A program made the translations under genes and the position numbers. DNA of 64,000 nucleotides from Gymnopilus junonius (Eukaryota > Basidiomycota > Agaricomycetes > Agaricales > Galerinaceae), in NCBI GenBank assembly GCA_015501075.1, contig JADNYJ010000073.1, positions 122,467 through 186,466 on the forward strand, read 5' to 3'. Shown one piece after another: positions 1 through 64,000 of this stretch. Under the pieces are notes generated by a model. It did no database searches, was not told the origin of the DNA, and worked only from the letters and a program-made list of their open reading frames with translations. The number at the start of each line of letters is the position of its first letter. Within the stretch, counting starts at the first letter, position 1.

Positions 1-572
1 AAGCCATGACGAAGGATCTGAAGGTCCCGCTTCCTTCTGAGCTACGTACATTCCTTGGTCATTAGGCGACAGTGCAGCCGGACTCACTTTGTGACTAAAG
101 TACATATGACATGCGACAATAGTATTTCCTGAGTAATAAACATAATTGGTGACTGATTACCCATGCGATGAAAGGGAATAAAAGACAACAGAGAGAAAGG
201 CATAATGGGCGCAGGATATTAATGCAAGACAGGGAAGGAATGCAAAATGCTAAGGAGCAAAAGTATATGCAGGAGAAAAAAAGAAGGAAGAGATCATTCA
301 ATCGTAATGTCATCGTGATATCCGCCGGGCGCCCCAAGGACGACGGCATCGTTATTTCATTAAGTAGTGCCTTCGTCATTAATTTTTAAAGAAAAATTCT
401 TCAGTGTCGATCAAATCTACTCTGTGGTCATTCCACAGTAAACGACAAGGGACCTCCAACATGGGAGGCTAGGTGTAGATGAAGCCTGGGGCAGCCCGCT
501 GATGATGAGCATGTCATACTCTCCAACGGCCCAAGGCAAACGGCGCGCGGCCGCAAGTAGTTAGCCCGCCCG
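1..572. other. no recognisable gene
   Basis: Short unrelated reading frames on both strands; nothing resembles a known family. It is the 3' flank of the shugoshin gene. Confidence 0.5.
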
Positions 573-2699
573 TCAAAAGGCCATGCTATGCCTCCTGATA
601 TCTTCTAATGCAGCTACAGCAGCCGTGGCCGCGCTTCTCTTCGGGAGGGCCTTCCGTCTACCTTCGACATTCACCCACGCATTCGCACCTCTAGCACCCC
701 CCATGTATTCCTCGTCAGCCTCTGCACCATCGCTCTCCTCGTCGCTGATGAGAAGTTGCGGTCTTGACTTTTTGCGCTTTATAGAGGTGGTTGAGGACAG
801 GGATGACGAGGAGGAGGATGAAGGAACGACTGTGGCACCAGAAGTGGTTGAGCCCGTGGTCCGCGTTGGAGGACCTGGGGAATACATAGCAGATGCTGAT
901 CCAGGGCGGGATGGAGGAAGAGGGAAAAGTTCTGGGTTGATATAGCTTCCATCTGCGCCTCTTAGAGGAAGAGGAGGAGGAACTACTACAGGAGGTATGT
1001 CAAGAGACGATCGTGCTTCCGTGCCAACATCCGCGTCATCGATGGGCGTAGTTGGATGTGAAGATGGTTTATAAGATGTGTTGGTCATGACAGCTGCAGC
1101 AGAAGAACGCTTCTTGCGTGCAGGCTCTGAGTTGGGTGGCGGATCGGGTTTGCGCATTTTACTGATAACATGTTAAATTGGGTTATCTTACTGGCACTAT
1201 TAGATGACTTACGTGTTCAGTTTGGGTTCAGCATAGTTCACACTCTTCCGCACTCTTCGTTCTCGACCATTTGGCATACCTTCCGTTTCTGATGAACCAG
1301 GAGGCGCTGGACTCGAGGATCCGCGAGAGGTAGGAGCCGAGCCGACTGGCGAGCCAGGCTGTAGGAATTGCCGGGTGGAAGGTACTTGAGGCTCTAGGTC
1401 AATCTCTTCGTGAACTAGACATAGAAAGTCGGCCATAAGATGAAGAAGACATAAGGTTACAAAAATTTGGGCTCGCCGTTGTTGTCAATAGGCTGCAGAG
1501 CCGTCCGGGGTACGGGATCTCTCACCTTCGACTTGAGGGTTTCCATACTATCGCCAACATCTCGGTGCCTCTTCTTTTCGCGACGTGGTGTTGTATCGCA
1601 AATGACGTCCCTTTCGCTTTCAGATTCCCGTTGTTCCTTTCCTTTCCCTTTCCGCTTTTCCTTTTTCACAGGAAGGTCAAGCTCAACGTCTTGGTCCATC
1701 GTCACTTCAAGTTGGCCGCGAACAGCTGCCAGTTCTTCCTCCTCCTCGGCGCGGCCAGCCTCTAGCCTGATGGGTGACCCGAAGGCTGGACTACCTGATC
1801 GAGGAACAGACAGCGATTCCGTGTTGACGGTCAGCATCCCACTCTGCCGACGGATTGTCTTTCGGGGCTTAGACGAAGCAGAGAGGGGTTCGGGGTTCAC
1901 AAGAAGAGTTACTGAGGCTGGTGTGGAAGACGGCGTGGGTGAGGAGCCTCGCGTAGGTAGGGGTAATTTTGACGCGGATAGCCTTGGTTTTGTCTTCACT
2001 TTCTTGCGAGGGGGTGTCGGTTGCTTCTCTATCTCATCGGAAGTTCGCGAGGCTCCTCTTCCTCGTGAATTCCGGGTACATTAGGGGGTCGAGAGATTCG
2101 CATTAGTTGAGGCGAAGTTGGGCTGGCGGTGCTGATAGTGAGAACAGGACGTCGAGCTCGAGGTGAAGGGGGAGTCGGTGGCGCTTCAGGCGTTGTCTTG
2201 ATGTCGTGCGTATGCCGAAGATAATGCAGATGTTTGATAAGGTTTTGGGACTACAATGCGAAGACACAGTTTAGGGTGGAGTTGGAGTGGCACAGGCAGC
2301 AGACTCACTGCAGCCTCTGCATCCTCTAAAACCTTGCGCGATTTTTCACGCTCGCGCTTGAGCTGGGTTGCAAGTGAAATTTCGGATGCCCGCAACCGAA
2401 GGTTTTCAACGTAGAGCGTGGATATTTGGGCATTGAGTTCTTCAATGCGGATACTCAGTGTCGAATTAAGTCTACAAAGATTATCGTTAGTCTCTACACC
2501 AATGTCAGATATAGATATCACACACTTTGTGATATGTTTATTGGCGAGGAGAAATTTCTTCTTGACTAGTAAAGCCACACACTCGGTCAGATCTCATATG
2601 GTGACATGAAGAACGCCAAGTGAACGTACAGTTTTCGAATTCGTAGAGAGCATCGTTCTGCCTTGCACCGAGCGACGACCGCGACTCTCTCCTGCTCAT
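573..2699 (-). CDS. SGO1: shugoshin (centromere cohesin protector)
   Basis: Shugoshin recruits PP2A to centromeres and protects cohesin from cleavage. Exon 1 (2699-2630, ATG at 2699), exon 2 (2565-2526) and exon 3 (2471-2309) splice in frame into the family's N-terminal coiled coil, reading ENFKKKFLLANKHITKLNST and continuing with IEELNAQISTLYVENLRLRA. A basic, serine/proline-rich, probably disordered middle follows (about 2255-1215). The C-terminal shugoshin motif spans an intron: SVNYAEPKLNT ends at 1213 and continues at 1161 as KMRKPDPP, giving the family's YAEPxLNxKMRRP-type box. The stop is at 573-575. One intron near 2050 could not be placed with certainty because the frame changes there. 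An upstream in-frame Met lies near 2738. Identification rests on both conserved ends, which are diagnostic of the family. Confidence 0.9.
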
Positions 2700-3005
2700 C
2701 GTGTCCGACGACGTCGGGCTAGGATGGACTGAAAACAAGACGTACTTAGGACCGGGTCGAACAACAACAAGAACAGATCACGTGACACCCGCGTTTGGCG
2801 ATGCCTTTAGATTTCCGCATTAGGGGGCCACAATTTGAAAACACCTTAATTTCGTATTGACAACCAAAAAATTTTAATACTTGTACAAGCAATACATTTA
2901 CACAAACGTCTCCTTTACTTGACATATAATGGTCCATATACATGAATAACCTGAAACCCAGAACACAACGAGTGTCGATATTTCGTCTTAGATTCAAAAG
3001 TACGC

Positions 3006-5307
3006 CTACATATGTGCAATCAAATCAGCAATCAGTTTCAGAAATGTAATCATATAACTCACAGCAGCGTTGGGTGGGCTGGCGCAGCCGCCGATTCTGA
3101 GTGCAAAGAATGAATCACGGATGCCAGGCAAAAAAAATTTGATTCTATATTATGAAACAATAAACAAGAGGACGCACATGTGCAAAGGCCAGGATGAAAA
3201 GAAGAACGTATATCGGCCTGTGTCAGCGCAGGTTGCGAGAGCTTCTCCAAGTCGAAAAATTCGCCTGGAGTAGAATGCATTTATTAAATCAAACTTTGGT
3301 GACTGAAAAGCGGAAGCGAAACTCACCCAATGGCATTCCCCACAGCCTACGGGAAAGCTAGTCGTTACAAAGATCCATGCAAGAAGACAAAAATTTTTAC
3401 ATACCCTAGGATGGTCTATGAAGATCCGAGATAAGAAGTGGTCGTTAAGAAATGAAAGGAACCAGAGAACGAACCTGATGAAGAAGCTTCTCCTGGCTCG
3501 GCGATGGCCAACTCTAGGATTGAGGTGTCGCCAGTCAGAAAAGCCTGACTCCACGGAAAAATCAGAGATGATTACCTCAAGTGCAGGCTGATCAGACGCA
3601 ATAGCGGCGAAGTGGTTGTTCCTAGTTCAGCTCGTCAGAAGCGAAAAAAATGGTCACACCACTGATCCATTATCGAAATAAAATGAGTGGGGACTCATGC
3701 ATACCAGAGGAACCGTTTCATATCTTCGCTTTGCTCAATTCCCGCGCTGGATAGAGCAAAGAACGCATTAATTGACACGATCAAAAGGGAAGAATAATAA
3801 AGGGCACTTACAAAGTCTCCGGACGCTGACTCAGGGCTTGCCTCGCGGCAGTCGTCTCCTTGTAGTATTTCTGAATGAACCCAACACGCAGCAGGAGAAT
3901 ATCGCCTCTGCGGAATTGGACACCCTGATATTTGGCTACAGCCTCCAACTCGGCGACCGTTATGGGATGGGTGGTCCATGGATCGTATGGGAGCTTGTCC
4001 CCATTTTTGGTATAGTATCCGACCAGATCGAGGAGGATACCACGTCCGCAGATCCCATGAGTAGCCCAATCTGAATATAACACGAAGGGAAGAGAGGAAG
4101 TTATTGCATTACGCCGTCAGCACTGTAATCAATGGGCGTTTCGGTCAAGAAGAACATGAGGAGCTGGTTCTGCCCAATGAGAACCTCCCCGTCCATATTT
4201 CCATCGACTGGGCGCCCGACGTTAATAGCTCGGCTCAGTCGGAAGGGAGAAGCACTGATATATGATCTAGCGCCTCCTCCACTTGGATTAAATTGGACAA
4301 TAGGGCATGTCAATATATGTCACCCGCCGCAAATGAAGACAATCGTGTCGTAAAGGGAAAAATATATCAACGCACTCTGTATCCCGATCCTAGCGAGACT
4401 CGGATCGATCTCGTTCGGGTTGGGAAGTGGGACGACACCTGTCTGCATTGATTTGGCATCTGTGCTGAAATAGTGGAAACGAATGAGAAGGACGAGGGTT
4501 GGTGGGTACTGAGCCCGTAAAATAAGTTACACATACTTGTTGTAAAATACGCCATGCTCGAATATGCCGATGTGCCTCATCCCATCCCATTGAGATCCCG
4601 ACTGGGTATTCTGAATGATATCAATGTTTGAGGGAAATATTCTATTTCAAGAAGCCAGTAAAACGTACGATATGGATCTCATCGTCGCGTGGCATTCCAA
4701 ATTCTTCTTTCTTCATGATCATTCTGACTTCAGGAGTTTTGCGATTAAACAAAGGCTATTGAGATAGAAATGAAAACAAAGCGTTACGTCATTTCTTGCA
4801 CACGACAGGGCTTGATTATGCTCAACGTACCTTTTCGGGAAAATTAATAGGCCTGAGATTGGAAATAGAGATATCAGCCGCCATTCAGCATAGTGAAATC
4901 ATAGAAAGTCTCCATTTCAAACGCGCATTCAGGAGAAAAAAGAGCTACCGACTAGCAGATCAAAAGCAAATGGGGAAGGTGGGAGGTGTGAACTTGTAAT
5001 CGGCTCACCAATTGAGAGAAATCATGCGGCCTAATCTATAGACATAATCAGGATCACAGCTCGGAAGGACCTGTCCATTAACCTTTCGCTCACCTGATCT
5101 CGTCACTCGCCGCACGTTGAACCACGGCTTCGGTCAAGAGATTCACAGTTCCAAGTTGATCATCTTGGCCCCAGACCCCCCACGCACATCCTGGGTAGTT
5201 CTTGAATGGCGGCAACTCATCGTACGAAGGCAAGGGTATCTCGGCCACAGAGGATGATGGGCGCGGTGTGATTTGAGATGCGATATTGCTCAAACGTCTG
5301 GATGCCA
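3006..5307 (-). CDS. cyclase-family (kynurenine formamidase-like fold) hydrolase, many exons
   Basis: Member of the putative cyclase superfamily (Pfam cyclase, PF04199), metal-dependent hydrolases of the kynurenine formamidase type. Ordered landmarks on the minus strand are CAWGVWGQDDQLGTVNLLT (about 5200-5130), SGSQWDGMRHIG (about 4600-4560), a GRGILLDLVGYY region (about 4050-4010), ITVAELEAVAKYQGV and RRGDILLLRVGF (about 3960-3870), SEDMKRFLW (about 3740), SDQPALE (about 3590), GEFFDLEKLS (about 3260-3230), TGRYTFFFSSWPL (about 3220-3185) and a terminal GGCASPPNAA (about 3090-3060). All are separated by roughly 50-nt introns. The stop used here is 3006-3008, but GTGAGT directly after the last conserved motif could start one more intron. 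An alternative upstream start is 5443. The substrate cannot be predicted. Confidence 0.8.
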
Positions 5308-5599
5308 TTGAAACTTGCTCCGATACTCTGCGATTCGATGGTAGACGGTTTGGGTTGGGAGGTTGGAAGCTGCTCTTCCTCAGAAACAGACAATGCGCCT
5401 TAACTAATACTTTGACATGGGACCCGCCGCAATGTTGTGCCATGCCGCGGAAGCCAGCAACGTCAGATGACGCGGGTCATGCGAAAACTCTGGCTAAGAG
5501 GGGTTACATCGAGAAAAGCAGATAATTTAAGGACCAAGTATGAAGTACAATTTGCAATAGTAAGAACAAGGATGCGAAGAGGTGCACTTTCTAAATAAT

Positions 5600-8184
<2,585 letters not shown>

Positions 8185-8219
8185 CTTCGACAAAAAGATA
8201 TTTGGTTTACGGGACACCG

Positions 8220-9300
8220 CACGATAAAAAGCAGAAGAAAGAAAAGAAAATTTGAGGATGCTGGTGGAGGTGGTTGGGCAACCGAGGACGAAGGAGTCAC
8301 AGTGTGTGACGTATCTTGCGTAACTATTTACCCTTGCTTGTAAATGGTGGCTTTCCTTCTCCGCAGCGCCAGCCGACTGGGCTAAATGCGGTTAAAGTAT
8401 ATAACTGAAAAGGTTTGGCTCGGCGTCACTTTGTGCACAATACCACTAGCAGGACTGAAAGGAAAGTGACGAAACAGTAAAAGTTCAAGAAGGGAAAGTA
8501 AGCAACAGTCCGGTTGTTGCCATATTTTCACTCGTATCGTGTCTCTGCGTCTCTCTGAAAATAATTAATCCTGTATAGGACTTACAGTCATCCACACAGG
8601 CAGTTTATTTACAGCCTGTCAATCCATAATTAAATGTCACTAGGGTGCGAACCTGCGGTATTTCGCATGTATCCTACCATATCGACGTGTATAATTATTC
8701 CTAATTCAAGTCGCGTTAAAATAATGGCGGCCAGATATCAGAGCCTTGCCATATGGATCTTCATCGCGCACCCGACTAATCAATGCCCTTCCCCGAGAGT
8801 GCTTACTTACGTATACGTACCTTTCACCTTCTGTGAATAAAATCAATCAACGTGCTCGAAAATACTGTTCAAATTCAAATTCTCATCTGATCCTTGGCTG
8901 ACTCTCCGAATTACCCACCTTGGCCAGAAGTAGCGGACATATCAGGGTACGGCAATGGTAAGTATGTCCTTCGACACCGAGTTAATATGAAGACCTTAAC
9001 GTAAGGTGCTATAACATTTTGATACCTGCCCACCGACCCGATTCCTCTCATTTTGTTGGAAGCCGCCGAGGCAGGGCTTGCTGGATTTCAGGCAGGGATC
9101 CTCTGATTGGGTTGTATTTCACTCAGAAAAGGAACGAAGTTCTGTCACTAGTAACCGTACAGGGGAATCCGCATATCATTTTAGGTTTGATGCCTCCTTC
9201 TAAAGCTGCACATGAGGGATCTTCCGTAGCTGCTTGGGTCTGGGTCGCTCCGAGTCCATGGCGATCTGCAAGCTTTTACAACTCTATGGGGTAATCCCCA
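8220..9300. other. intergenic, no gene supported
   Basis: Contains the upstream region of the Prp4 gene and only short, unrelated reading frames (for example near 8634-8840 and 9019-9294) with no family resemblance. Confidence 0.4.
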
Positions 9301-9317
9301 GCTTCAGACCGGTTCTT

Positions 9318-10235
9318 TCATATGGCGCAGCCATTATTTTTCACATCCGCTGTCATTTCTCTTCCTAGATCTAGGGAAGCTCTATTCAACAACGCACATC
9401 TGGTGGGGATAGGTTTCCACAGGTTCGCTATCAGGGTCTCGGCCTGCTCCTTCTGCTGTACCAAATGTCCCAGTAATCCCTTCCTTCCTGTGCCTCGTTT
9501 CAGACGTCCGGCGTGATTGACAGTAAGAGACCCAAATGCACGCCAGTGTGCCTCAGAGAGCCTGCATTTAAATCTTCTCAGGGCTGCACAACGCGAGACG
9601 CAGAAATTTATCCGAGATTTTGACCAATTCGGATAAGCGCAAACCTCATAGTCAGGAAGCTTCTTGACATCGTTTACAATGCCAGTCAAATCGCTATTCT
9701 TCGTTGCGAAGTAAATCCTGCCTTTCAAGACTTGCGGGAGTTCCTGAGTCAGTCCGATTCTGAACCCCTGGAGAGCCAAGAGTTCGAACGAACGTTGTTG
9801 ACTTAGGTTTTTCTCTGGAGACGTATTTAGAAATTTCAGACGATCCTAAGATCCTAAGATCTCTAGTCGTCCATAATTCAGGCAGATCCCGGACCGACCG
9901 AGTCGCATCCAAGACATGTAAGTTGCCCCGACCAATCCCAAGCTTCGTGAAATCCAAGGTAAAGGATCCGAATCGAAATTCTCGTCTTATCGTGCCGGAG
10001 AAATGTCTATATTTGTGGCGAGAGGCAACTGCAGTCCCATAGAAAGACGAAAGACGATGTCAGAGAGTGATGGTAAGGCCTTTTGTAGGTAAAGCGGTAT
10101 GTGTCGTACTGGCGGATGCTTCATTAGAATGGATCTGAAGACTTGATGCCCGACAAGTGGATGACGAGACAAGCTCCTAGTTGTTGATCCAATGTAAAAA
10201 GTTTTTATATCGGCATCGTCATCGCGGAGTATCAT
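9318..10235 (-). pseudogene. possible decayed F-box/LRR-like gene
   Basis: Three minus-strand reading frames follow one another in different frames: 10235-9987, 9957-9694 and 9779-9318. The joins have no clear intron. The last frame contains SDLTGIVNDVKKLPDYEVC and AALRRFKC, which resemble the leucine-rich ladder of agaricomycete F-box proteins. No F-box was identified, and no start codon with a promoter-like context is visible. Either the gene is broken by frameshifts or it has introns that could not be resolved. The family assignment is a weak inference from composition and periodicity. Confidence 0.35.
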
Positions 10236-10508
10236 TTTTTAATAAGTATAGTCTTTGAAGCTTGGAGGCTTGTAGTCCATGATAAAAATAAGTTAATATC
10301 AATATAGCACTGACATATCGATGTGGCAGGTATGTAGCCGAGGGAGATCGTTTTAGATCTACTAACATACCGGATAAGTACTTACCCGAAATACAAGCAG
10401 AATGTTTCTGACGTCCACGCCAGTAGTGTCAATGCCAGTGTCAGGTGGTATCTCCAAGAGGACCGCCGGGAAGGTGTTGATATCTGCAACGTCGAAATTT
10501 TAAGATAA

Positions 10509-11079
10509 CTAGGCGAAGGATACAGTCTTTCGCTTTGCTTTATCGGTCCTGGTATGGGGAGGTTGATTTGAGGGGGTCTCGGGACGCTCTTCTGATTCCT
10601 TCAATCGCTCTTTCCGTGACTTAGCCCTTTCCTTCTTGGCTTGGGCAGTTTTCGCTCGAAGAATAGCTTTTGTTTCTTTCTAGCTTTCCAAGGGTCAGCA
10701 TACGCGTCAACTTGGCCAGGCTGTTCTTACCAGTTTGACTTTAGAGTGCGATGTTTTCTTTGCATCATTCACCGAGTCATTAATTGTCTAATAACGTATC
10801 AAAGTTCAGCTCCAAACTGAATCAACTACTTACGGGAGATTGTGGGGTCAATTCATCTCACCTGACTCTTCTGACGTTTGCCTGATCGGATTAAGGATTT
10901 CTTCTCCTGAAGCTCAGCTATAGAGGAAGCCAATGACAGGGCATCCTGTCCAAAATCATAAGCAGCTCCATGGGCGGTCGGAAGAAGAAATTGTTCACAT
11001 TTTTTTCCAAGAACCGCTTGGGTTGCTTTCCTTTACTGGCTATAGCACGTGCGCCTTTCTGACTTATGTTAGCGCTCAT
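10509..11079 (-). CDS. small lysine/arginine-rich protein, unknown function
   Basis: A start at 11079 gives MSANISQKGARAIASKGKQP. Downstream blocks are AELQEKKSLIRSGKRQKSQ (about 10910-10860), TINDSVNDAKKTSHSKVKL (about 10790-10735) and KETKAILRAKTAQAKKERAK (from about 10690). The protein ends in KAKRKTVSFA with the stop at 10509-10511. Introns at about 10860/10790 and 10735/10690 splice in frame. Between 11010 and 10950 the frame must change near a run of seven A residues, either by an unresolved intron or a 1-nt indel. The strongly basic composition with coiled-coil tendency suggests a nucleolar or ribosome-biogenesis role, but this is inference only. Confidence 0.55.
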
Positions 11080-13830
11080 GAGGGGCCAAGAGATAGAATG
11101 GGGATGCCAGCTCAATCTAATAGAAGGGTGCAATGAGCCTGAATAGAGTAAATGCAAGGGTTGTGCAAACGGCAGTGAAAAAATGTTTATTGCCGACGTT
11201 TATTGTTTGCGTGTGTTTGGACGCTTCCTTTCCGAGGTAATAGGCTAAAACAAACCCGACATCACCATCCTGTATTTCGCTCCTCTCTTAGCGGAACAGA
11301 CTGTCCTAGCAATAGACAAATCCATAGAAAAGTGGTGATGACCTTCCGAGCTATATAATATCAGATCTCCTATAATCAGAGAGAGACATGTTAACCATCT
11401 TGCCGAGAATAACCCATTATGATTCGAGTTAACCGAGACCTCAGTTGGTTGGACATCATCATCTCATCTGGGCGCCAACAAATTACATTACTATGAGTAC
11501 AGATTCATTTTAACTCGAAAGAATGGACAGACAAACGCCATTATACCGTTGATTTTCCTATTCTGATTTTCAAGGGTCAGGTTTAGGGCTCGGACATGAT
11601 TAAGGAACTGTTTCTACAATTGAAAGAAGACTAGAACCATATTAAATCAGATCGGTGTTAAATATATGTGGTATACGTCAATCCATGGGATTGTGAAAGG
11701 TGCATCGGAGTAGCTAATTCCAGAATCGCAACACAAGGACCAAGGGCTTACAAAGTTCTAAGAAGGAGGGAGATTTATCCCCTTCCCTCAATGTAGAAAT
11801 GGAGGATTCCCAGCGGCGGTATCCAAGTAGGAGATCTGACCCGATGTATTTTACTTTTTCCGGGTCTGATAAGAAAATTTTGCTATAAAAGACCGTCTGT
11901 TCGAGAGAAGCCAACCAAGCAACAGCTCTTGCATCTATCTGTTATCCACCTCCAGCTTTCCTCCCAAGAGAAACATGTGTCATTTCCGCCGGTCAGCATT
12001 TTAGGCCAACAATACTGCCTGTGTCCCCTCACTGATTTGTTTGAATAGCGTTGCGAACGTCTACACCATATGCGGCCATATTATCCAGCAAGTGCGCACC
12101 GTGGTTTCGCCTCTAAAGACAATAGCTGATGACTATATAACAGCCAGATGAACATGTCAGCTTTCCCTCTTAGCTATAGATCATCCAAAATCAAGTACTG
12201 ACCATGGAGTTCAAGATGACATGCTCTTCGCAAACCTGCAAGTTCAGTCCGAACCATGCACCTGATTGCGTCCCTCCCTCCTGCAGGAGGACTTGCCTAC
12301 AGTAGTTCGTCACTCCATTTCTTATGGCGGAATTCCACGCCCACTGATTACTTGTTCTTTTACTCTTCACTTCCATCCGTCCAGTCGGACCTCACCTGAG
12401 CAATACTGTCAGTGACAAAGTTCTTGGAAAATGTCATGAAAATTCTGATGTGTTTTTCCGCAGCTCCCCACATCAACAGGGCCTGCCCTGCCTGCGTGTC
12501 GCAGGGGAGATACTCTAACTGAATAATGGCTAGCCTTTTAGACCTGTCGGATGCATTCCATCGGCTTTTGTTTTCTGAATCAAGGTTGTGATCGCACGTC
12601 GTTAGTCTTAGTAATGTTTTCGCGCTGTGATGTTCTTTGTCGTTGAATTGCTATATTGCTCGTTGTGTACCCATTTTTTTGAATTTACATGTCGTGCTGC
12701 TGTCTTTCGTACCACAACATCTACTATTCGTCGTTGAGGAAATATATAAGTATCAAAGATGCAGAGAGGGTAGCCCGGAGATCAGATCACTTTTCAAGGA
12801 CATACTTTATTGAGGGATATGCGACGTGGACGGTTCCCTCGTAAGATTTGTCGACCTTATTTTGAGCATAAAATCGGAGGTAGGAGATTTGGGCAGACAA
12901 ATTTTTCCAATTTCGCGGAGATCTAATGTCAGTCAGAGATATAATGAAGCCCAATGCTTCGGCTTGCAAGAACCCTGGTTTAATTATGTAGGGAATTTTA
13001 GGTCCCTCCACCGAATTGAAGCGGGGCAGAGGGTCATGCTCCCTGCGGTCCAGCCGAATAATCCTCTTACTTGGTCCACGCCGTGTCATTGGAACACTTT
13101 CTTTCTTTAAAATCGTAGAATAGAATGTGTGTCACACGATTATGCGCCACATCATTGTCAGAATAATGATATCGGAACGTCATTCGTACTCGCAAGTCGT
13201 ACTAAGCGAAGCCCGCCAGTTCTTTTTATTTTCCTAGATCCCTGAATGCAGTTAAATTAACGGACAAGTCAGTCATGATAGGTAGTTGTCATCTTTCACC
13301 TTGGTGAGGATTGTCATTGCGGAAACGACGTCGGATACTAGAACAAAACAAACCTTTATGGGAAGCCGCGGTACCTGTGCCGCAAATGAGTTTGTCTTAC
13401 GGATCTAAGTCATGAGGATCGTGAAAGGTTTAGGAATTCGAGAAGAGGATGATAGACAGTCGTCGACGACCATGATGACATCTATTGCTTCTATTTTCCC
13501 AGCTTGATAAAGGGTCTCATGCACCAAAGTTTGTTGGTGTTACTTACGTATGCCCTGACTCAGGACCTGTGTGGGATCTCTCACCTTCCATGTTAGCGAC
13601 TTCCGGCTTGCTTTCCGCCTCTGGATGAGGAGCTCCGGATGTTGGGCCGAAGTAGTTAGGAGCACGTGACTCGGCTTCACTGCCGAATGGGAATGCATTA
13701 TAATTGCGCACAGTTGATGTCTTTTCCTCAACTTTCACCATCATCGACTCTAGCAACATTTTTCAAGTCCACACCACCCATCCATTCATCCATTTCTTCT
13801 TCATTTTAAGCGCTGAATTGTCTGGGGTTC
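11080..13830. other. long gene-poor stretch
   Basis: No gene could be supported. Two minus-strand reading frames look slightly protein-like (13089-12787, 100 residues; 11914-11714, 66 residues) but match no family recognised here and lack clear splice partners. The last 200 bases before 13831 are the 5' flank of the MFS transporter gene. Confidence 0.4.
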
Positions 13831-16686
13831 ATGTCGGAAAGAGAGCCACTACTGCCACAGAGGCAAGAGTCGCAAGAGAATGCCGAGGTCACTGTAAATG
13901 GAACAGATGAACGTCCACTTGGCCCTTTAGAGATTTCTAGGTCCACTCGTTACGGTATCTTAGCCGGACTATGGACTGCGACTTTTCTCTCAGTAAGTCT
14001 TAGCAACTCTTCAAATAAAACCCACTCTCATGAGTTCTTTTAAGGCGTTAAACCGTGACTACCTTCCCTCTGCCACGTATCTGTCTAAAACCCTTCTCAT
14101 TGCTTTTATTTTCCGAGAAAAGAGACTTTGGTTCCTACAAGTAAGCATGGGCTTCTGCCGCTAACCATTGGGTTAACAGATCATTTGTTTTTAGTGTTGC
14201 CTATGATATCATCCGAATTTAACAAGTCGAATGAAGCTAGTTGGTTGGGCACATCGTAAGTAATGGATAGGTTCCCGTTATTACCTCTTTCTTATGGAAT
14301 CAGTTATCTTCTTGCGACATGCACGTTTACACCGTTGTACGGCCGCCTATGTAATGTTTTGGGACGGAAAGGAGCCAATCAAACTGCCGTCCTCTTCGCG
14401 GGATTGGGTGTCTTGATGTGTGGACTGTCAAGTAACATGGAAATGCTCATATTGGCGAGATTTGTACGTCTATCCAGCTTTCATGAGTCGGTACCTTAAT
14501 TAACACCTCCCAAGTTCTCTGGAATAGGTGGTGGTGGCGTATTCACAACATCCTCGTATGCTGCTATATCCTTCCCTTCCTTCCCTAGAAACCAATTCGT
14601 TTGTTTTCTTCAGGATCATTGTTAGTGATATGTATAGCATAAGAGTAAGAGGTTTCCTTTCACCATGAGTGAGTATTGCTCATAAATAGCGTTTCAGAGT
14701 CGAGGTCTCACCCAGGGTATAGCAAGCGTCTTCAACGGGGTGAGGAATTCATAAACTTTTCTGAGATAAAAATTAACGGAATATTGCTTCAGCTTGGCTT
14801 GGGATTAGGTGGGCCGATAGGTGGCCTTATCACCGACTGGTGCGTGGAACAATATCTTCAATGGTCGAACTTCTTCTCAATTGGGTCAGGCTGGGATGGA
14901 GATGGGCCTTCCTTATCCAGATTCCCATTTTCTTCGTCTCCTATTTCTTGACATCTTGGAATCTCAATTACGTCACAGAAGTAAGTTTCTGTAAGTTGAC
15001 TATGTAATTGTCTGACAGTCTCTCAGGGAGCTGGGAAAAGCACAACAGAAGTTTTGAAAAGAATAGATTACTTGGGAAGCGGCACTCTCCTCCTGGCAGT
15101 AAGGCTACACACTTTCGAACTTTTTGTGTGACATATCAACTGATTCCTCAATAGGTCGGATCGACCCTCCTATTTCTTAGCGCTCGCTATAATGAAAGCC
15201 TCCCGGTATGTTCACCACGTCCCTTACATTGAGCCATTGATTTCAATTTTCATCGAAGTGGTCAAATTCTTCCGTAATTGCTACAGTCACTTGTGCGGGA
15301 GTGTTTGCCATCGCTTTCATAATTGTGGAGCTTTTTATCGCTCCGGAACCAGTCTTAGCTCGCTTCCTTCTCAAGCAAAATATTCCTATCCTTGTCGGCT
15401 GTTCGAACTTTTTGGTTGCAATGTGCAACTTTTCAGTTATGTATTTCTTCCCCATGTGGTTCCAGACCGTCCCTATGACCAATGCATCGATGGCGGGTAC
15501 GTTGCCCTGTCTGTTCAGACTGCCGATTCGCTGAAGGGTTCATTTTTGTCGTAGGTCTTCATTTGCTACCAAACAGTCTTTCCATGTCCACAGGCTCCAT
15601 GTTCGCCGGTTGGGTGATGCACAAAACTGGAAGATACAAAACTATCAATCTGATTTTTGGAATGTTCCCGTTTATTGGCGCTTCCCTCATTTACCACATC
15701 AGAGAAGACTCCGGACCTCTTCAATCATGGTTAAGCATTGTAGGCTGCGTTATTTTTTATCGTTCGTTTCACTTTCTGAGCAACTGCAATAGATACCCTT
15801 GGGCTTCGGAAATGCTGTTGTTTTGCAAACCATGCTCAGTACGTCATCTCTATTTTTGGACGCTACTGATCCTCATGAACAATGCCCCAGTCGCACTCTT
15901 GGTTCACGTTCCAGGTGAATGGATCGAACGTCTTGCTGTTGACAAGATAATTAATCATATATAGAGGACGCTATGGCAATCGCTACGGGTTTCGGTCAAC
16001 TTTGGAGAGGCATTGGTATGTTAAGGTGTGTTTTGCCTGGCACCGTTCTAATTTTGTAATTGTAGGTCAAGTCGGTGGAGTGGCCATTTCATCCGCAATC
16101 TTCCAGTCAAACTTGGAGGCTGAGCTTCGGCAGAGAATTCATACGCCTGATGCCGAGGAAGTAAGGGCACTGTATTTTGTCTTTGTCTACTATGGTCTCA
16201 ACGTCGTGACAGCTTATCAAAAGGATCAGACACTCAGCGCGTCTGCTGAGTAGTCTACCACCAGAAATTCAACGTCATGCCCGAGATTCTTATGACATCA
16301 GCTTGAAGAAGGTTTTCTTCTTCGCGTCTTGCTCTACTTTGCTTGCCTATCTAGTTCGCTTGCCGGTCAGTGAATTTTTTGATTCTTTGGTATTTTTTTG
16401 ACACCTTCCTCAGATTCCTGATAAAGAATTGGAACACCGGCCACGAAGAGGGCCAGGTGAGCCAGCACCAAAGCCATCCATCCCTTCTGAGCCATCATCC
16501 TCCACCATCTCCGTTGCTGCCTCGCCATTTGCTAGTGATGATGAGGACGAAGACATTGTTGCAGCCGATCAACCCAGGAAGAGGGGGCCTCCGCACCGAC
16601 GACTGTCGACATACGAGAGTGCTGAGGAAGTTCTGGGGGACCTTGAAAACAATCGCATTGCTAATACCGGCCGTCAGCGTCTATGA
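13831..16686 (+). CDS. MFS transporter, vacuolar amino-acid/DHA2-like
   Basis: Multi-exon major facilitator of the 14-helix type related to fungal vacuolar basic amino acid transporters (Vba/Fnx class), which exchange protons for substrates across the vacuolar membrane. Small exons splice cleanly: the third region joins as ALNQTLVPTMLPMISSEF across introns near 14055-14110 and 14140-14193. ATCTFTPLYGRLCNVLGRKG follows (about 14300-14370), the typical loop 2-3 motif A. GLGLGLGGPIGGLITDW (about 14790-14840) corresponds to the motif C region. Further helices include LARFLLKQNIPILVGCSNF and FAGWVMHKTGRY. The acidic, proline-rich cytosolic tail (16430-16686) has an ASDDEDEDI cluster. The N-terminal tail carries EREPLLPQRQ, resembling an acidic dileucine sorting signal for vacuole targeting. 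All sampled junctions keep frame, so the gene looks intact. Substrate unknown. Confidence 0.85.
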
Positions 16687-17131
16687 TCACGATGTGCGGC
16701 TTTCAGGAGCTGTTCGAAACCTTGATGGTTTAGAAGACTCGCGTCTAAAAGTGGATATTCTTTTTCTCCATATGTTCGTGGAATTATCTCAATGGATAAG
16801 GACTCTTTCAGACTCTTTTCTCGTAATGCAATTAGACCATGTGCAAATTCATGTTTCGTTGTTCTTTCAAATTATATCGCGGTGTTCGACTGCCACAATG
16901 ACGTCACACCTATTTATAGGCGACCTGTTTGACTTCGATAATGCACTTACGTGCGGCGGTACTCACATACGCTGTGAACGATGTTATGCCTCGTTATGCC
17001 AAGACTGGACTTAGTATGCTAGAATCACCATTCAAGTACTCACCGACCAGGAGCTTCAAATAATTCTGGTATTGTTGAAGTCGAATATTTTCAGACGGCC
17101 CACGGGACGTATTTGACTGTCATTAATGATG
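16687..17131. other. intergenic
   Basis: 3' flank of the MFS gene. Nothing recognisable apart from the target-site copy AATGATG at its right end. Confidence 0.4.
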
Positions 17132-18231
17132 CTCAGTAAACACGAAAGTCGGGCTTTAGTCAGGCAAATTCAACAAATAGTCCACAGAGGCGTTTTTGTT
17201 ACATCAGGTCCGAGCAAAATCTGACTAGGTAAGTCGGACAATAGTCAATCAATATCCAGTCGAGCTTCGGCTACAAATCTATGCCAGTCAGTAAATAGTC
17301 GGTAAATAGTTGTACTTCAGTCGACATTTCTTGTCATACAGAACTTGCTCAGATTCTCCTTATTTCCACAGCCAATTTCCAAATGTATACTCAACAAATT
17401 GAATCATATTTTAGCTGGCTGAATAAAGAATAGGTATAGTTACTCTACAATTGTAGACTACTGTAGTGAGTCGATCCGGTATGTACGCTCTGACTATTAC
17501 ACTACTACAAGGACTTAGATCCAACAACCAGGGGATACAGCACTACTCACAGTGTCCTGTAAAGGTATTGACCAGTGTCGGAAAGGCATGGCTCGATGTG
17601 TCAACCCATGGGGCCCCGACATCCTTCAGGCCTACAAAATGTATGTATCAGTGGGTATCCATAGACAGAAAGGGCATTCCATACATACCTAGGTTTCAAT
17701 TTCATCCTACAATGTATCTGCCATACAATTGAAGTGCCTTGCTGTCCTCCTACATTGAACCTCACATTGCGTGTCACAGGTTGCAGGCGGATCCTTTGAA
17801 CGAGAGTTAAGACACGAGAGAGGTGTAACTATATCTCATGACATACCAATGAAGTGGAATGATGCTTGTTGTGCAGGGAAATAGGAGGGAATGGGGACAG
17901 AGGGAGTTATGGGGACAGAGGGAGGTAGAAGAAGGGAAGATGAGAAGTCGACGCCAAGTTCTCAGCCTGTGAATTTCAACAAGCAGTTCACGTGCTAAGG
18001 CCAAACGTGCTTAACTAGGCTCGACTTGAAGAGATTCGAGAATGCGTAAGTCCAATGTGGATGAGGAGGTTAAGTCTCCATTGTGTTGACTATAATATGA
18101 CCATAGTCCAACTACATAGTCACCATAATTGTCTTGCCAAGGAAACTACACGAAGTCATGACTTTTTGATGACCAAGTGATAACTTCTGCCAACTGGAGT
18201 CCGACTTTGACTGACTTCGCTTTTTACTGAG
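17132..18231. mobile_element. 1.1-kb non-autonomous TIR element
   Basis: The left end starts CTCAGTAAACACGAAAGTC. The right end, read on the other strand, starts CTCAGTAAAAAGCGAAGTC, giving imperfect terminal inverted repeats of about 30 nt. AATGATG flanks both ends as a 7-bp direct repeat (17125-17131 and 18232-18238). Short GAGTCGA/AGTCGG-like words recur in both subterminal regions. No transposase reading frame is present. This is a MITE-like element of an uncertain superfamily; hAT-like is possible, but 7 bp rather than 8 bp matches. Confidence 0.55.
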
Positions 18232-18740
18232 AATGATGATTCCCGCTACCTCTTTAGGTAGTAGGGTTTTGGGTCGAAGGTCTGAAAAACTGGTCTGTCT
18301 AGCTGTCACTGATCCGAGAAGATTAAACCAAATATAACTATGTATTGCGTCCCTTTTCCTTACCTGTTGTGTATTGACGCAGGTTGTGAGCGTGCAGATT
18401 CTTTTTTTTTTGAGAGAAGAAGAAATTTCAGATGCAATAGCAATTCCTTTCGTTGGATAATAATATAGGCTCATATCTTACGCTTCTACTACTCTTGACA
18501 CGAATGCGGGGTTAACATGATCTACCTCTTGAGCCTATTGGTTGGTCATCAACCAGCACTTGAGGCCCAAAAATACTTGGCAATATATCCAAGTTTATCT
18601 ATTACTTAAATGATGATCGAAACGGGTCTTCATTTCGTATATATTCTCCGGAAATATTTCTGTTTAGATGCCCCTTTCCACTTGCCCTCCCCTCACTCTT
18701 CCATAGACCTTGGATCATCTCGACAACAAGTCCTGAATCC

Positions 18741-19439
18741 ATGAACTCCGAGACTGCCGCTCAAGACTCGTCTAAAGCTTCCTCCTCAAAGTCACTTGTT
18801 TTCGACCAACACAGTGTGATCAACGCTACAGTATATTCAGGAAATTTGTTGACTTATAGTACCATTACGAGCAAATCGATGTCCCGTACCGACATCTGCG
18901 ACATTCCTGGTCAACGCATTGTTGCCACCATAAAACGTCGAGAACTTTTACCAGATACAGTCAAATTTCCTTCTCGCAATGAAGGTCATTCGATCGCAGT
19001 AAGTAAATGGCTCAGACCGGTAATGGTAACTTCGCACCCGGAGTGAGTAACTTGCCACCCAGCTGTTGCTTTCTTTCCTCATTCTAATAAAATCCATCCC
19101 AGGTCTTGCACCTCATTAGTTACGGATTCCGGGAAGTTTATTTGGAAGACAAATCCAACTTACCGACTAGCTGTAAGATCGTCTGCCCAGCTAGAGCTTC
19201 AAATCCAGATACTTATTTCGGTTCAGCTATTTCCTGCGGAGGATCCAGAGGTACCCCTTGCTTTTGCAATTCGAACGAGACCTCCGGAGTCGCTTGCTCT
19301 TACAATAAAGGAAGAATGTGATGAGATGATGGAAGACATTCTAATATCCTTCATCATCCTGGAGCATAGATTACGGATGAAGGAGAAGCGAAGGCAGAAC
19401 AGCATGATGTTTGGCCCACTTTCTTCGGGGCTCGCCTGA
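18741..19439 (+). CDS. DUF6593-type basidiomycete protein
   Basis: Two exons: 18741-19042 and 19103-19439, joined by a 60-nt GTGAGT...CAG intron, giving 212 residues. The N-terminal half reads SLVFDQHSVINATVYSGN, then CDIPGQRIVATIKRRELLPD and SIAVSKWLRP. After the intron come DSGKFIWKTNPTYRLAV, PEVPLAFAIR, and a C-terminal LTIKEECDEMMEDILISFII with a basic tail. This matches the layout of DUF6593 proteins: a tubby-like beta barrel, a GKxYxWK strand, an LxLY..PIA.F strand and a final alpha helix. The alternative donor GTAAGT at about 19002 was rejected because it breaks the conserved frame. The family is expanded in mushrooms; its function is unknown. Confidence 0.75.
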
Positions 19440-19550
19440 CTCACGTATCTCGTGCTGGCAACTCAGGCTATTGACGATTTATATCAAGACAAATGTGTAC
19501 AATTATGACTGACCATCGCAAGGATGCCATACCTTTCAGACATGAACGGC

Positions 19551-21183
19551 TTAGAAACGAAGAACGACTCTTCCTGCAATTTGTCCTGCCGCCATATCAT
19601 CGATGACGCTTCGAAATATTTTTAACGATAAGGAAGCTCAAGAGACGTAGTATCTCACCTATTAATCTCCTCAAAAGGTTTGACTTCATGTCGACATTTC
19701 ACCTTGCCAAGCGCAGCGATACGAAGAGCCTCGATCGCGTCTTGTTGACTCCTAATAAAACCATGAGCGGACAGAGCGGGGGAAGGTGGAAAGAAAGTGG
19801 ACTACCCAATAGAAGTTCCTAGAATTGTCAACGACTAGAACAATATATTAAAGAGATCGGTATTCCAAATAACAAAACACACACCTTCGCAATTAAAAGA
19901 GTCAAAGGGACATTCAGCATAGCGGTACCACCGGGCATGCCGACACAAACTAGGGTCCCTTTGAGACGGAGATATAGAACGGCTTGGTTGAAGGGCTTGG
20001 CCTATTTTGAGGCATCAAATTGAGCTAATTTAGCATTAAAGATAAAGGTACGCACATCTCCAGCTGCAATGACAGCTGCTTCTGGACCCAGACCGTCTGT
20101 TGCCGCTTTCACATCGTTGATAAGATCGGTACTTTCCATGAAGTCTACCCATCGCTCAGCACCAAGTTCAAGGCACAACTTCTTCTTGGTCTCCCCGGTA
20201 TCTATCATAATTATGGATCGGCACTGGAAAAGGAACAAGGTTCCTGCTTGCACTGACCTATAGCCAAAACTCTGAAACCCATTGCGACAGCATATTGAAC
20301 AGCTGAAATGAGAGGATATCTGTTCATAAAGGGTACAACCCGGGATTGAAATGACAATTACCTAGATGGCCTAGCCCACCGCCTGCTCCAGAAATCGCTA
20401 CCCATTGTCCAATGATTAAATTGGTCTGCTTCAGAGCTTTATAGACAGTCAATCCCTGTAACATGAAAAAGATACATTGTTATTAAAATAGCACGACGGA
20501 GGAGGAATGTTTCAAAACTCGCAGCACATAAAATAGGCGTTGCAGAAGGACCATCAAGCTCCTCAGGGATAGGTGTCACGTAATTGGTGAACGACACCTA
20601 AAGTAGCAAGGATTTGAGCATAAACAACCCGAAGACTTCAATGTGCCATTTACAGCGTACTCCTGGAAAGTACCATCCACTTTAAATCCATGGCTAGTTT
20701 GGAAGCTGAGAGCGCAGCCTGAATAATTAATCATCAGTACTTCATATAAATGGAAATATTCCAACTAGATCTTACAAGATTCATAACCCTTTCTGCACAT
20801 TTCGCACCTTGGAAGTCATAGATCAGCCACATACTTTAGGTTCAAGACGGCAATCCTACGCGCACGCACTTTCCACAGACGTTTCCAATCCATTTGAGTC
20901 CGACCCTGTCTCCAACTTTAATAGTATCTCCACTAGACTCTCCGATTCCAACGACGCGCCCTATACCCTCGTGCCCTCCAACGAGCGGAAGGGTTGCTTT
21001 TGTCGCCCACTCGGCATTACGGACGTGCAAATCAGAGTGGCAGACTCCAGCGTACTCCAGTTTAACCAGACATTGACCAGGGGCCAGATCAGCAGGTTGC
21101 GTGACTGGATGATCTTCCTTCAGCTTGTAAGGAGTACTAAAGTTTTCAATCACAGCTGCTCTTTGAGTTGTCGGGATAGTCAT
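19551..21183 (-). CDS. zinc-dependent alcohol dehydrogenase (MDR family)
   Basis: Oxidises alcohols or reduces aldehydes with NAD(P). The ATG at 21183 begins [20 protein letters not shown]. Catalytic-zinc ligands appear in [11 protein letters not shown] and [14 protein letters not shown]. The structural-zinc cysteines [13 protein letters not shown] are rebuilt across the first intron (donor GTGCGT near 20873, acceptor near 20809). Later exons contain [14 protein letters not shown], the dinucleotide-binding region, [11 protein letters not shown] (about 20160-20120), [28 protein letters not shown] (about 19940-19890) and the terminal [16 protein letters not shown]. The stop is at 19551-19553. 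It is immediately 3' of a flavin monooxygenase on the same strand. An alcohol dehydrogenase next to a Baeyer-Villiger-like enzyme suggests alcohol-to-ketone-to-ester catabolism (inference). Confidence 0.9.
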
Positions 21184-21700
21184 AGTAGTATGGTTGAGGA
21201 TTACTGCGAATTGACCCTTGCCCTATTTATCTGGCCAAAGCATGACCAGGGTACTCCTAATTGCCGGCTGGAAACCATAGACGTCTCGCTTCAAGTACAG
21301 GGCGACACCTGAGGCCCGAGGTCTGTCAGGCTGCGTATGGACATGTGGCCAGGGGCGAGGCTCGAAGACAGTGATAGTTGAGAAAGTTGAGTAGCAAGCG
21401 TGGTGTGTATCGTATCAAAAAGGATTTAAAAATTCCCAGTGGTACCTTGGTGCTGGTCTCGAGGCCTGGCACATGACCACCGCGCGTAAGGATCGACTCG
21501 TAAGACAGTTTCAAATTCAAAACACGAGTGGAAGGTTTTTCTGACCATGATCAAATACTATTTTAAAGATTGCTCATACATTCTCTAGATATATAGTAAG
21601 CTGGGTGGCATGGATGCCAGTAATTACTTATGACAAGTATCCAATATGCGAATTTGCAATGTATCAAGTTGCCTGTCAGTATAGTATATTTACTTGACAG
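21184..21700. other. intergenic between ADH and monooxygenase
   Basis: Upstream flank of the alcohol dehydrogenase and 3' flank of the flavin monooxygenase. No additional gene seen. Confidence 0.4.
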
Positions 21701-24116
21701 TTACCCAATAATTCTCGACTTCTGTTTAGAGACACTCTCAAGCAAGCTACGCGCAAGGGGAAAAGCCTTGGTCTGAATTGCTCTGAACATCTCCATGCGA
21801 CTCGCCCCCAATGCTAACAAGCCAGAGAAAATAAGTACTCTGAGCAACAGTTGGAGTCGCTGCTTAAATATCTGGTTAGATAACCAGTGGTCGGCGTTGA
21901 CGCCAGAAAAATGTCTCCAGTCGGGTTTCCGCAGCCAGAGCCAAAATCGTAAGGCAGGTCTAGTACCACGTTTTAGGTTGAACAGTTAATCTGACTTCAT
22001 GACACTTACCCAGGAAAGAGACTCGATATTTTACCATCGCCTCCAACTCGATACCACGAGATGCATCCCGCCCACACAGAGTTGTTCAAAAGAGCCTGGA
22101 TCTTATCATTATATGCATCTGTTGCGGATAGTTTGACCTCCAAAGATGAGACCTTCCTCTCGATAACAGGTTTGATGATTTCAAAATGTAATCAATCTTA
22201 AGTAAAAGACTGAAGTTCAGGGGGAATTTCTGCCATAAATTTAGATCACCATACCTGGACCTCGTTCGTAAATATGGCAGAGGTATGTCCGGTCACAGTA
22301 TTCGGCCCTGTGTAGAAGAGTAGTCAGGTAAGGTAAATGTGAGGATCCAAACAACTGAAAACAAACCAAAAATCATAAAGAAGTTCGGAAGTCGGGAACA
22401 ACTGTGCCAAGGTATGCCTTTGGCCCAATTCCTGCTCGTAATACTCTTGGATAGTGTGTGTTTTGCCTCGAACATGAAGCGGATAGAAGTCCTAGATCAT
22501 ATTAGAAAACTTGATAAACACAGTAATAGGAGGTATTTACCGCAGCGTAACCGGTAGCAAAGATGATTACATCTAGGGGTATATGTTCGCTTTACAGAGC
22601 CTCGAGGTTAATACGAAGGAAGACTACATATTATTAAATGACATGCCTTTCTTGGTCAGTATCCCGTCTTCAACTATTCTATCAATCCCATCCCAGTTAA
22701 TATCCAAATTAGGTTGATGAAGCGCTCGCAGATAGTCAGTATCGATTACAAGCCTTTTACAAGCAAGGGCTGCAGAAATGTCAGCAGTGTCAACAGACGC
22801 GCAAATTCATTGATACACACGATACGTCGGCACCAATTTGTCAACGTATTTCTTAGGAGCATTGCTTTTTATGTAATTCGTAAAGTTCTTCTTAACGTTA
22901 ACGGAGAGCATAGTGAGAACAAAAATTACGCAGTGTACCTTGGTAAGAAGTCGGCGGAGGAATCCATCACCACTGGATATCAAGGCATACACTAACTCGT
23001 GCTTCAGAGTACAAAAATAATCGTTAGCACCTAATTTAGATGAATTGTCCACGCGCGTACCCGCATAAAGAGAATCCAACGGTAAAGTCGCATCATGAAA
23101 GGGATATTACGTAGTATCCATCTTGTAGTCTGTGAATACTGTACGCGATTCTATTGATATATTGAGCGCAAAATAGTAAAATAGACGGCTCATGACTCAC
23201 ATCGGGTAAGAGCCAGCTGGGAGTCCGGCAGAATTGGATTATTCGAACCTCGGGATCCTTTGCAATTTGTGGTACGAATTGGGTCCTGCAAAGGCGTGTT
23301 TGATTGAGCATTTGATCATCACGTTCTGATCCTGCGCTTACGCTGATGAACCATTTCCGATCACTCCAACGCGTTTGCCCCTCAATTCGACACTACTATC
23401 CCAACGTGCAGAATGGAATTTAGCTCCCTTGAACGTATCCAATCCCGGTATCCTCGCAAACCGAGGAGTGTCCAGAACTCCAATGGCTGAAATGACGATC
23501 TCAGCAGTGGAAGAGCTACTCTTTCCAGTCGAGGCATCCTCGGCCACGATGTGATAGTGGTTGTTAGTGGTATCCCATTCCACTGACTTGACAGCGTGGT
23601 TGAGGAGTATATGAGGATAGAGATTATATTTCTTCGCCAGGTCCACCCAATAATCGAGCAGTTCTTTCTGTGATCCATGCGACCCTTTCCAATCGCGAAG
23701 GTCGGTTGAGAGAGAATAAAAGGCCACAGAGACGTCCGACGAGGCTCCCTAAAAGCTTGTGAGCGGACAAATCAAATCTTTGTGCGTTGTACTTAACATA
23801 CTGGATATGTGTTTTCCTATAAGCCCTCGTTACTAAGATGTAGCCTGTCAATGATAACGAAAAGACTTGCTCGCCAGGTTCCTCCGACTTCGCCCCCTCT
23901 TTCATAGATCTGGTTTTGAGTCGACGTGGCGTTAAGTCTCTCTCAAGCTTATACTGACAAATGGACGCACAGTAAAATTATCGAAACCATATTTCCGCTT
24001 CAGGGCGATCGCACAGGAGAGTCCGCCTGGTCTGAAGCGAATCAGGTAGTGTTACAACGAGGTCAACCGTGAAGCCTCTCAACTCACCCTGCTCCTATTA
24101 TTACAACCCTTGGCAT
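21701..24116 (-). CDS. FAD-dependent monooxygenase, Baeyer-Villiger type
   Basis: Flavin monooxygenase inserting oxygen next to ketones or oxidising related substrates. The ATG at 24116 gives MPRVVIIGAG, completed after the first intron as GPGGLSCAIALKRKYGF (FAD Rossmann site). YERGGEVGGTWR follows (about 23900-23870). The Baeyer-Villiger fingerprint FxGxxxHxxxW is present as FKGAKFHSARW (about 23440-23400). The second Rossmann motif is VGVIGNGSSA, then FVPQIAKDPEVRIIQFCRTP. Further exons read RWILRNIPFMMRLYRW, HELVYALISSGDGFLRRLLT, RLVIDTDYLRALHQPNLDIN and DVIIFATGYAA. The C-terminal region contains a hydrophobic stretch, LLLRVLIFSGLLALGAS (about 21850-21800), which may anchor the enzyme in a membrane. 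The stop is at 21701-21703. All examined junctions keep frame. It has a close, broken paralogue immediately upstream at 24.4-26.8 kb. Confidence 0.88.
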
Positions 24117-24381
24117 AGCTTTTCTCTGCTGTGGGGACGCTATTGGTGGTGTATGTTAAGGGTGATGGAAGCTGGGAAGGTTTCGTTCACATGCCCTCTT
24201 ATAATCACGGAAATCATGATTCATGACTGCAAGCGAGGCTGCGAGCGACATATGGGCAGATAGTTCTGCTTTACTTATTTATAGATAATCTCATGACACT
24301 TCCAGTCAGATAAGCTATAGCTCATACTGATGTAGCAACTAGAAGAGCTAGTTTGCAAACAGTGTCGGTATAAGAATGAAA

Positions 24382-26849
24382 TTAATTCATGAACCTCATG
24401 GGTTGTATGTTCCAGAGCTTGCCCAGAATATCCTGAACTGTACTTTGCGGGAAACAGTCGGCGGCGGAGGCGGCGTAGCTTGCCTTCAAAAGGGAAGTCT
24501 GGCTTGCGGCGAGGATCACAAGGCCAGAGAACGCCGCAATCCGTAGCGATTTCCACAGCCTCTGTTTGAAGACCTGTCTGGATATCAATGATCAGCACCA
24601 ACGCCAAGGTAGTCAGCCAATTTGGTTTTCGAAGCCACGTCCAGAACTGCATCCCACTCCTGTCCAAAGATTGAAAGGGTCAGGTGTGCTCGCTTTCAAA
24701 ATGCAAGAAGTGATTTACCCAGGAAAGATACTCCGAAACCTTTCCGTCCCCTCCTACACGATACCATGATAAACAGCCCGTAAAGACTGAACTATTGAGA
24801 AGCCCTGTATCTTGCTGTTATAGGCGTCCGATGCGGACTGCTTCACTTCGAGGGACAAGATTTCCTCTCGAGAATAGGCTCGTGAGTTGCAAATGTAGTC
24901 GATCTAATGTAGCTCATTAGTCAAATAAGAGAAATCGAATCTGAACGCACCTGAACTTCATTCGTAAAAATAACGGAGGTATGCCCTGTCGCAGTGTTCG
25001 GCCCTGTAAGAACGGTGATTCAGTCGGTGTGGGAGAAATTGCAGGGGCGGTGACAAACCAAAAAATCATGAAGAAGTTCGGAAAACCGGGCCACAGTGGT
25101 ACGAAGTATGCCTTTGGCCTTTCTCTTTCTCGTAATACTGCTGAATAGTTTGCGTTCTTCCACGGAGAGGAAGGGGATAAACATCCTGTACAATATCAAT
25201 AACAAGCGGACTCTGTTGGAGTTGAGAATTTACCGCAGCGTAGCCTGTGGCAAAGATGAGAAATCCAGGGGTATGTGTTCGCCTTTACGATGATGCAGAA
25301 GAAAAGCAAGTCAATCTAGGCTCCAATGCTCATGAAGTCCTGAGGCGTACCCGTCTTGGTAAGAATCCATCTTCAAACTATTTTTTCAATGCCATCCCAG
25401 TTCAGGTCGATATTACTTTGATGGAGAGCTTTTAGTATCCTGTGTAAAGACTATGCGCTTACAACCGAGCGCTGATTTAGAGTGAAACAGCGAAACAAAA
25501 TACAAATACCAGGCTACGTACGCATTGTGGGTATCAACTTATCATGATGTTCCTGGGTGCGTTATGTTCATATAGTATGTTAGCAGCTTGTGAACAAGGT
25601 ATTTAGATTCAAGCCATAGACGTCCATTGATAAACAAAAAACAGACTTTGGTAAAGCCCCGTCGCGATATGATTGGCCAAAGATCAGGGCATATAAGAGC
25701 TCATGCTGGAAAATAATAGTGAGGTTTAAAGGACGGATCGCATCTACATAGCAAGAAGACGCACCCTTAAGAAAACACTCCATCGATATAGGCGCATCGT
25801 GAATGGTACATTGCGTAAAGTCCATCTTTTGAACGACGAGAGTTCCTTCCGAAGCTTAAGAGAATTTTACTTTGCAAATCACGTGAACGCGACAAAACAC
25901 GCACGTTAGGGAACACCCATTGCGCACTGCGACAAAACTGAATAATTTGCACTTCTGGATTCTCCACTAACTTCGGAACAAATTGCGACCTGCGAGGAAC
26001 ATATTTTTCCAGTCACTGTCTGTCTCGTGGAACAAACAAAAACTTACGCTGATGCACCATTACCAACCACTCCGACGCGTTTGCCTTTCAAATCGACACC
26101 ATAATCCCAACGCGCAGAATGAAACTTGTCGCCTTTGAAGGTGTCTACCCAGGGATCCTAGCAAATCTGGGCGTTTCCAGAACTCCGATAGCTGAAATGA
26201 CAATCTCAGCAGTCGAAATATCACAGTTGCCCGTGAGAGTATCTTCAGCTTTGACATGATAAAATTTCTGCTGTCATCCCATTCCACTGAAGTGACTTTG
26301 TGGTTCAACGAGATGTGAGGATATAGGTCATATTTCCTGGCCAGGCGGACCCAGTACTTGAAGATATCTTCTTGAGAGCCATGCGATTCTTTCCAGTCTT
26401 GGAGATCGGATGAAAGGGAGAAGAAAGCCACGGCTACATCTGAGGAGCATCCCTGTGTAACGGTCGGTGGTCAGCCGTTCACTATTGTATACATACATAC
26501 GGGATATATATTATCCTATGAGACAAGCAATATGTTAGATATGTGCCGAAATAACAGTAATTGACTCCGGGGTCCACTTACTCGCCAGGTTCCTCCAACT
26601 TCACTTCCTTTTTCATAAATCTGGACGTAAACAGGAGTTAATGCCTGAACTGCAGTGGGCTTAAAAACTGGAGACCTACATGGAAGTTGCGAAATCCATA
26701 TTTGCGCTTTAAAGCAATGGCAAATGACAACCCTCCCGCTCTGAAGAAGACTCAAATGAGGGATCACCAAAGAGGTTACGCATCTGGGCTTACCCAGCGC
26801 CTACGATCACTATCCTTGGCCCAGCATCTTTGAGACCTTCAGAAGACAT
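24382..26849 (-). pseudogene. decayed tandem copy of the Baeyer-Villiger monooxygenase
   Basis: Same exon order and strong similarity to the intact copy at 21701-24116, from MSSEGLKDAGPRIVIVGAG (ATG at 26849) to a C-terminal FKQRLWKSLRIAAFSGL. Lesions visible by comparison are: a frame change after SVEWDDSRNF (about 26262-26275); a 1-nt loss just before [14 protein letters not shown], creating TAG (about 26143-26155); disrupted frame around 25430-25440; an extra T creating TGA in KIV*RW (about 25370-25380); and two compensating frame changes around 24580-24620. The intron after LPK has a weak GTCTGT donor. The fingerprint FxGxxxHxxxW survives only in a shifted frame. Interpreted as an inactive duplicate. 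Confidence 0.85.
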
Positions 26850-27406
26850 CGTGGGGTGAAGTGACAATGTGCATGTCAGCAAAAACCGAATCTTTTAAGA
26901 GTTATAGATGTCCGGGGGAAAAGTGGAGAAAATTCACATGACTTTTGTCTGATGATCAATGGCCTCTAGGCTAAGGCTGCCAGGCTTGGCAAGGTGTACA
27001 TGGGCAAATAAACGTCCTTCCCGCCTTCCGGTCTCTGTACACGCTAATGCTCCTTCCTTTGACCCGTATAAGTGCCTTCAGATGCTTCAGTAATGAGTTT
27101 GAGGTGACGCAACTGTCAATTAACGATATGGTGTTGTTTGCAAGCAAAGAGCAAGGAAACTAGTGTCTCGCCGCAGAACCATATACAAGCTTGCAGGCTA
27201 TAACTGTGATACGCTGCTGCTTGAGAAGGTTATCACAACGATGGAGCGATAGGATTCCCTGTGAGTAACTCACGCTTCTTGGCCCCCATAAAATTCTGGA
27301 CACCTCATGGAATCCACAGGCGTTTCCAAACGCCGGTGCACTATTTTGGACGGAAAGCTTAACACGCAGATCATGACGCACAATACTTCAAAGATCATGA
27401 ATTTTC
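26850..27406. other. intergenic
   Basis: Upstream flank of the monooxygenase pseudogene and 3' flank of ATG101. No gene supported. Confidence 0.4.
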
Positions 27407-28363
27407 TCAACCAATTTCCACATTGCCAACCTTGACGACTACATTGAACGGGAAAGGCGATATCATTGTCGCGTTTGTTATTGGAGGAACGACAGCTCTC
27501 CCCTTTTCGGACGATGTATACGATATCATTGTGTGGATAGTTTTAGTTAATGCGGACGCAAGTGTTGCATGGAAATTTTGCCGATCTGGGCGCAGTTTCG
27601 AGTTTAGTGGAAGTATATTAATTTGAGAAGATTTCTCACCCAAATCGTTCCTGGGCTGCCGAAGTTCCGCATTAATTATCCTGTCAAATTGACTGCCGTC
27701 AGAATAGAGCGGCTGGAAAATGCAGCGAGCGGGTTCACCATTGTTCCCATGGAACCTCTTCTTCGCCTATTGAAAACCAGTTCTTTTTTACCCTCTTTTC
27801 GGATAGTGTTATAATGATCTGACGTGTAGATTACTCAATAGACGAAAAAGTTATGCTGTTTAACATCATGAGCGTACCTGTCCTCTTTTGGTCGCTCCGC
27901 CTTCAATTCCTTTCCAGAATGCATCCACCTTTTCATCCACAAGCCGCTCCGTTTCAGGATCCGATACTCCTGGCTAGCGAACACACTAAGCATCAAAGAA
28001 TTAGCTTTATAGACGACATCAACACACCATCGTCACATCAAGGACTTCAAAAGTCTGTGGTTTAATCGTTCCGAAGAGACGATGGAATAGAATGGAGTGA
28101 AGCACGCCGTGGAGAACATCTTTGATGGTCGAGCGATCAAGTTCCTGAAAAAAAGGTTATAAAAAAAAGGTGAGATATGGCAAGACGAGCTCACCAGGGG
28201 TATCGTTATTGTGGGTAACAATGCATTGTTCATGGCGCTCTTGAGGCTGCCAGAAGTCTACGGAAATGGTATATGTGCGAGGGAAACAACGGTGCACAGG
28301 TCTGAGAAACGAGACCGGGAACCCTAACCCTAGTTCATCGACGGGCCAGTGGAGACCCGTCAT
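27407..28363 (-). CDS. ATG101: autophagy-related protein 101 (HORMA-domain Atg1/ULK complex subunit)
   Basis: Atg101 pairs with Atg13 in the autophagy initiation complex of most eukaryotes outside budding yeast. Conserved blocks in order are RTYTISVDFWQPQERHEQCI (about 28290-28230), ELDRSTIKDVLHGVLHSILFHR with GTIKPQTFEVLDV (28145-28030), EKRVKKNWFSIGEEEVPWEQW (27800-27735, holding the WF finger region and the typical E-VPWEQW motif) and a C-terminal TIHTMISYTSSEKGRAVVPP followed by ISPFPFNVVVKVG. The stop is at 27407. The first Met is uncertain: in-frame ATGs exist at 28363 and 28403, and the family usually starts just before the YTISLDFW-like strand, so an additional 5' intron is possible. 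Confidence 0.85.
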
Positions 28364-28380
28364 CGTCCTTCCATACGGCC

Positions 28381-29160
28381 ATGTCCTGCTCAAGATCTGC
28401 CTCATCCAAGCTCAAAGTCAGAGCTTTTTCGACAACATGTACGAGGAGGGCGACGCATTATGAGACGCTGGGACTCCCTGAAGGTGCATCAAAGGCCCAA
28501 ATCAAGGTGAATATCCTGTCACTCAACATGCAGATTAGGGCTTATTTTTCTGAGATTTTTTAGTCACATTTTTACAAGGTCTAGAATTCAAAACTCCTCC
28601 ATTGACATCGTCATTAACATGGAACTCAGCTAAGCAAGCTACACCATCCCGACGTCTCTAATGATCCGAATTCTCGAGCAATATTCCAGAAAGCTAGTGA
28701 AGCTTATGCCATCCTGAGTAATGAACGAGAAAGGTGCGCCTCGGAGACTTATTTTCACCAAGTTTGGCTTGAAATATTGCTGTATAGGCGTGCCTACGAT
28801 CGCAGCCTTCTACATCGCTCGCCCGCACCAGCTGCACCCTTCCATCCACGCGCTCCACCTACGAAAACTGCTCGAGCGACTTACGCCTGGGAAACACGAC
28901 GACCGGGTCCGAAATCAGGATCTTTTGAATACGCCTTTTCGCCACCTTCGGCAAGATCCAAGGCATCATCTGCGCAAACAAGCTCGGGACAGACTTACAC
29001 CCGTCCTGCGCATATCGACATTCTTACAGGCAACCGAAAACGAGCCGAAGTCAAGCAGCAAGAACTTGACAAGATTCATCATTCAACAACCTTTGCGAGA
29101 CCACTGCAAGTCGTAGCCTTGATCCTTGTTGGTATCGGCTTGATGCTAGAAATGAGCTAG
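28381..29160 (+). CDS. mitochondrial-type DnaJ (J-domain) protein
   Basis: Type III J-protein that stimulates an Hsp70. The start at 28381 gives a basic, serine-rich leader (MSCSRSASSKLKVRAFSTTC) typical of a mitochondrial presequence. The J domain follows: HYETLGLPEGASKAQIK, then a 15-nt micro-exon SHFYK (about 28564-28578), then LSKLHHPDVSND with the HPD tripeptide, ASEAYAILSNERER and RAYDRS. After a proline-rich linker there is a C-terminal hydrophobic segment, PLQVVALILVGIGLMLEM, that may be a membrane anchor. The stop is at 29158-29160. Four exons splice in phase. The start lies 17 bp from the likely ATG101 start on the other strand. Confidence 0.85.
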
Positions 29161-30680
29161 TCTCGTTCGAAGTCCCTGTATGACAGCGGGACTGTTGTCG
29201 TCCCAATATTTCCGGCCCAGGCAGTTTGTCTGGCCATCGATATCTCATGTCGTTCGTTACCTTTTTCTTGGACAGAAATGTCAGCACTAAAAAATACGTG
29301 TAGAACTGATTTGATTGTGAGGCCACAATGCATAGTCTATCTTCGCTATTACTTCTAAATGATTTCCTCCCACAAATTTCCAATCACAAAGGTGCGCGTG
29401 TGCATTGTCTCCACCATCGTTTTGAAAACTAATGTACAGTAATTTCGAGAAGGCGATTAGAATGAATATCACAGTTTCATGGTTATTTCTTGGATTCAAA
29501 TTGTTGTTTCAGTATTGGCTCCCTTATATGCGTGAATGATCATTCTAAGCAAGCTACAGGGCAACACGATAGGTACCTCTATATCTATTCCAGGGGAAAT
29601 CGTCGCAATGCGACAACTATATGATCGTAAGCAGTTTTAGTTGATTCTTCGCCATAGTTCTTATTTCAACGCGCAGACACGACCAACATGCTTTGTAAGA
29701 TCCAGGATGTGCGCTCTTCCAGCCTGCAGTGGTTGTCATTCCTTAACCCTACATCGCAGTGTCATTAAGAACGATGGGACCTGGGATGCCACAATTTGAC
29801 CTTGACTTGTGTGGATTATTGTAATGTTTGTGTGTCAATGAGGGCAGGCATGCTTGAATTTCGACTGAAATTCGAATAGAGGAAAGCAAGTACGTTTCAT
29901 TTCATCTGAAAACTCATAATTGCTTATCGTATCTTGAGATTCAAAGCTCCGGTGCCACAATCGACTGCGTTCTCTTTAAATGTGACTCAAAGGAAGTGGT
30001 TCGCGCTGCGGTAGAATAACGTGTTACGTGTGGTCTTTCTCATCAACGTGGGATTCCTATTATCATACAGCCATGTTAACTTCATCGATCTGAAATCCAG
30101 GTTCTATCTATGATTTGCTAGTGCCTTCACAGTTCTGCTTTTCCTTCCTATTGCTTCAGCTAAATTTTGTTCAAAATCATTGCTCAATCATATTCTTCCT
30201 TTCCTGATGATCTGATTTTCTGCCCACTCACTTCTGTTTTGGATTTCGCTAGGCCACGAGGCGTACATGTTGGCTGGGTATCGGGATATTAACTGTGCAA
30301 CTGTCGTCTGGATCTATCAATTAATGTTTGCATCAAAACATGTTCTGGCCTTTGGTCACTTGAGCATCTGTGGGCGCTCTGACACCGTCATCGGCCCTTT
30401 TGCGCGCACTGTCGAGTCACAAAAAACATCGGTTTGAAGCAAGTTCACTCAACCAGAAAATTCCAGAATATTAATGCTTCCTGTCCTTTGGATACCTAGT
30501 GAGTGTGCAACCATCTCTTCCCTCTATATCACTGCGTGCCATTCTCAGTAGGTTTTCAATGATTATGGCGAAAATAACGTTCATACCCTAGTATCCCCTA
30601 AACGAAGGCGATGGGATCAAGCTTCCCTGCCGTAATCCTTGTCTTATCTTTCCCCACGCCTTCAGCGCAGCGTAGTTCGC
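29161..30680. other. gene-free interval
   Basis: About 1.5 kb without supportable genes, holding the 3' flank of the J-protein and the distal 5' region of the Argonaute gene. No repeats recognised. Confidence 0.4.
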
Positions 30681-30690
30681 TCTATAAAAA
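30681..30690 (+). promoter_or_regulatory. TATA-like box upstream of Argonaute
   Basis: CTCTATAAAAACCC lies about 125 bases upstream of the Argonaute ATG (30810), with pyrimidine-rich tracts between it and the ATG, as is common around fungal transcription starts. Confidence 0.35.
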
Positions 30691-30809
30691 CCCTACATCC
30701 AAACCATCTTTCCCCCATTGCACCACCCCTTTGGGCACTTGGCTGCTTTACGTGAAGTTTACCTTCTTTTACAACTTTTATTTCTTTTTCTTTGCTGAAA
30801 CTGCAAGAC

Positions 30810-33800
30810 ATGCCCGCACGAAACGCATCAAACCGCGGCGGCCAACAAAGAGGAAGGGCAACTACCTTTTCTCTTGTTGGCCGAGGTGGTGGTGCTGGTC
30901 GTGGGAGCCAGCCGAGTGGCCTTCCAGCAGGTGAGCTATGTAATGCTCGAGATGTTTTGAATATTATCCAACGTTTTCCAAACTCTTTTTCGCATCGACA
31001 TAGCTCATGTCGAGGCTGTTGGCTTGAAGCGACCTAACTTTGGCCAGGGTGGAAGAGGTGTTCAGATGCAAGTTAACTCGTTTGCAGTCAAACGCTTTCC
31101 TCAAGGCTTTATTTTCCATTATGATGGTAAGATGCTTTTATGCTCCTATCGCCCGTAATGTTGATGCGTAGGCAACATAGTTGGTACGTTTTTCTGTGTT
31201 CCTTCTAATAAGAAAGTGTATCGATCGGTCACTGAAGTGGTTGAGCCCGACAAACTTCCGGCAAGGCTCAACATGGAGTTGTTCAAAGTTATGCAATGCG
31301 ATGAGCCCGATATCTTCACCCCCAAGATAGTATACGACGGGAGGAAGATCGCCTTCGCTCCGCGTGAACTCCCTCTCGGCCCCAACAACTCTCGAAGAGT
31401 ATGCATTTCTTCTTGAGGTCTCTATTATATCATCGCCTTATACATTGTAACTACCAGTTTTCAGTCGTTTTGCCTCAAGCAAATGGAGGTGGAAATCCTA
31501 CTCGTGCGCCTCGCGTGTACTTTATTACGCTCACGATGGTTGCCAAGATTAACCCTGAGTAAGAAATTCAGTTTCTCATTCAGAATGTATTATTGATACA
31601 TTTCGGTGTAGGGTACTCGACGGATACATCCACGGTCAGCAATCGACGGATGAGAAAGTCTTGACTGCTTTGACTGTTCGTATTCGTTATCTTGACTGCT
31701 GCTTTCTATATTCATCAATTTATAGGCACTGAACGTTGTTATTCGCATGGAGCCTAACTTGAATTTCCCGTTCAACAAACGCTCGTTCTATACTCCTCAG
31801 GATACGCGAGGTCTTGGTGGCGGAATGGTGGCATGGCGTGGCATTTTCCAATCTGTTCGTCCTACTATCGGTCGTCTCGTTGTCAACGTCGACCTCGCCA
31901 CCGCAGTGATGTATAAGGATGGTCCCCTGATCCCTTTGTGCATTGAATTCATGAATCGACCGCCTAACACCAATCCCGCACAATTATTGTCACCAGGAAA
32001 CAATGTCAACTTCTCTGAACGAGATCGCATTCGACTCCAGAAGTTCTTGGCGGGCCTACGCATCCAGGTTACAACGACTGGAGCAAAGCCTCGCGTCATT
32101 CGTGGCTTGAGTACAGTTGGTGCCAATGCTCATACATTTGACTTGCATGGAGGTGGTACTATGACCGTCTCTCAATACTTCGGCAGCATAGGGCATCCTT
32201 TGACGTTTCCAACTGTAATTTGTGTCCAGGTAGATTCCACATGAATTTTCATTTTTCTAGACACTCAAAGATTATCTTTAGGTTGGAGCAACCGCAATGA
32301 TCCCTTTGGAGATGTGTATAGTGCCAAGAGGTCAGATCTTTCGAAAGCAAATTCCGGACGATAAAATGAGATCTGTTTTGGAATTTTCGACCATGAAACC
32401 CGAAGAGCGGCTTGAAAAGATCAAACAGGGTATTCAGGTAATTAATCTTACGTACTACCAAGACAAGGTATTGGTAACTTTTCTGCTCTCATTTAGACCC
32501 TTCAATACGGCCAGTCCGACTACGTCAAGGATTTCGGTATGGAAATCGACACAGAACCTCTCAAGGTGGACGTAAGGATACTTGCGCCGCCAAATTGAGG
32601 TATGCGGATGACAAGAAGTCAACGCCAGCAATCGTCGTATGGGTCCCTTGTCAAGATATTTCTCTTGGTTTTAAATTTGATTATTTTATAGGAACCAAAG
32701 TCTGGCGCATGGAACATGTACGTCACTATAACTCGCAAACGCAAATACTTACTCACAATCCACATTACGATAGGGTCGGCCGGAAATTTTTTAGCCTGCT
32801 AGTATCGTCCGTTGGGCTGTGGTGATATATACCGACAAATTCAGTAATACATTTCTCCAAGACGCGGTCAAAGGATTTCTGAAGGCATGCGAAAGTGTCG
32901 GTGAGCATTGAACGTATCCCTTGCTCTGTTTGTTTGATATGAATGAATACGATACATGCATAGGTGTCTGGTTGGCAACAAAGACCCGTTGGTACGGCGT
33001 GAAAATGGACAAGGCGACATTGCCATGGTACGCATCTTTTGTACGGAGTCGTTCTTTTGATGTTTACCATTCACTCCATTGTCGCAGCAACTCAAAAATT
33101 TAGGAGCCGAGTCTGTTAAAACCATGGGCGGACTTCCGAGCTTGGTGGTGGCTATTCTTCCTGACGGAGGAGGCGACATTTACACAAAAGTCAAACAGTG
33201 AGTTCAAATACCTTGAATGCTCGGAAGTGGAATACTATTGAAGCACGGATAATGGTAGCTTTGGCGATGTGATGGTCAGTCTTACTTTCGTCTCTGCCGA
33301 CTTTTGTCTAAATTGATACATGACTGCAGGTCGGTGTCGGGACTCAGTGCCTCAAGGCGAGTAAGTGCAGTCATGCCAAGGAGCAATACTGGATGAATGT
33401 AGTGCTAAAGTATGATCTGTTTTGGATTCTACTAGGAAGGAACATACTCACTGCGGATTTTTCTAGAGTCAATGTGAAACTGGGAGGAATCAATGTGGTC
33501 CTAGATAGCTCAGCCCTAAACGATCCGATCAATCCTACTGTAATACTAGGTTTTTAATTTTCTTCCGATATCATATCTACTTCAGTAGATTTAAACTGGC
33601 TGTTATTCTTCTCTAGGCGCAGATGTTATCCATCCTCCTCCCGGAGCTACAGACCGTCCATCCTTTACGGCTGTTGTCGGGAGCGTTGATACACATGCTG
33701 CCAAGTACGTCGCTACTTCCAGGGTTCAGACGGGACGCCAGGAGATCATCAATGATCTCAAGGACATGTGCAAAGTAAGCATTTGACTGATAATTTACGA

Positions 33801-34960
33801 CCTTCTTCAAGGTCTGAGGACAACTTCCATAGCATGTCCTCGGGCTTTACATGATCTACCGCCAGAAGGTCGAGAACAAAGGAGAAAAAGATTTGCCGCC
33901 AAAGAAGCTTATTTTCTATCGCGGTTTGTTTTCTACTTCGGGTGGACTGCAACATTTTTTGCTGATAGAAATGTGAAGATGGCGTTTCTGAAGGGCAATT
34001 CAAGGACGTCCTGAAACTAGGTAGTTTTATTCTTGAATACAACACTCTTATTGCTGATTACTTCAATCAATATAAAGAACTTCCATTAATTAAAGGTTAG
34101 TAACTGCCAAGATATTTCGGCTAGCAACTTGCACATAAGACTTGCTTATATATTCCTTCATATTTTAGAAGCTTGCATGGAACTGAAGATCAATCCGAAG
34201 ATCACTTTGATCATTGTCGGAAAGCGACACCACAATCAGTAAGCCCTCCTCGAGTAGCTTGTCATTTTTATTTTTATTAATTTTCTCTTTTGAAAGAATG
34301 TTCCCGCCACCCAATGTTGCGGACAGGAGCGGCAACGCTCCTCCGGGTTCGGTCATTGACACCGGAATTGCTCACCCTACCAACTTCGACTTTATTCTTC
34401 AAAGCCACGCCGGTATCCTTGGAACAAGCCGTCCTGGTCATTACACGGTATGTATATTATTAGCTTTCCATGTTTATGGTAGGGATTGTTTGACATGCTA
34501 TACCTGTTAGGTCCTTCATGACGAATATGGATTCAAGTGAGCTTGCTTCATATCAAATAGACAATGTTTTTACTGATCATTTGATGAAGTGCTGATTCAA
34601 TCCAAGCAATTTCCTTTGCATTGTGTCATGTTTATGCAAGGGCTACGCGATCAGTCTCCATCCCAGCCCCTGTTTATTGTATGTCCCCAATCTCTCAGGA
34701 TGCTACTGTCCAGGCTTTACCTCATTTGACATAGATGCAGATATTGTTTGCTCCCGAGCAAAGAATCACTTTGACCCTAACGGAAATCTTGGTCTTTCTG
34801 ACACATCCACGCAGGCAACTGGTGAGGCTGGAGGTAATCTTGAGGCTTTCAAGCAGGCATATAAGCCACTCCATGCAAACCAACGAACCTTGATGTATTT
34901 CTCTGTCAGTCGGTTTGCACTTATGATTTTAGCTGGTGCTAACAACATGTTTTTCAGTGA
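30810..34960 (+). CDS. Argonaute (small-RNA-guided slicer, QDE-2-like)
   Basis: Core RNA-interference protein. The N-terminus is a Gly/Arg-rich tail ([20 protein letters not shown]). The N domain contains [17 protein letters not shown] and [14 protein letters not shown]. The linker and PAZ regions follow: FTTLxM-like [44 protein letters not shown] and [10 protein letters not shown]. The Mid region includes [10 protein letters not shown] and [14 protein letters not shown]. The PIWI catalytic tetrad is supported by [10 protein letters not shown] (33610-33640), [11 protein letters not shown] (about 33930-33990, across an intron) and [14 protein letters not shown] (about 34675-34770), so slicing is probably retained. 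At least 18 short exons. The final exon appears to hold only the stop codon TGA (34958-34960) behind a 53-nt intron (34905-34957), giving the canonical MYFS carboxyl end. Confidence 0.92.
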
Positions 34961-36031
34961 GTCTTTTGCCTTGTTCACCAGTTATCCAGCCTTCAATTTC
35001 TTCAAGTAAATGCCCATGACAAATTAACCAAATTAATCCTTCCTTAAAACTAAAAAGAAAACCACAATCTTTTCTAGTCCATATCGGTCTTTCGGTCCTG
35101 CAAAAGGATTATGACCTTAAATCCTTCGAAACTTGTTCCTGAAGTGCAGTTCCATTTGTAATGCATATCCTGCGATCGCCTTGCTTAGGCCTTCGTTAAA
35201 ATTTAGCCAGACAAAATTTGAGCATTTCATGAAGCCACGGTGGCAGTAAACGCTAATGCTAGTGATCGAGAATCAAATCTGGTAAAGTACATCCGTACAC
35301 TTGGTATTAAAAAAAGGGATCAGACATCACCACAGAGAACCTTTTCCATTGTCCAAAGGCTAACTTGGCAGTCATTTCCTCCAGGCAACAGTGACTCCTT
35401 CTGAATAAGGAGGTTAATAATTTTGATGATTTGAGCCCACCAGAGTACCAGGATCGAAATATATTCCTTAATAAAGGAGGTAGTTACTAGTACCGGAGAA
35501 AATTTGGCAGGAAATTTGGCAGGAAAGCCTCAGAGGTTGTGCGCCCGGAAAATTTTGGGAGAAATATTGAATGTACCATAAAATGGAAAGAAAGAAAACT
35601 TTGGAATGACAATGGAGATCTGGGCCAGATGAAAGTGACTCCAAATGAAAAATCGTTGAGGACGTGGTTTCGATCACCAGTTGATTTGAAAGCAGTAAGG
35701 AATGTAAACAAGGCCAAAGTGAGATGACAGAATCCCACGCGATGGCTGTGTTATTGTTTGGCTATGACTCGAGTGCCCAAACAAATCACATGTTATTTTT
35801 GACTGTGAGAACAAACAGACAATGGATTTCCCCTGGGCCATCCTCCTCATTGTCCGCTGAATAGAGACATTTATCCAACAATGCGCCGTCAAAATTCGCC
35901 CTTCCGTGGTCTCTTTCTTCCTCACCTTTATACGAGCGAGCTCGTTTCTCCACGATTCGGTGAGTCATGTTCTAAAAAGACTTTAGGCTATATACTAATC
36001 AAAGGGACAGCTCTTTCCTTATCGTTGAACG
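34961..36031. other. intergenic with short repeats
   Basis: No gene. It contains a tandem direct repeat of AAATTTGGCAGG at about 35503-35528 and an inverted word TCCTTAATAAAGGA near 35464. The last 200 bases are the 5' flank of the ABC transporter gene. Confidence 0.4.
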
Positions 36032-39000
36032 ATGTCCACTAACGACCTATGTAACGACGCGCAACCACGAATCTCTACCGAATTTGTCGCGGTCAAACCC
36101 AACCACACCCCACCACCCATGGAACAATTTACTCCTTCCACACGACTTCTGTTCTATTTCATCTCTCGGAAACACTTCATCTTTCTCGTCGTACCAGCAG
36201 TTTGCGCCTCTGCTATTGCGGGAGGGGTTGCACCTTTCATGACCTTTGTAGTCGGTCAAGCATTCGACGCCTTTGCAACCTTTTCAACCATCTCGGACCC
36301 TTCCCCAACAGTGAAAAATGCACTCCTTCACGCAGTTGGGATTGCTGCTTTGGAGCTCATTGGCCTCGCTGTTGGGGCACTGGCTCTTGGAAGCATCACT
36401 TCCTGCCTCTGGATATGGACCGGAGAGACGAACGTTATGGCTCTCCGCAAAGCAGTATACGCCGCCGTAGCGCAAAAGGACATGACGTGGTTCGACTTGC
36501 ATCTGGGTTCTGGTGAACCAGTCCCGGAAGGCCAAACGAACTCTGTTGGTGCTGGTGGCCTAATGGCCAAGTTTTCAAAGTAGGTATTTTTATTTATTCC
36601 CAATGAGACTTGCTGCTGACTTCACTGCTAGAGAGACTGACGATGTCCGAATGGCTTCATCGTTGGCTTCGGGAATGCTCGTTCAGTACCTCACGACATG
36701 CATCACTTGCCTCATCCTCGCCTTCATGCGCTCATGGGCTCTTACCCTCGTCATCCTCTCCGCACTTCCCGTCCTCGTCATCATTCAAGGCTTTTCTCAA
36801 GCATTCGCCTCGCCACTCCTCGCCCAGGAGCGTGAACAATCCAGTATCGCATCCACCATCGTCGACCGTGCCGTGGCGGCGATATCAACCGTGAAAGCTT
36901 TCAATGCTTCCGGCGTTGAACATCGTCGAGCCAGTCAAGTCTTTGGTCACCTCAACGACGCTGCGAAGCGACTGAACACATTGTGGGCCTGCACGTCAGG
37001 CATGTCGCAGTTTGTCATGATGGCTATGTTCGTGCAAGGGTTCTGGTTCGGTGCCAAGCTCGTACGTGATGGACATGCCAGCGCTGGCGACGTCATGACC
37101 GTTTTCTGGGCATGCCTCATTGCGTCGAGCAACCTCCAGATGTGTATCCCCCAGTTCATCGTCCTCGCCAAGGGCAAGTCGGCCATGGTTTCCCTCCTCA
37201 CTGTTGCAGCTCCTGTTCCATCTCAAGGTGTTCCCTCTTCAAACCAACTCACTCCTTCCAAATGCTTTGGCGGCTTCGCCATGTACAATGTCACCTTTGC
37301 CTATCCTTCTCGTCCAACTGTCCCCGTTCTTTCCAATGTGTCACTCTTTCTCCCAGCTAACGATACTACATTTGTTGTCGGGTCTTCTGGATCCGGCAAG
37401 TCCACCCTTGCCCACCTCCTCCTCAATCTTTACCAACCTCAGGAAGGCATGGTCACGCTGGACGACACAGACCTACGTTCTTTCCACCAGAACTGGCTTC
37501 GGTCTCATATCGCCTGCGTTGGTCAGCAAGGAGCAGCTGGAGTAGTGATATTTGATGAAAAGACCGTCTTTGAAAACATCGCTATGGCTGTTCATGGTCA
37601 TTCGGTTACAGCTCCGACGGTGAAGGAGGTAGAGGAGGCTTGTCGGGCGGCTTTAATGCATGAGTTTGTGAGGGACCTTCCGCAGGGATATGACACTCTC
37701 CTTGGAGGTGGAACTGGTGTTGGCCTCAGCGGTGGGCAGAAACAGCGGCTGTCCATTGCTCGTGCCAAATTGAGGAACCCAACTGTTTTGATCCTTGGTA
37801 CGCCCATTTGATACTCATGCTATGTCTCCGTTCTGACTGTATACCACAGATGAAGCAACCTCCGCTTTGGACGCAACTTCGCGCATCCTCGTCTTTGAAG
37901 CCATCAAAAGATGGCGCAAGAACAAGACTACAATCGTCATCACTCACGACCTTTCCCAAATTGAACGCAAAGATTTTGTTTATGTCCTCAAGAACGGTCG
38001 CGTCGTGGAGCAAGGTTACCGATCTGATCTTGAGCTCGTCGTGCCTTCTGAGAAGGCCGATCGGGGAGAATTCAGGAAGATGATGGAATCCCAGCTTGAG
38101 ACCGGCGGCTTCCTTCCTGAGAAGCATGAAGTGATGGCGCAGAAGAAGACGGTCCAGGACCTCCAGGAAGAGTTTGCACAGGAGGAGAATGAAGGTGTCG
38201 AAAACCCTTCAACCTACCTCAAGCATCAAAGCTTTGCTTTCCGGCCGCTGACCTTTGGCGCCTGGATGTTCGACGTTGTGGCCGACTTGACGGGACCCCA
38301 GCCAGTGACTGCCAAGCCCAACGACATTTCTGCACCTAATCACCCTCTCAGCTACACTTCCGACACTGGTGACCTCTCAGATCGACCACGACGCCCATCC
38401 ACTGCCTATTATCCTTCCGGACTGACGCTTGACCTGTCTCATCCCCCTTCCTCCTATACTGCCCATGATAGGCGATACAGCCTCCCTCCTACGCCCACCT
38501 CGGCCACATTCACCCACGTCGCCCTTGATGACGAAGAAGAGTTCAAGAAGGATAAGACCACAATGGAGCGCAGTGCTGTTACTGCACGTCAAGTTCGTGG
38601 TTCCCGTGCTGGTACCCGTACAAAGTGGGACAACTCTAGATATGAAATCAAATCCGATATTGGCGTCGATAAACCGACCTCTGTCGATATTGACGCAGAC
38701 GTCGAGCGGACCCCGCAGTTCTGGCCTCTGATGGTCTCCGTGTACGAGGCTTTACCGAACAAACCCTTCCTCTTCGTCGGTCTCCTCATTTGTCTCCTTA
38801 ACGGTGTCATGACCCCCATATTCTCCTTCCTTCTTTCTCGCCTTCTCTTTGAAGTGTCCATCGGAGCTCAGGATACTTCTACTATCAATTTCTTCGGAGG
38901 CCTCGTCCTCGCAGCAGCCGCTATCGATGGTGTCTTCCTCGGGCTCAAATACTTCATCATGGAATCCTGCGCCATGTCGTGGCTCACGAAAGTGCGCAAA

Positions 39001-40573
39001 GTAGCTTTGAGCCGCATCCTCGCCCAAGACAAGAAGTGGTTCGATAAACCACAACATGGACCTGCAAGGCTTGTGCAGATACTCGTCAAGGATGGAGATG
39101 ATTCTAGAGACTTGATCGCTGTCGTTTGGGGCCAGTTTTGCGTGGTCATTGCCATGCTCGGTGTTGGCTTGGTTTGGGCTTTCATCAGCAGCTGGCAACT
39201 GACTTTGGCTGGGCTGGCTATCGGTCCCGTTTTCGCGATTACCATGTCTGTCCAGAGCGGGCTCGTCGCGCGCTGCGAGTCCAGGAACAAGTTGGCAAGA
39301 GAAGAGGTGGCCAAGGGGTATTATGATGTAAGCAGCTTCTTTGCTCGTTGACGTCCCTAACACTTACCATCGTCTATTTGCAGACCATCATCAATATCCG
39401 CGGCATCAGGTCCATGGCTCTCGACAATGCATTCAAGGCTGAATTCGACTCATCTGTGGACGAATCTCTCACTACCGGTGTTCGTGGAGCGTTTGTCGAG
39501 GGTTGTACTTATGGCGTCGCCAACGGCCTTATTTACCTGGCTGAAGCGCTTCTCTTCTATGTCGGAGCCATTCTTATCGCCAAGCAGATATATACCTACC
39601 TTCAAATGATTGAAGCTCTGAACTTGATTGTATTCACTGTCACAATTGGGTCGCAGCTCATGGCTTTCAGTAAGCCAGTTCAATTCAGTTCATTGCGGCT
39701 CCCATTGACATTACTCTCTTTTCCTTAGCTCAAAAAATTGCGAAAGCAGTGCAAGCTTCGAGTGACTTCGACAAGCTGGTGAAGCTCGATACATTCACAG
39801 AGGAGTCTCGCGGCACTCTTCGCCCCAAGATTGACGGGACCATCGAATTCAACAACGTCGGCTTCACCTATCCTGAACGACCTGAAGCTCCTGTCCTCAA
39901 AGACATCAACCTCACGATCTCCCCAGGCGAGTGCATCGCCATTGTCGGTGCCTCAGGTGGTGGCAAGTCTACAGTGCTCTCACTCCTCCAACGCCTCTAT
40001 GAACCCACAACTGGCTCCGTCACCATTGGCGGCATTGCCGTCAGCCTCATCGACGTCGCCCATTTACGCAACAATGTCTCCATCGTCAGCCAACAACCTC
40101 ATCTTTTTGACGCCAGTATCGCCGATAATATCCGATATGGCTTTCGTTCAATATCTGATATCGACATCCGTTATGCAGCTAAAGCTGCCAATGTCCATGA
40201 TTTCATTATGTCCCTCCCGCAAGGGTACGACACCCATGTCGGAGAAAACGCCTCCCTTCTTTCAGGTGGCCAAGCCCAAAGAATACAGATCGCTCGTTCC
40301 CTTGTTCGTCCGTCGAGAATTCTCCTCCTTGATGAATGTACCTCCTCTTTGGACAGAGAAAACCAAGTGGCTGTCTTGGATGCTATTCGCGGTGCTAAGA
40401 AGGGGAGGACGACCATCATGGTCACCCATAACCTCGAAGCCATGCTTCTTTGCGACCGGATCCTTGTCGTCCAGGACGGCCAAATAGTCGAGGAAGGTTC
40501 CTACGATGCGCTTGTGGAGCAAAAAGGCGTATTTGCAACCCTTGCCCGAGGCGGCGAATGGGTTAGCTGGTAA
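36032..40573 (+). CDS. STE6: Ste6-like full-size ABC transporter (pheromone/multidrug exporter)
   Basis: Full ABCB transporter, TMD-NBD-TMD-NBD, probably in the plasma membrane. In basidiomycetes this branch includes the Ste6 exporter of farnesylated mating pheromones. Five exons (36032-36579, 36632-37797, 37850-39327, 39384-39669, 39729-40573) give 4323 nt in frame, 1440 residues. NBD1 has Walker A GSSGSGKST, signature LSGGQKQRLS and Walker B VLILDEATSALDAT rebuilt across the 52-nt intron at 37798-37849. NBD2 has GASGGGKST, LSGGQAQRIQIARSL and ILLLDECTSSLD. The H-loops are TIVITHDLS and TIMVTHNLE. NBD1's Q-loop region is VGQQG, and NBD2's is VSQQP. A long Ser/Pro-rich linker (38150-38720) joins the halves. 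No pheromone precursor or receptor gene was seen nearby, so multidrug export remains possible. Confidence 0.85.
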
Positions 40574-40952
40574 AGGCTTTTCGTTTGTTGTATCCTTGCC
40601 AGCATGATTTTATCTTTTTATCACATTTGTTCTTTCCTTCATTCCTTCTACACACGATAGATGTGCTTTCACAGCTCTGTACAGTCATTTTATTCGACGA
40701 CTCAACTGTTATACTAGTACTACACATTCCTTTGGCATTCATGTATAATAACAATACCACACGATGTACAATAAATTTTCAACAATTCTCATAACGACTT
40801 GTAACTGAAGAAACCGGTCCTCCTCAATAATAGATCCTGTCTTTTCCATTCTTCAATAGATATCGCAGTTCTTCTACATGGAAATTCATTATGTTACATA
40901 GGTTTTACACGAATCGTTGCACCAGGGGACAAGAGCATTTCTCTGCTCCTAG
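40574..40952. other. intergenic
   Basis: 3' flanks of the convergent ABC transporter gene and family-copy A. AT-rich, no gene. Confidence 0.5.
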
Positions 40953-41962
40953 TTATTGGTGCTCGCATTGATCATTTCTAGGTTGGCCACCCTGGTATCC
41001 TGGTTGCTGAGGAAGTCGGAAATCGAAACCAGCGGTCGGAGTAAAATTGAACGGATTTTGTTGGTTGATCCCTCCACCTGACCCCGCATTGCTGGTTCTA
41101 GGGCTATAACTAGCACGAAGTTTAATAGGTTCTGCCCTCATCTCAAGTAGGCGCGTAAATGAGGCCGAATCGCCTATTGTGCTCCACACCTTCTTCCCGT
41201 CGAACTCGATCTCGGAAGTTATTTTCACAGAGCTGCGGTACTGATCAGATTTCAAATTGAAATGCTTGGTTATCATGTCTAAGCATTCCTTCAAAAGAAA
41301 TTATCATATCTTTGAAGCGAACTCGAAATGAATTTCTTACCTCATAAGAATTTGTTGTTATCGTGATAGTTGTCTCTTTGCCTCCTACTGTGCACATAAC
41401 GTAAAGTAGTTTCTTGCCTGGGAGACTGGTGGAAGGTCCTTTATTTGTTGGGATATAGGACTTTGTCTTGTTGGGAATAGTCTGGCAAGGTGGAAGTAGT
41501 GTTTCAAGGATCAGCAAAGGAAACATGCACATGGGGACCTGGCTTACACTTGGAGTATAGGGCACCTCGACGAGATTTTCTACCATAAACACCCCTACCT
41601 CATCGCCTGGATACACGACCTCCACCCAATCTGACTCATCGCCTGAAATTTGAGCCCATTGCGTTTCTCCATTTTGAGTCTTGACTGCAAGGCCGATGGC
41701 AACCTGCTTTGTGTTCGGCGGGAGGAGGGACTTGAAAACGAGCAAGGCGGCATTCATTGCTGCCTGACGAGACTCCGGGAATGGGATTACCGCACGAGGA
41801 TATACTCCTCTCGTCCAGTCTGGATGCATAGTGTTAATATCAGTTTACCTCTCCTAAAGGGATGCGTCATCACAAGGTGGACTCGAAATTAAAAAGTCAG
41901 GATTACAGACCAGACCTTGAAGGAAGAGCAGATCCCCCTGTATCGCTGCCGTCCTGGTTCAT
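40953..41962 (-). pseudogene. novel small protein family, copy A (frameshifted or re-started)
   Basis: Unrecognised family with four copies in this window. Exon 1 starts at 41962 (MNQDGSDTGGSALPS, as in copy C) and splices to RRGKLILTLCIQTG. There copy A lacks one A relative to copy C, shifting frame near 41826. An ATG at about 41829 in the second frame (MHPDWTRGVYPRAVIPFP) restores the rest: ESRQAAMNAALLVFKSLL, an Asp/Trp segment ESDWVEVVYPGDEVGVFM, and a C-terminal exon with GKKVWSTIGDS and RLLEMRAEPIKL before a Gly/Gln/Pro-rich tail. Layout is strand-strand-helix-strand-strand followed by a W..V.PGDEVGVFM strand, reminiscent of ubiquitin-like folds (inference). Translation could begin at the internal ATG, so loss of function is not certain. 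Confidence 0.6.
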
Positions 41963-42709
41963 GTGTGCCGAAGTTTACACTATATTTCGAAAGGATGAGA
42001 TTCAACGTCAAACCCTTGCTGTTCTCCAAGTTTCAATTGGCCTTACATGTCAAAGGCTATACGCCCACGCTCCTGTCCAAGCCTGACAACAGTATCAATG
42101 TCAACAATTTAGACAAGGGTGGGATACAAATATTCATCCTTCAAAACTGAAGTTGGGGCTCAAGTTTCAAGGGTTTCTAGAATAACTTAAGTACCAGAGG
42201 ATGAACACCGTCAGTATTATACGAGTAGAGCTGGACGTATAAAATAATCAATCTTACATTGCGTATGTATGTAGCAGGAAATAGCAGAAAATTTAAGTGC
42301 ACCTTTCTTATCGGGCTTTGAGTGGGGTCCAACGTGGGAGCTTGGGTATGAGGATTTACCTGGACTCAGTCAAGACTGAATACTGAGTCCCTGTATATGA
42401 AGGTCAGTTGACTCGTTTTCAATTTGGAAAACGGTTCAACAAAACTCTCGCCACTCTCGAGTGTCTTTCCCTTTCCCCTTGCTTAAGTTAACTATAGACC
42501 ATATTTCAAATACGGCCCAGGACTGCGCCTACGGCGATACGTTGCCTCTAAGATGCGGTCATAATTGTATCAATCCGTTTGGAATTTGAGTGTTGAAAGA
42601 CAGAAACCAAGTCCGATCTCTGCCTCTTTGTCACTTTATTGATTTGGTATCCTAAAGTTCGCAATGTACCTGATGTGACCTCAGTCAGCGACTTTAATAC
42701 CATTTCTTT
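41963..42709. other. intergenic
   Basis: Upstream flank of copy A and 3' region of copy B. No further gene supported. Confidence 0.4.
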
Positions 42710-43585
42710 CCGCTGCGCAGGGCTGCGCGTAGGTAAATATGGTGATCTCCGTGCTCGACAAGCCATATAGGGCCAGCCAATTTGGTATACGAACCCACAC
42801 TTTTTGTCCAGCGATGAGTCTTTCAACATCCAATCGGTTGGTAAGGCTATCGTTATCAGTTGGGTCAAAAAATGCTCGGACATCGTCCTATGTAAAATGA
42901 GATGTAATACACATAAGCTTCAGGTATTGAACAGAGTGAAATCGCGTACCTCCAAGGTTGAGAGACTGAACGCCCACATTACCGTCAAATCAGGATTGGC
43001 ATTCCAATCCTTTACGGTAACAACTTTGGTTTTTCCAAGGCAAGGCTTGGCCAGAATTACACCTCATTTATACAACAAAATATATAAAGGAAGAAAAAGG
43101 GGAAAAACCTGGGCGAGATGCCTAGAGGTGGTGGGCGCAGGCGCATATGGGAATTCGTGCACTTTCGAGCCTTTCAAGAATACCCCGGCTTCACTGCCTG
43201 GAAGCATAATATAGTCCCAGTCAAATATATTAACCCATCGTATGCCTCCGTCTATCATCTTTTCAGGTGCCCCGAGTTCAATTATTTGGTCTGGGGAGAG
43301 GTAGTCCTTGAAAGCGAGACGCGCGACGCTCATGATCTATATGTATGTAAGTCGACTGTCTGATAATGGTAGCATAACTGGTACCAGGAAGCTCACCTTA
43401 TTACTGTCTGGCATTGAGACGATAGCGCGAGGTTAATCAGTGCCTGGACTGAGGCAGAGTGTTAAGGTAATCTTTGACCCATTCGGAACAGGACTCGGAT
43501 TCGTTGGTGGCTGACGAGTACTTGGAACGCCGATGGTCGCTAACAAAGAGTCGCTGCCATCAATATTGTCTTGTATCGGTGCCAT
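42710..43585 (-). pseudogene. novel small protein family, copy B (in-frame stop)
   Basis: The ATG at 43585 gives an N-terminus with GVPSTRQPPTNPSPVPNGSK and ITLTLCLSPGTD, directly parallel to copy D. The codon matching the conserved Tyr of the YPRAVV motif is TAA (43432-43434), giving GTD*PRAIVSMPDSNK. After an intron the homology continues intact: ARLAFKDYLSPDQIIELGA, GGIRWVNIFDWDY, GSEAGVFLKGSKVHEFPYAP. The C-terminal exon has RLIAGQKVWVRIPNW and LSSTEITIFTY, ending about 42710. One nonsense change at a conserved position in an otherwise readable gene indicates recent inactivation. Confidence 0.65.
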
Positions 43586-45020
43586 ACTTAAATCGTTTTG
43601 TTTTATGCTCGTGGAATCCTTGGAAGCTGGTTTGACCAGTGAGGGAACGAAGCTGAAAGCAGCTGAGCCAAAAATAGCTCAACGGCCAAGCCTTTTGCCA
43701 CCAAAAAGTTCACGTGAAGTGTAATTACATAATCAAATATTTTCTGCGTGTCCTTTTAACTTCATTAATCATCCCGGACAACAGCAATCCTCCGCTCCCA
43801 TCTCCACCCCTTCCCCAATCAGTGCATAGCATTTAGCACTGCAGGTGGGATGCGGAAATCCGAGCATGATGAATCTTATGAGGATGGAGGGTGTTCATGT
43901 ACTCGATGCACTTGGTGGGGGCGAGTAGTGCAGTGAGAGGAAGAAATAAGGTAATGTTCATTGTTCCCCTAATGCCGACTGTTAGCGCTAATTCCTCGCA
44001 TTCTTTTCTCCAAAGCGGAAGGCAAAAGGGGGGCGCCAACCAGGAAGTACGTCACTCTGTTCAAATGTAGCTTTTCTAAGCAATATCTTGCCCCGAGTCC
44101 TTTGTCCAACTGGATCTGAAAAAGGTCCGATGAGCGGTCCGAATGAAGTAGTGTTCAGACTTTCGGAGCATTGATTCATCAGCACTCATTTGGGAGTTAT
44201 GAAAGTCAACTACTCCCCCGTAACGACAGATCTAAATCACGCTCGTTGCTCAAGTTAATGGATGGCAGTTACTTTAACAAGGTGATTAACGTCCTCCGTG
44301 AGATTGGCTTTCACGCATGCCACTAGGCGGTCGGTTTGGTCTAGCTTAAGAGAACTTAGGAAATTAATCGCATGCGTGTTTCAGAAAGGTGACAGGGTCA
44401 AGCTCCCAAATGTATTCTGATTTGGAGCAGTGCCTATTGGCAACATACACTTTGAAAGCGTGTTGGGGAGAGACTCGCGCTAGAGGTGTGGTGAGGATTG
44501 CAAGTTTGGAGTGCACCCCAGAAGTGTTGTAGCCTCATTGAAAAGCGGTGCAATATTGGTGATCATGATCACATCGATAACAAGGTCCAAGACCAAGCAA
44601 AGATCGCTGGTGTATGGACGTGCCAGCCTCATGCCTGTCAAGCTTCTATCGGCCATGATACAAGGATCCTTCAGCGTTTATTGCTTTCCCCGCATTCTAG
44701 AACATTGATCATTCACCGCTACCTCCTCTAAATTTCTTTCTTACTTCTGTTGCACCAGCCCTTTGTCCTTCTAGTAGTACTCTAAGCTCTGCAATTGTGA
44801 GTAATTGATATTGGATAGTACAAGGAAGGAAGTTTGATCGACACGATTCTTAGGAGGATGGCTCTTAGAAGAAGAGGACTCCATGGCCAAGTCAAGGTTG
44901 AATCAAAATGTTATAAACCGCTTTGAGGCTCTAACTGGGTTTTAACAAGAAACTCGCCCCAGGAAATTACATCTCAGGACATCCCAGTCATACAAAGAGT
45001 GGACAACCTCCCTTGAGCGG
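43586..45020. other. gene-free interval upstream of the GTPase block
   Basis: About 1.4 kb with no supportable gene. Short reading frames near 43833-44039 and 44498-44731 match nothing. The divergent 5' flanks of copy B and GTPase gene a lie here. Confidence 0.4.
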
Positions 45021-45136
45021 AGTGAAAGCAAAACAGATTCAGCTAAATGATTTATCTCCGATGACTTTATTATCGCGTGCGTTCGTTATTCATTTCGAAG
45101 TTTAGTTTGCTGCAGCCCAATACGTTCAACAGCGTT

Positions 45137-46110
45137 ATGGGTCCTACTGGGTCGGGCAAGAGCACAGTGAGTCCGCGTCGCAAATATTCATTTTGAATTT
45201 AGTAATTCTCGTCCTAGTTCATAAATTTAGCCACGGGAATTGAGACGGATATCGGACATGGTTTGCAGTCGCGCACTAGCGGGATGAACATCTATAAACT
45301 TGAATTTCCTGGACTCAGCAGCTTCAATTTAGTCTTCATTGATACGCCTGGCTTTGACGATACGCACCTGCCAGATATTGAAATCCTCAGACTGATCTCT
45401 GATTGGCTTTCAAAGACGTAAGTTTCCTTTGCCTATACAGGTCGAAGATGCGTAATCCAACGCTTTCAATTAGTTTCAAAAACAGAGTTCTATTGAGCGG
45501 GCTCCTTTACCTGCACCGGATATCCGACAATCGCATGGCCGGGACTCCTCTAAAGAATTTGCGCATGTTCGAGAAACTCTGCGGCGAAAAGATGCTTCAT
45601 AACGTCATTCTAACTACGACCATGTGGGAGGAAGTAGACGAAAAGACAGGGAGGATACGAGAAAATGAACTCAAAAGCAATTTTTGGCATGGGATGATAC
45701 ACAACGGGTCTACTACATGTCGATTGGAGAAGCAAACCCAGGCAGCCGCATTTAAGGTCCTAGAGCCTCTTCTTGACCGCGCAGTAGAGCGCAATTCTCT
45801 CCTTATCCAGGACGAGTTGGTCAAGATGCACATGACACTTCCCGAGACAGCCGCTGGCCAGACTCTTTCATCGGAACTGAAATTGGTTCTGAAGAAGCAA
45901 CACGACATACTACGAAAGATACGACATGAAATGCAAAATGACCATCACGGTGATCAGACGGTGGAGAATCTGAAGCGGGACTACGACGAAGTGAAGGCGA
46001 AGTTGGACTTAATTCGCAGGGGAATGCAAGAGTTAAAAATTCCGATTGGAAAACGGTTGTTGAGGACTCTAGCTTCCGCATTCAATTTCAGTCGGCCGCT
46101 TGTGAAGTAA
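45137..46110 (+). CDS. AIG1/GIMAP-like GTPase a
   Basis: P-loop GTPase of the fungal AIG1/GIMAP-like group. Exons 45137-45166, 45218-45417 and 45474-46110 give 288 residues in frame. G1 is MGPTGSGKST and G3 is FIDTPGFDDT. The G4 position reads LTTTMWEE rather than NKxD. YLHRISDNRMAG precedes it. The C-terminal half is a charged alpha-helical coiled coil (LVLKKQHDILRKIRHEMQ and following). The start used is the Met inside the P-loop. An upstream exon ending at 45076 (ISDDFIIA) would splice perfectly to the 34-nt P-loop exon but has TGA three codons before it. The true product may therefore be shortened at the N-terminus or the gene may be recently inactivated. Function unknown. Confidence 0.7.
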
Positions 46111-46340
46111 AGGCAGTTGAATATCTCTTACTTGTTTTGCCCTTACGATTATCATGGGATTTGATGGATAGCAATGGAAAGGATTTCGATTTTACGAGTG
46201 CATACCGAAGGACGAGCACGCCTTGAGCATGTCTGCATTCACTTGTCAGGGACCCGTTTCCTCAAGGGCCTGCCATTGAGCACGAGGCCCATCAAATATC
46301 AATAGAACTTGGAGTAGTGCTAAAGCCTTCTGTGAACCTC

Positions 46341-47392
46341 ATGGCTGCATTGCGTGGGGCCTTGGACGGCGAATCTAGACTGACTGGCCGCACCCTTCAG
46401 GTTATAAGGCTGCCATGAACGTTTCTTTTATTTCTTCTTGACAGTCAGACACACAGCATAATCGCAATGTTGAAAAGCAAAAACGAGAAGAAACAGACGC
46501 CTTCATTCTGTAGGATGGCTTCATCCCATAAAATTGAACATCAGCTGATTGAGGTTTAGATTTCTTGGTCCAACCGGGTCTGGGAAAAGCCATGTATGTT
46601 ATCCCTTTTCTTATATAAATTATCCTTCTTACTTCGCATCAAGATGATAGATCTTCTGTCGAGTGAAAAGGAGAAACGAGCATCTTCAGGTCTACAATCG
46701 TACACGCGTCAAGTTAGTACCGTCCGAGTCGCCGTACCAAAGGAGAATGCCAACGAAGTTGTCCAAGAAGTTGTATTAGTGGATACGCCAGGTTTCGACG
46801 ACACCTATAACACTGACATGGAGACTCTTGAGGTCATTAGCAAGTGGCTACGCAAAAGGTACGGTGTATAGTTGCCTGAGGAATTTACGTTTAAACTGAC
46901 CTCAGCAGCAGTAATAAATCCGGTTCCAAGCTCAGTGGAATCGTATACTTGCAAAGGATCACCGACAACCGACTTTCCGAGGCTGTTCACCGAAATCTTC
47001 ATATTTTCAGCGAGCTATGTGGACCAGATGCTTTCAAACATATTGTGCTCGTCACTACGATGTGGGACGAAATCCAGTCAACAGAAGAAGGTGCGGCGCG
47101 AGAGGCGGTGTTCAAGAGGACATTATGGGCCGACATGATTCAAAAGGGGGCATCAGTCACTCGGTTCCTCGGCACCAGCAATGATGCCTGGCAAGTAATC
47201 GAGAAAGTCTTGAAAGCGTCCCAGCAGGAGCAGGTCGTCCTTCACCTCCAACGCGAACTCGTCGACGGCAAAAAAAGACTGAGGGAGACCAAAGCTGCTC
47301 AGGCCATATACACTCCCCTGTCATTCATCCTCGCCCCCACGCGGGAAGAGATGCCGAACAATCTAACGAGCTCAAATCTGTTGAGGAACTAA
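46341..47392 (+). CDS. AIG1/GIMAP-like GTPase b (C-terminus frameshifted)
   Basis: Proposed exons 46341-46400, 46445-46509, 46560-46593, 46644-46858 and 46912-47392 keep frame and give 284 residues. G1 is FLGPTGSGKSH on a 34-nt exon. G3 is LVDTPGFDDT. G4 position is LVTTMWDE, preceded by YLQRITDNRLSE. The first two exons are tentative. Relative to gene c the helical region has lost about 20 nt near 47330-47345, moving translation into a frame that stops at 47392. The original frame continues as KSVEELKQDFEDNKRQAMAL with a further exon ending at 47715-47717 (MPNKSFQS). It tandemly follows gene a on the same strand. Either a truncated protein or a decaying copy. Confidence 0.6.
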
Positions 47393-47774
47393 AGCAGGAC
47401 TTCGAAGATAATAAACGTCAAGCCATGGCTTTGCTGGAAAGCTTGAAGTCGTCAAGCGGCATTCACTCAAGCATTCGCCACAAATTTGTTTTCATTATCC
47501 ATAACTTGCATTTCAAGCTGCCAAATGTTCTCTTTCTGAACAAGGTGACTCTACTTATTCTCCATTCAGGGAACGTCCTGCTTACCCACAATCGCTTTTA
47601 TTGAAGTCTAGCAATAATTCGGCCCCGGGCGAAGTCCCTGATAAAGCAGAGGTCGCAAAGACTCGGAACTCGGATGCGGAGAACAAGGAAATGCCGAACA
47701 AATCCTTTCAGTCCTGACGGTTCGAAGAGATGCGCGTAATCCGACTCATTAATCAGTAAAACAAGTAATATCTT

Positions 47775-49060
47775 TCATGGTGTAACCGTCAATCGATACA
47801 AGTCAAGAATTGTCTTAGGAATGGGCACCCGGCAAATCACGCCAACTAAGTGGGTCATATAATATTCAAGGGACGCTATGCTCGAAATATTCATTAGACA
47901 GAGAAACAAACAAACAAACGGCGCTCTCACCGCAGTGGACCCCTTGGCAAAAAAAAGGAAGATTTTGCGACCTATCGATATTTGCATGTTCTTTATCTCC
48001 CCCACAAGTTGTTCCATCTCGTTTTGAACGAGATCAAATTTCTCGTTAATTTGAGCAGCTTGCTGAGGATCGTTCTGCGTCTTGGCATGCCGGGCCAAGT
48101 CGCGGAGAATTCCACGCTGTTTACAAAGTAGGAGCTGTAGGTCGCGATAAAGGGCTTGACCGGCCTTTGTTTCTTTGAGAGTTCGTTCAAGGTCTACTAT
48201 TTCTTCTTGAAGGAGCAGTGTTACGCCTTCTTTACGATCCACAATCAGCCTATCAATAATACCACGAGCAGATTCCAGTGTGTTTTCGAACCGATCTACA
48301 GAGGCTTGACTCGCTATCAAGTCCGCCCAAAAGTTTTTCTTGAGGTCAGCCTCCCGAGACTCGCCAATCTCTTTCGTTTTAAGTTTGTCCCACATCGTTG
48401 TAACAAGGACGACGCCCCTAGCAGCCTTATTTCCGCAAAGGTCGCCAAACATTTTCAGATTGCGGTAGGGAGATCCAGCCATGCGATTGTCGGTGATGCG
48501 ATGAAGGTAAAGTATGCCAGCAAGATGGACACCTATTTTATAACTGAAAGAAATTGATCTTGACTAAACGTAACTAGAATGTCACAGATGATCACTTACG
48601 ACTCCACCAGCCAATCTGCAATAATCTGAAGGACCTCTAAGTCACTCTTAGCAGTGTCGTCAAACCCTGGAGTGTCGAGCAAGACAATGCGATCTTTATG
48701 AACTGGATGGTTTGTTATCCTGATGGCATTTGCTTCCTGCGTATGGCCTTCCAATCCAGATCCTGCTCTGCATTCTCGTTGTCCTGTTAAAATGTCTATA
48801 ATCTTTTGCCACATTAAATAAACAATGATGGCTCTGCAGAAAAACTGAAACATACCCTGCTTTTTCCGCTCCCAGTTGACCCCATAATTCTGGATGAAGA
48901 GTAATTGAGAGGATATTGTTGAGTGAGGAAAGTCGTACGCAATAACCATATCATTTTGCCTGAGCTCCTCCGATCCATTGACAGGTATGTGCAAGTAGGC
49001 ATTGGCTACGCGGTGACTCCCTGACTGAGGTCCCTGAACGACTTCCTTTGTGATATTCAT
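47775..49060 (-). CDS. AIG1/GIMAP-like GTPase c with C-terminal membrane anchor
   Basis: Exons 49060-48939, 48889-48856 (34-nt P-loop exon), 48802-48600 and 48543-47775 total 1128 nt in frame, 375 residues. G1 is AIMGSTGSGKSR, G3 is LLDTPGFDDTAK and G4 position is LVTTMWDK, preceded by YLHRITDNRMAG. A long amphipathic helical region follows (RTLKETKAGQALYRDLQLLL, QNEMEQLVGEIKN). The C-terminus is hydrophobic (APFVCLFLCLMNISSIA, then THLVGVICRVPIPKTILDL), compatible with a tail anchor as in some animal GIMAPs. An alternative GTGAGA donor within that segment would shorten the end. It converges tail to tail with gene b. Confidence 0.78.
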
Positions 49061-49144
49061 GGTTTTGTTGGGCGTATATTCTGTGAACTGGAGTATGAAT
49101 GGGAATGAAAACCGAGCACAGAAAGTTTAGCCCTCGACTTACAC

Positions 49145-49398
49145 GCGTACAACGCACGCTCGAGTGATCGACAGCCTATCCAAACTTGAAAAACCATGCT
49201 GCAGGAGATTTCAGGCGATCCTGCGGATTGATTTCGGTAAATAATGTGGTACCATAGGAGCGCATTTAGAATAATAATCACCCAAAAAACTGAGCCGGAA
49301 ACGAGGCTAGCGATCGAAGCTTCCTTCAGTGGCACGTTGTCGGCTCGTGTCCACCCTGAGGCTTTGAATTTTGCTAGAAGGCCGTCAGCTGAAGCCAT
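49145..49398 (-). CDS. short ORF with one transmembrane segment upstream of GTPase c
   Basis: The ATG at 49398 begins MASADGLLAKFKASGWTRAD, then a strongly hydrophobic stretch LVSGSVFWVIIILNALLWYH. It runs to a GTAAGT donor near 49145. It could be a 5' exon of GTPase c, but joining it to the next exon at the visible acceptor creates TAA. It may instead be a separate small membrane protein or a relic. No family recognised. Confidence 0.35.
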
Positions 49399-49476
49399 TT
49401 GACTCTAAAGATTCACCCACTAAAGATAAGTCATGGAGAGTAGCAAGCACATAAAAAGCGAGTTGAGAGCCATGAT

Positions 49477-50040
49477 TACTGCTGGGTTTTATACCTGGAT
49501 GTTTAAAACAGGGTGGTTTTTCACACTGTTTTTAACATGTTTTCAATGTTTTAAACATCGAGGGGTCCAAAACCTTCTGTGTTTTACTGTGTTAAATGAC
49601 ATCAAATTTTAGTTGATAATCAGTGAATTATAAGCATCGAGGGATGCGAATATCCTGTTTTACAAGTTTGAACTTCCAATTTCCATGAAGAACCCGCTTG
49701 CATGTGTAGAAATCAGTGAAATCGGCCCAAATTGGTGAGTACACCGCAATATCACAGAGGGTCACATCACGTGAAGATGTGTGCCTCAGCACCGAACTAC
49801 AATATATCACACTCACCAGGGTGATACTATTTTCAGATAATATAATAACAAGGTACTCGAAGAGAGAAAATTGCCCCTCAGCCAGCTTTTAGACAAATTT
49901 CTGCCCAGAAAATTAAAATTTAAAAAATATGATTATGTAAGAAAAACACTGTTTAAAACACAAGTAACGCAACACGGCCGGGAGGCCGGGAGAAAAAACA
50001 CGTTTAAAACAGTGGCCCGGAGGAAAAAAACCCAGCACTA
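49477..50040. mobile_element. 564-bp hAT-like MITE
   Basis: Terminal inverted repeats TACTGCTGGGTTTT (left) and TAGTGCTGGGTTTT (right, opposite strand) are followed inward by a shared TTTAAAACA-like word. Both sides are flanked by a perfect 8-bp duplication GCCATGAT (49469-49476 and 50041-50048). There is no transposase. Eight-base duplication with TAGTG-type ends fits the hAT superfamily. It lies between GTPase genes c and e-d. Confidence 0.85.
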
Positions 50041-50048
50041 GCCATGAT

Positions 50049-50480
50049 CTTCTGTTTAGAAGACGATTGCTGGCAATCACCTGGCTGCCTTGGTAGTAAG
50101 AGCTAAAATTAGACAGTCATGTGGCCTATCAGGCGCCAAGGCGCAGCAGGGCAAGGAACTTTTAGGCCTTTTAGGCCGGTGTCCGACCTGTATATGAAGA
50201 TGAATGTGTCGATAGACAGGTTATTACAGCTTGCTGCCTTCATAGACAGATCGGCTTCAGGTCTAAGGAACTTTGGGCAAGGTCGAAATTTCGATGATGA
50301 TAATAATGCGGAGAGACCGTCGCTGACCTTTTGAAAGAGTATATAAATATCTCATCTTTGACACATAGAGCGCAAAAAAATACTTGGAACGCCAATAATA
50401 TTCATAATTGATTTATAAGTACTGAGCATTAAAGTTATATTCAGTCCAAATCAAGTCCAAATTGAGAGATCCTTACAGAA
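50049..50480. other. intergenic
   Basis: 3' flank of the double-GTPase gene. A small direct repeat TTTTAGGCC occurs twice at about 50159-50176. No gene. Confidence 0.45.
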
Positions 50481-52371
50481 CTATATTCCGAAGAACCTAC
50501 GAATGCGACGGAATAAACCTTCTTTCTCTTTCTTTACCTTATCCAGACCTTCCCTCTTGAGAGTAGTACCCGCCCCTGTCTCCGAGACATCCTTTTTCTC
50601 CTCCACCAGCTCCCTCTGAATATCTAGAACTATCCCAGGGGAGCCGATCCGGTCAAGTATGTTTTCTACAATCCTTGACGCTGATTCACGTTTTCCATCG
50701 AACTTCTCCACAGTCGACCCCATGGCAATTAAAGGTCCCCAATATCGCTCCTTCAACTCCTTTTCACGCTCCAGACCTCTGCCTTCTGTGACCTTGCTCC
50801 ACTTTGTAGTTCCCAGGACGACATTCTTAAGAGCAGTGACCCCGCAGAAATTCTTTAACAGGCTGAGGTGAGTGTGGGCTGCAGCCGACAAACGGTCGTC
50901 GGATATATCGTGAAGGTAAATGATGCCGCCCAGGACCTCTTTGTTGATATATCTTTGAATTTGAATCAGTACAGGATATTTTCGAATAGTTACAGGCATA
51001 CATATCTTTCACGCAGGCTGCGATACGATACAAGATTTGTAAATCATCCTTATCAGTCGCATCGAAGCCTGGCGTGTCAATTAGGGCTAAGCGACAACCC
51101 CTCCCCTGTGGACGACGAGTAAAAGAGGGAACATCGACCCTCTCTATTTCATTAGTACAGGAACGCAACCCGTAACCCACTTTGACACGATCTTCTCCCA
51201 GAAGGGTGTTCACAAACTTTGAGGCTAGGTTAGGACAGTAGAAAGATGGGCATGACTTCAGTCTTACCGTGCTTTTGCCTGCACCAGTACCGCCCATGAT
51301 ACTGTAGATATAGGTTGAGCGGAACCAGTCTCATGCAAAACATTAAAACTTACAGAATCACAACGCCCTCAATAGGCTTCCCGGCTGCAACCGGCTTCAA
51401 TGCCTCTCGATAATGGCCTGAAGGTTGACTCTGTACAAATTGTTTTTCGTCGTTAACAATGAAATCGCCTGAGTCCGCGCCTACCCGACGAGCAGCCAAC
51501 AGCGCAGCCTTTGTTTCAACATACGGTTTCCCGAAATCGCACATCTCTTCTTGGATTTGGAGAGGCATGGACGTGGAAGGCCTGGAAATTGCAACATGAA
51601 GAATTTGCAAGGCAGACGACAACATGCTGTCGAAGCGCAATACCGTAGCCCCGCAAGCATACTGGGTCCAATAGTCATTTTTGAGAGCCTTCTCCCTTTT
51701 CTCTTCTTCTGTAGAAACGTGGATTGTGTCCCACATTGTCGTGACAAAGATAATCTTCTGCGCCATATTTTGACCGCACATTTCAATGAGCAACTTGAGG
51801 TTGTTCAGACGTGCTCCACTCATCCGAGTATCAGTGATAGGGTGGGTGTAGATGATTGCATGTATATGTATATGGCTTTTTCTTCTATATCTGGAGTTTA
51901 ACAATCAGTAGAGAATTTGATGAGTAAATGCGAAAGTATTACGTTTCGAAAAGCCAATTTGCGATTATGCGAAGGGTATCAAGGTCGTGTCGATCCCTGT
52001 GGTCGAAACCAGGCGTATCAATCAAAACAATCCGGTCCCTGTACTGAGCGTGGTTTTTTATCCTGAGAGCATGGATTTGAGAAGTGGGAGTTAAACGTCC
52101 ATTTTCACGCTCAAGTCGCCCGCAGATCAACTTGTCTATGAGCTTTATCAACCGATATTAGAATAGAAGGTTTGGCAAGCAACTGATAGGACAAAGGACG
52201 AACGTGGGTCTTCCCTGTCCCCGTCGGCCCTATAAGACTTGATTCTTAGTCAGTGGTGATTTACCAGTCGCCGAGAAACGCGTTCAACATAATAATGAGG
52301 TCATCCTTCTTGAATTCGTTGATCCCCTTGATTTCCTTGTAAACTAGCCCTGCATGATCTCCTGCGGACAT
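50481..52371 (-). CDS. double AIG1/GIMAP-like GTPase (two tandem G domains)
   Basis: Seven exons (52371-52289, 52237-52204, 52142-51943, 51890-51354, 51301-51268, 51216-51002, 50952-50481) sum to 1575 nt with every junction in phase, giving 524 residues. Domain 1 has LIGPTGTGKT (about residues 29-38), VLIDTPGFDH, THPITDTRMSG and FVTTMWDT. Domain 2 starts at about residue 285 with LIMGGTGAGKST, then LALIDTPGFDAT, YLHDISDDRLSA and LGTTKWSK. Both P-loops sit on 34-nt exons. The 52-nt intron at 51302-51353 (GTAAGT...CTACAG) removes an apparent stop between the domains and creates the hydrophobic strand GVVILIMGG before the second P-loop. The C-terminus is polybasic and amphipathic (LFRRIRRFFGI), suggesting membrane binding. 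The first donor (GTTGAA) is weak. Alternatively these are two adjacent genes. Confidence 0.78.
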
Positions 52372-52966
52372 TATACCGTAGATGAGGGAGGAAGAGGCTG
52401 ATTGCACGTGGAAGCGAGGAGGAAAGACTTGACGCCTACCTGCATGAAGTATGTCTGCCAATATATATCGATCCTCAAAACGTCAGGCAGGCCACGCCTT
52501 ATTTCAAACATGAGGCATTAACACTGGCTTGTGGCTGTATGTCAATCGGGTGCTCCGACTGCTGATGTCGCCTCATCGGATTACCGACCTGGCGAGGCTC
52601 TGTATTTTTCCAAGTTTACCTCTGCTGATGCAGTCACATCGCCCGTCGGCCTGGACAGAATATTTTTTCGAGAGCTATCTACAGTGGACGTGACATATGA
52701 AGGAAAGACCAATAAGCTTTACTTACCTTTTGTTTGCTCCTTCACCTGAGCCCCACTCGTGAATTAACCTGACATATTCTATGCCCATGAGGTAACTATT
52801 ATACAACTTGTAAACGGTAAACAGAAAAAAATGACGAACAAAATGACAAAGGAAAAAAAGGAATACAGTTCAAATGAAGGTAGACTAACGCGTCAGAGCA
52901 GAGTTGAAAACACCCGTCGGACCCAGAGATCAAAGAAAAGAGAAAGGCAAGTCAGGAGGATCTTGG
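52372..52966. other. intergenic
   Basis: 5' flank of the double GTPase and 3' flank of the CM1 coiled-coil gene. No gene supported. Confidence 0.45.
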
Positions 52967-55900
52967 TCATCGGACAACAGGGGAGCTAGACCCCGACCCT
53001 TTGTTGGACACCATTACGTCATTCAGTTGACTATTCCGCTTCTGCGCCAGCTCTAATTGTCTTTGGAGGCTCCTAACAAAACATCAAAACGCGAACATCA
53101 GTAAAAAAACAACGAGAAATAGAATGAAATAAAACAAGACGCACTTGACATTATTCTCCAACTCGCCCACACGTTCCTTACTCCCCTGCCTCTCCCTCTT
53201 CACCCTCTCCTCCGCCGCCTTCAGACGCGCCTCGTACTCCTTCACCCTCGCCTCCCACTTATTATCCGCCTGCGCGTTCTTCTGGTTAATGGCAGCGATC
53301 TTCTCCTCCGTCGACAAGAGCTGGTTCTGCGCGTTGTTGAGGCGGCGTTCGGCGTTGGCTGCTCGTGCGGCCAGCGCGCGGACTTCCATTGATGCGCCTT
53401 CGCCTGGGCGTTTGATGGAGGAGAGTTGGGAGGATAGTTCGACATTGGTGGCCTGTTGAATGAGAGGAATAGAATTTCAGAACAAGATGAGGATAGAAAA
53501 AAAAGGAGGTTGTCTCTCCATACCTTGACAGCCTCCAACTCGCCCTCCTTCTGGGCATACTTCTTCTTCCACGCCTGTTTCGTATCCGCATACGTCTTGA
53601 CGCTAGCCTCGAATTTATCAATGTGCTTCCATCTATTATCTAACTGCTTCTTCATGTCACCTAGCTTCTCTGCAAACTTGGCTTCGACATCCTTGCACTT
53701 CTTCTCAAAATCTGTCTGAATCTGAGAGAGTGCTTTGAGCCGCGTGATGAGGTTATCATGGAAGACAGAAAAGTTTGTGAATGGTTTCGTCTCGGCTTGA
53801 GAACCTTTTTTCTATAAACGAAGGTGAAGTGAGTTAAAATAAAATAAAAAATGATGATGGGGAATATTAATACTCACAGGCGTCTTATCCACCCCCAAGA
53901 TCTTGTCCAGATACTGGTAAATTGTCAACAGCAGCGTATTCCTCTCTGTCAGCTGATCCCTGTACTGCGCCTCCGCACCCAACAGTGCCCTCTGGTCTTT
54001 ACTCAGCCTTGCCTCCAACTCGCCCACTTTACTCTTATACACCCCCACCTCACCCTCCGCACTCCGCAAATTCCCTTGCACCACGTCCAACTTCTCACTC
54101 AAATTCAACCGCGCCTGAGTCTGCGCAGCGAGCTGAGACGCCAAATCCCGATTTTCAGAATGCAATTTGTCCAAGGCAGAATCACGATCACGGTACTTGG
54201 ATTCTCTATCGTCCAGTTCCTTGCGCAGCCTGGAGAGCTCATCCTCAACTCTCTCCAGATCTCTCTTCAGCCTATCAGCTTCCAGCTGCAGCGAGAACCT
54301 CGCAGTCGTATGGCTTTCTCCAGCCTTCTTGCTTTCTTCCTCCACCGCCTGCAACGCGCCCTGAACGTCCCTCAGATCCGCCTCCCTCTGCGCTAGAAGG
54401 CTCTGTGTGCGCGCCAGATCGGCGAGGGCACTAGTTAAAGCGGACTCTTTGGCCTCCAAAGTCCGCTTGTGGCTCCGCAGAGAGGCGTCGTGTTCCCGCT
54501 CGGCAGCGTCCAGGTCGGATTCGGCTTGTTCACGGGCGGAACGCTCACGCGAGAGTTCGCTGACGAGGTCTTCGATGTGAGATGCCAGCTCTTCTTGGCG
54601 CGAGCGATGGGCGTGGATTTCGCTGCTGCAGGCTTCGTATAGGTCGGTGGTTTGTTGGAGTTGGTCTGTTAGAGTAGCGATTTTCTGTGAAAAAAAATTT
54701 TTTTTTGGAGTTAATTAATACCAAGCAAATGAGACACTTTTTCGAGAAAAATCCCACTTACCTCCTTCAAAGCCCCTACAAGCGCCTCCAACCTCTCCCT
54801 CTCAGCCCTCTCTTCCTCATCTCTCACGTCCCGCTCCGCACTCTCCCTGAACACGCGTTCCATATCCTCCTTGATCCTATCATTCTCGTCCTCCAATTCA
54901 TAGATCTGCTCTCCGAGCTTATCGATTGTTTCTTGAAGCCTGTCAAGCTCAGCATCCTTTTGATCGGATTCGGACTCGAGGTGGGCGAGGGCCGCCTCGA
55001 ACTTGGTGTGCAGGTCGTTGGTGTTTGATTCAAGTTCGGAATGTTCAGTCTGAGGTCTTTGGATTCTGCTTCTCTTTCTGCTAGGACCTGTAGGAAATAT
55101 GAAATGAGCAATGGGTTCTCCGAAGAAAAAGAAAGAAATAGAAAAAGTAAAATAAAATGATGCCTACATCTTTCAACTCCTCCACCTGGCCCCTAGTCTC
55201 CTCCACCTCCCCTCTCCACTCCTCCTCCACAACATCCACGATCCGTTTATGTTCCTTCACCAGCTCCTCAATCTCCCTGCCCCTCTCCTCCACCTCCTCT
55301 TCCTTACTCTGGAGCTCAATCATCAGCGCTGCCATCCGATCGCGCATCGCATTCAAATCTTCCTCCACTGCTTCTCTCTCCTCCCTTTCCTCCAACACCG
55401 CCGCACGCGACTCGGACCGCGCGATGGAAGTGGAGTCCAGCCGATGTCGCAGGTCCTCGATATTCAGCCGGAGCGCGTCGACCTCGTCCATAAGGTCCTC
55501 CTTTTCCTCTCGCGCTGCGCAAGCAGGTCAGCGGTATCCGTCAACTTGGCTCCAGATCCTCATTATCGTTCTCTAGCTCTTCGAGCCGCCGGGCTATGCG
55601 TCCCCTTCTGCTTTCCGACATACTGGAGTCAGCCGATTCGTCTGCTCCACGGCGTTCGACGAGGTCCTTGAGTCGGTCGATTTCATCCATGTTGTCTTCA
55701 ATCAGTCCTTTAGCATTGTCCAGCTCATCTTCCAGCTCGGCATTGCGGGCCTCTAACTCTCTCACTACCTCTTCATCCACACCTCCATGAGCGCCCTTCC
55801 GTCTTTGCGCTCTGAGCTCCCTCAACTCCATTTCCCTCTCCTCTAGTTTTTCTTCGAGCTCCCGTTCTCTATCCCGATTGCCTCCTGAACCATTGCGTTG

Positions 55901-56644
55901 TGAGCGTTCCAATTCATGCTCAAGGGATAACACGAGTTTCTTGAGCTTCTTGATTTCCATGCCCCGCTGCTGGACCTCGATTTTGAGGTTGATGTTCTGT
56001 TTGAGGGCGGCATCGATTTGGTCCGGTGCGAGTTGGGCCAGACGTTCTTCAAGGAAATGCACCCTGAGTTTGATGTTGAAGTTTTCTTTTTTGAGATTGT
56101 CGATGTGCTATAGGAGACGTGATTGTCAGCGAATTTAATATATATTATATATACGTGAATAAGGTAAACGAACTTTTTCTTGATCTCGTAAAGTCAGAGT
56201 AACACCCTTCCCGGTGGATGCACCCCCTTTCGTCGTCCGCTTGGAAGAAAGCGAGGTAGCACCAGTAGCAGCAGTCGCAGTCGATGCCTCAGGAACATCA
56301 CCCCACTTCTTCCTGTCGCCTGCACCGGGTGTATCAAGCACATCAACACCTTCCGCATCCTCATCTTTATCATGATGGTTCAGCATGTTCAACCTGGAAG
56401 ACAAAGACGTGATCGCGTCTTCGGATTTCCGCCTCCCTCCTGGAGCGCCGAATGCTGATGCGCTGCTTGGAGAAGGGGTAGATATGGGGTCGGAAGATTG
56501 GGCCGTTGTCCGTGATGAGGTTGAGGGAACACGGAAGGCTGGTCGGCCGGGGGTGGAAAAGGATGCAAGTGATCCCAAGGAGAGTTCTGGTTGGGAGTTA
56601 TTGGACAGAGAGAGGTCAGGGTGGGTTGATAGAGCTGCAGACAT
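52967..56644 (-). CDS. CM1/centrosomin-motif coiled-coil protein (microtubule-organising, Mto1/Pcp1-like)
   Basis: Large spindle-pole/microtubule-organiser protein. The ATG at 56644 opens a Ser/Thr/Pro-rich N-terminus (MSAALSTHPDLSLSNNSQPE). The Cnn_1N (CM1) motif, which recruits gamma-tubulin complexes, straddles an intron near 56105-56180: LTLRDQEK joins HIDNLKKENFNIKLRVHFLE, then ERLAQLAPDQIDAALKQNI. The rest is almost continuous coiled coil (about 56000-53000) with heptads rich in Glu, Arg and Leu, broken by introns near 55550, 55100-55160, 54700-54760, 53820-53880, 53460-53520 and 53075-53150. It ends NDVMVSNKGSGSSSPVVR with stop 52967-52969. It lies between the GTPase block and family copies D/C but seems unrelated to them. 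Confidence 0.85.
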
Positions 56645-57186
56645 GGTGAATGAAATGGGAATGGAAGGTAAGTCGTGTGCGGCGTGACTTTGGTCTTGAA
56701 ACTGAAAAGGTAAACGTTGGATTTGAAAGAGTTCCACTAGGAATAACAGAGTTCTATGGGTCGTTCAAAGATATCTTCCTGTGAATATATATCCTCGTTC
56801 AATTCAGGTATAGCAGCAAGATGGTCCTAATACGAACAATGGAATGAATACAAAAATCTGTGTAGAAATGTCAAATGCGGCGAAATCAGTCATTTAGTCC
56901 AATAAACAGCAATATCAGAATCTGCACACACCTATTCAAGCCCACATATCCCTTCCAGAGGTCCAAAATCGCAGTCAAAAAAGGTGGCTGCTCAGCGCAG
57001 ACCGTTTCAACCTGGCGGCGGTACACAAGAGGGCAACGTGACCGTCGTGTGTTGTGATTATGACGTCACGTGCGACCATACTTTGCCGTTGAGCTATTTT
57101 TGGCTTGGTGCTCTCAACATCGCTCCCTCATCGATCAAACTAGCGCCCAAAGACAAAGAACGACGGAGAGTAGATTATCAAGCAGG
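56645..57186. other. divergent intergenic region
   Basis: Between the CM1 gene (minus) and family copy D (plus), so it should contain both promoters. It has a TGACGTCACG palindrome (CRE-like) at about 57060-57069, upstream of copy D. Confidence 0.5.
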
Positions 57187-58120
57187 ATGACGAGCCAAGA
57201 TGGAAGTAATGATATACCCGCCGTATTCAGTGTCCCCAGTACTCGACCATCAACGTCCAAATTGAAACCTAAACCGACGATAACCTTGACACTCTGCATG
57301 GACAACTCAAGTCAGGGAATTGATTACCCCCGTGCAGTCGTCGCCAAACCATTTTCAAGCAATGGATCTGTAAGAATCGTGATCCTTTTTCTAGCACAAT
57401 ATGCCCTGCCATCTAACAATTAACTTGTTCACATTACGTGCCTAGATCTTGAGAGTCATGCGCATCGCTTTCAAGGACTACCTGTCTCCAAATCAGGATA
57501 TTGAATGTGGTCTGGCACGTAAGACAACGGACGGATGTATAAGATGGGTCAAGCTCTTCGACTGGGAGAGTTCTGTAGCTGCGGATAGCAAAGTTGGCAT
57601 ATTCTTGAAAGGTTCAAATATGCATGACTTTCCTTATCTTCCACCGCCAACCGGGCGTCCAGTTAAGGCTCAGGTATCTTCATTTTTTTGTGATTATTTT
57701 TTATTCTGATTGGGACAAATAGAGTACTTTAGGCTGCGACACCTTTCCCTCCCTCAGTAAGTAAGTTGATTCATGTCGAGCATGTGTGTTCATCATCAAA
57801 TGCAGGACTCTTTGAAACACTCCTCAAGCTTTAAGGTAGGCATAACGGGCTGAAACGATTCAGAGTGCAGTATGCATTCCAACAATCTCTATACTCATCT
57901 ATCCTCTTCTAGAAACTATGTGATGAAGCTTACGGATCAGTCAAGGGTTATTGAAAATAAAAATCCTCATCTTGATGGTCAAACGGTTGGAAATGTAGTT
58001 CATTCTAGAGGGGAAAAATTCCAGGGCTTCATGAAAGATATCCCTACACTTTCTCATGTTATTGAGATTCGAAGCGAGCCTGTCGAAATACACGTTATCT
58101 ATTTATACCAGGACGAGTGA
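57187..58120 (+). CDS. novel small protein family, copy D (most intact)
   Basis: The ATG at 57187 gives MTSQDGSNDIPAVFSVPSTR and a low-complexity Pro/Ser/Lys segment, then ITLTLCMDNSSQGIDYPRAV. After an intron (GTAAGA at about 57370) come ILRVMRIAFKDYLSPNQDIE, GCIRWVKLFDWESS, SKVGIFLKGSNMHDFPYLPP. The last exon holds LDGQTVGNVVHSRGEKF and SHVIEIRSEPVEIHVIYLY, ending 58118-58120. Introns between about 57675 and 57912 are not fully resolved. Shared with copies A-C: ITLTLC, YPRAVV, a Trp-Asp stretch, GVFLKG/GVFM, PY.P, and a final IEIRSEP-type strand. It resembles no family recognised here. The fold may be ubiquitin-like (inference). Confidence 0.6.
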
Positions 58121-58513
58121 CATCGTCCGGGCATCCTGGCCAATGTTCTTGAACTTCTTTAACAACCAATATACAAATTTAGGAAATAAATGATATTGAC
58201 AAACTTGTATGATCGTTCCACATATAAAAAATGCCGTACCTAATCTGAATTATTATGCACATTAATTTCGTTCAACCACAACTTGCATGTTTTAAACTCA
58301 CCTGTACATGAAAGAAGACCCTGGTCATTGCGCGTTTTGATTGCACCTATGAATAAGCTATAGTCTAACCCTGTTTTAAAGGCATAGTATTTAAGAAGGT
58401 CTCGGTCGTTCTAATCCCACCTTCAGCCTTGGAACCCCCACTTTGATTCCCCCCTTTCCCCTCAGACCTTATTCCCACCAAAGTTCGATAAACATCAACA
58501 TCCATCATCCATA
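58121..58513. other. intergenic between copies D and C
   Basis: No gene. A TC-rich tract precedes the copy C start. Confidence 0.45.
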
Positions 58514-58795
58514 ATGAACCAAGATGGCAATGAGCCAAAAGGGCCTTATCTCCTGAACACTCCCCCACAATCAGTGTCAGATGGTATGTTATGCATTTAT
58601 CCGCACTCGAGTGAGCCGCTGGTAATCAGAACAATAACGGATTTTTGCATCTCACTGCTTTTAGGAAGAGGAAAGTTGATATTGACGCTTTGTGTCCCAA
58701 CCGGAACGAGACGAGTGTACCCTCGTGTAGTCGTTCCCTTCCCAGAAAGTCGTCAGGTCAGTAATTACACTAACTCGGCAAAAAGCCTGTCCCAC
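58514..58795 (+). pseudogene. novel small protein family, copy C (truncated by transposon)
   Basis: Exon 1 from 58514 (MNQDGNEPKGPYLLNTPPQS) splices over GTATGT...TTTTAG to GRGKLILTLCVPTGTRRVYP and VVVPFPESRQ at about 58756. In copy A the reading frame continues AAMNAALLVFK at this point. Here similarity stops abruptly and Tc1-type transposon sequence follows within about 300 bases. No exon for the Trp/Asp region or the C-terminus follows. Closest to copy A in sequence, in the opposite orientation. Confidence 0.65.
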
Positions 58796-59691
58796 AGTGA
58801 TTTCCGAACAAGATAGTGGTCAATTTCGAGTTATACTGCACGGTTTATCATCATTGTAGGTTTGAATGAAAGACTATATTATACTCTACATTGCTGAAAA
58901 TGTTGAAGCTGAATGACGCAAACTACAGGGCAAGAGACACAATTCTTTGATGTGATTGCCAAAAATGGTGTGTAATGAAAGAGGGTATCCTCTCTTGAAT
59001 CTGAGATATCTAACGGAAATATAAAGTCCTCATCTACAAATTAAAAATGAGTATTACCACCACCTGCCCTGTAAACATCAGCTACTCTCTGGGGCATGGA
59101 TTTATAAAGGTGGTTAATAAATTCAATATCAACCTTGTACCACTCCTCCTGAAGTGCGATCCACAAGTCTGTTTCTGAGTGAGGTGGAGGGTTACACTTT
59201 CTAATTTGATGGTCGAGGTAGTCCCATAAGTTTTCGATTATGTTAAGATCGGGGCTATTGGGTGGCCAGGACAGGACATCAACTGCATTTTTTTTAAACC
59301 ATGCTTGTACAATTTTTGATGTGTGCTTTGGATCATTGTCTTGCTGGAAATAAAATTGATGTAGATCCATGTGGAGATCAGAGTATGTTCCTAGCATGTC
59401 GTCCTCCAATATCTCACAGTATAATTCCTTGTTGAGGTTCCCTTCAATCCATACAATCCGCCCAACACCTTTGGAAGTGATGATTGCCCAGACTGTAACC
59501 TTTCCACCTCCATGCTTCAACTTCTTCTTTGTATAACGTGGATCCAATCTTTCCCCTGGCCTCCTCCAGCACCAATCTATTCCATCAGACCCAAAAACAT
59601 GAAAGTTAGACTCATCCGAGAAGTTCACGGCCTTCCAATTTTCCACTGTCCATTCCAGGTGTGCTTCTGCCCACTTCTTCCGCACATGTAG
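58796..59691 (-). mobile_element. Tc1/mariner element fragment (5' truncated)
   Basis: Contains the C-terminal two thirds of a Tc1-type transposase on the minus strand. The left boundary is not defined; no clear terminal inverted repeat was identified. The right end of the similarity stops exactly where a Copia-like LTR begins (59692). Confidence 0.7.
59041..59691 (-). pseudogene. Tc1/mariner DD34E transposase, N-terminus missing
   Basis: The reading frame carries the DDE triad: NFSDESNFHVFGSDG (first Asp), FYFQQDNDPKHTSK (second Asp) and SWPPNSPDLNIIENLWDYL (Glu). Exactly 34 residues separate the second Asp and the Glu, the DD34E spacing of Tc1. KVTVWAIITSKGVG corresponds to the conserved central strand. 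The stop is at 59041-59043. The helix-turn-helix DNA-binding part is absent: coding similarity begins at HVRKKWAEAHLEW, next to the LTR start, so the copy is inactive. Confidence 0.88.
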
Positions 59692-60030
59692 TGTTGACAT
59701 GATAAGTGTCCATGTGACTATATCACATGACTCACATGACATGCGTGATCAGACACATCTATATGCAACTAGATCCAGTGACGACAGAGTATCACAGTCA
59801 TCCTATATGACTAAAACATGTGATCACTTAGTGAGCATATTACTCATCTTATGAGTAGATATTAGTAATTACATAGTAATTAGCTGAGTAATTGCCTTAT
59901 GCATTACTCATACGTAGTTAGTCACTGCATGTCCTGTAGGTATATAAGGATGCTCTAAACAGCGTCCTAATCTAGGTCATTCATACTTCTGTAGTAGCCT
60001 AAGTAGTCACCTTAGCACTAGCCTCTCACA

Positions 60031-63000
60031 TAGGCAATAGCACAGGTAATCCCACGGCTATCGCTGACATGTACCATACCCGACCCGTCGAGGGTATGTA
60101 ACCCATATAGCCGCCAAACTTTCCCGCATGGATAGGGTAGGGTTGGGGTGCGGGTAGCAGTATATACCCGCTACCCATGCCAGTACTACAGATAAGATAA
60201 AAGTATTTACTTTAGATAAAAGATACTACACTATTTGCCAGTACTAAGATGTGCAGCGAGCCTTTCAAGCTCGATAGCGCCATCTACTTCATCTAAGGAA
60301 GAGACGGCAGCAACATCTGCATCCCTAACGTACCCCACCAAACTCCATCCACCCACACAAATTACTGCTCGTGATGACAGAACTGAGAGGCGGTTACGCA
60401 TGTGGGATAGCACGAGATGGCCCTGACTAAACAGTCGCTCGACCTCAACTGATGTAGCTAAAATGACAGATATTCAGCAAATGACTTCATATTTAAGAGA
60501 ACGTGGGGACATACCAGGGATAGAGAGGTAATCCAAAGCCATCCTATGAAGCTGAGGGTATGTTTTTTGTTTCTCGTACCACCAGGCAAGTGGATCCGCA
60601 ACGTCTTCAGGTTCCGTGCTGAGATAGAGTCAGAGCTCGTCGAAAACAGCCGACTGCTTGATACGAGCCAGATTGGGGAGGTTGTCGAAAATGTTCTTTG
60701 ATGTTGAAGGCTGGCAGACAATGTCAATGATGGCAACAGCTGCAGAAATAAGAACTTGGCGCACCTTGGATTTTTGTTGCTCAGTAGCAGCCAGTATCTC
60801 CTCCTGATTGTCGTTGCCAGGAGAATAGTTCACATACAAACGTTCAAATTCATCGCGAACAATCTTCTCTGCACCTGTGATCCATGAGTCCTCCCAGCCG
60901 GCAGCCTTAAAGTAGGCAAGCTTGTGACGAGGGTGAAGGACTGAGTAGAAAGATCAGTTAGTATCATTAAGTAGGAAGTAACTAGAGCATGCAACATACC
61001 CATTGCTATACAATAAACTTCAACATGATCTGTATATGAGTAATACTTGTTGAGGGTTTTCTTCGCAATTGCAATCGTGTCGCGAATCGCCGGAGACTTC
61101 GTTGCATCCAAGGTGGCATCCATAAAGTAATTGTCGATATGGTCCATAGCAGGGATTATGGTGGCAAGGTTGGGTGTAGCGCGCGAAAAGAATGTCGTGG
61201 CATCTTTAAGAATCTGGAGGGAAACGGCGATGAGTGGGCGATGATGAGGGAGTACAGAGAAAGCGAGAAAGTATGCGACACATTCAACAAACGATGACGC
61301 ATATGATTACATAAGCTAAATCAACACGTACCCGCAAGGTGTCGCACAACTCCTTCACAATATCCCACTCATCCTCATCCAACTCGAACTCGTGCAGGCC
61401 ATTTTTGAGATCACTGGTAAGTCTGTTAATTGCCTTCTTGTGTTCTAAAGCTGAAATTAACATGTCGAAGGTCGAATTCCACCTTGTCGAGATGTCGCGC
61501 GGCAACAACTTGATGGCCATCTTCAAATCTTCAAGTATCACTTTCCAGGTCGGTAAGAGCAGAGTTGTCGAATGGATAACCTTGAAGGCAAGCTTTTGGA
61601 TCTGTAAAATTATCGTCAACCCAACCAAGGTAAGCATTTGCAATCTTATTACCTTAACAAGCACTCGTTTAATGGGTCGAATACTTTCCTCTAGGTTTTC
61701 TCGCTCTTCAGCAGTCAGAGCGGCCACCTCATCCACCCAACCCTCAAGATCATCCTCCTCATTGTCCTCGTCGTCGTCGTCGTTCTCTTGTGCTGTAGTA
61801 AGTTCTTCCATGTTGATATCCCCAGCCAATTTGAGTAATTCCTTTTCCTCATCACTTAGCTTTTCGAGGTCATCTTCAGTAATCTTTTCGACGGCGAATT
61901 GCTTCAGAAGTGACTTGGCGACCAGATTGACGATATGCGCGAAGCACTGCGTACGATTGACGAGTTCAAAGGTGGGGAGGATATCATGTAGTTCCGTGGT
62001 CATTGTATCATTGTTCGATGCATTATCGCAGGTTATACTGAGGATCTGGGCCGTTTTGTGAGTTAAATTTTTATCTATGTGTACTAAGCACTAACCTTGT
62101 GCTCAATTCCGAAGTCTTGCAGGATTTGCGCGAAAGCGGCCGCCAAATTTATACCCAAATGGGACTATGGGTGAGCAATCAGATCTTAGTCGAAAGTCGT
62201 CACACTAACTCTGTTTCTTACCTCAGGAAGCTCAACAATGTCAAGTACGAGAGAGACTGGACTGCCTTTGACAATGAATGAAGCTGTCACAGCTACATAT
62301 GCATAATGATTTGGCGATGTCCAGGCATCAGTTGTGAAGCTGATTTTGCCGTCATACTCCTGTAAGTCCTTCCCATCAGTGTATTTTAAAATAGAATGGC
62401 TGATTAAATCTCACCTGTAGCATTTTTCCAATCCGTTCCCATGTCCGCCCAAAGACAAGTTTCACATCTCAACCGACAGTTGACGCTGATGGGATGTAGT
62501 ATCCCGGCCGACCCGTTTTCATCAAGTTTTTGAACCCCCGGTCCTCTACAATCTTGAACGGACGCAGACTTTCCATTACCCATCGGATGATTTTGGCTCT
62601 GAATTTATGTCAACACCTTCAAGGCAGATGAAGAAAGAACGGCATGGACTTGACTTTGGTTCTCATATGAGGTATGTGGTTATATGTTACCTTACCCTTC
62701 CCTGAGCATTCAAAAGCTGCCGTGATTGTTCCGTTTAGCTTAAAGGGTTCCACGACTTTGGTTCACACCTCATCTGCATTGTTCAGAAGCTTGGCTGCCT
62801 CCCAAGTGGGCTCGCCCCAGCAAGACTTGACGTGAGTAATAAGGTTGCCAGTCGAAGACTTATCCTTTGTGTCAAGGTAACAACGTGCAGTATATTTACA
62901 CGATCTTCCCAAGCATTTGAACTCATGGCAACGGCGTTTATTGTTGTATGTAGGGCCAGGTACTGGTTCATAGAAGGCGTAGATTGGGGATGTCCACTTT

Positions 63001-63541
63001 TTCTTCGAGGTTTCTGTGACTCGTTGTAAGTCTTTTATCAATACTCAATGATCTGAACTCACCCAAGTTTTCCTCATCCTCAGCCACATCCTCAGCCATG
63101 CCACTGCCAGATGTCAATGAACCAGAAGATGAGTTGACGGAAATAGCATTGGACTTGTCAGGTACACATTCGCTTCCTTTCGTTGTCTTCTTCTTCTTGC
63201 TGATGGGGCTGGTAAGAATGTTGACAGCCTTACATTTAATTTTAGAGAGTGTAGCAGTTGCCTTTTGAGCAATGGACTTTCCAGACTTTTGGCTGCCCTT
63301 TTCGGAGCCGCCATCTGCCTGGGTTTCTTTGCCCATGTGTAGGGGGAGGGAGGTAGAGGTACAGCGCGTAGGTATTCTGTACATCAGAAAAAAAAATAAG
63401 ATTTGTCTCTTTGGAGACTCCCTGGCAGCCGGCACCCCGGCAAACCCATGATGGGTAGCCGAAAATAGATACTGTAGCCTACCCGTTGATGTACCCTATC
63501 CGTAAACCACGCGGGTATAGCCGTAGCCGTGCTATTCCCTA
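60031..63541 (-). mobile_element. hAT DNA transposon, 3511 bp, complete ends
   Basis: Ends are TAGGCAATAGCAC (left) and TAGGGAATAGCAC (right, opposite strand), 12 of 13 matching. Perfect 8-bp target duplication CTCTCACA flanks it at 60023-60030 and 63542-63549. Subterminal regions are rich in repeated words like CGGGTA/TACCCG on both sides, as expected of transposase binding sites. It carries a broken hAT transposase gene on the minus strand. Confidence 0.92.
60231..63336 (-). pseudogene. hAT transposase, degraded
   Basis: Start about 63336 (MGKETQADGGSEKGSQKSGK). A BED-type zinc-finger region follows (FKCLGRSCKYTARCYLDTK with TGNLITHVKSCWG, about 62930-62820). The catalytic core has DNASNNDTMTTEL (about 62025), CFAHIVNLVAK and DISTRWNSTFDMLI. 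The C-terminal dimerisation domain reads YPQLHRMALDYLSIPATSVE followed by VERLFSQGHL (about 60560-60430), ending at 60231-60233. A TGA interrupts DEL*LYLSTEPED at 60630-60632, consistent with CGA-to-TGA decay. Frame changes near 62450-62700 are also likely. No longer autonomous. Confidence 0.85.
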
Positions 63542-63637
63542 CTCTCACAACCCAGGTAAGCTAGTAGCTACATTGATACTATGCAGAGCACATCATGCAT
63601 ACAGTGGTTGCTCACTGTATGTACCACTTGCTGCTCA

Positions 63638-64000
63638 ATAGGTTATGGGCCCCAATAGCAAAGCATGCTGTTCGCCATTGGCAGAACCTGCTTGACATTG
63701 AGTTTGCCTTAGGGCAGAACCTGTCCAGCAGTCAGCCATTGTGCAGAACCTGCTTAGCATCGGTCTGTAGCTTACTTCTACCTGGGAAGATAGTTCACCG
63801 TTAGGCAGAACATCAACCACAGCTGTTCGTCGTTAGACAGAATGCTCTCCCACAATTGTTTGCTACCATGCACAATATTGTATAGGGCCTTGTCATGTGG
63901 GCCCGGACATCTGTCACTGTCTGGACAAATTGCCCTTAAGGGGTTAATTCCATGTCTGGTGCAGGTATTTTTAGCAGTGCTTTCCTTATTTAGCACGCTT
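63638..64000 (+). mobile_element. Copia-like internal leader region with degenerate repeats (runs off window)
   Basis: Follows the putative LTR and primer-binding site. It contains a recurring GCAGAACCTG-like unit at about 63681, 63714, 63743 and 63805, with a degenerate copy at 63837. No long coding frame is seen before the window ends. Confidence 0.4.

Follow-up and report, generated by a model that had tools for sequence, protein, structure and literature searches.

Mirror-image copies of a narrow gene family in Gymnopilus junonius: a probable old inverted segmental duplication around a separate GTPase cluster

PB1 domains are carried by proteins such as p62, NBR1, MEKK2 and Cdc24, type A being characterized by the acidic OPCA motif and type B by a conserved lysine in strand 1, and tandem ubiquitin-like domains are present in USP7. 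The protein family described here, designated family x, is predicted by fold modelling to consist of two beta-grasp domains in tandem, the second of them PB1-like. The best model, built from four rows, reached a pLDDT of 68.5 and a pTM of 0.50, with the remaining four models at 54-57; copy A of the locus, when modelled, scored 56.8 (pTM 0.34). The top Foldseek match to the whole x model was to the tandem ubiquitin-like domains of USP7 (E 7.5e-6), which likewise form a tandem of beta-grasp domains, but the TM-score was just 0.33 with an rmsd of 11.8, and the USP7 protease domain would not fit in x. The likeness to PB1 would be one of predicted fold: Pfam returned no PB1 or other family for the x proteins P0001-P0004 at E up to 10, PDB sequence searches gave nothing credible (best E 0.83 and 0.55), identities in the PB1 rows were 5-19%, and no acidic OPCA motif was seen when the x alignments were read by eye. 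Copies A and B and P0004 have a lysine close to where strand 1 of domain 2 starts, as read by eye in an uncertain register. The likeliest mode of action for x, offered tentatively, would be that of a small adaptor linking partner proteins via its beta-grasp domains.

Between the two pairs of x copies lie GTPase genes whose products share the P-loop GxTGxGKS/T and the DTPGF motif with the 50S ribosome-binding GTPase superfamily. In a scan of GTPases a and c only, the spliced proteins scored 24.5 and 24.4 bits, respectively, against the MMR_HSR1 profile, above its cut-off of 21.9. The closest PDB sequence to GTPase a is that of an interferon-inducible GTPase (IRG; E 0.01). A likeness of a to AIG1/GIMAP (E 0.048, 13.4 bits) falls below the cut-off of 27, and AIG1 was not listed for c. 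NKxD is a GTPase motif, and at the position where it is expected these proteins carry TTMWD/E or TTKWS.

The window analysed is a 64-kb stretch of the Gymnopilus junonius (Agaricales) genome, C701:122467-186466, taken from an assembly of 58.0 Mb in 898 contigs; its right edge is the end of contig C701. When stop-to-stop frames were compared with the window by tblastn, the four copies of one family reported in the initial annotation were recovered, A and B on the minus strand and D and C on the plus strand. Copy A (40953-41962, minus) adjoins an ABC transporter gene (ABC_membrane, ABC_tran; 37837-40573) and is annotated as CPB84DRAFT_1784502 (P0001), copy B (42681-43585, minus) as CPB84DRAFT_1826314 (P0003) from a later Met, and copy D (57187-58121, plus) as CPB84DRAFT_1784517 (P0002) without domain 2; all three are publicly annotated as "hypothetical protein". 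Copy C (58514-58765, plus) is truncated by a repeat (58766-59691, minus) that carries a DDE_3 (Tc1/mariner-type) frame and recurs on contigs C87, C28, C723 and C204. The other three copies, like C, seem to be damaged. In A the first hairpin of domain 1 is disrupted by a frameshift, which the public gene model avoids, and B has an in-frame stop (43433-43435) in the same hairpin. In D no first part of domain 2 can be recognised, but a likely remnant of the end of that domain, at 57911-58121, matches P0001 (E 0.001 against a set of five proteins). The lesions of A and B could in part stem from errors of assembly; searches with 43000-46300 and 57000-59040 turned up no contig of the second haplotype.

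The pairing of A with C (x2 type) and of B with D (x1 type), in opposite order and orientation, had been proposed from the sequence and was borne out by phylogeny. An unrooted protein tree of six rows split A+C (99/99) from B+D (100/98), with the Galerina protein P0004 and a metagenome fragment grouping together (93/93) on the A/C side. Protein identity is 33/47 for A/C and 66/131 for B/D, compared with 20/43 for A/D and 19/48 for B/C over the short stretch kept in C, a copy that could be compared over just 47-50 aligned residues. Exon 2 of B and D (76 codons) gave a dN/dS of 0.24 (0.12-0.49), with 148 of 1000 bootstraps dropped for want of a dN/dS value, which indicates that purifying selection acted on B and D over much of their history. 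The dS reached 1.6, close to saturation, and leaves the age of the pair uncertain.

Comparison of 40600-58766 with itself (low-complexity filter on, E up to 0.01) yielded seven matches, all of them inverted. The A/C match pairs 41756-41858 with 58660-58765 (74% over 106 columns, E 7e-9) and the B/D match pairs 43145-43339 with 57443-57637 (68% over 198 columns, E 3e-13), while the 5' flank of B (43617-43690) is an inverted match to 57081-57153 (80%, E 5e-11). The strongest match of all was unexpected: 43769-43863 is 81% identical (E 4e-18) to 56421-56518, which lies in exon 1 of a centrosomin motif 1 (CM1) coiled-coil gene between the GTPases and copy D. A second inverted CM1 piece was detected at E 0.002. 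Taken without any discounting of the CM1 gene, the A/C, B/D, 5' flank and CM1 exon-1 pairs are colinear, with midpoints at 50127-50391, and the detectable matches cover ~2.3 kb of the left arm and ~2.6 kb of the right. They are thus homologous, opposite in orientation and colinear, which is what defines an inverted segmental duplication. Separate tandem and dispersed duplications of x, with the mirror order produced by chance, could be imagined given that the overlaps are short and the arms differ by indels. Under such a history all four kinds of inverted match would have fallen into colinear order with midpoints no more than 0.27 kb apart, and this is the least credible of the explanations considered here.

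The CM1 gene (53084-56764, minus; outer bounds of long frames) is a cell-division gene, the exon after exon 1 matching Cnn_1N at 1.4e-22, and one direct low-complexity family lies within it. The relic of its exon 1 occupies 43769-44059 on the plus strand, beside copy B, as an inverted copy of 56195-56518. The relic has decayed to 61-65% identity with gaps; it can be read as protein over 97 residues including stops (E 1.3e-4), and against the CM1 gene on another contig, C860, it shows 86% identity over 99 columns. Between the 5' flank of B and the relic, 52 bases (43693-43744) are 87% identical to sequence on contigs C404 and C126 and constitute a short dispersed repeat. The CM1 5' end accordingly belongs to the duplicated unit, of which it forms the inner edge, and is not to be discounted. 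The centre of 48.4-48.5 kb previously given for the x pairs had been obtained by subtracting the CM1 gene, and thereby part of the unit itself. Later insertion of CM1 into the right arm was considered as well and was rejected, the relic beside B showing that CM1 adjoined x before the duplication.

The five GTPase genes reported between the arms were also recovered, in the order a+ b+ c- d- e- by coordinate: a at 45137-46110 (plus; start placed at the P-loop by eye), b at 46568-47392 (plus; start approximate, by eye), c at 47775-48893 (minus; upper end approximate, by eye), d at 50481-51330 (minus) and e at 51350-52235 (minus; upper end approximate, by eye). They belong to a family far larger than x. 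One search of the genome gave at least 48 exon matches, haplotype copies included. C701 holds 12 of these, comprising the window's five and seven more at 99-122.5 kb; the others are spread over 14 further contigs. The seven form a further GTPase array immediately left of the window (C701:97000-122466), and one of them, C701:99215-99838, is the gene closest to c. Phylogenetic trees were built from the last exon (23 sequences) and subsequently from two exons (26 sequences, from loci representing 30 of the 48 matches, after those of <90 residues and near-duplicates were dropped). In the two-exon tree d falls in another clade (98/95), and b, c, e and the gene at 99 kb form one clade (95/96) that is unresolved within; a falls close to this clade, its placement carrying no support star, and e is a long branch.

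This phylogeny bears directly on the initial annotation, which had pairs a/e and b/c mirrored about a centre common to both families and suggested for the whole array one inverted duplication of an [x2-x1-GTPase-GTPase] unit, a later insertion of CM1 in the right arm and the inheritance of the two families as one system. Such a unit agrees with the strand pattern a+ b+ / c- d- e-. In seven tree tests, with each p-AU value taken singly, b+c (p 0.29) and c+e (0.40) were not rejected, and the 95/96 clade of b, c, e and the gene at 99 kb accords with it too; from the p-value for b+c, one GTPase could still have been carried in the duplication. The sequences neither establish nor reject the pairing of b and c. 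The same tests rejected a+e (p 0.018), a+b+c+e (0.006), d+e (0.004), a+d (0.025) and a single clade of all five (2.4e-7), with d placed elsewhere. GTPase c shares 61% identity with the gene at 99 kb, outside the window, and 43% with b, although tree support for joining the two is weak (62/32). The self-comparison, which recovered the x, flank and CM1 pairs, gave only two inverted GTPase matches at E up to 0.01, and these are a/c (E 1e-5) and b/e (E 0.007) rather than a/e or b/c. The centre argument fares no better: all six possible inverted GTPase pairs have midpoints at 47.0-49.4 kb, so that every pairing falls within 2.4 kb and a shared centre has no power to discriminate, and, with nothing discounted, the pairs formed by x, flank and CM1 sequence have their midpoints at 50.13-50.39 kb. 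Together with the CM1 relic beside B, these results make the single four-gene unit highly unlikely, and a GTPase block within the mirror was rejected on the a+e and five-gene tests, the position of d and the closeness of c to a gene outside the window. The evidence speaks against membership of a, d and e in the duplicated unit. What stands of the proposed ancestral inverted duplication is the two-gene x unit, upheld by the protein tree, the inverted DNA repeats and the common 5' flank; its two-GTPase portion does not.

The content of the GTPase cluster may itself be variable. Over CM1, contig C860 and the window share 98% identity, and C860 therefore looks like the other haplotype. In a comparison of C860:1-6400 with window 48647-52343, the 5' part of c is present (94%), and window 50457-51839 is missing, and with it d and the greater part of the last exon of e; tblastn found no GTPase d on C860:1-6400. 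Other sequence, including a transposase-like frame recognised by eye, lies near the gap. If C860 is allelic, GTPase content differs between the haplotypes, and presence/absence variation of GTPases within one individual is possible. Also absent from C860 is an AT-rich stretch at 49477-50041 in which tttaaaac-like words were seen by eye to recur.

In these searches family x appears taxonomically narrow, being confined to Gymnopilus and Galerina. With A, D and the Galerina protein as queries, no other x locus was found in the G. junonius genome at the sensitivity used, the single extra row being a weak one for query A on contig C41 (E 0.88). A large x family in this genome was considered and rejected, the searches having found this locus alone. 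Among 5.77 billion proteins, queried with A, with an A-B-D-C alignment and with an alignment led by the Galerina protein, the sole named relative found besides the window's own was P0004 of Galerina marginata (E 5.2e-30), followed by P0005, a 102-residue metagenome fragment (E 3.1e-15). This search requires shared 5-residue words, and the Galerina-led query missed its own row P0001, so remoter relatives may exist. Limited literature searches on x or on such GTPases in mushrooms, and on G. junonius and inverted duplications in fungi, gave no lead. The x searches found nothing on the 14 other contigs with GTPase matches, which leaves this locus as the single case, in this genome, of the two families as neighbours. 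It could be supposed that the two families cooperate, for example with the x beta-grasp domains binding the GTPases as effectors, and that selection keeps them as neighbours though they were duplicated separately; nothing in the present analysis ties them functionally or as one system, and we regard this as unlikely. A more elaborate proposal, with x as a lineage-restricted tandem PB1-like/ubiquitin-like adaptor of a fast-turnover GTPase array in a self/non-self or defence locus of haplotype-variable content, seems slightly less likely still.

The mirror is best explained, with a probability that we put at roughly 0.8, as an old inverted segmental duplication of [x2-x1-5' end of CM1], the GTPases being a separate family. 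The duplicated unit would have comprised the CM1 5' end, the divergently transcribed x1 and, behind it, x2. The right set (CM1-D-C) has the only whole CM1 and on that ground looks like the source, and the left set (CM1 fragment-B-A) would be the copy, broken within CM1 exon 1. The relic and the colinear inverted matches are observed in the sequence; we infer the direction of copying, and a process such as template switching during repair. After the duplication B and D were under purifying selection, and all four x copies now seem damaged. The GTPase family between the arms, separate and much larger, turns over by gains and losses of its own. For the most part the mirror pattern reflects ordinary genome history, around a gene family of which little is known, and a two-family immune-like system is unsupported here. 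The locus illustrates how a small inverted duplication, straddling a gene cluster unrelated to it, can produce a striking mirror, and how a gene fragment hidden in "intergenic" DNA can mark where the true unit has its inner edge. It also reveals a narrow family, x, which matches no Pfam family and whose predicted architecture is a tandem of beta-grasp domains, and a group of GTPases that seems to vary in content from one haplotype to the other.
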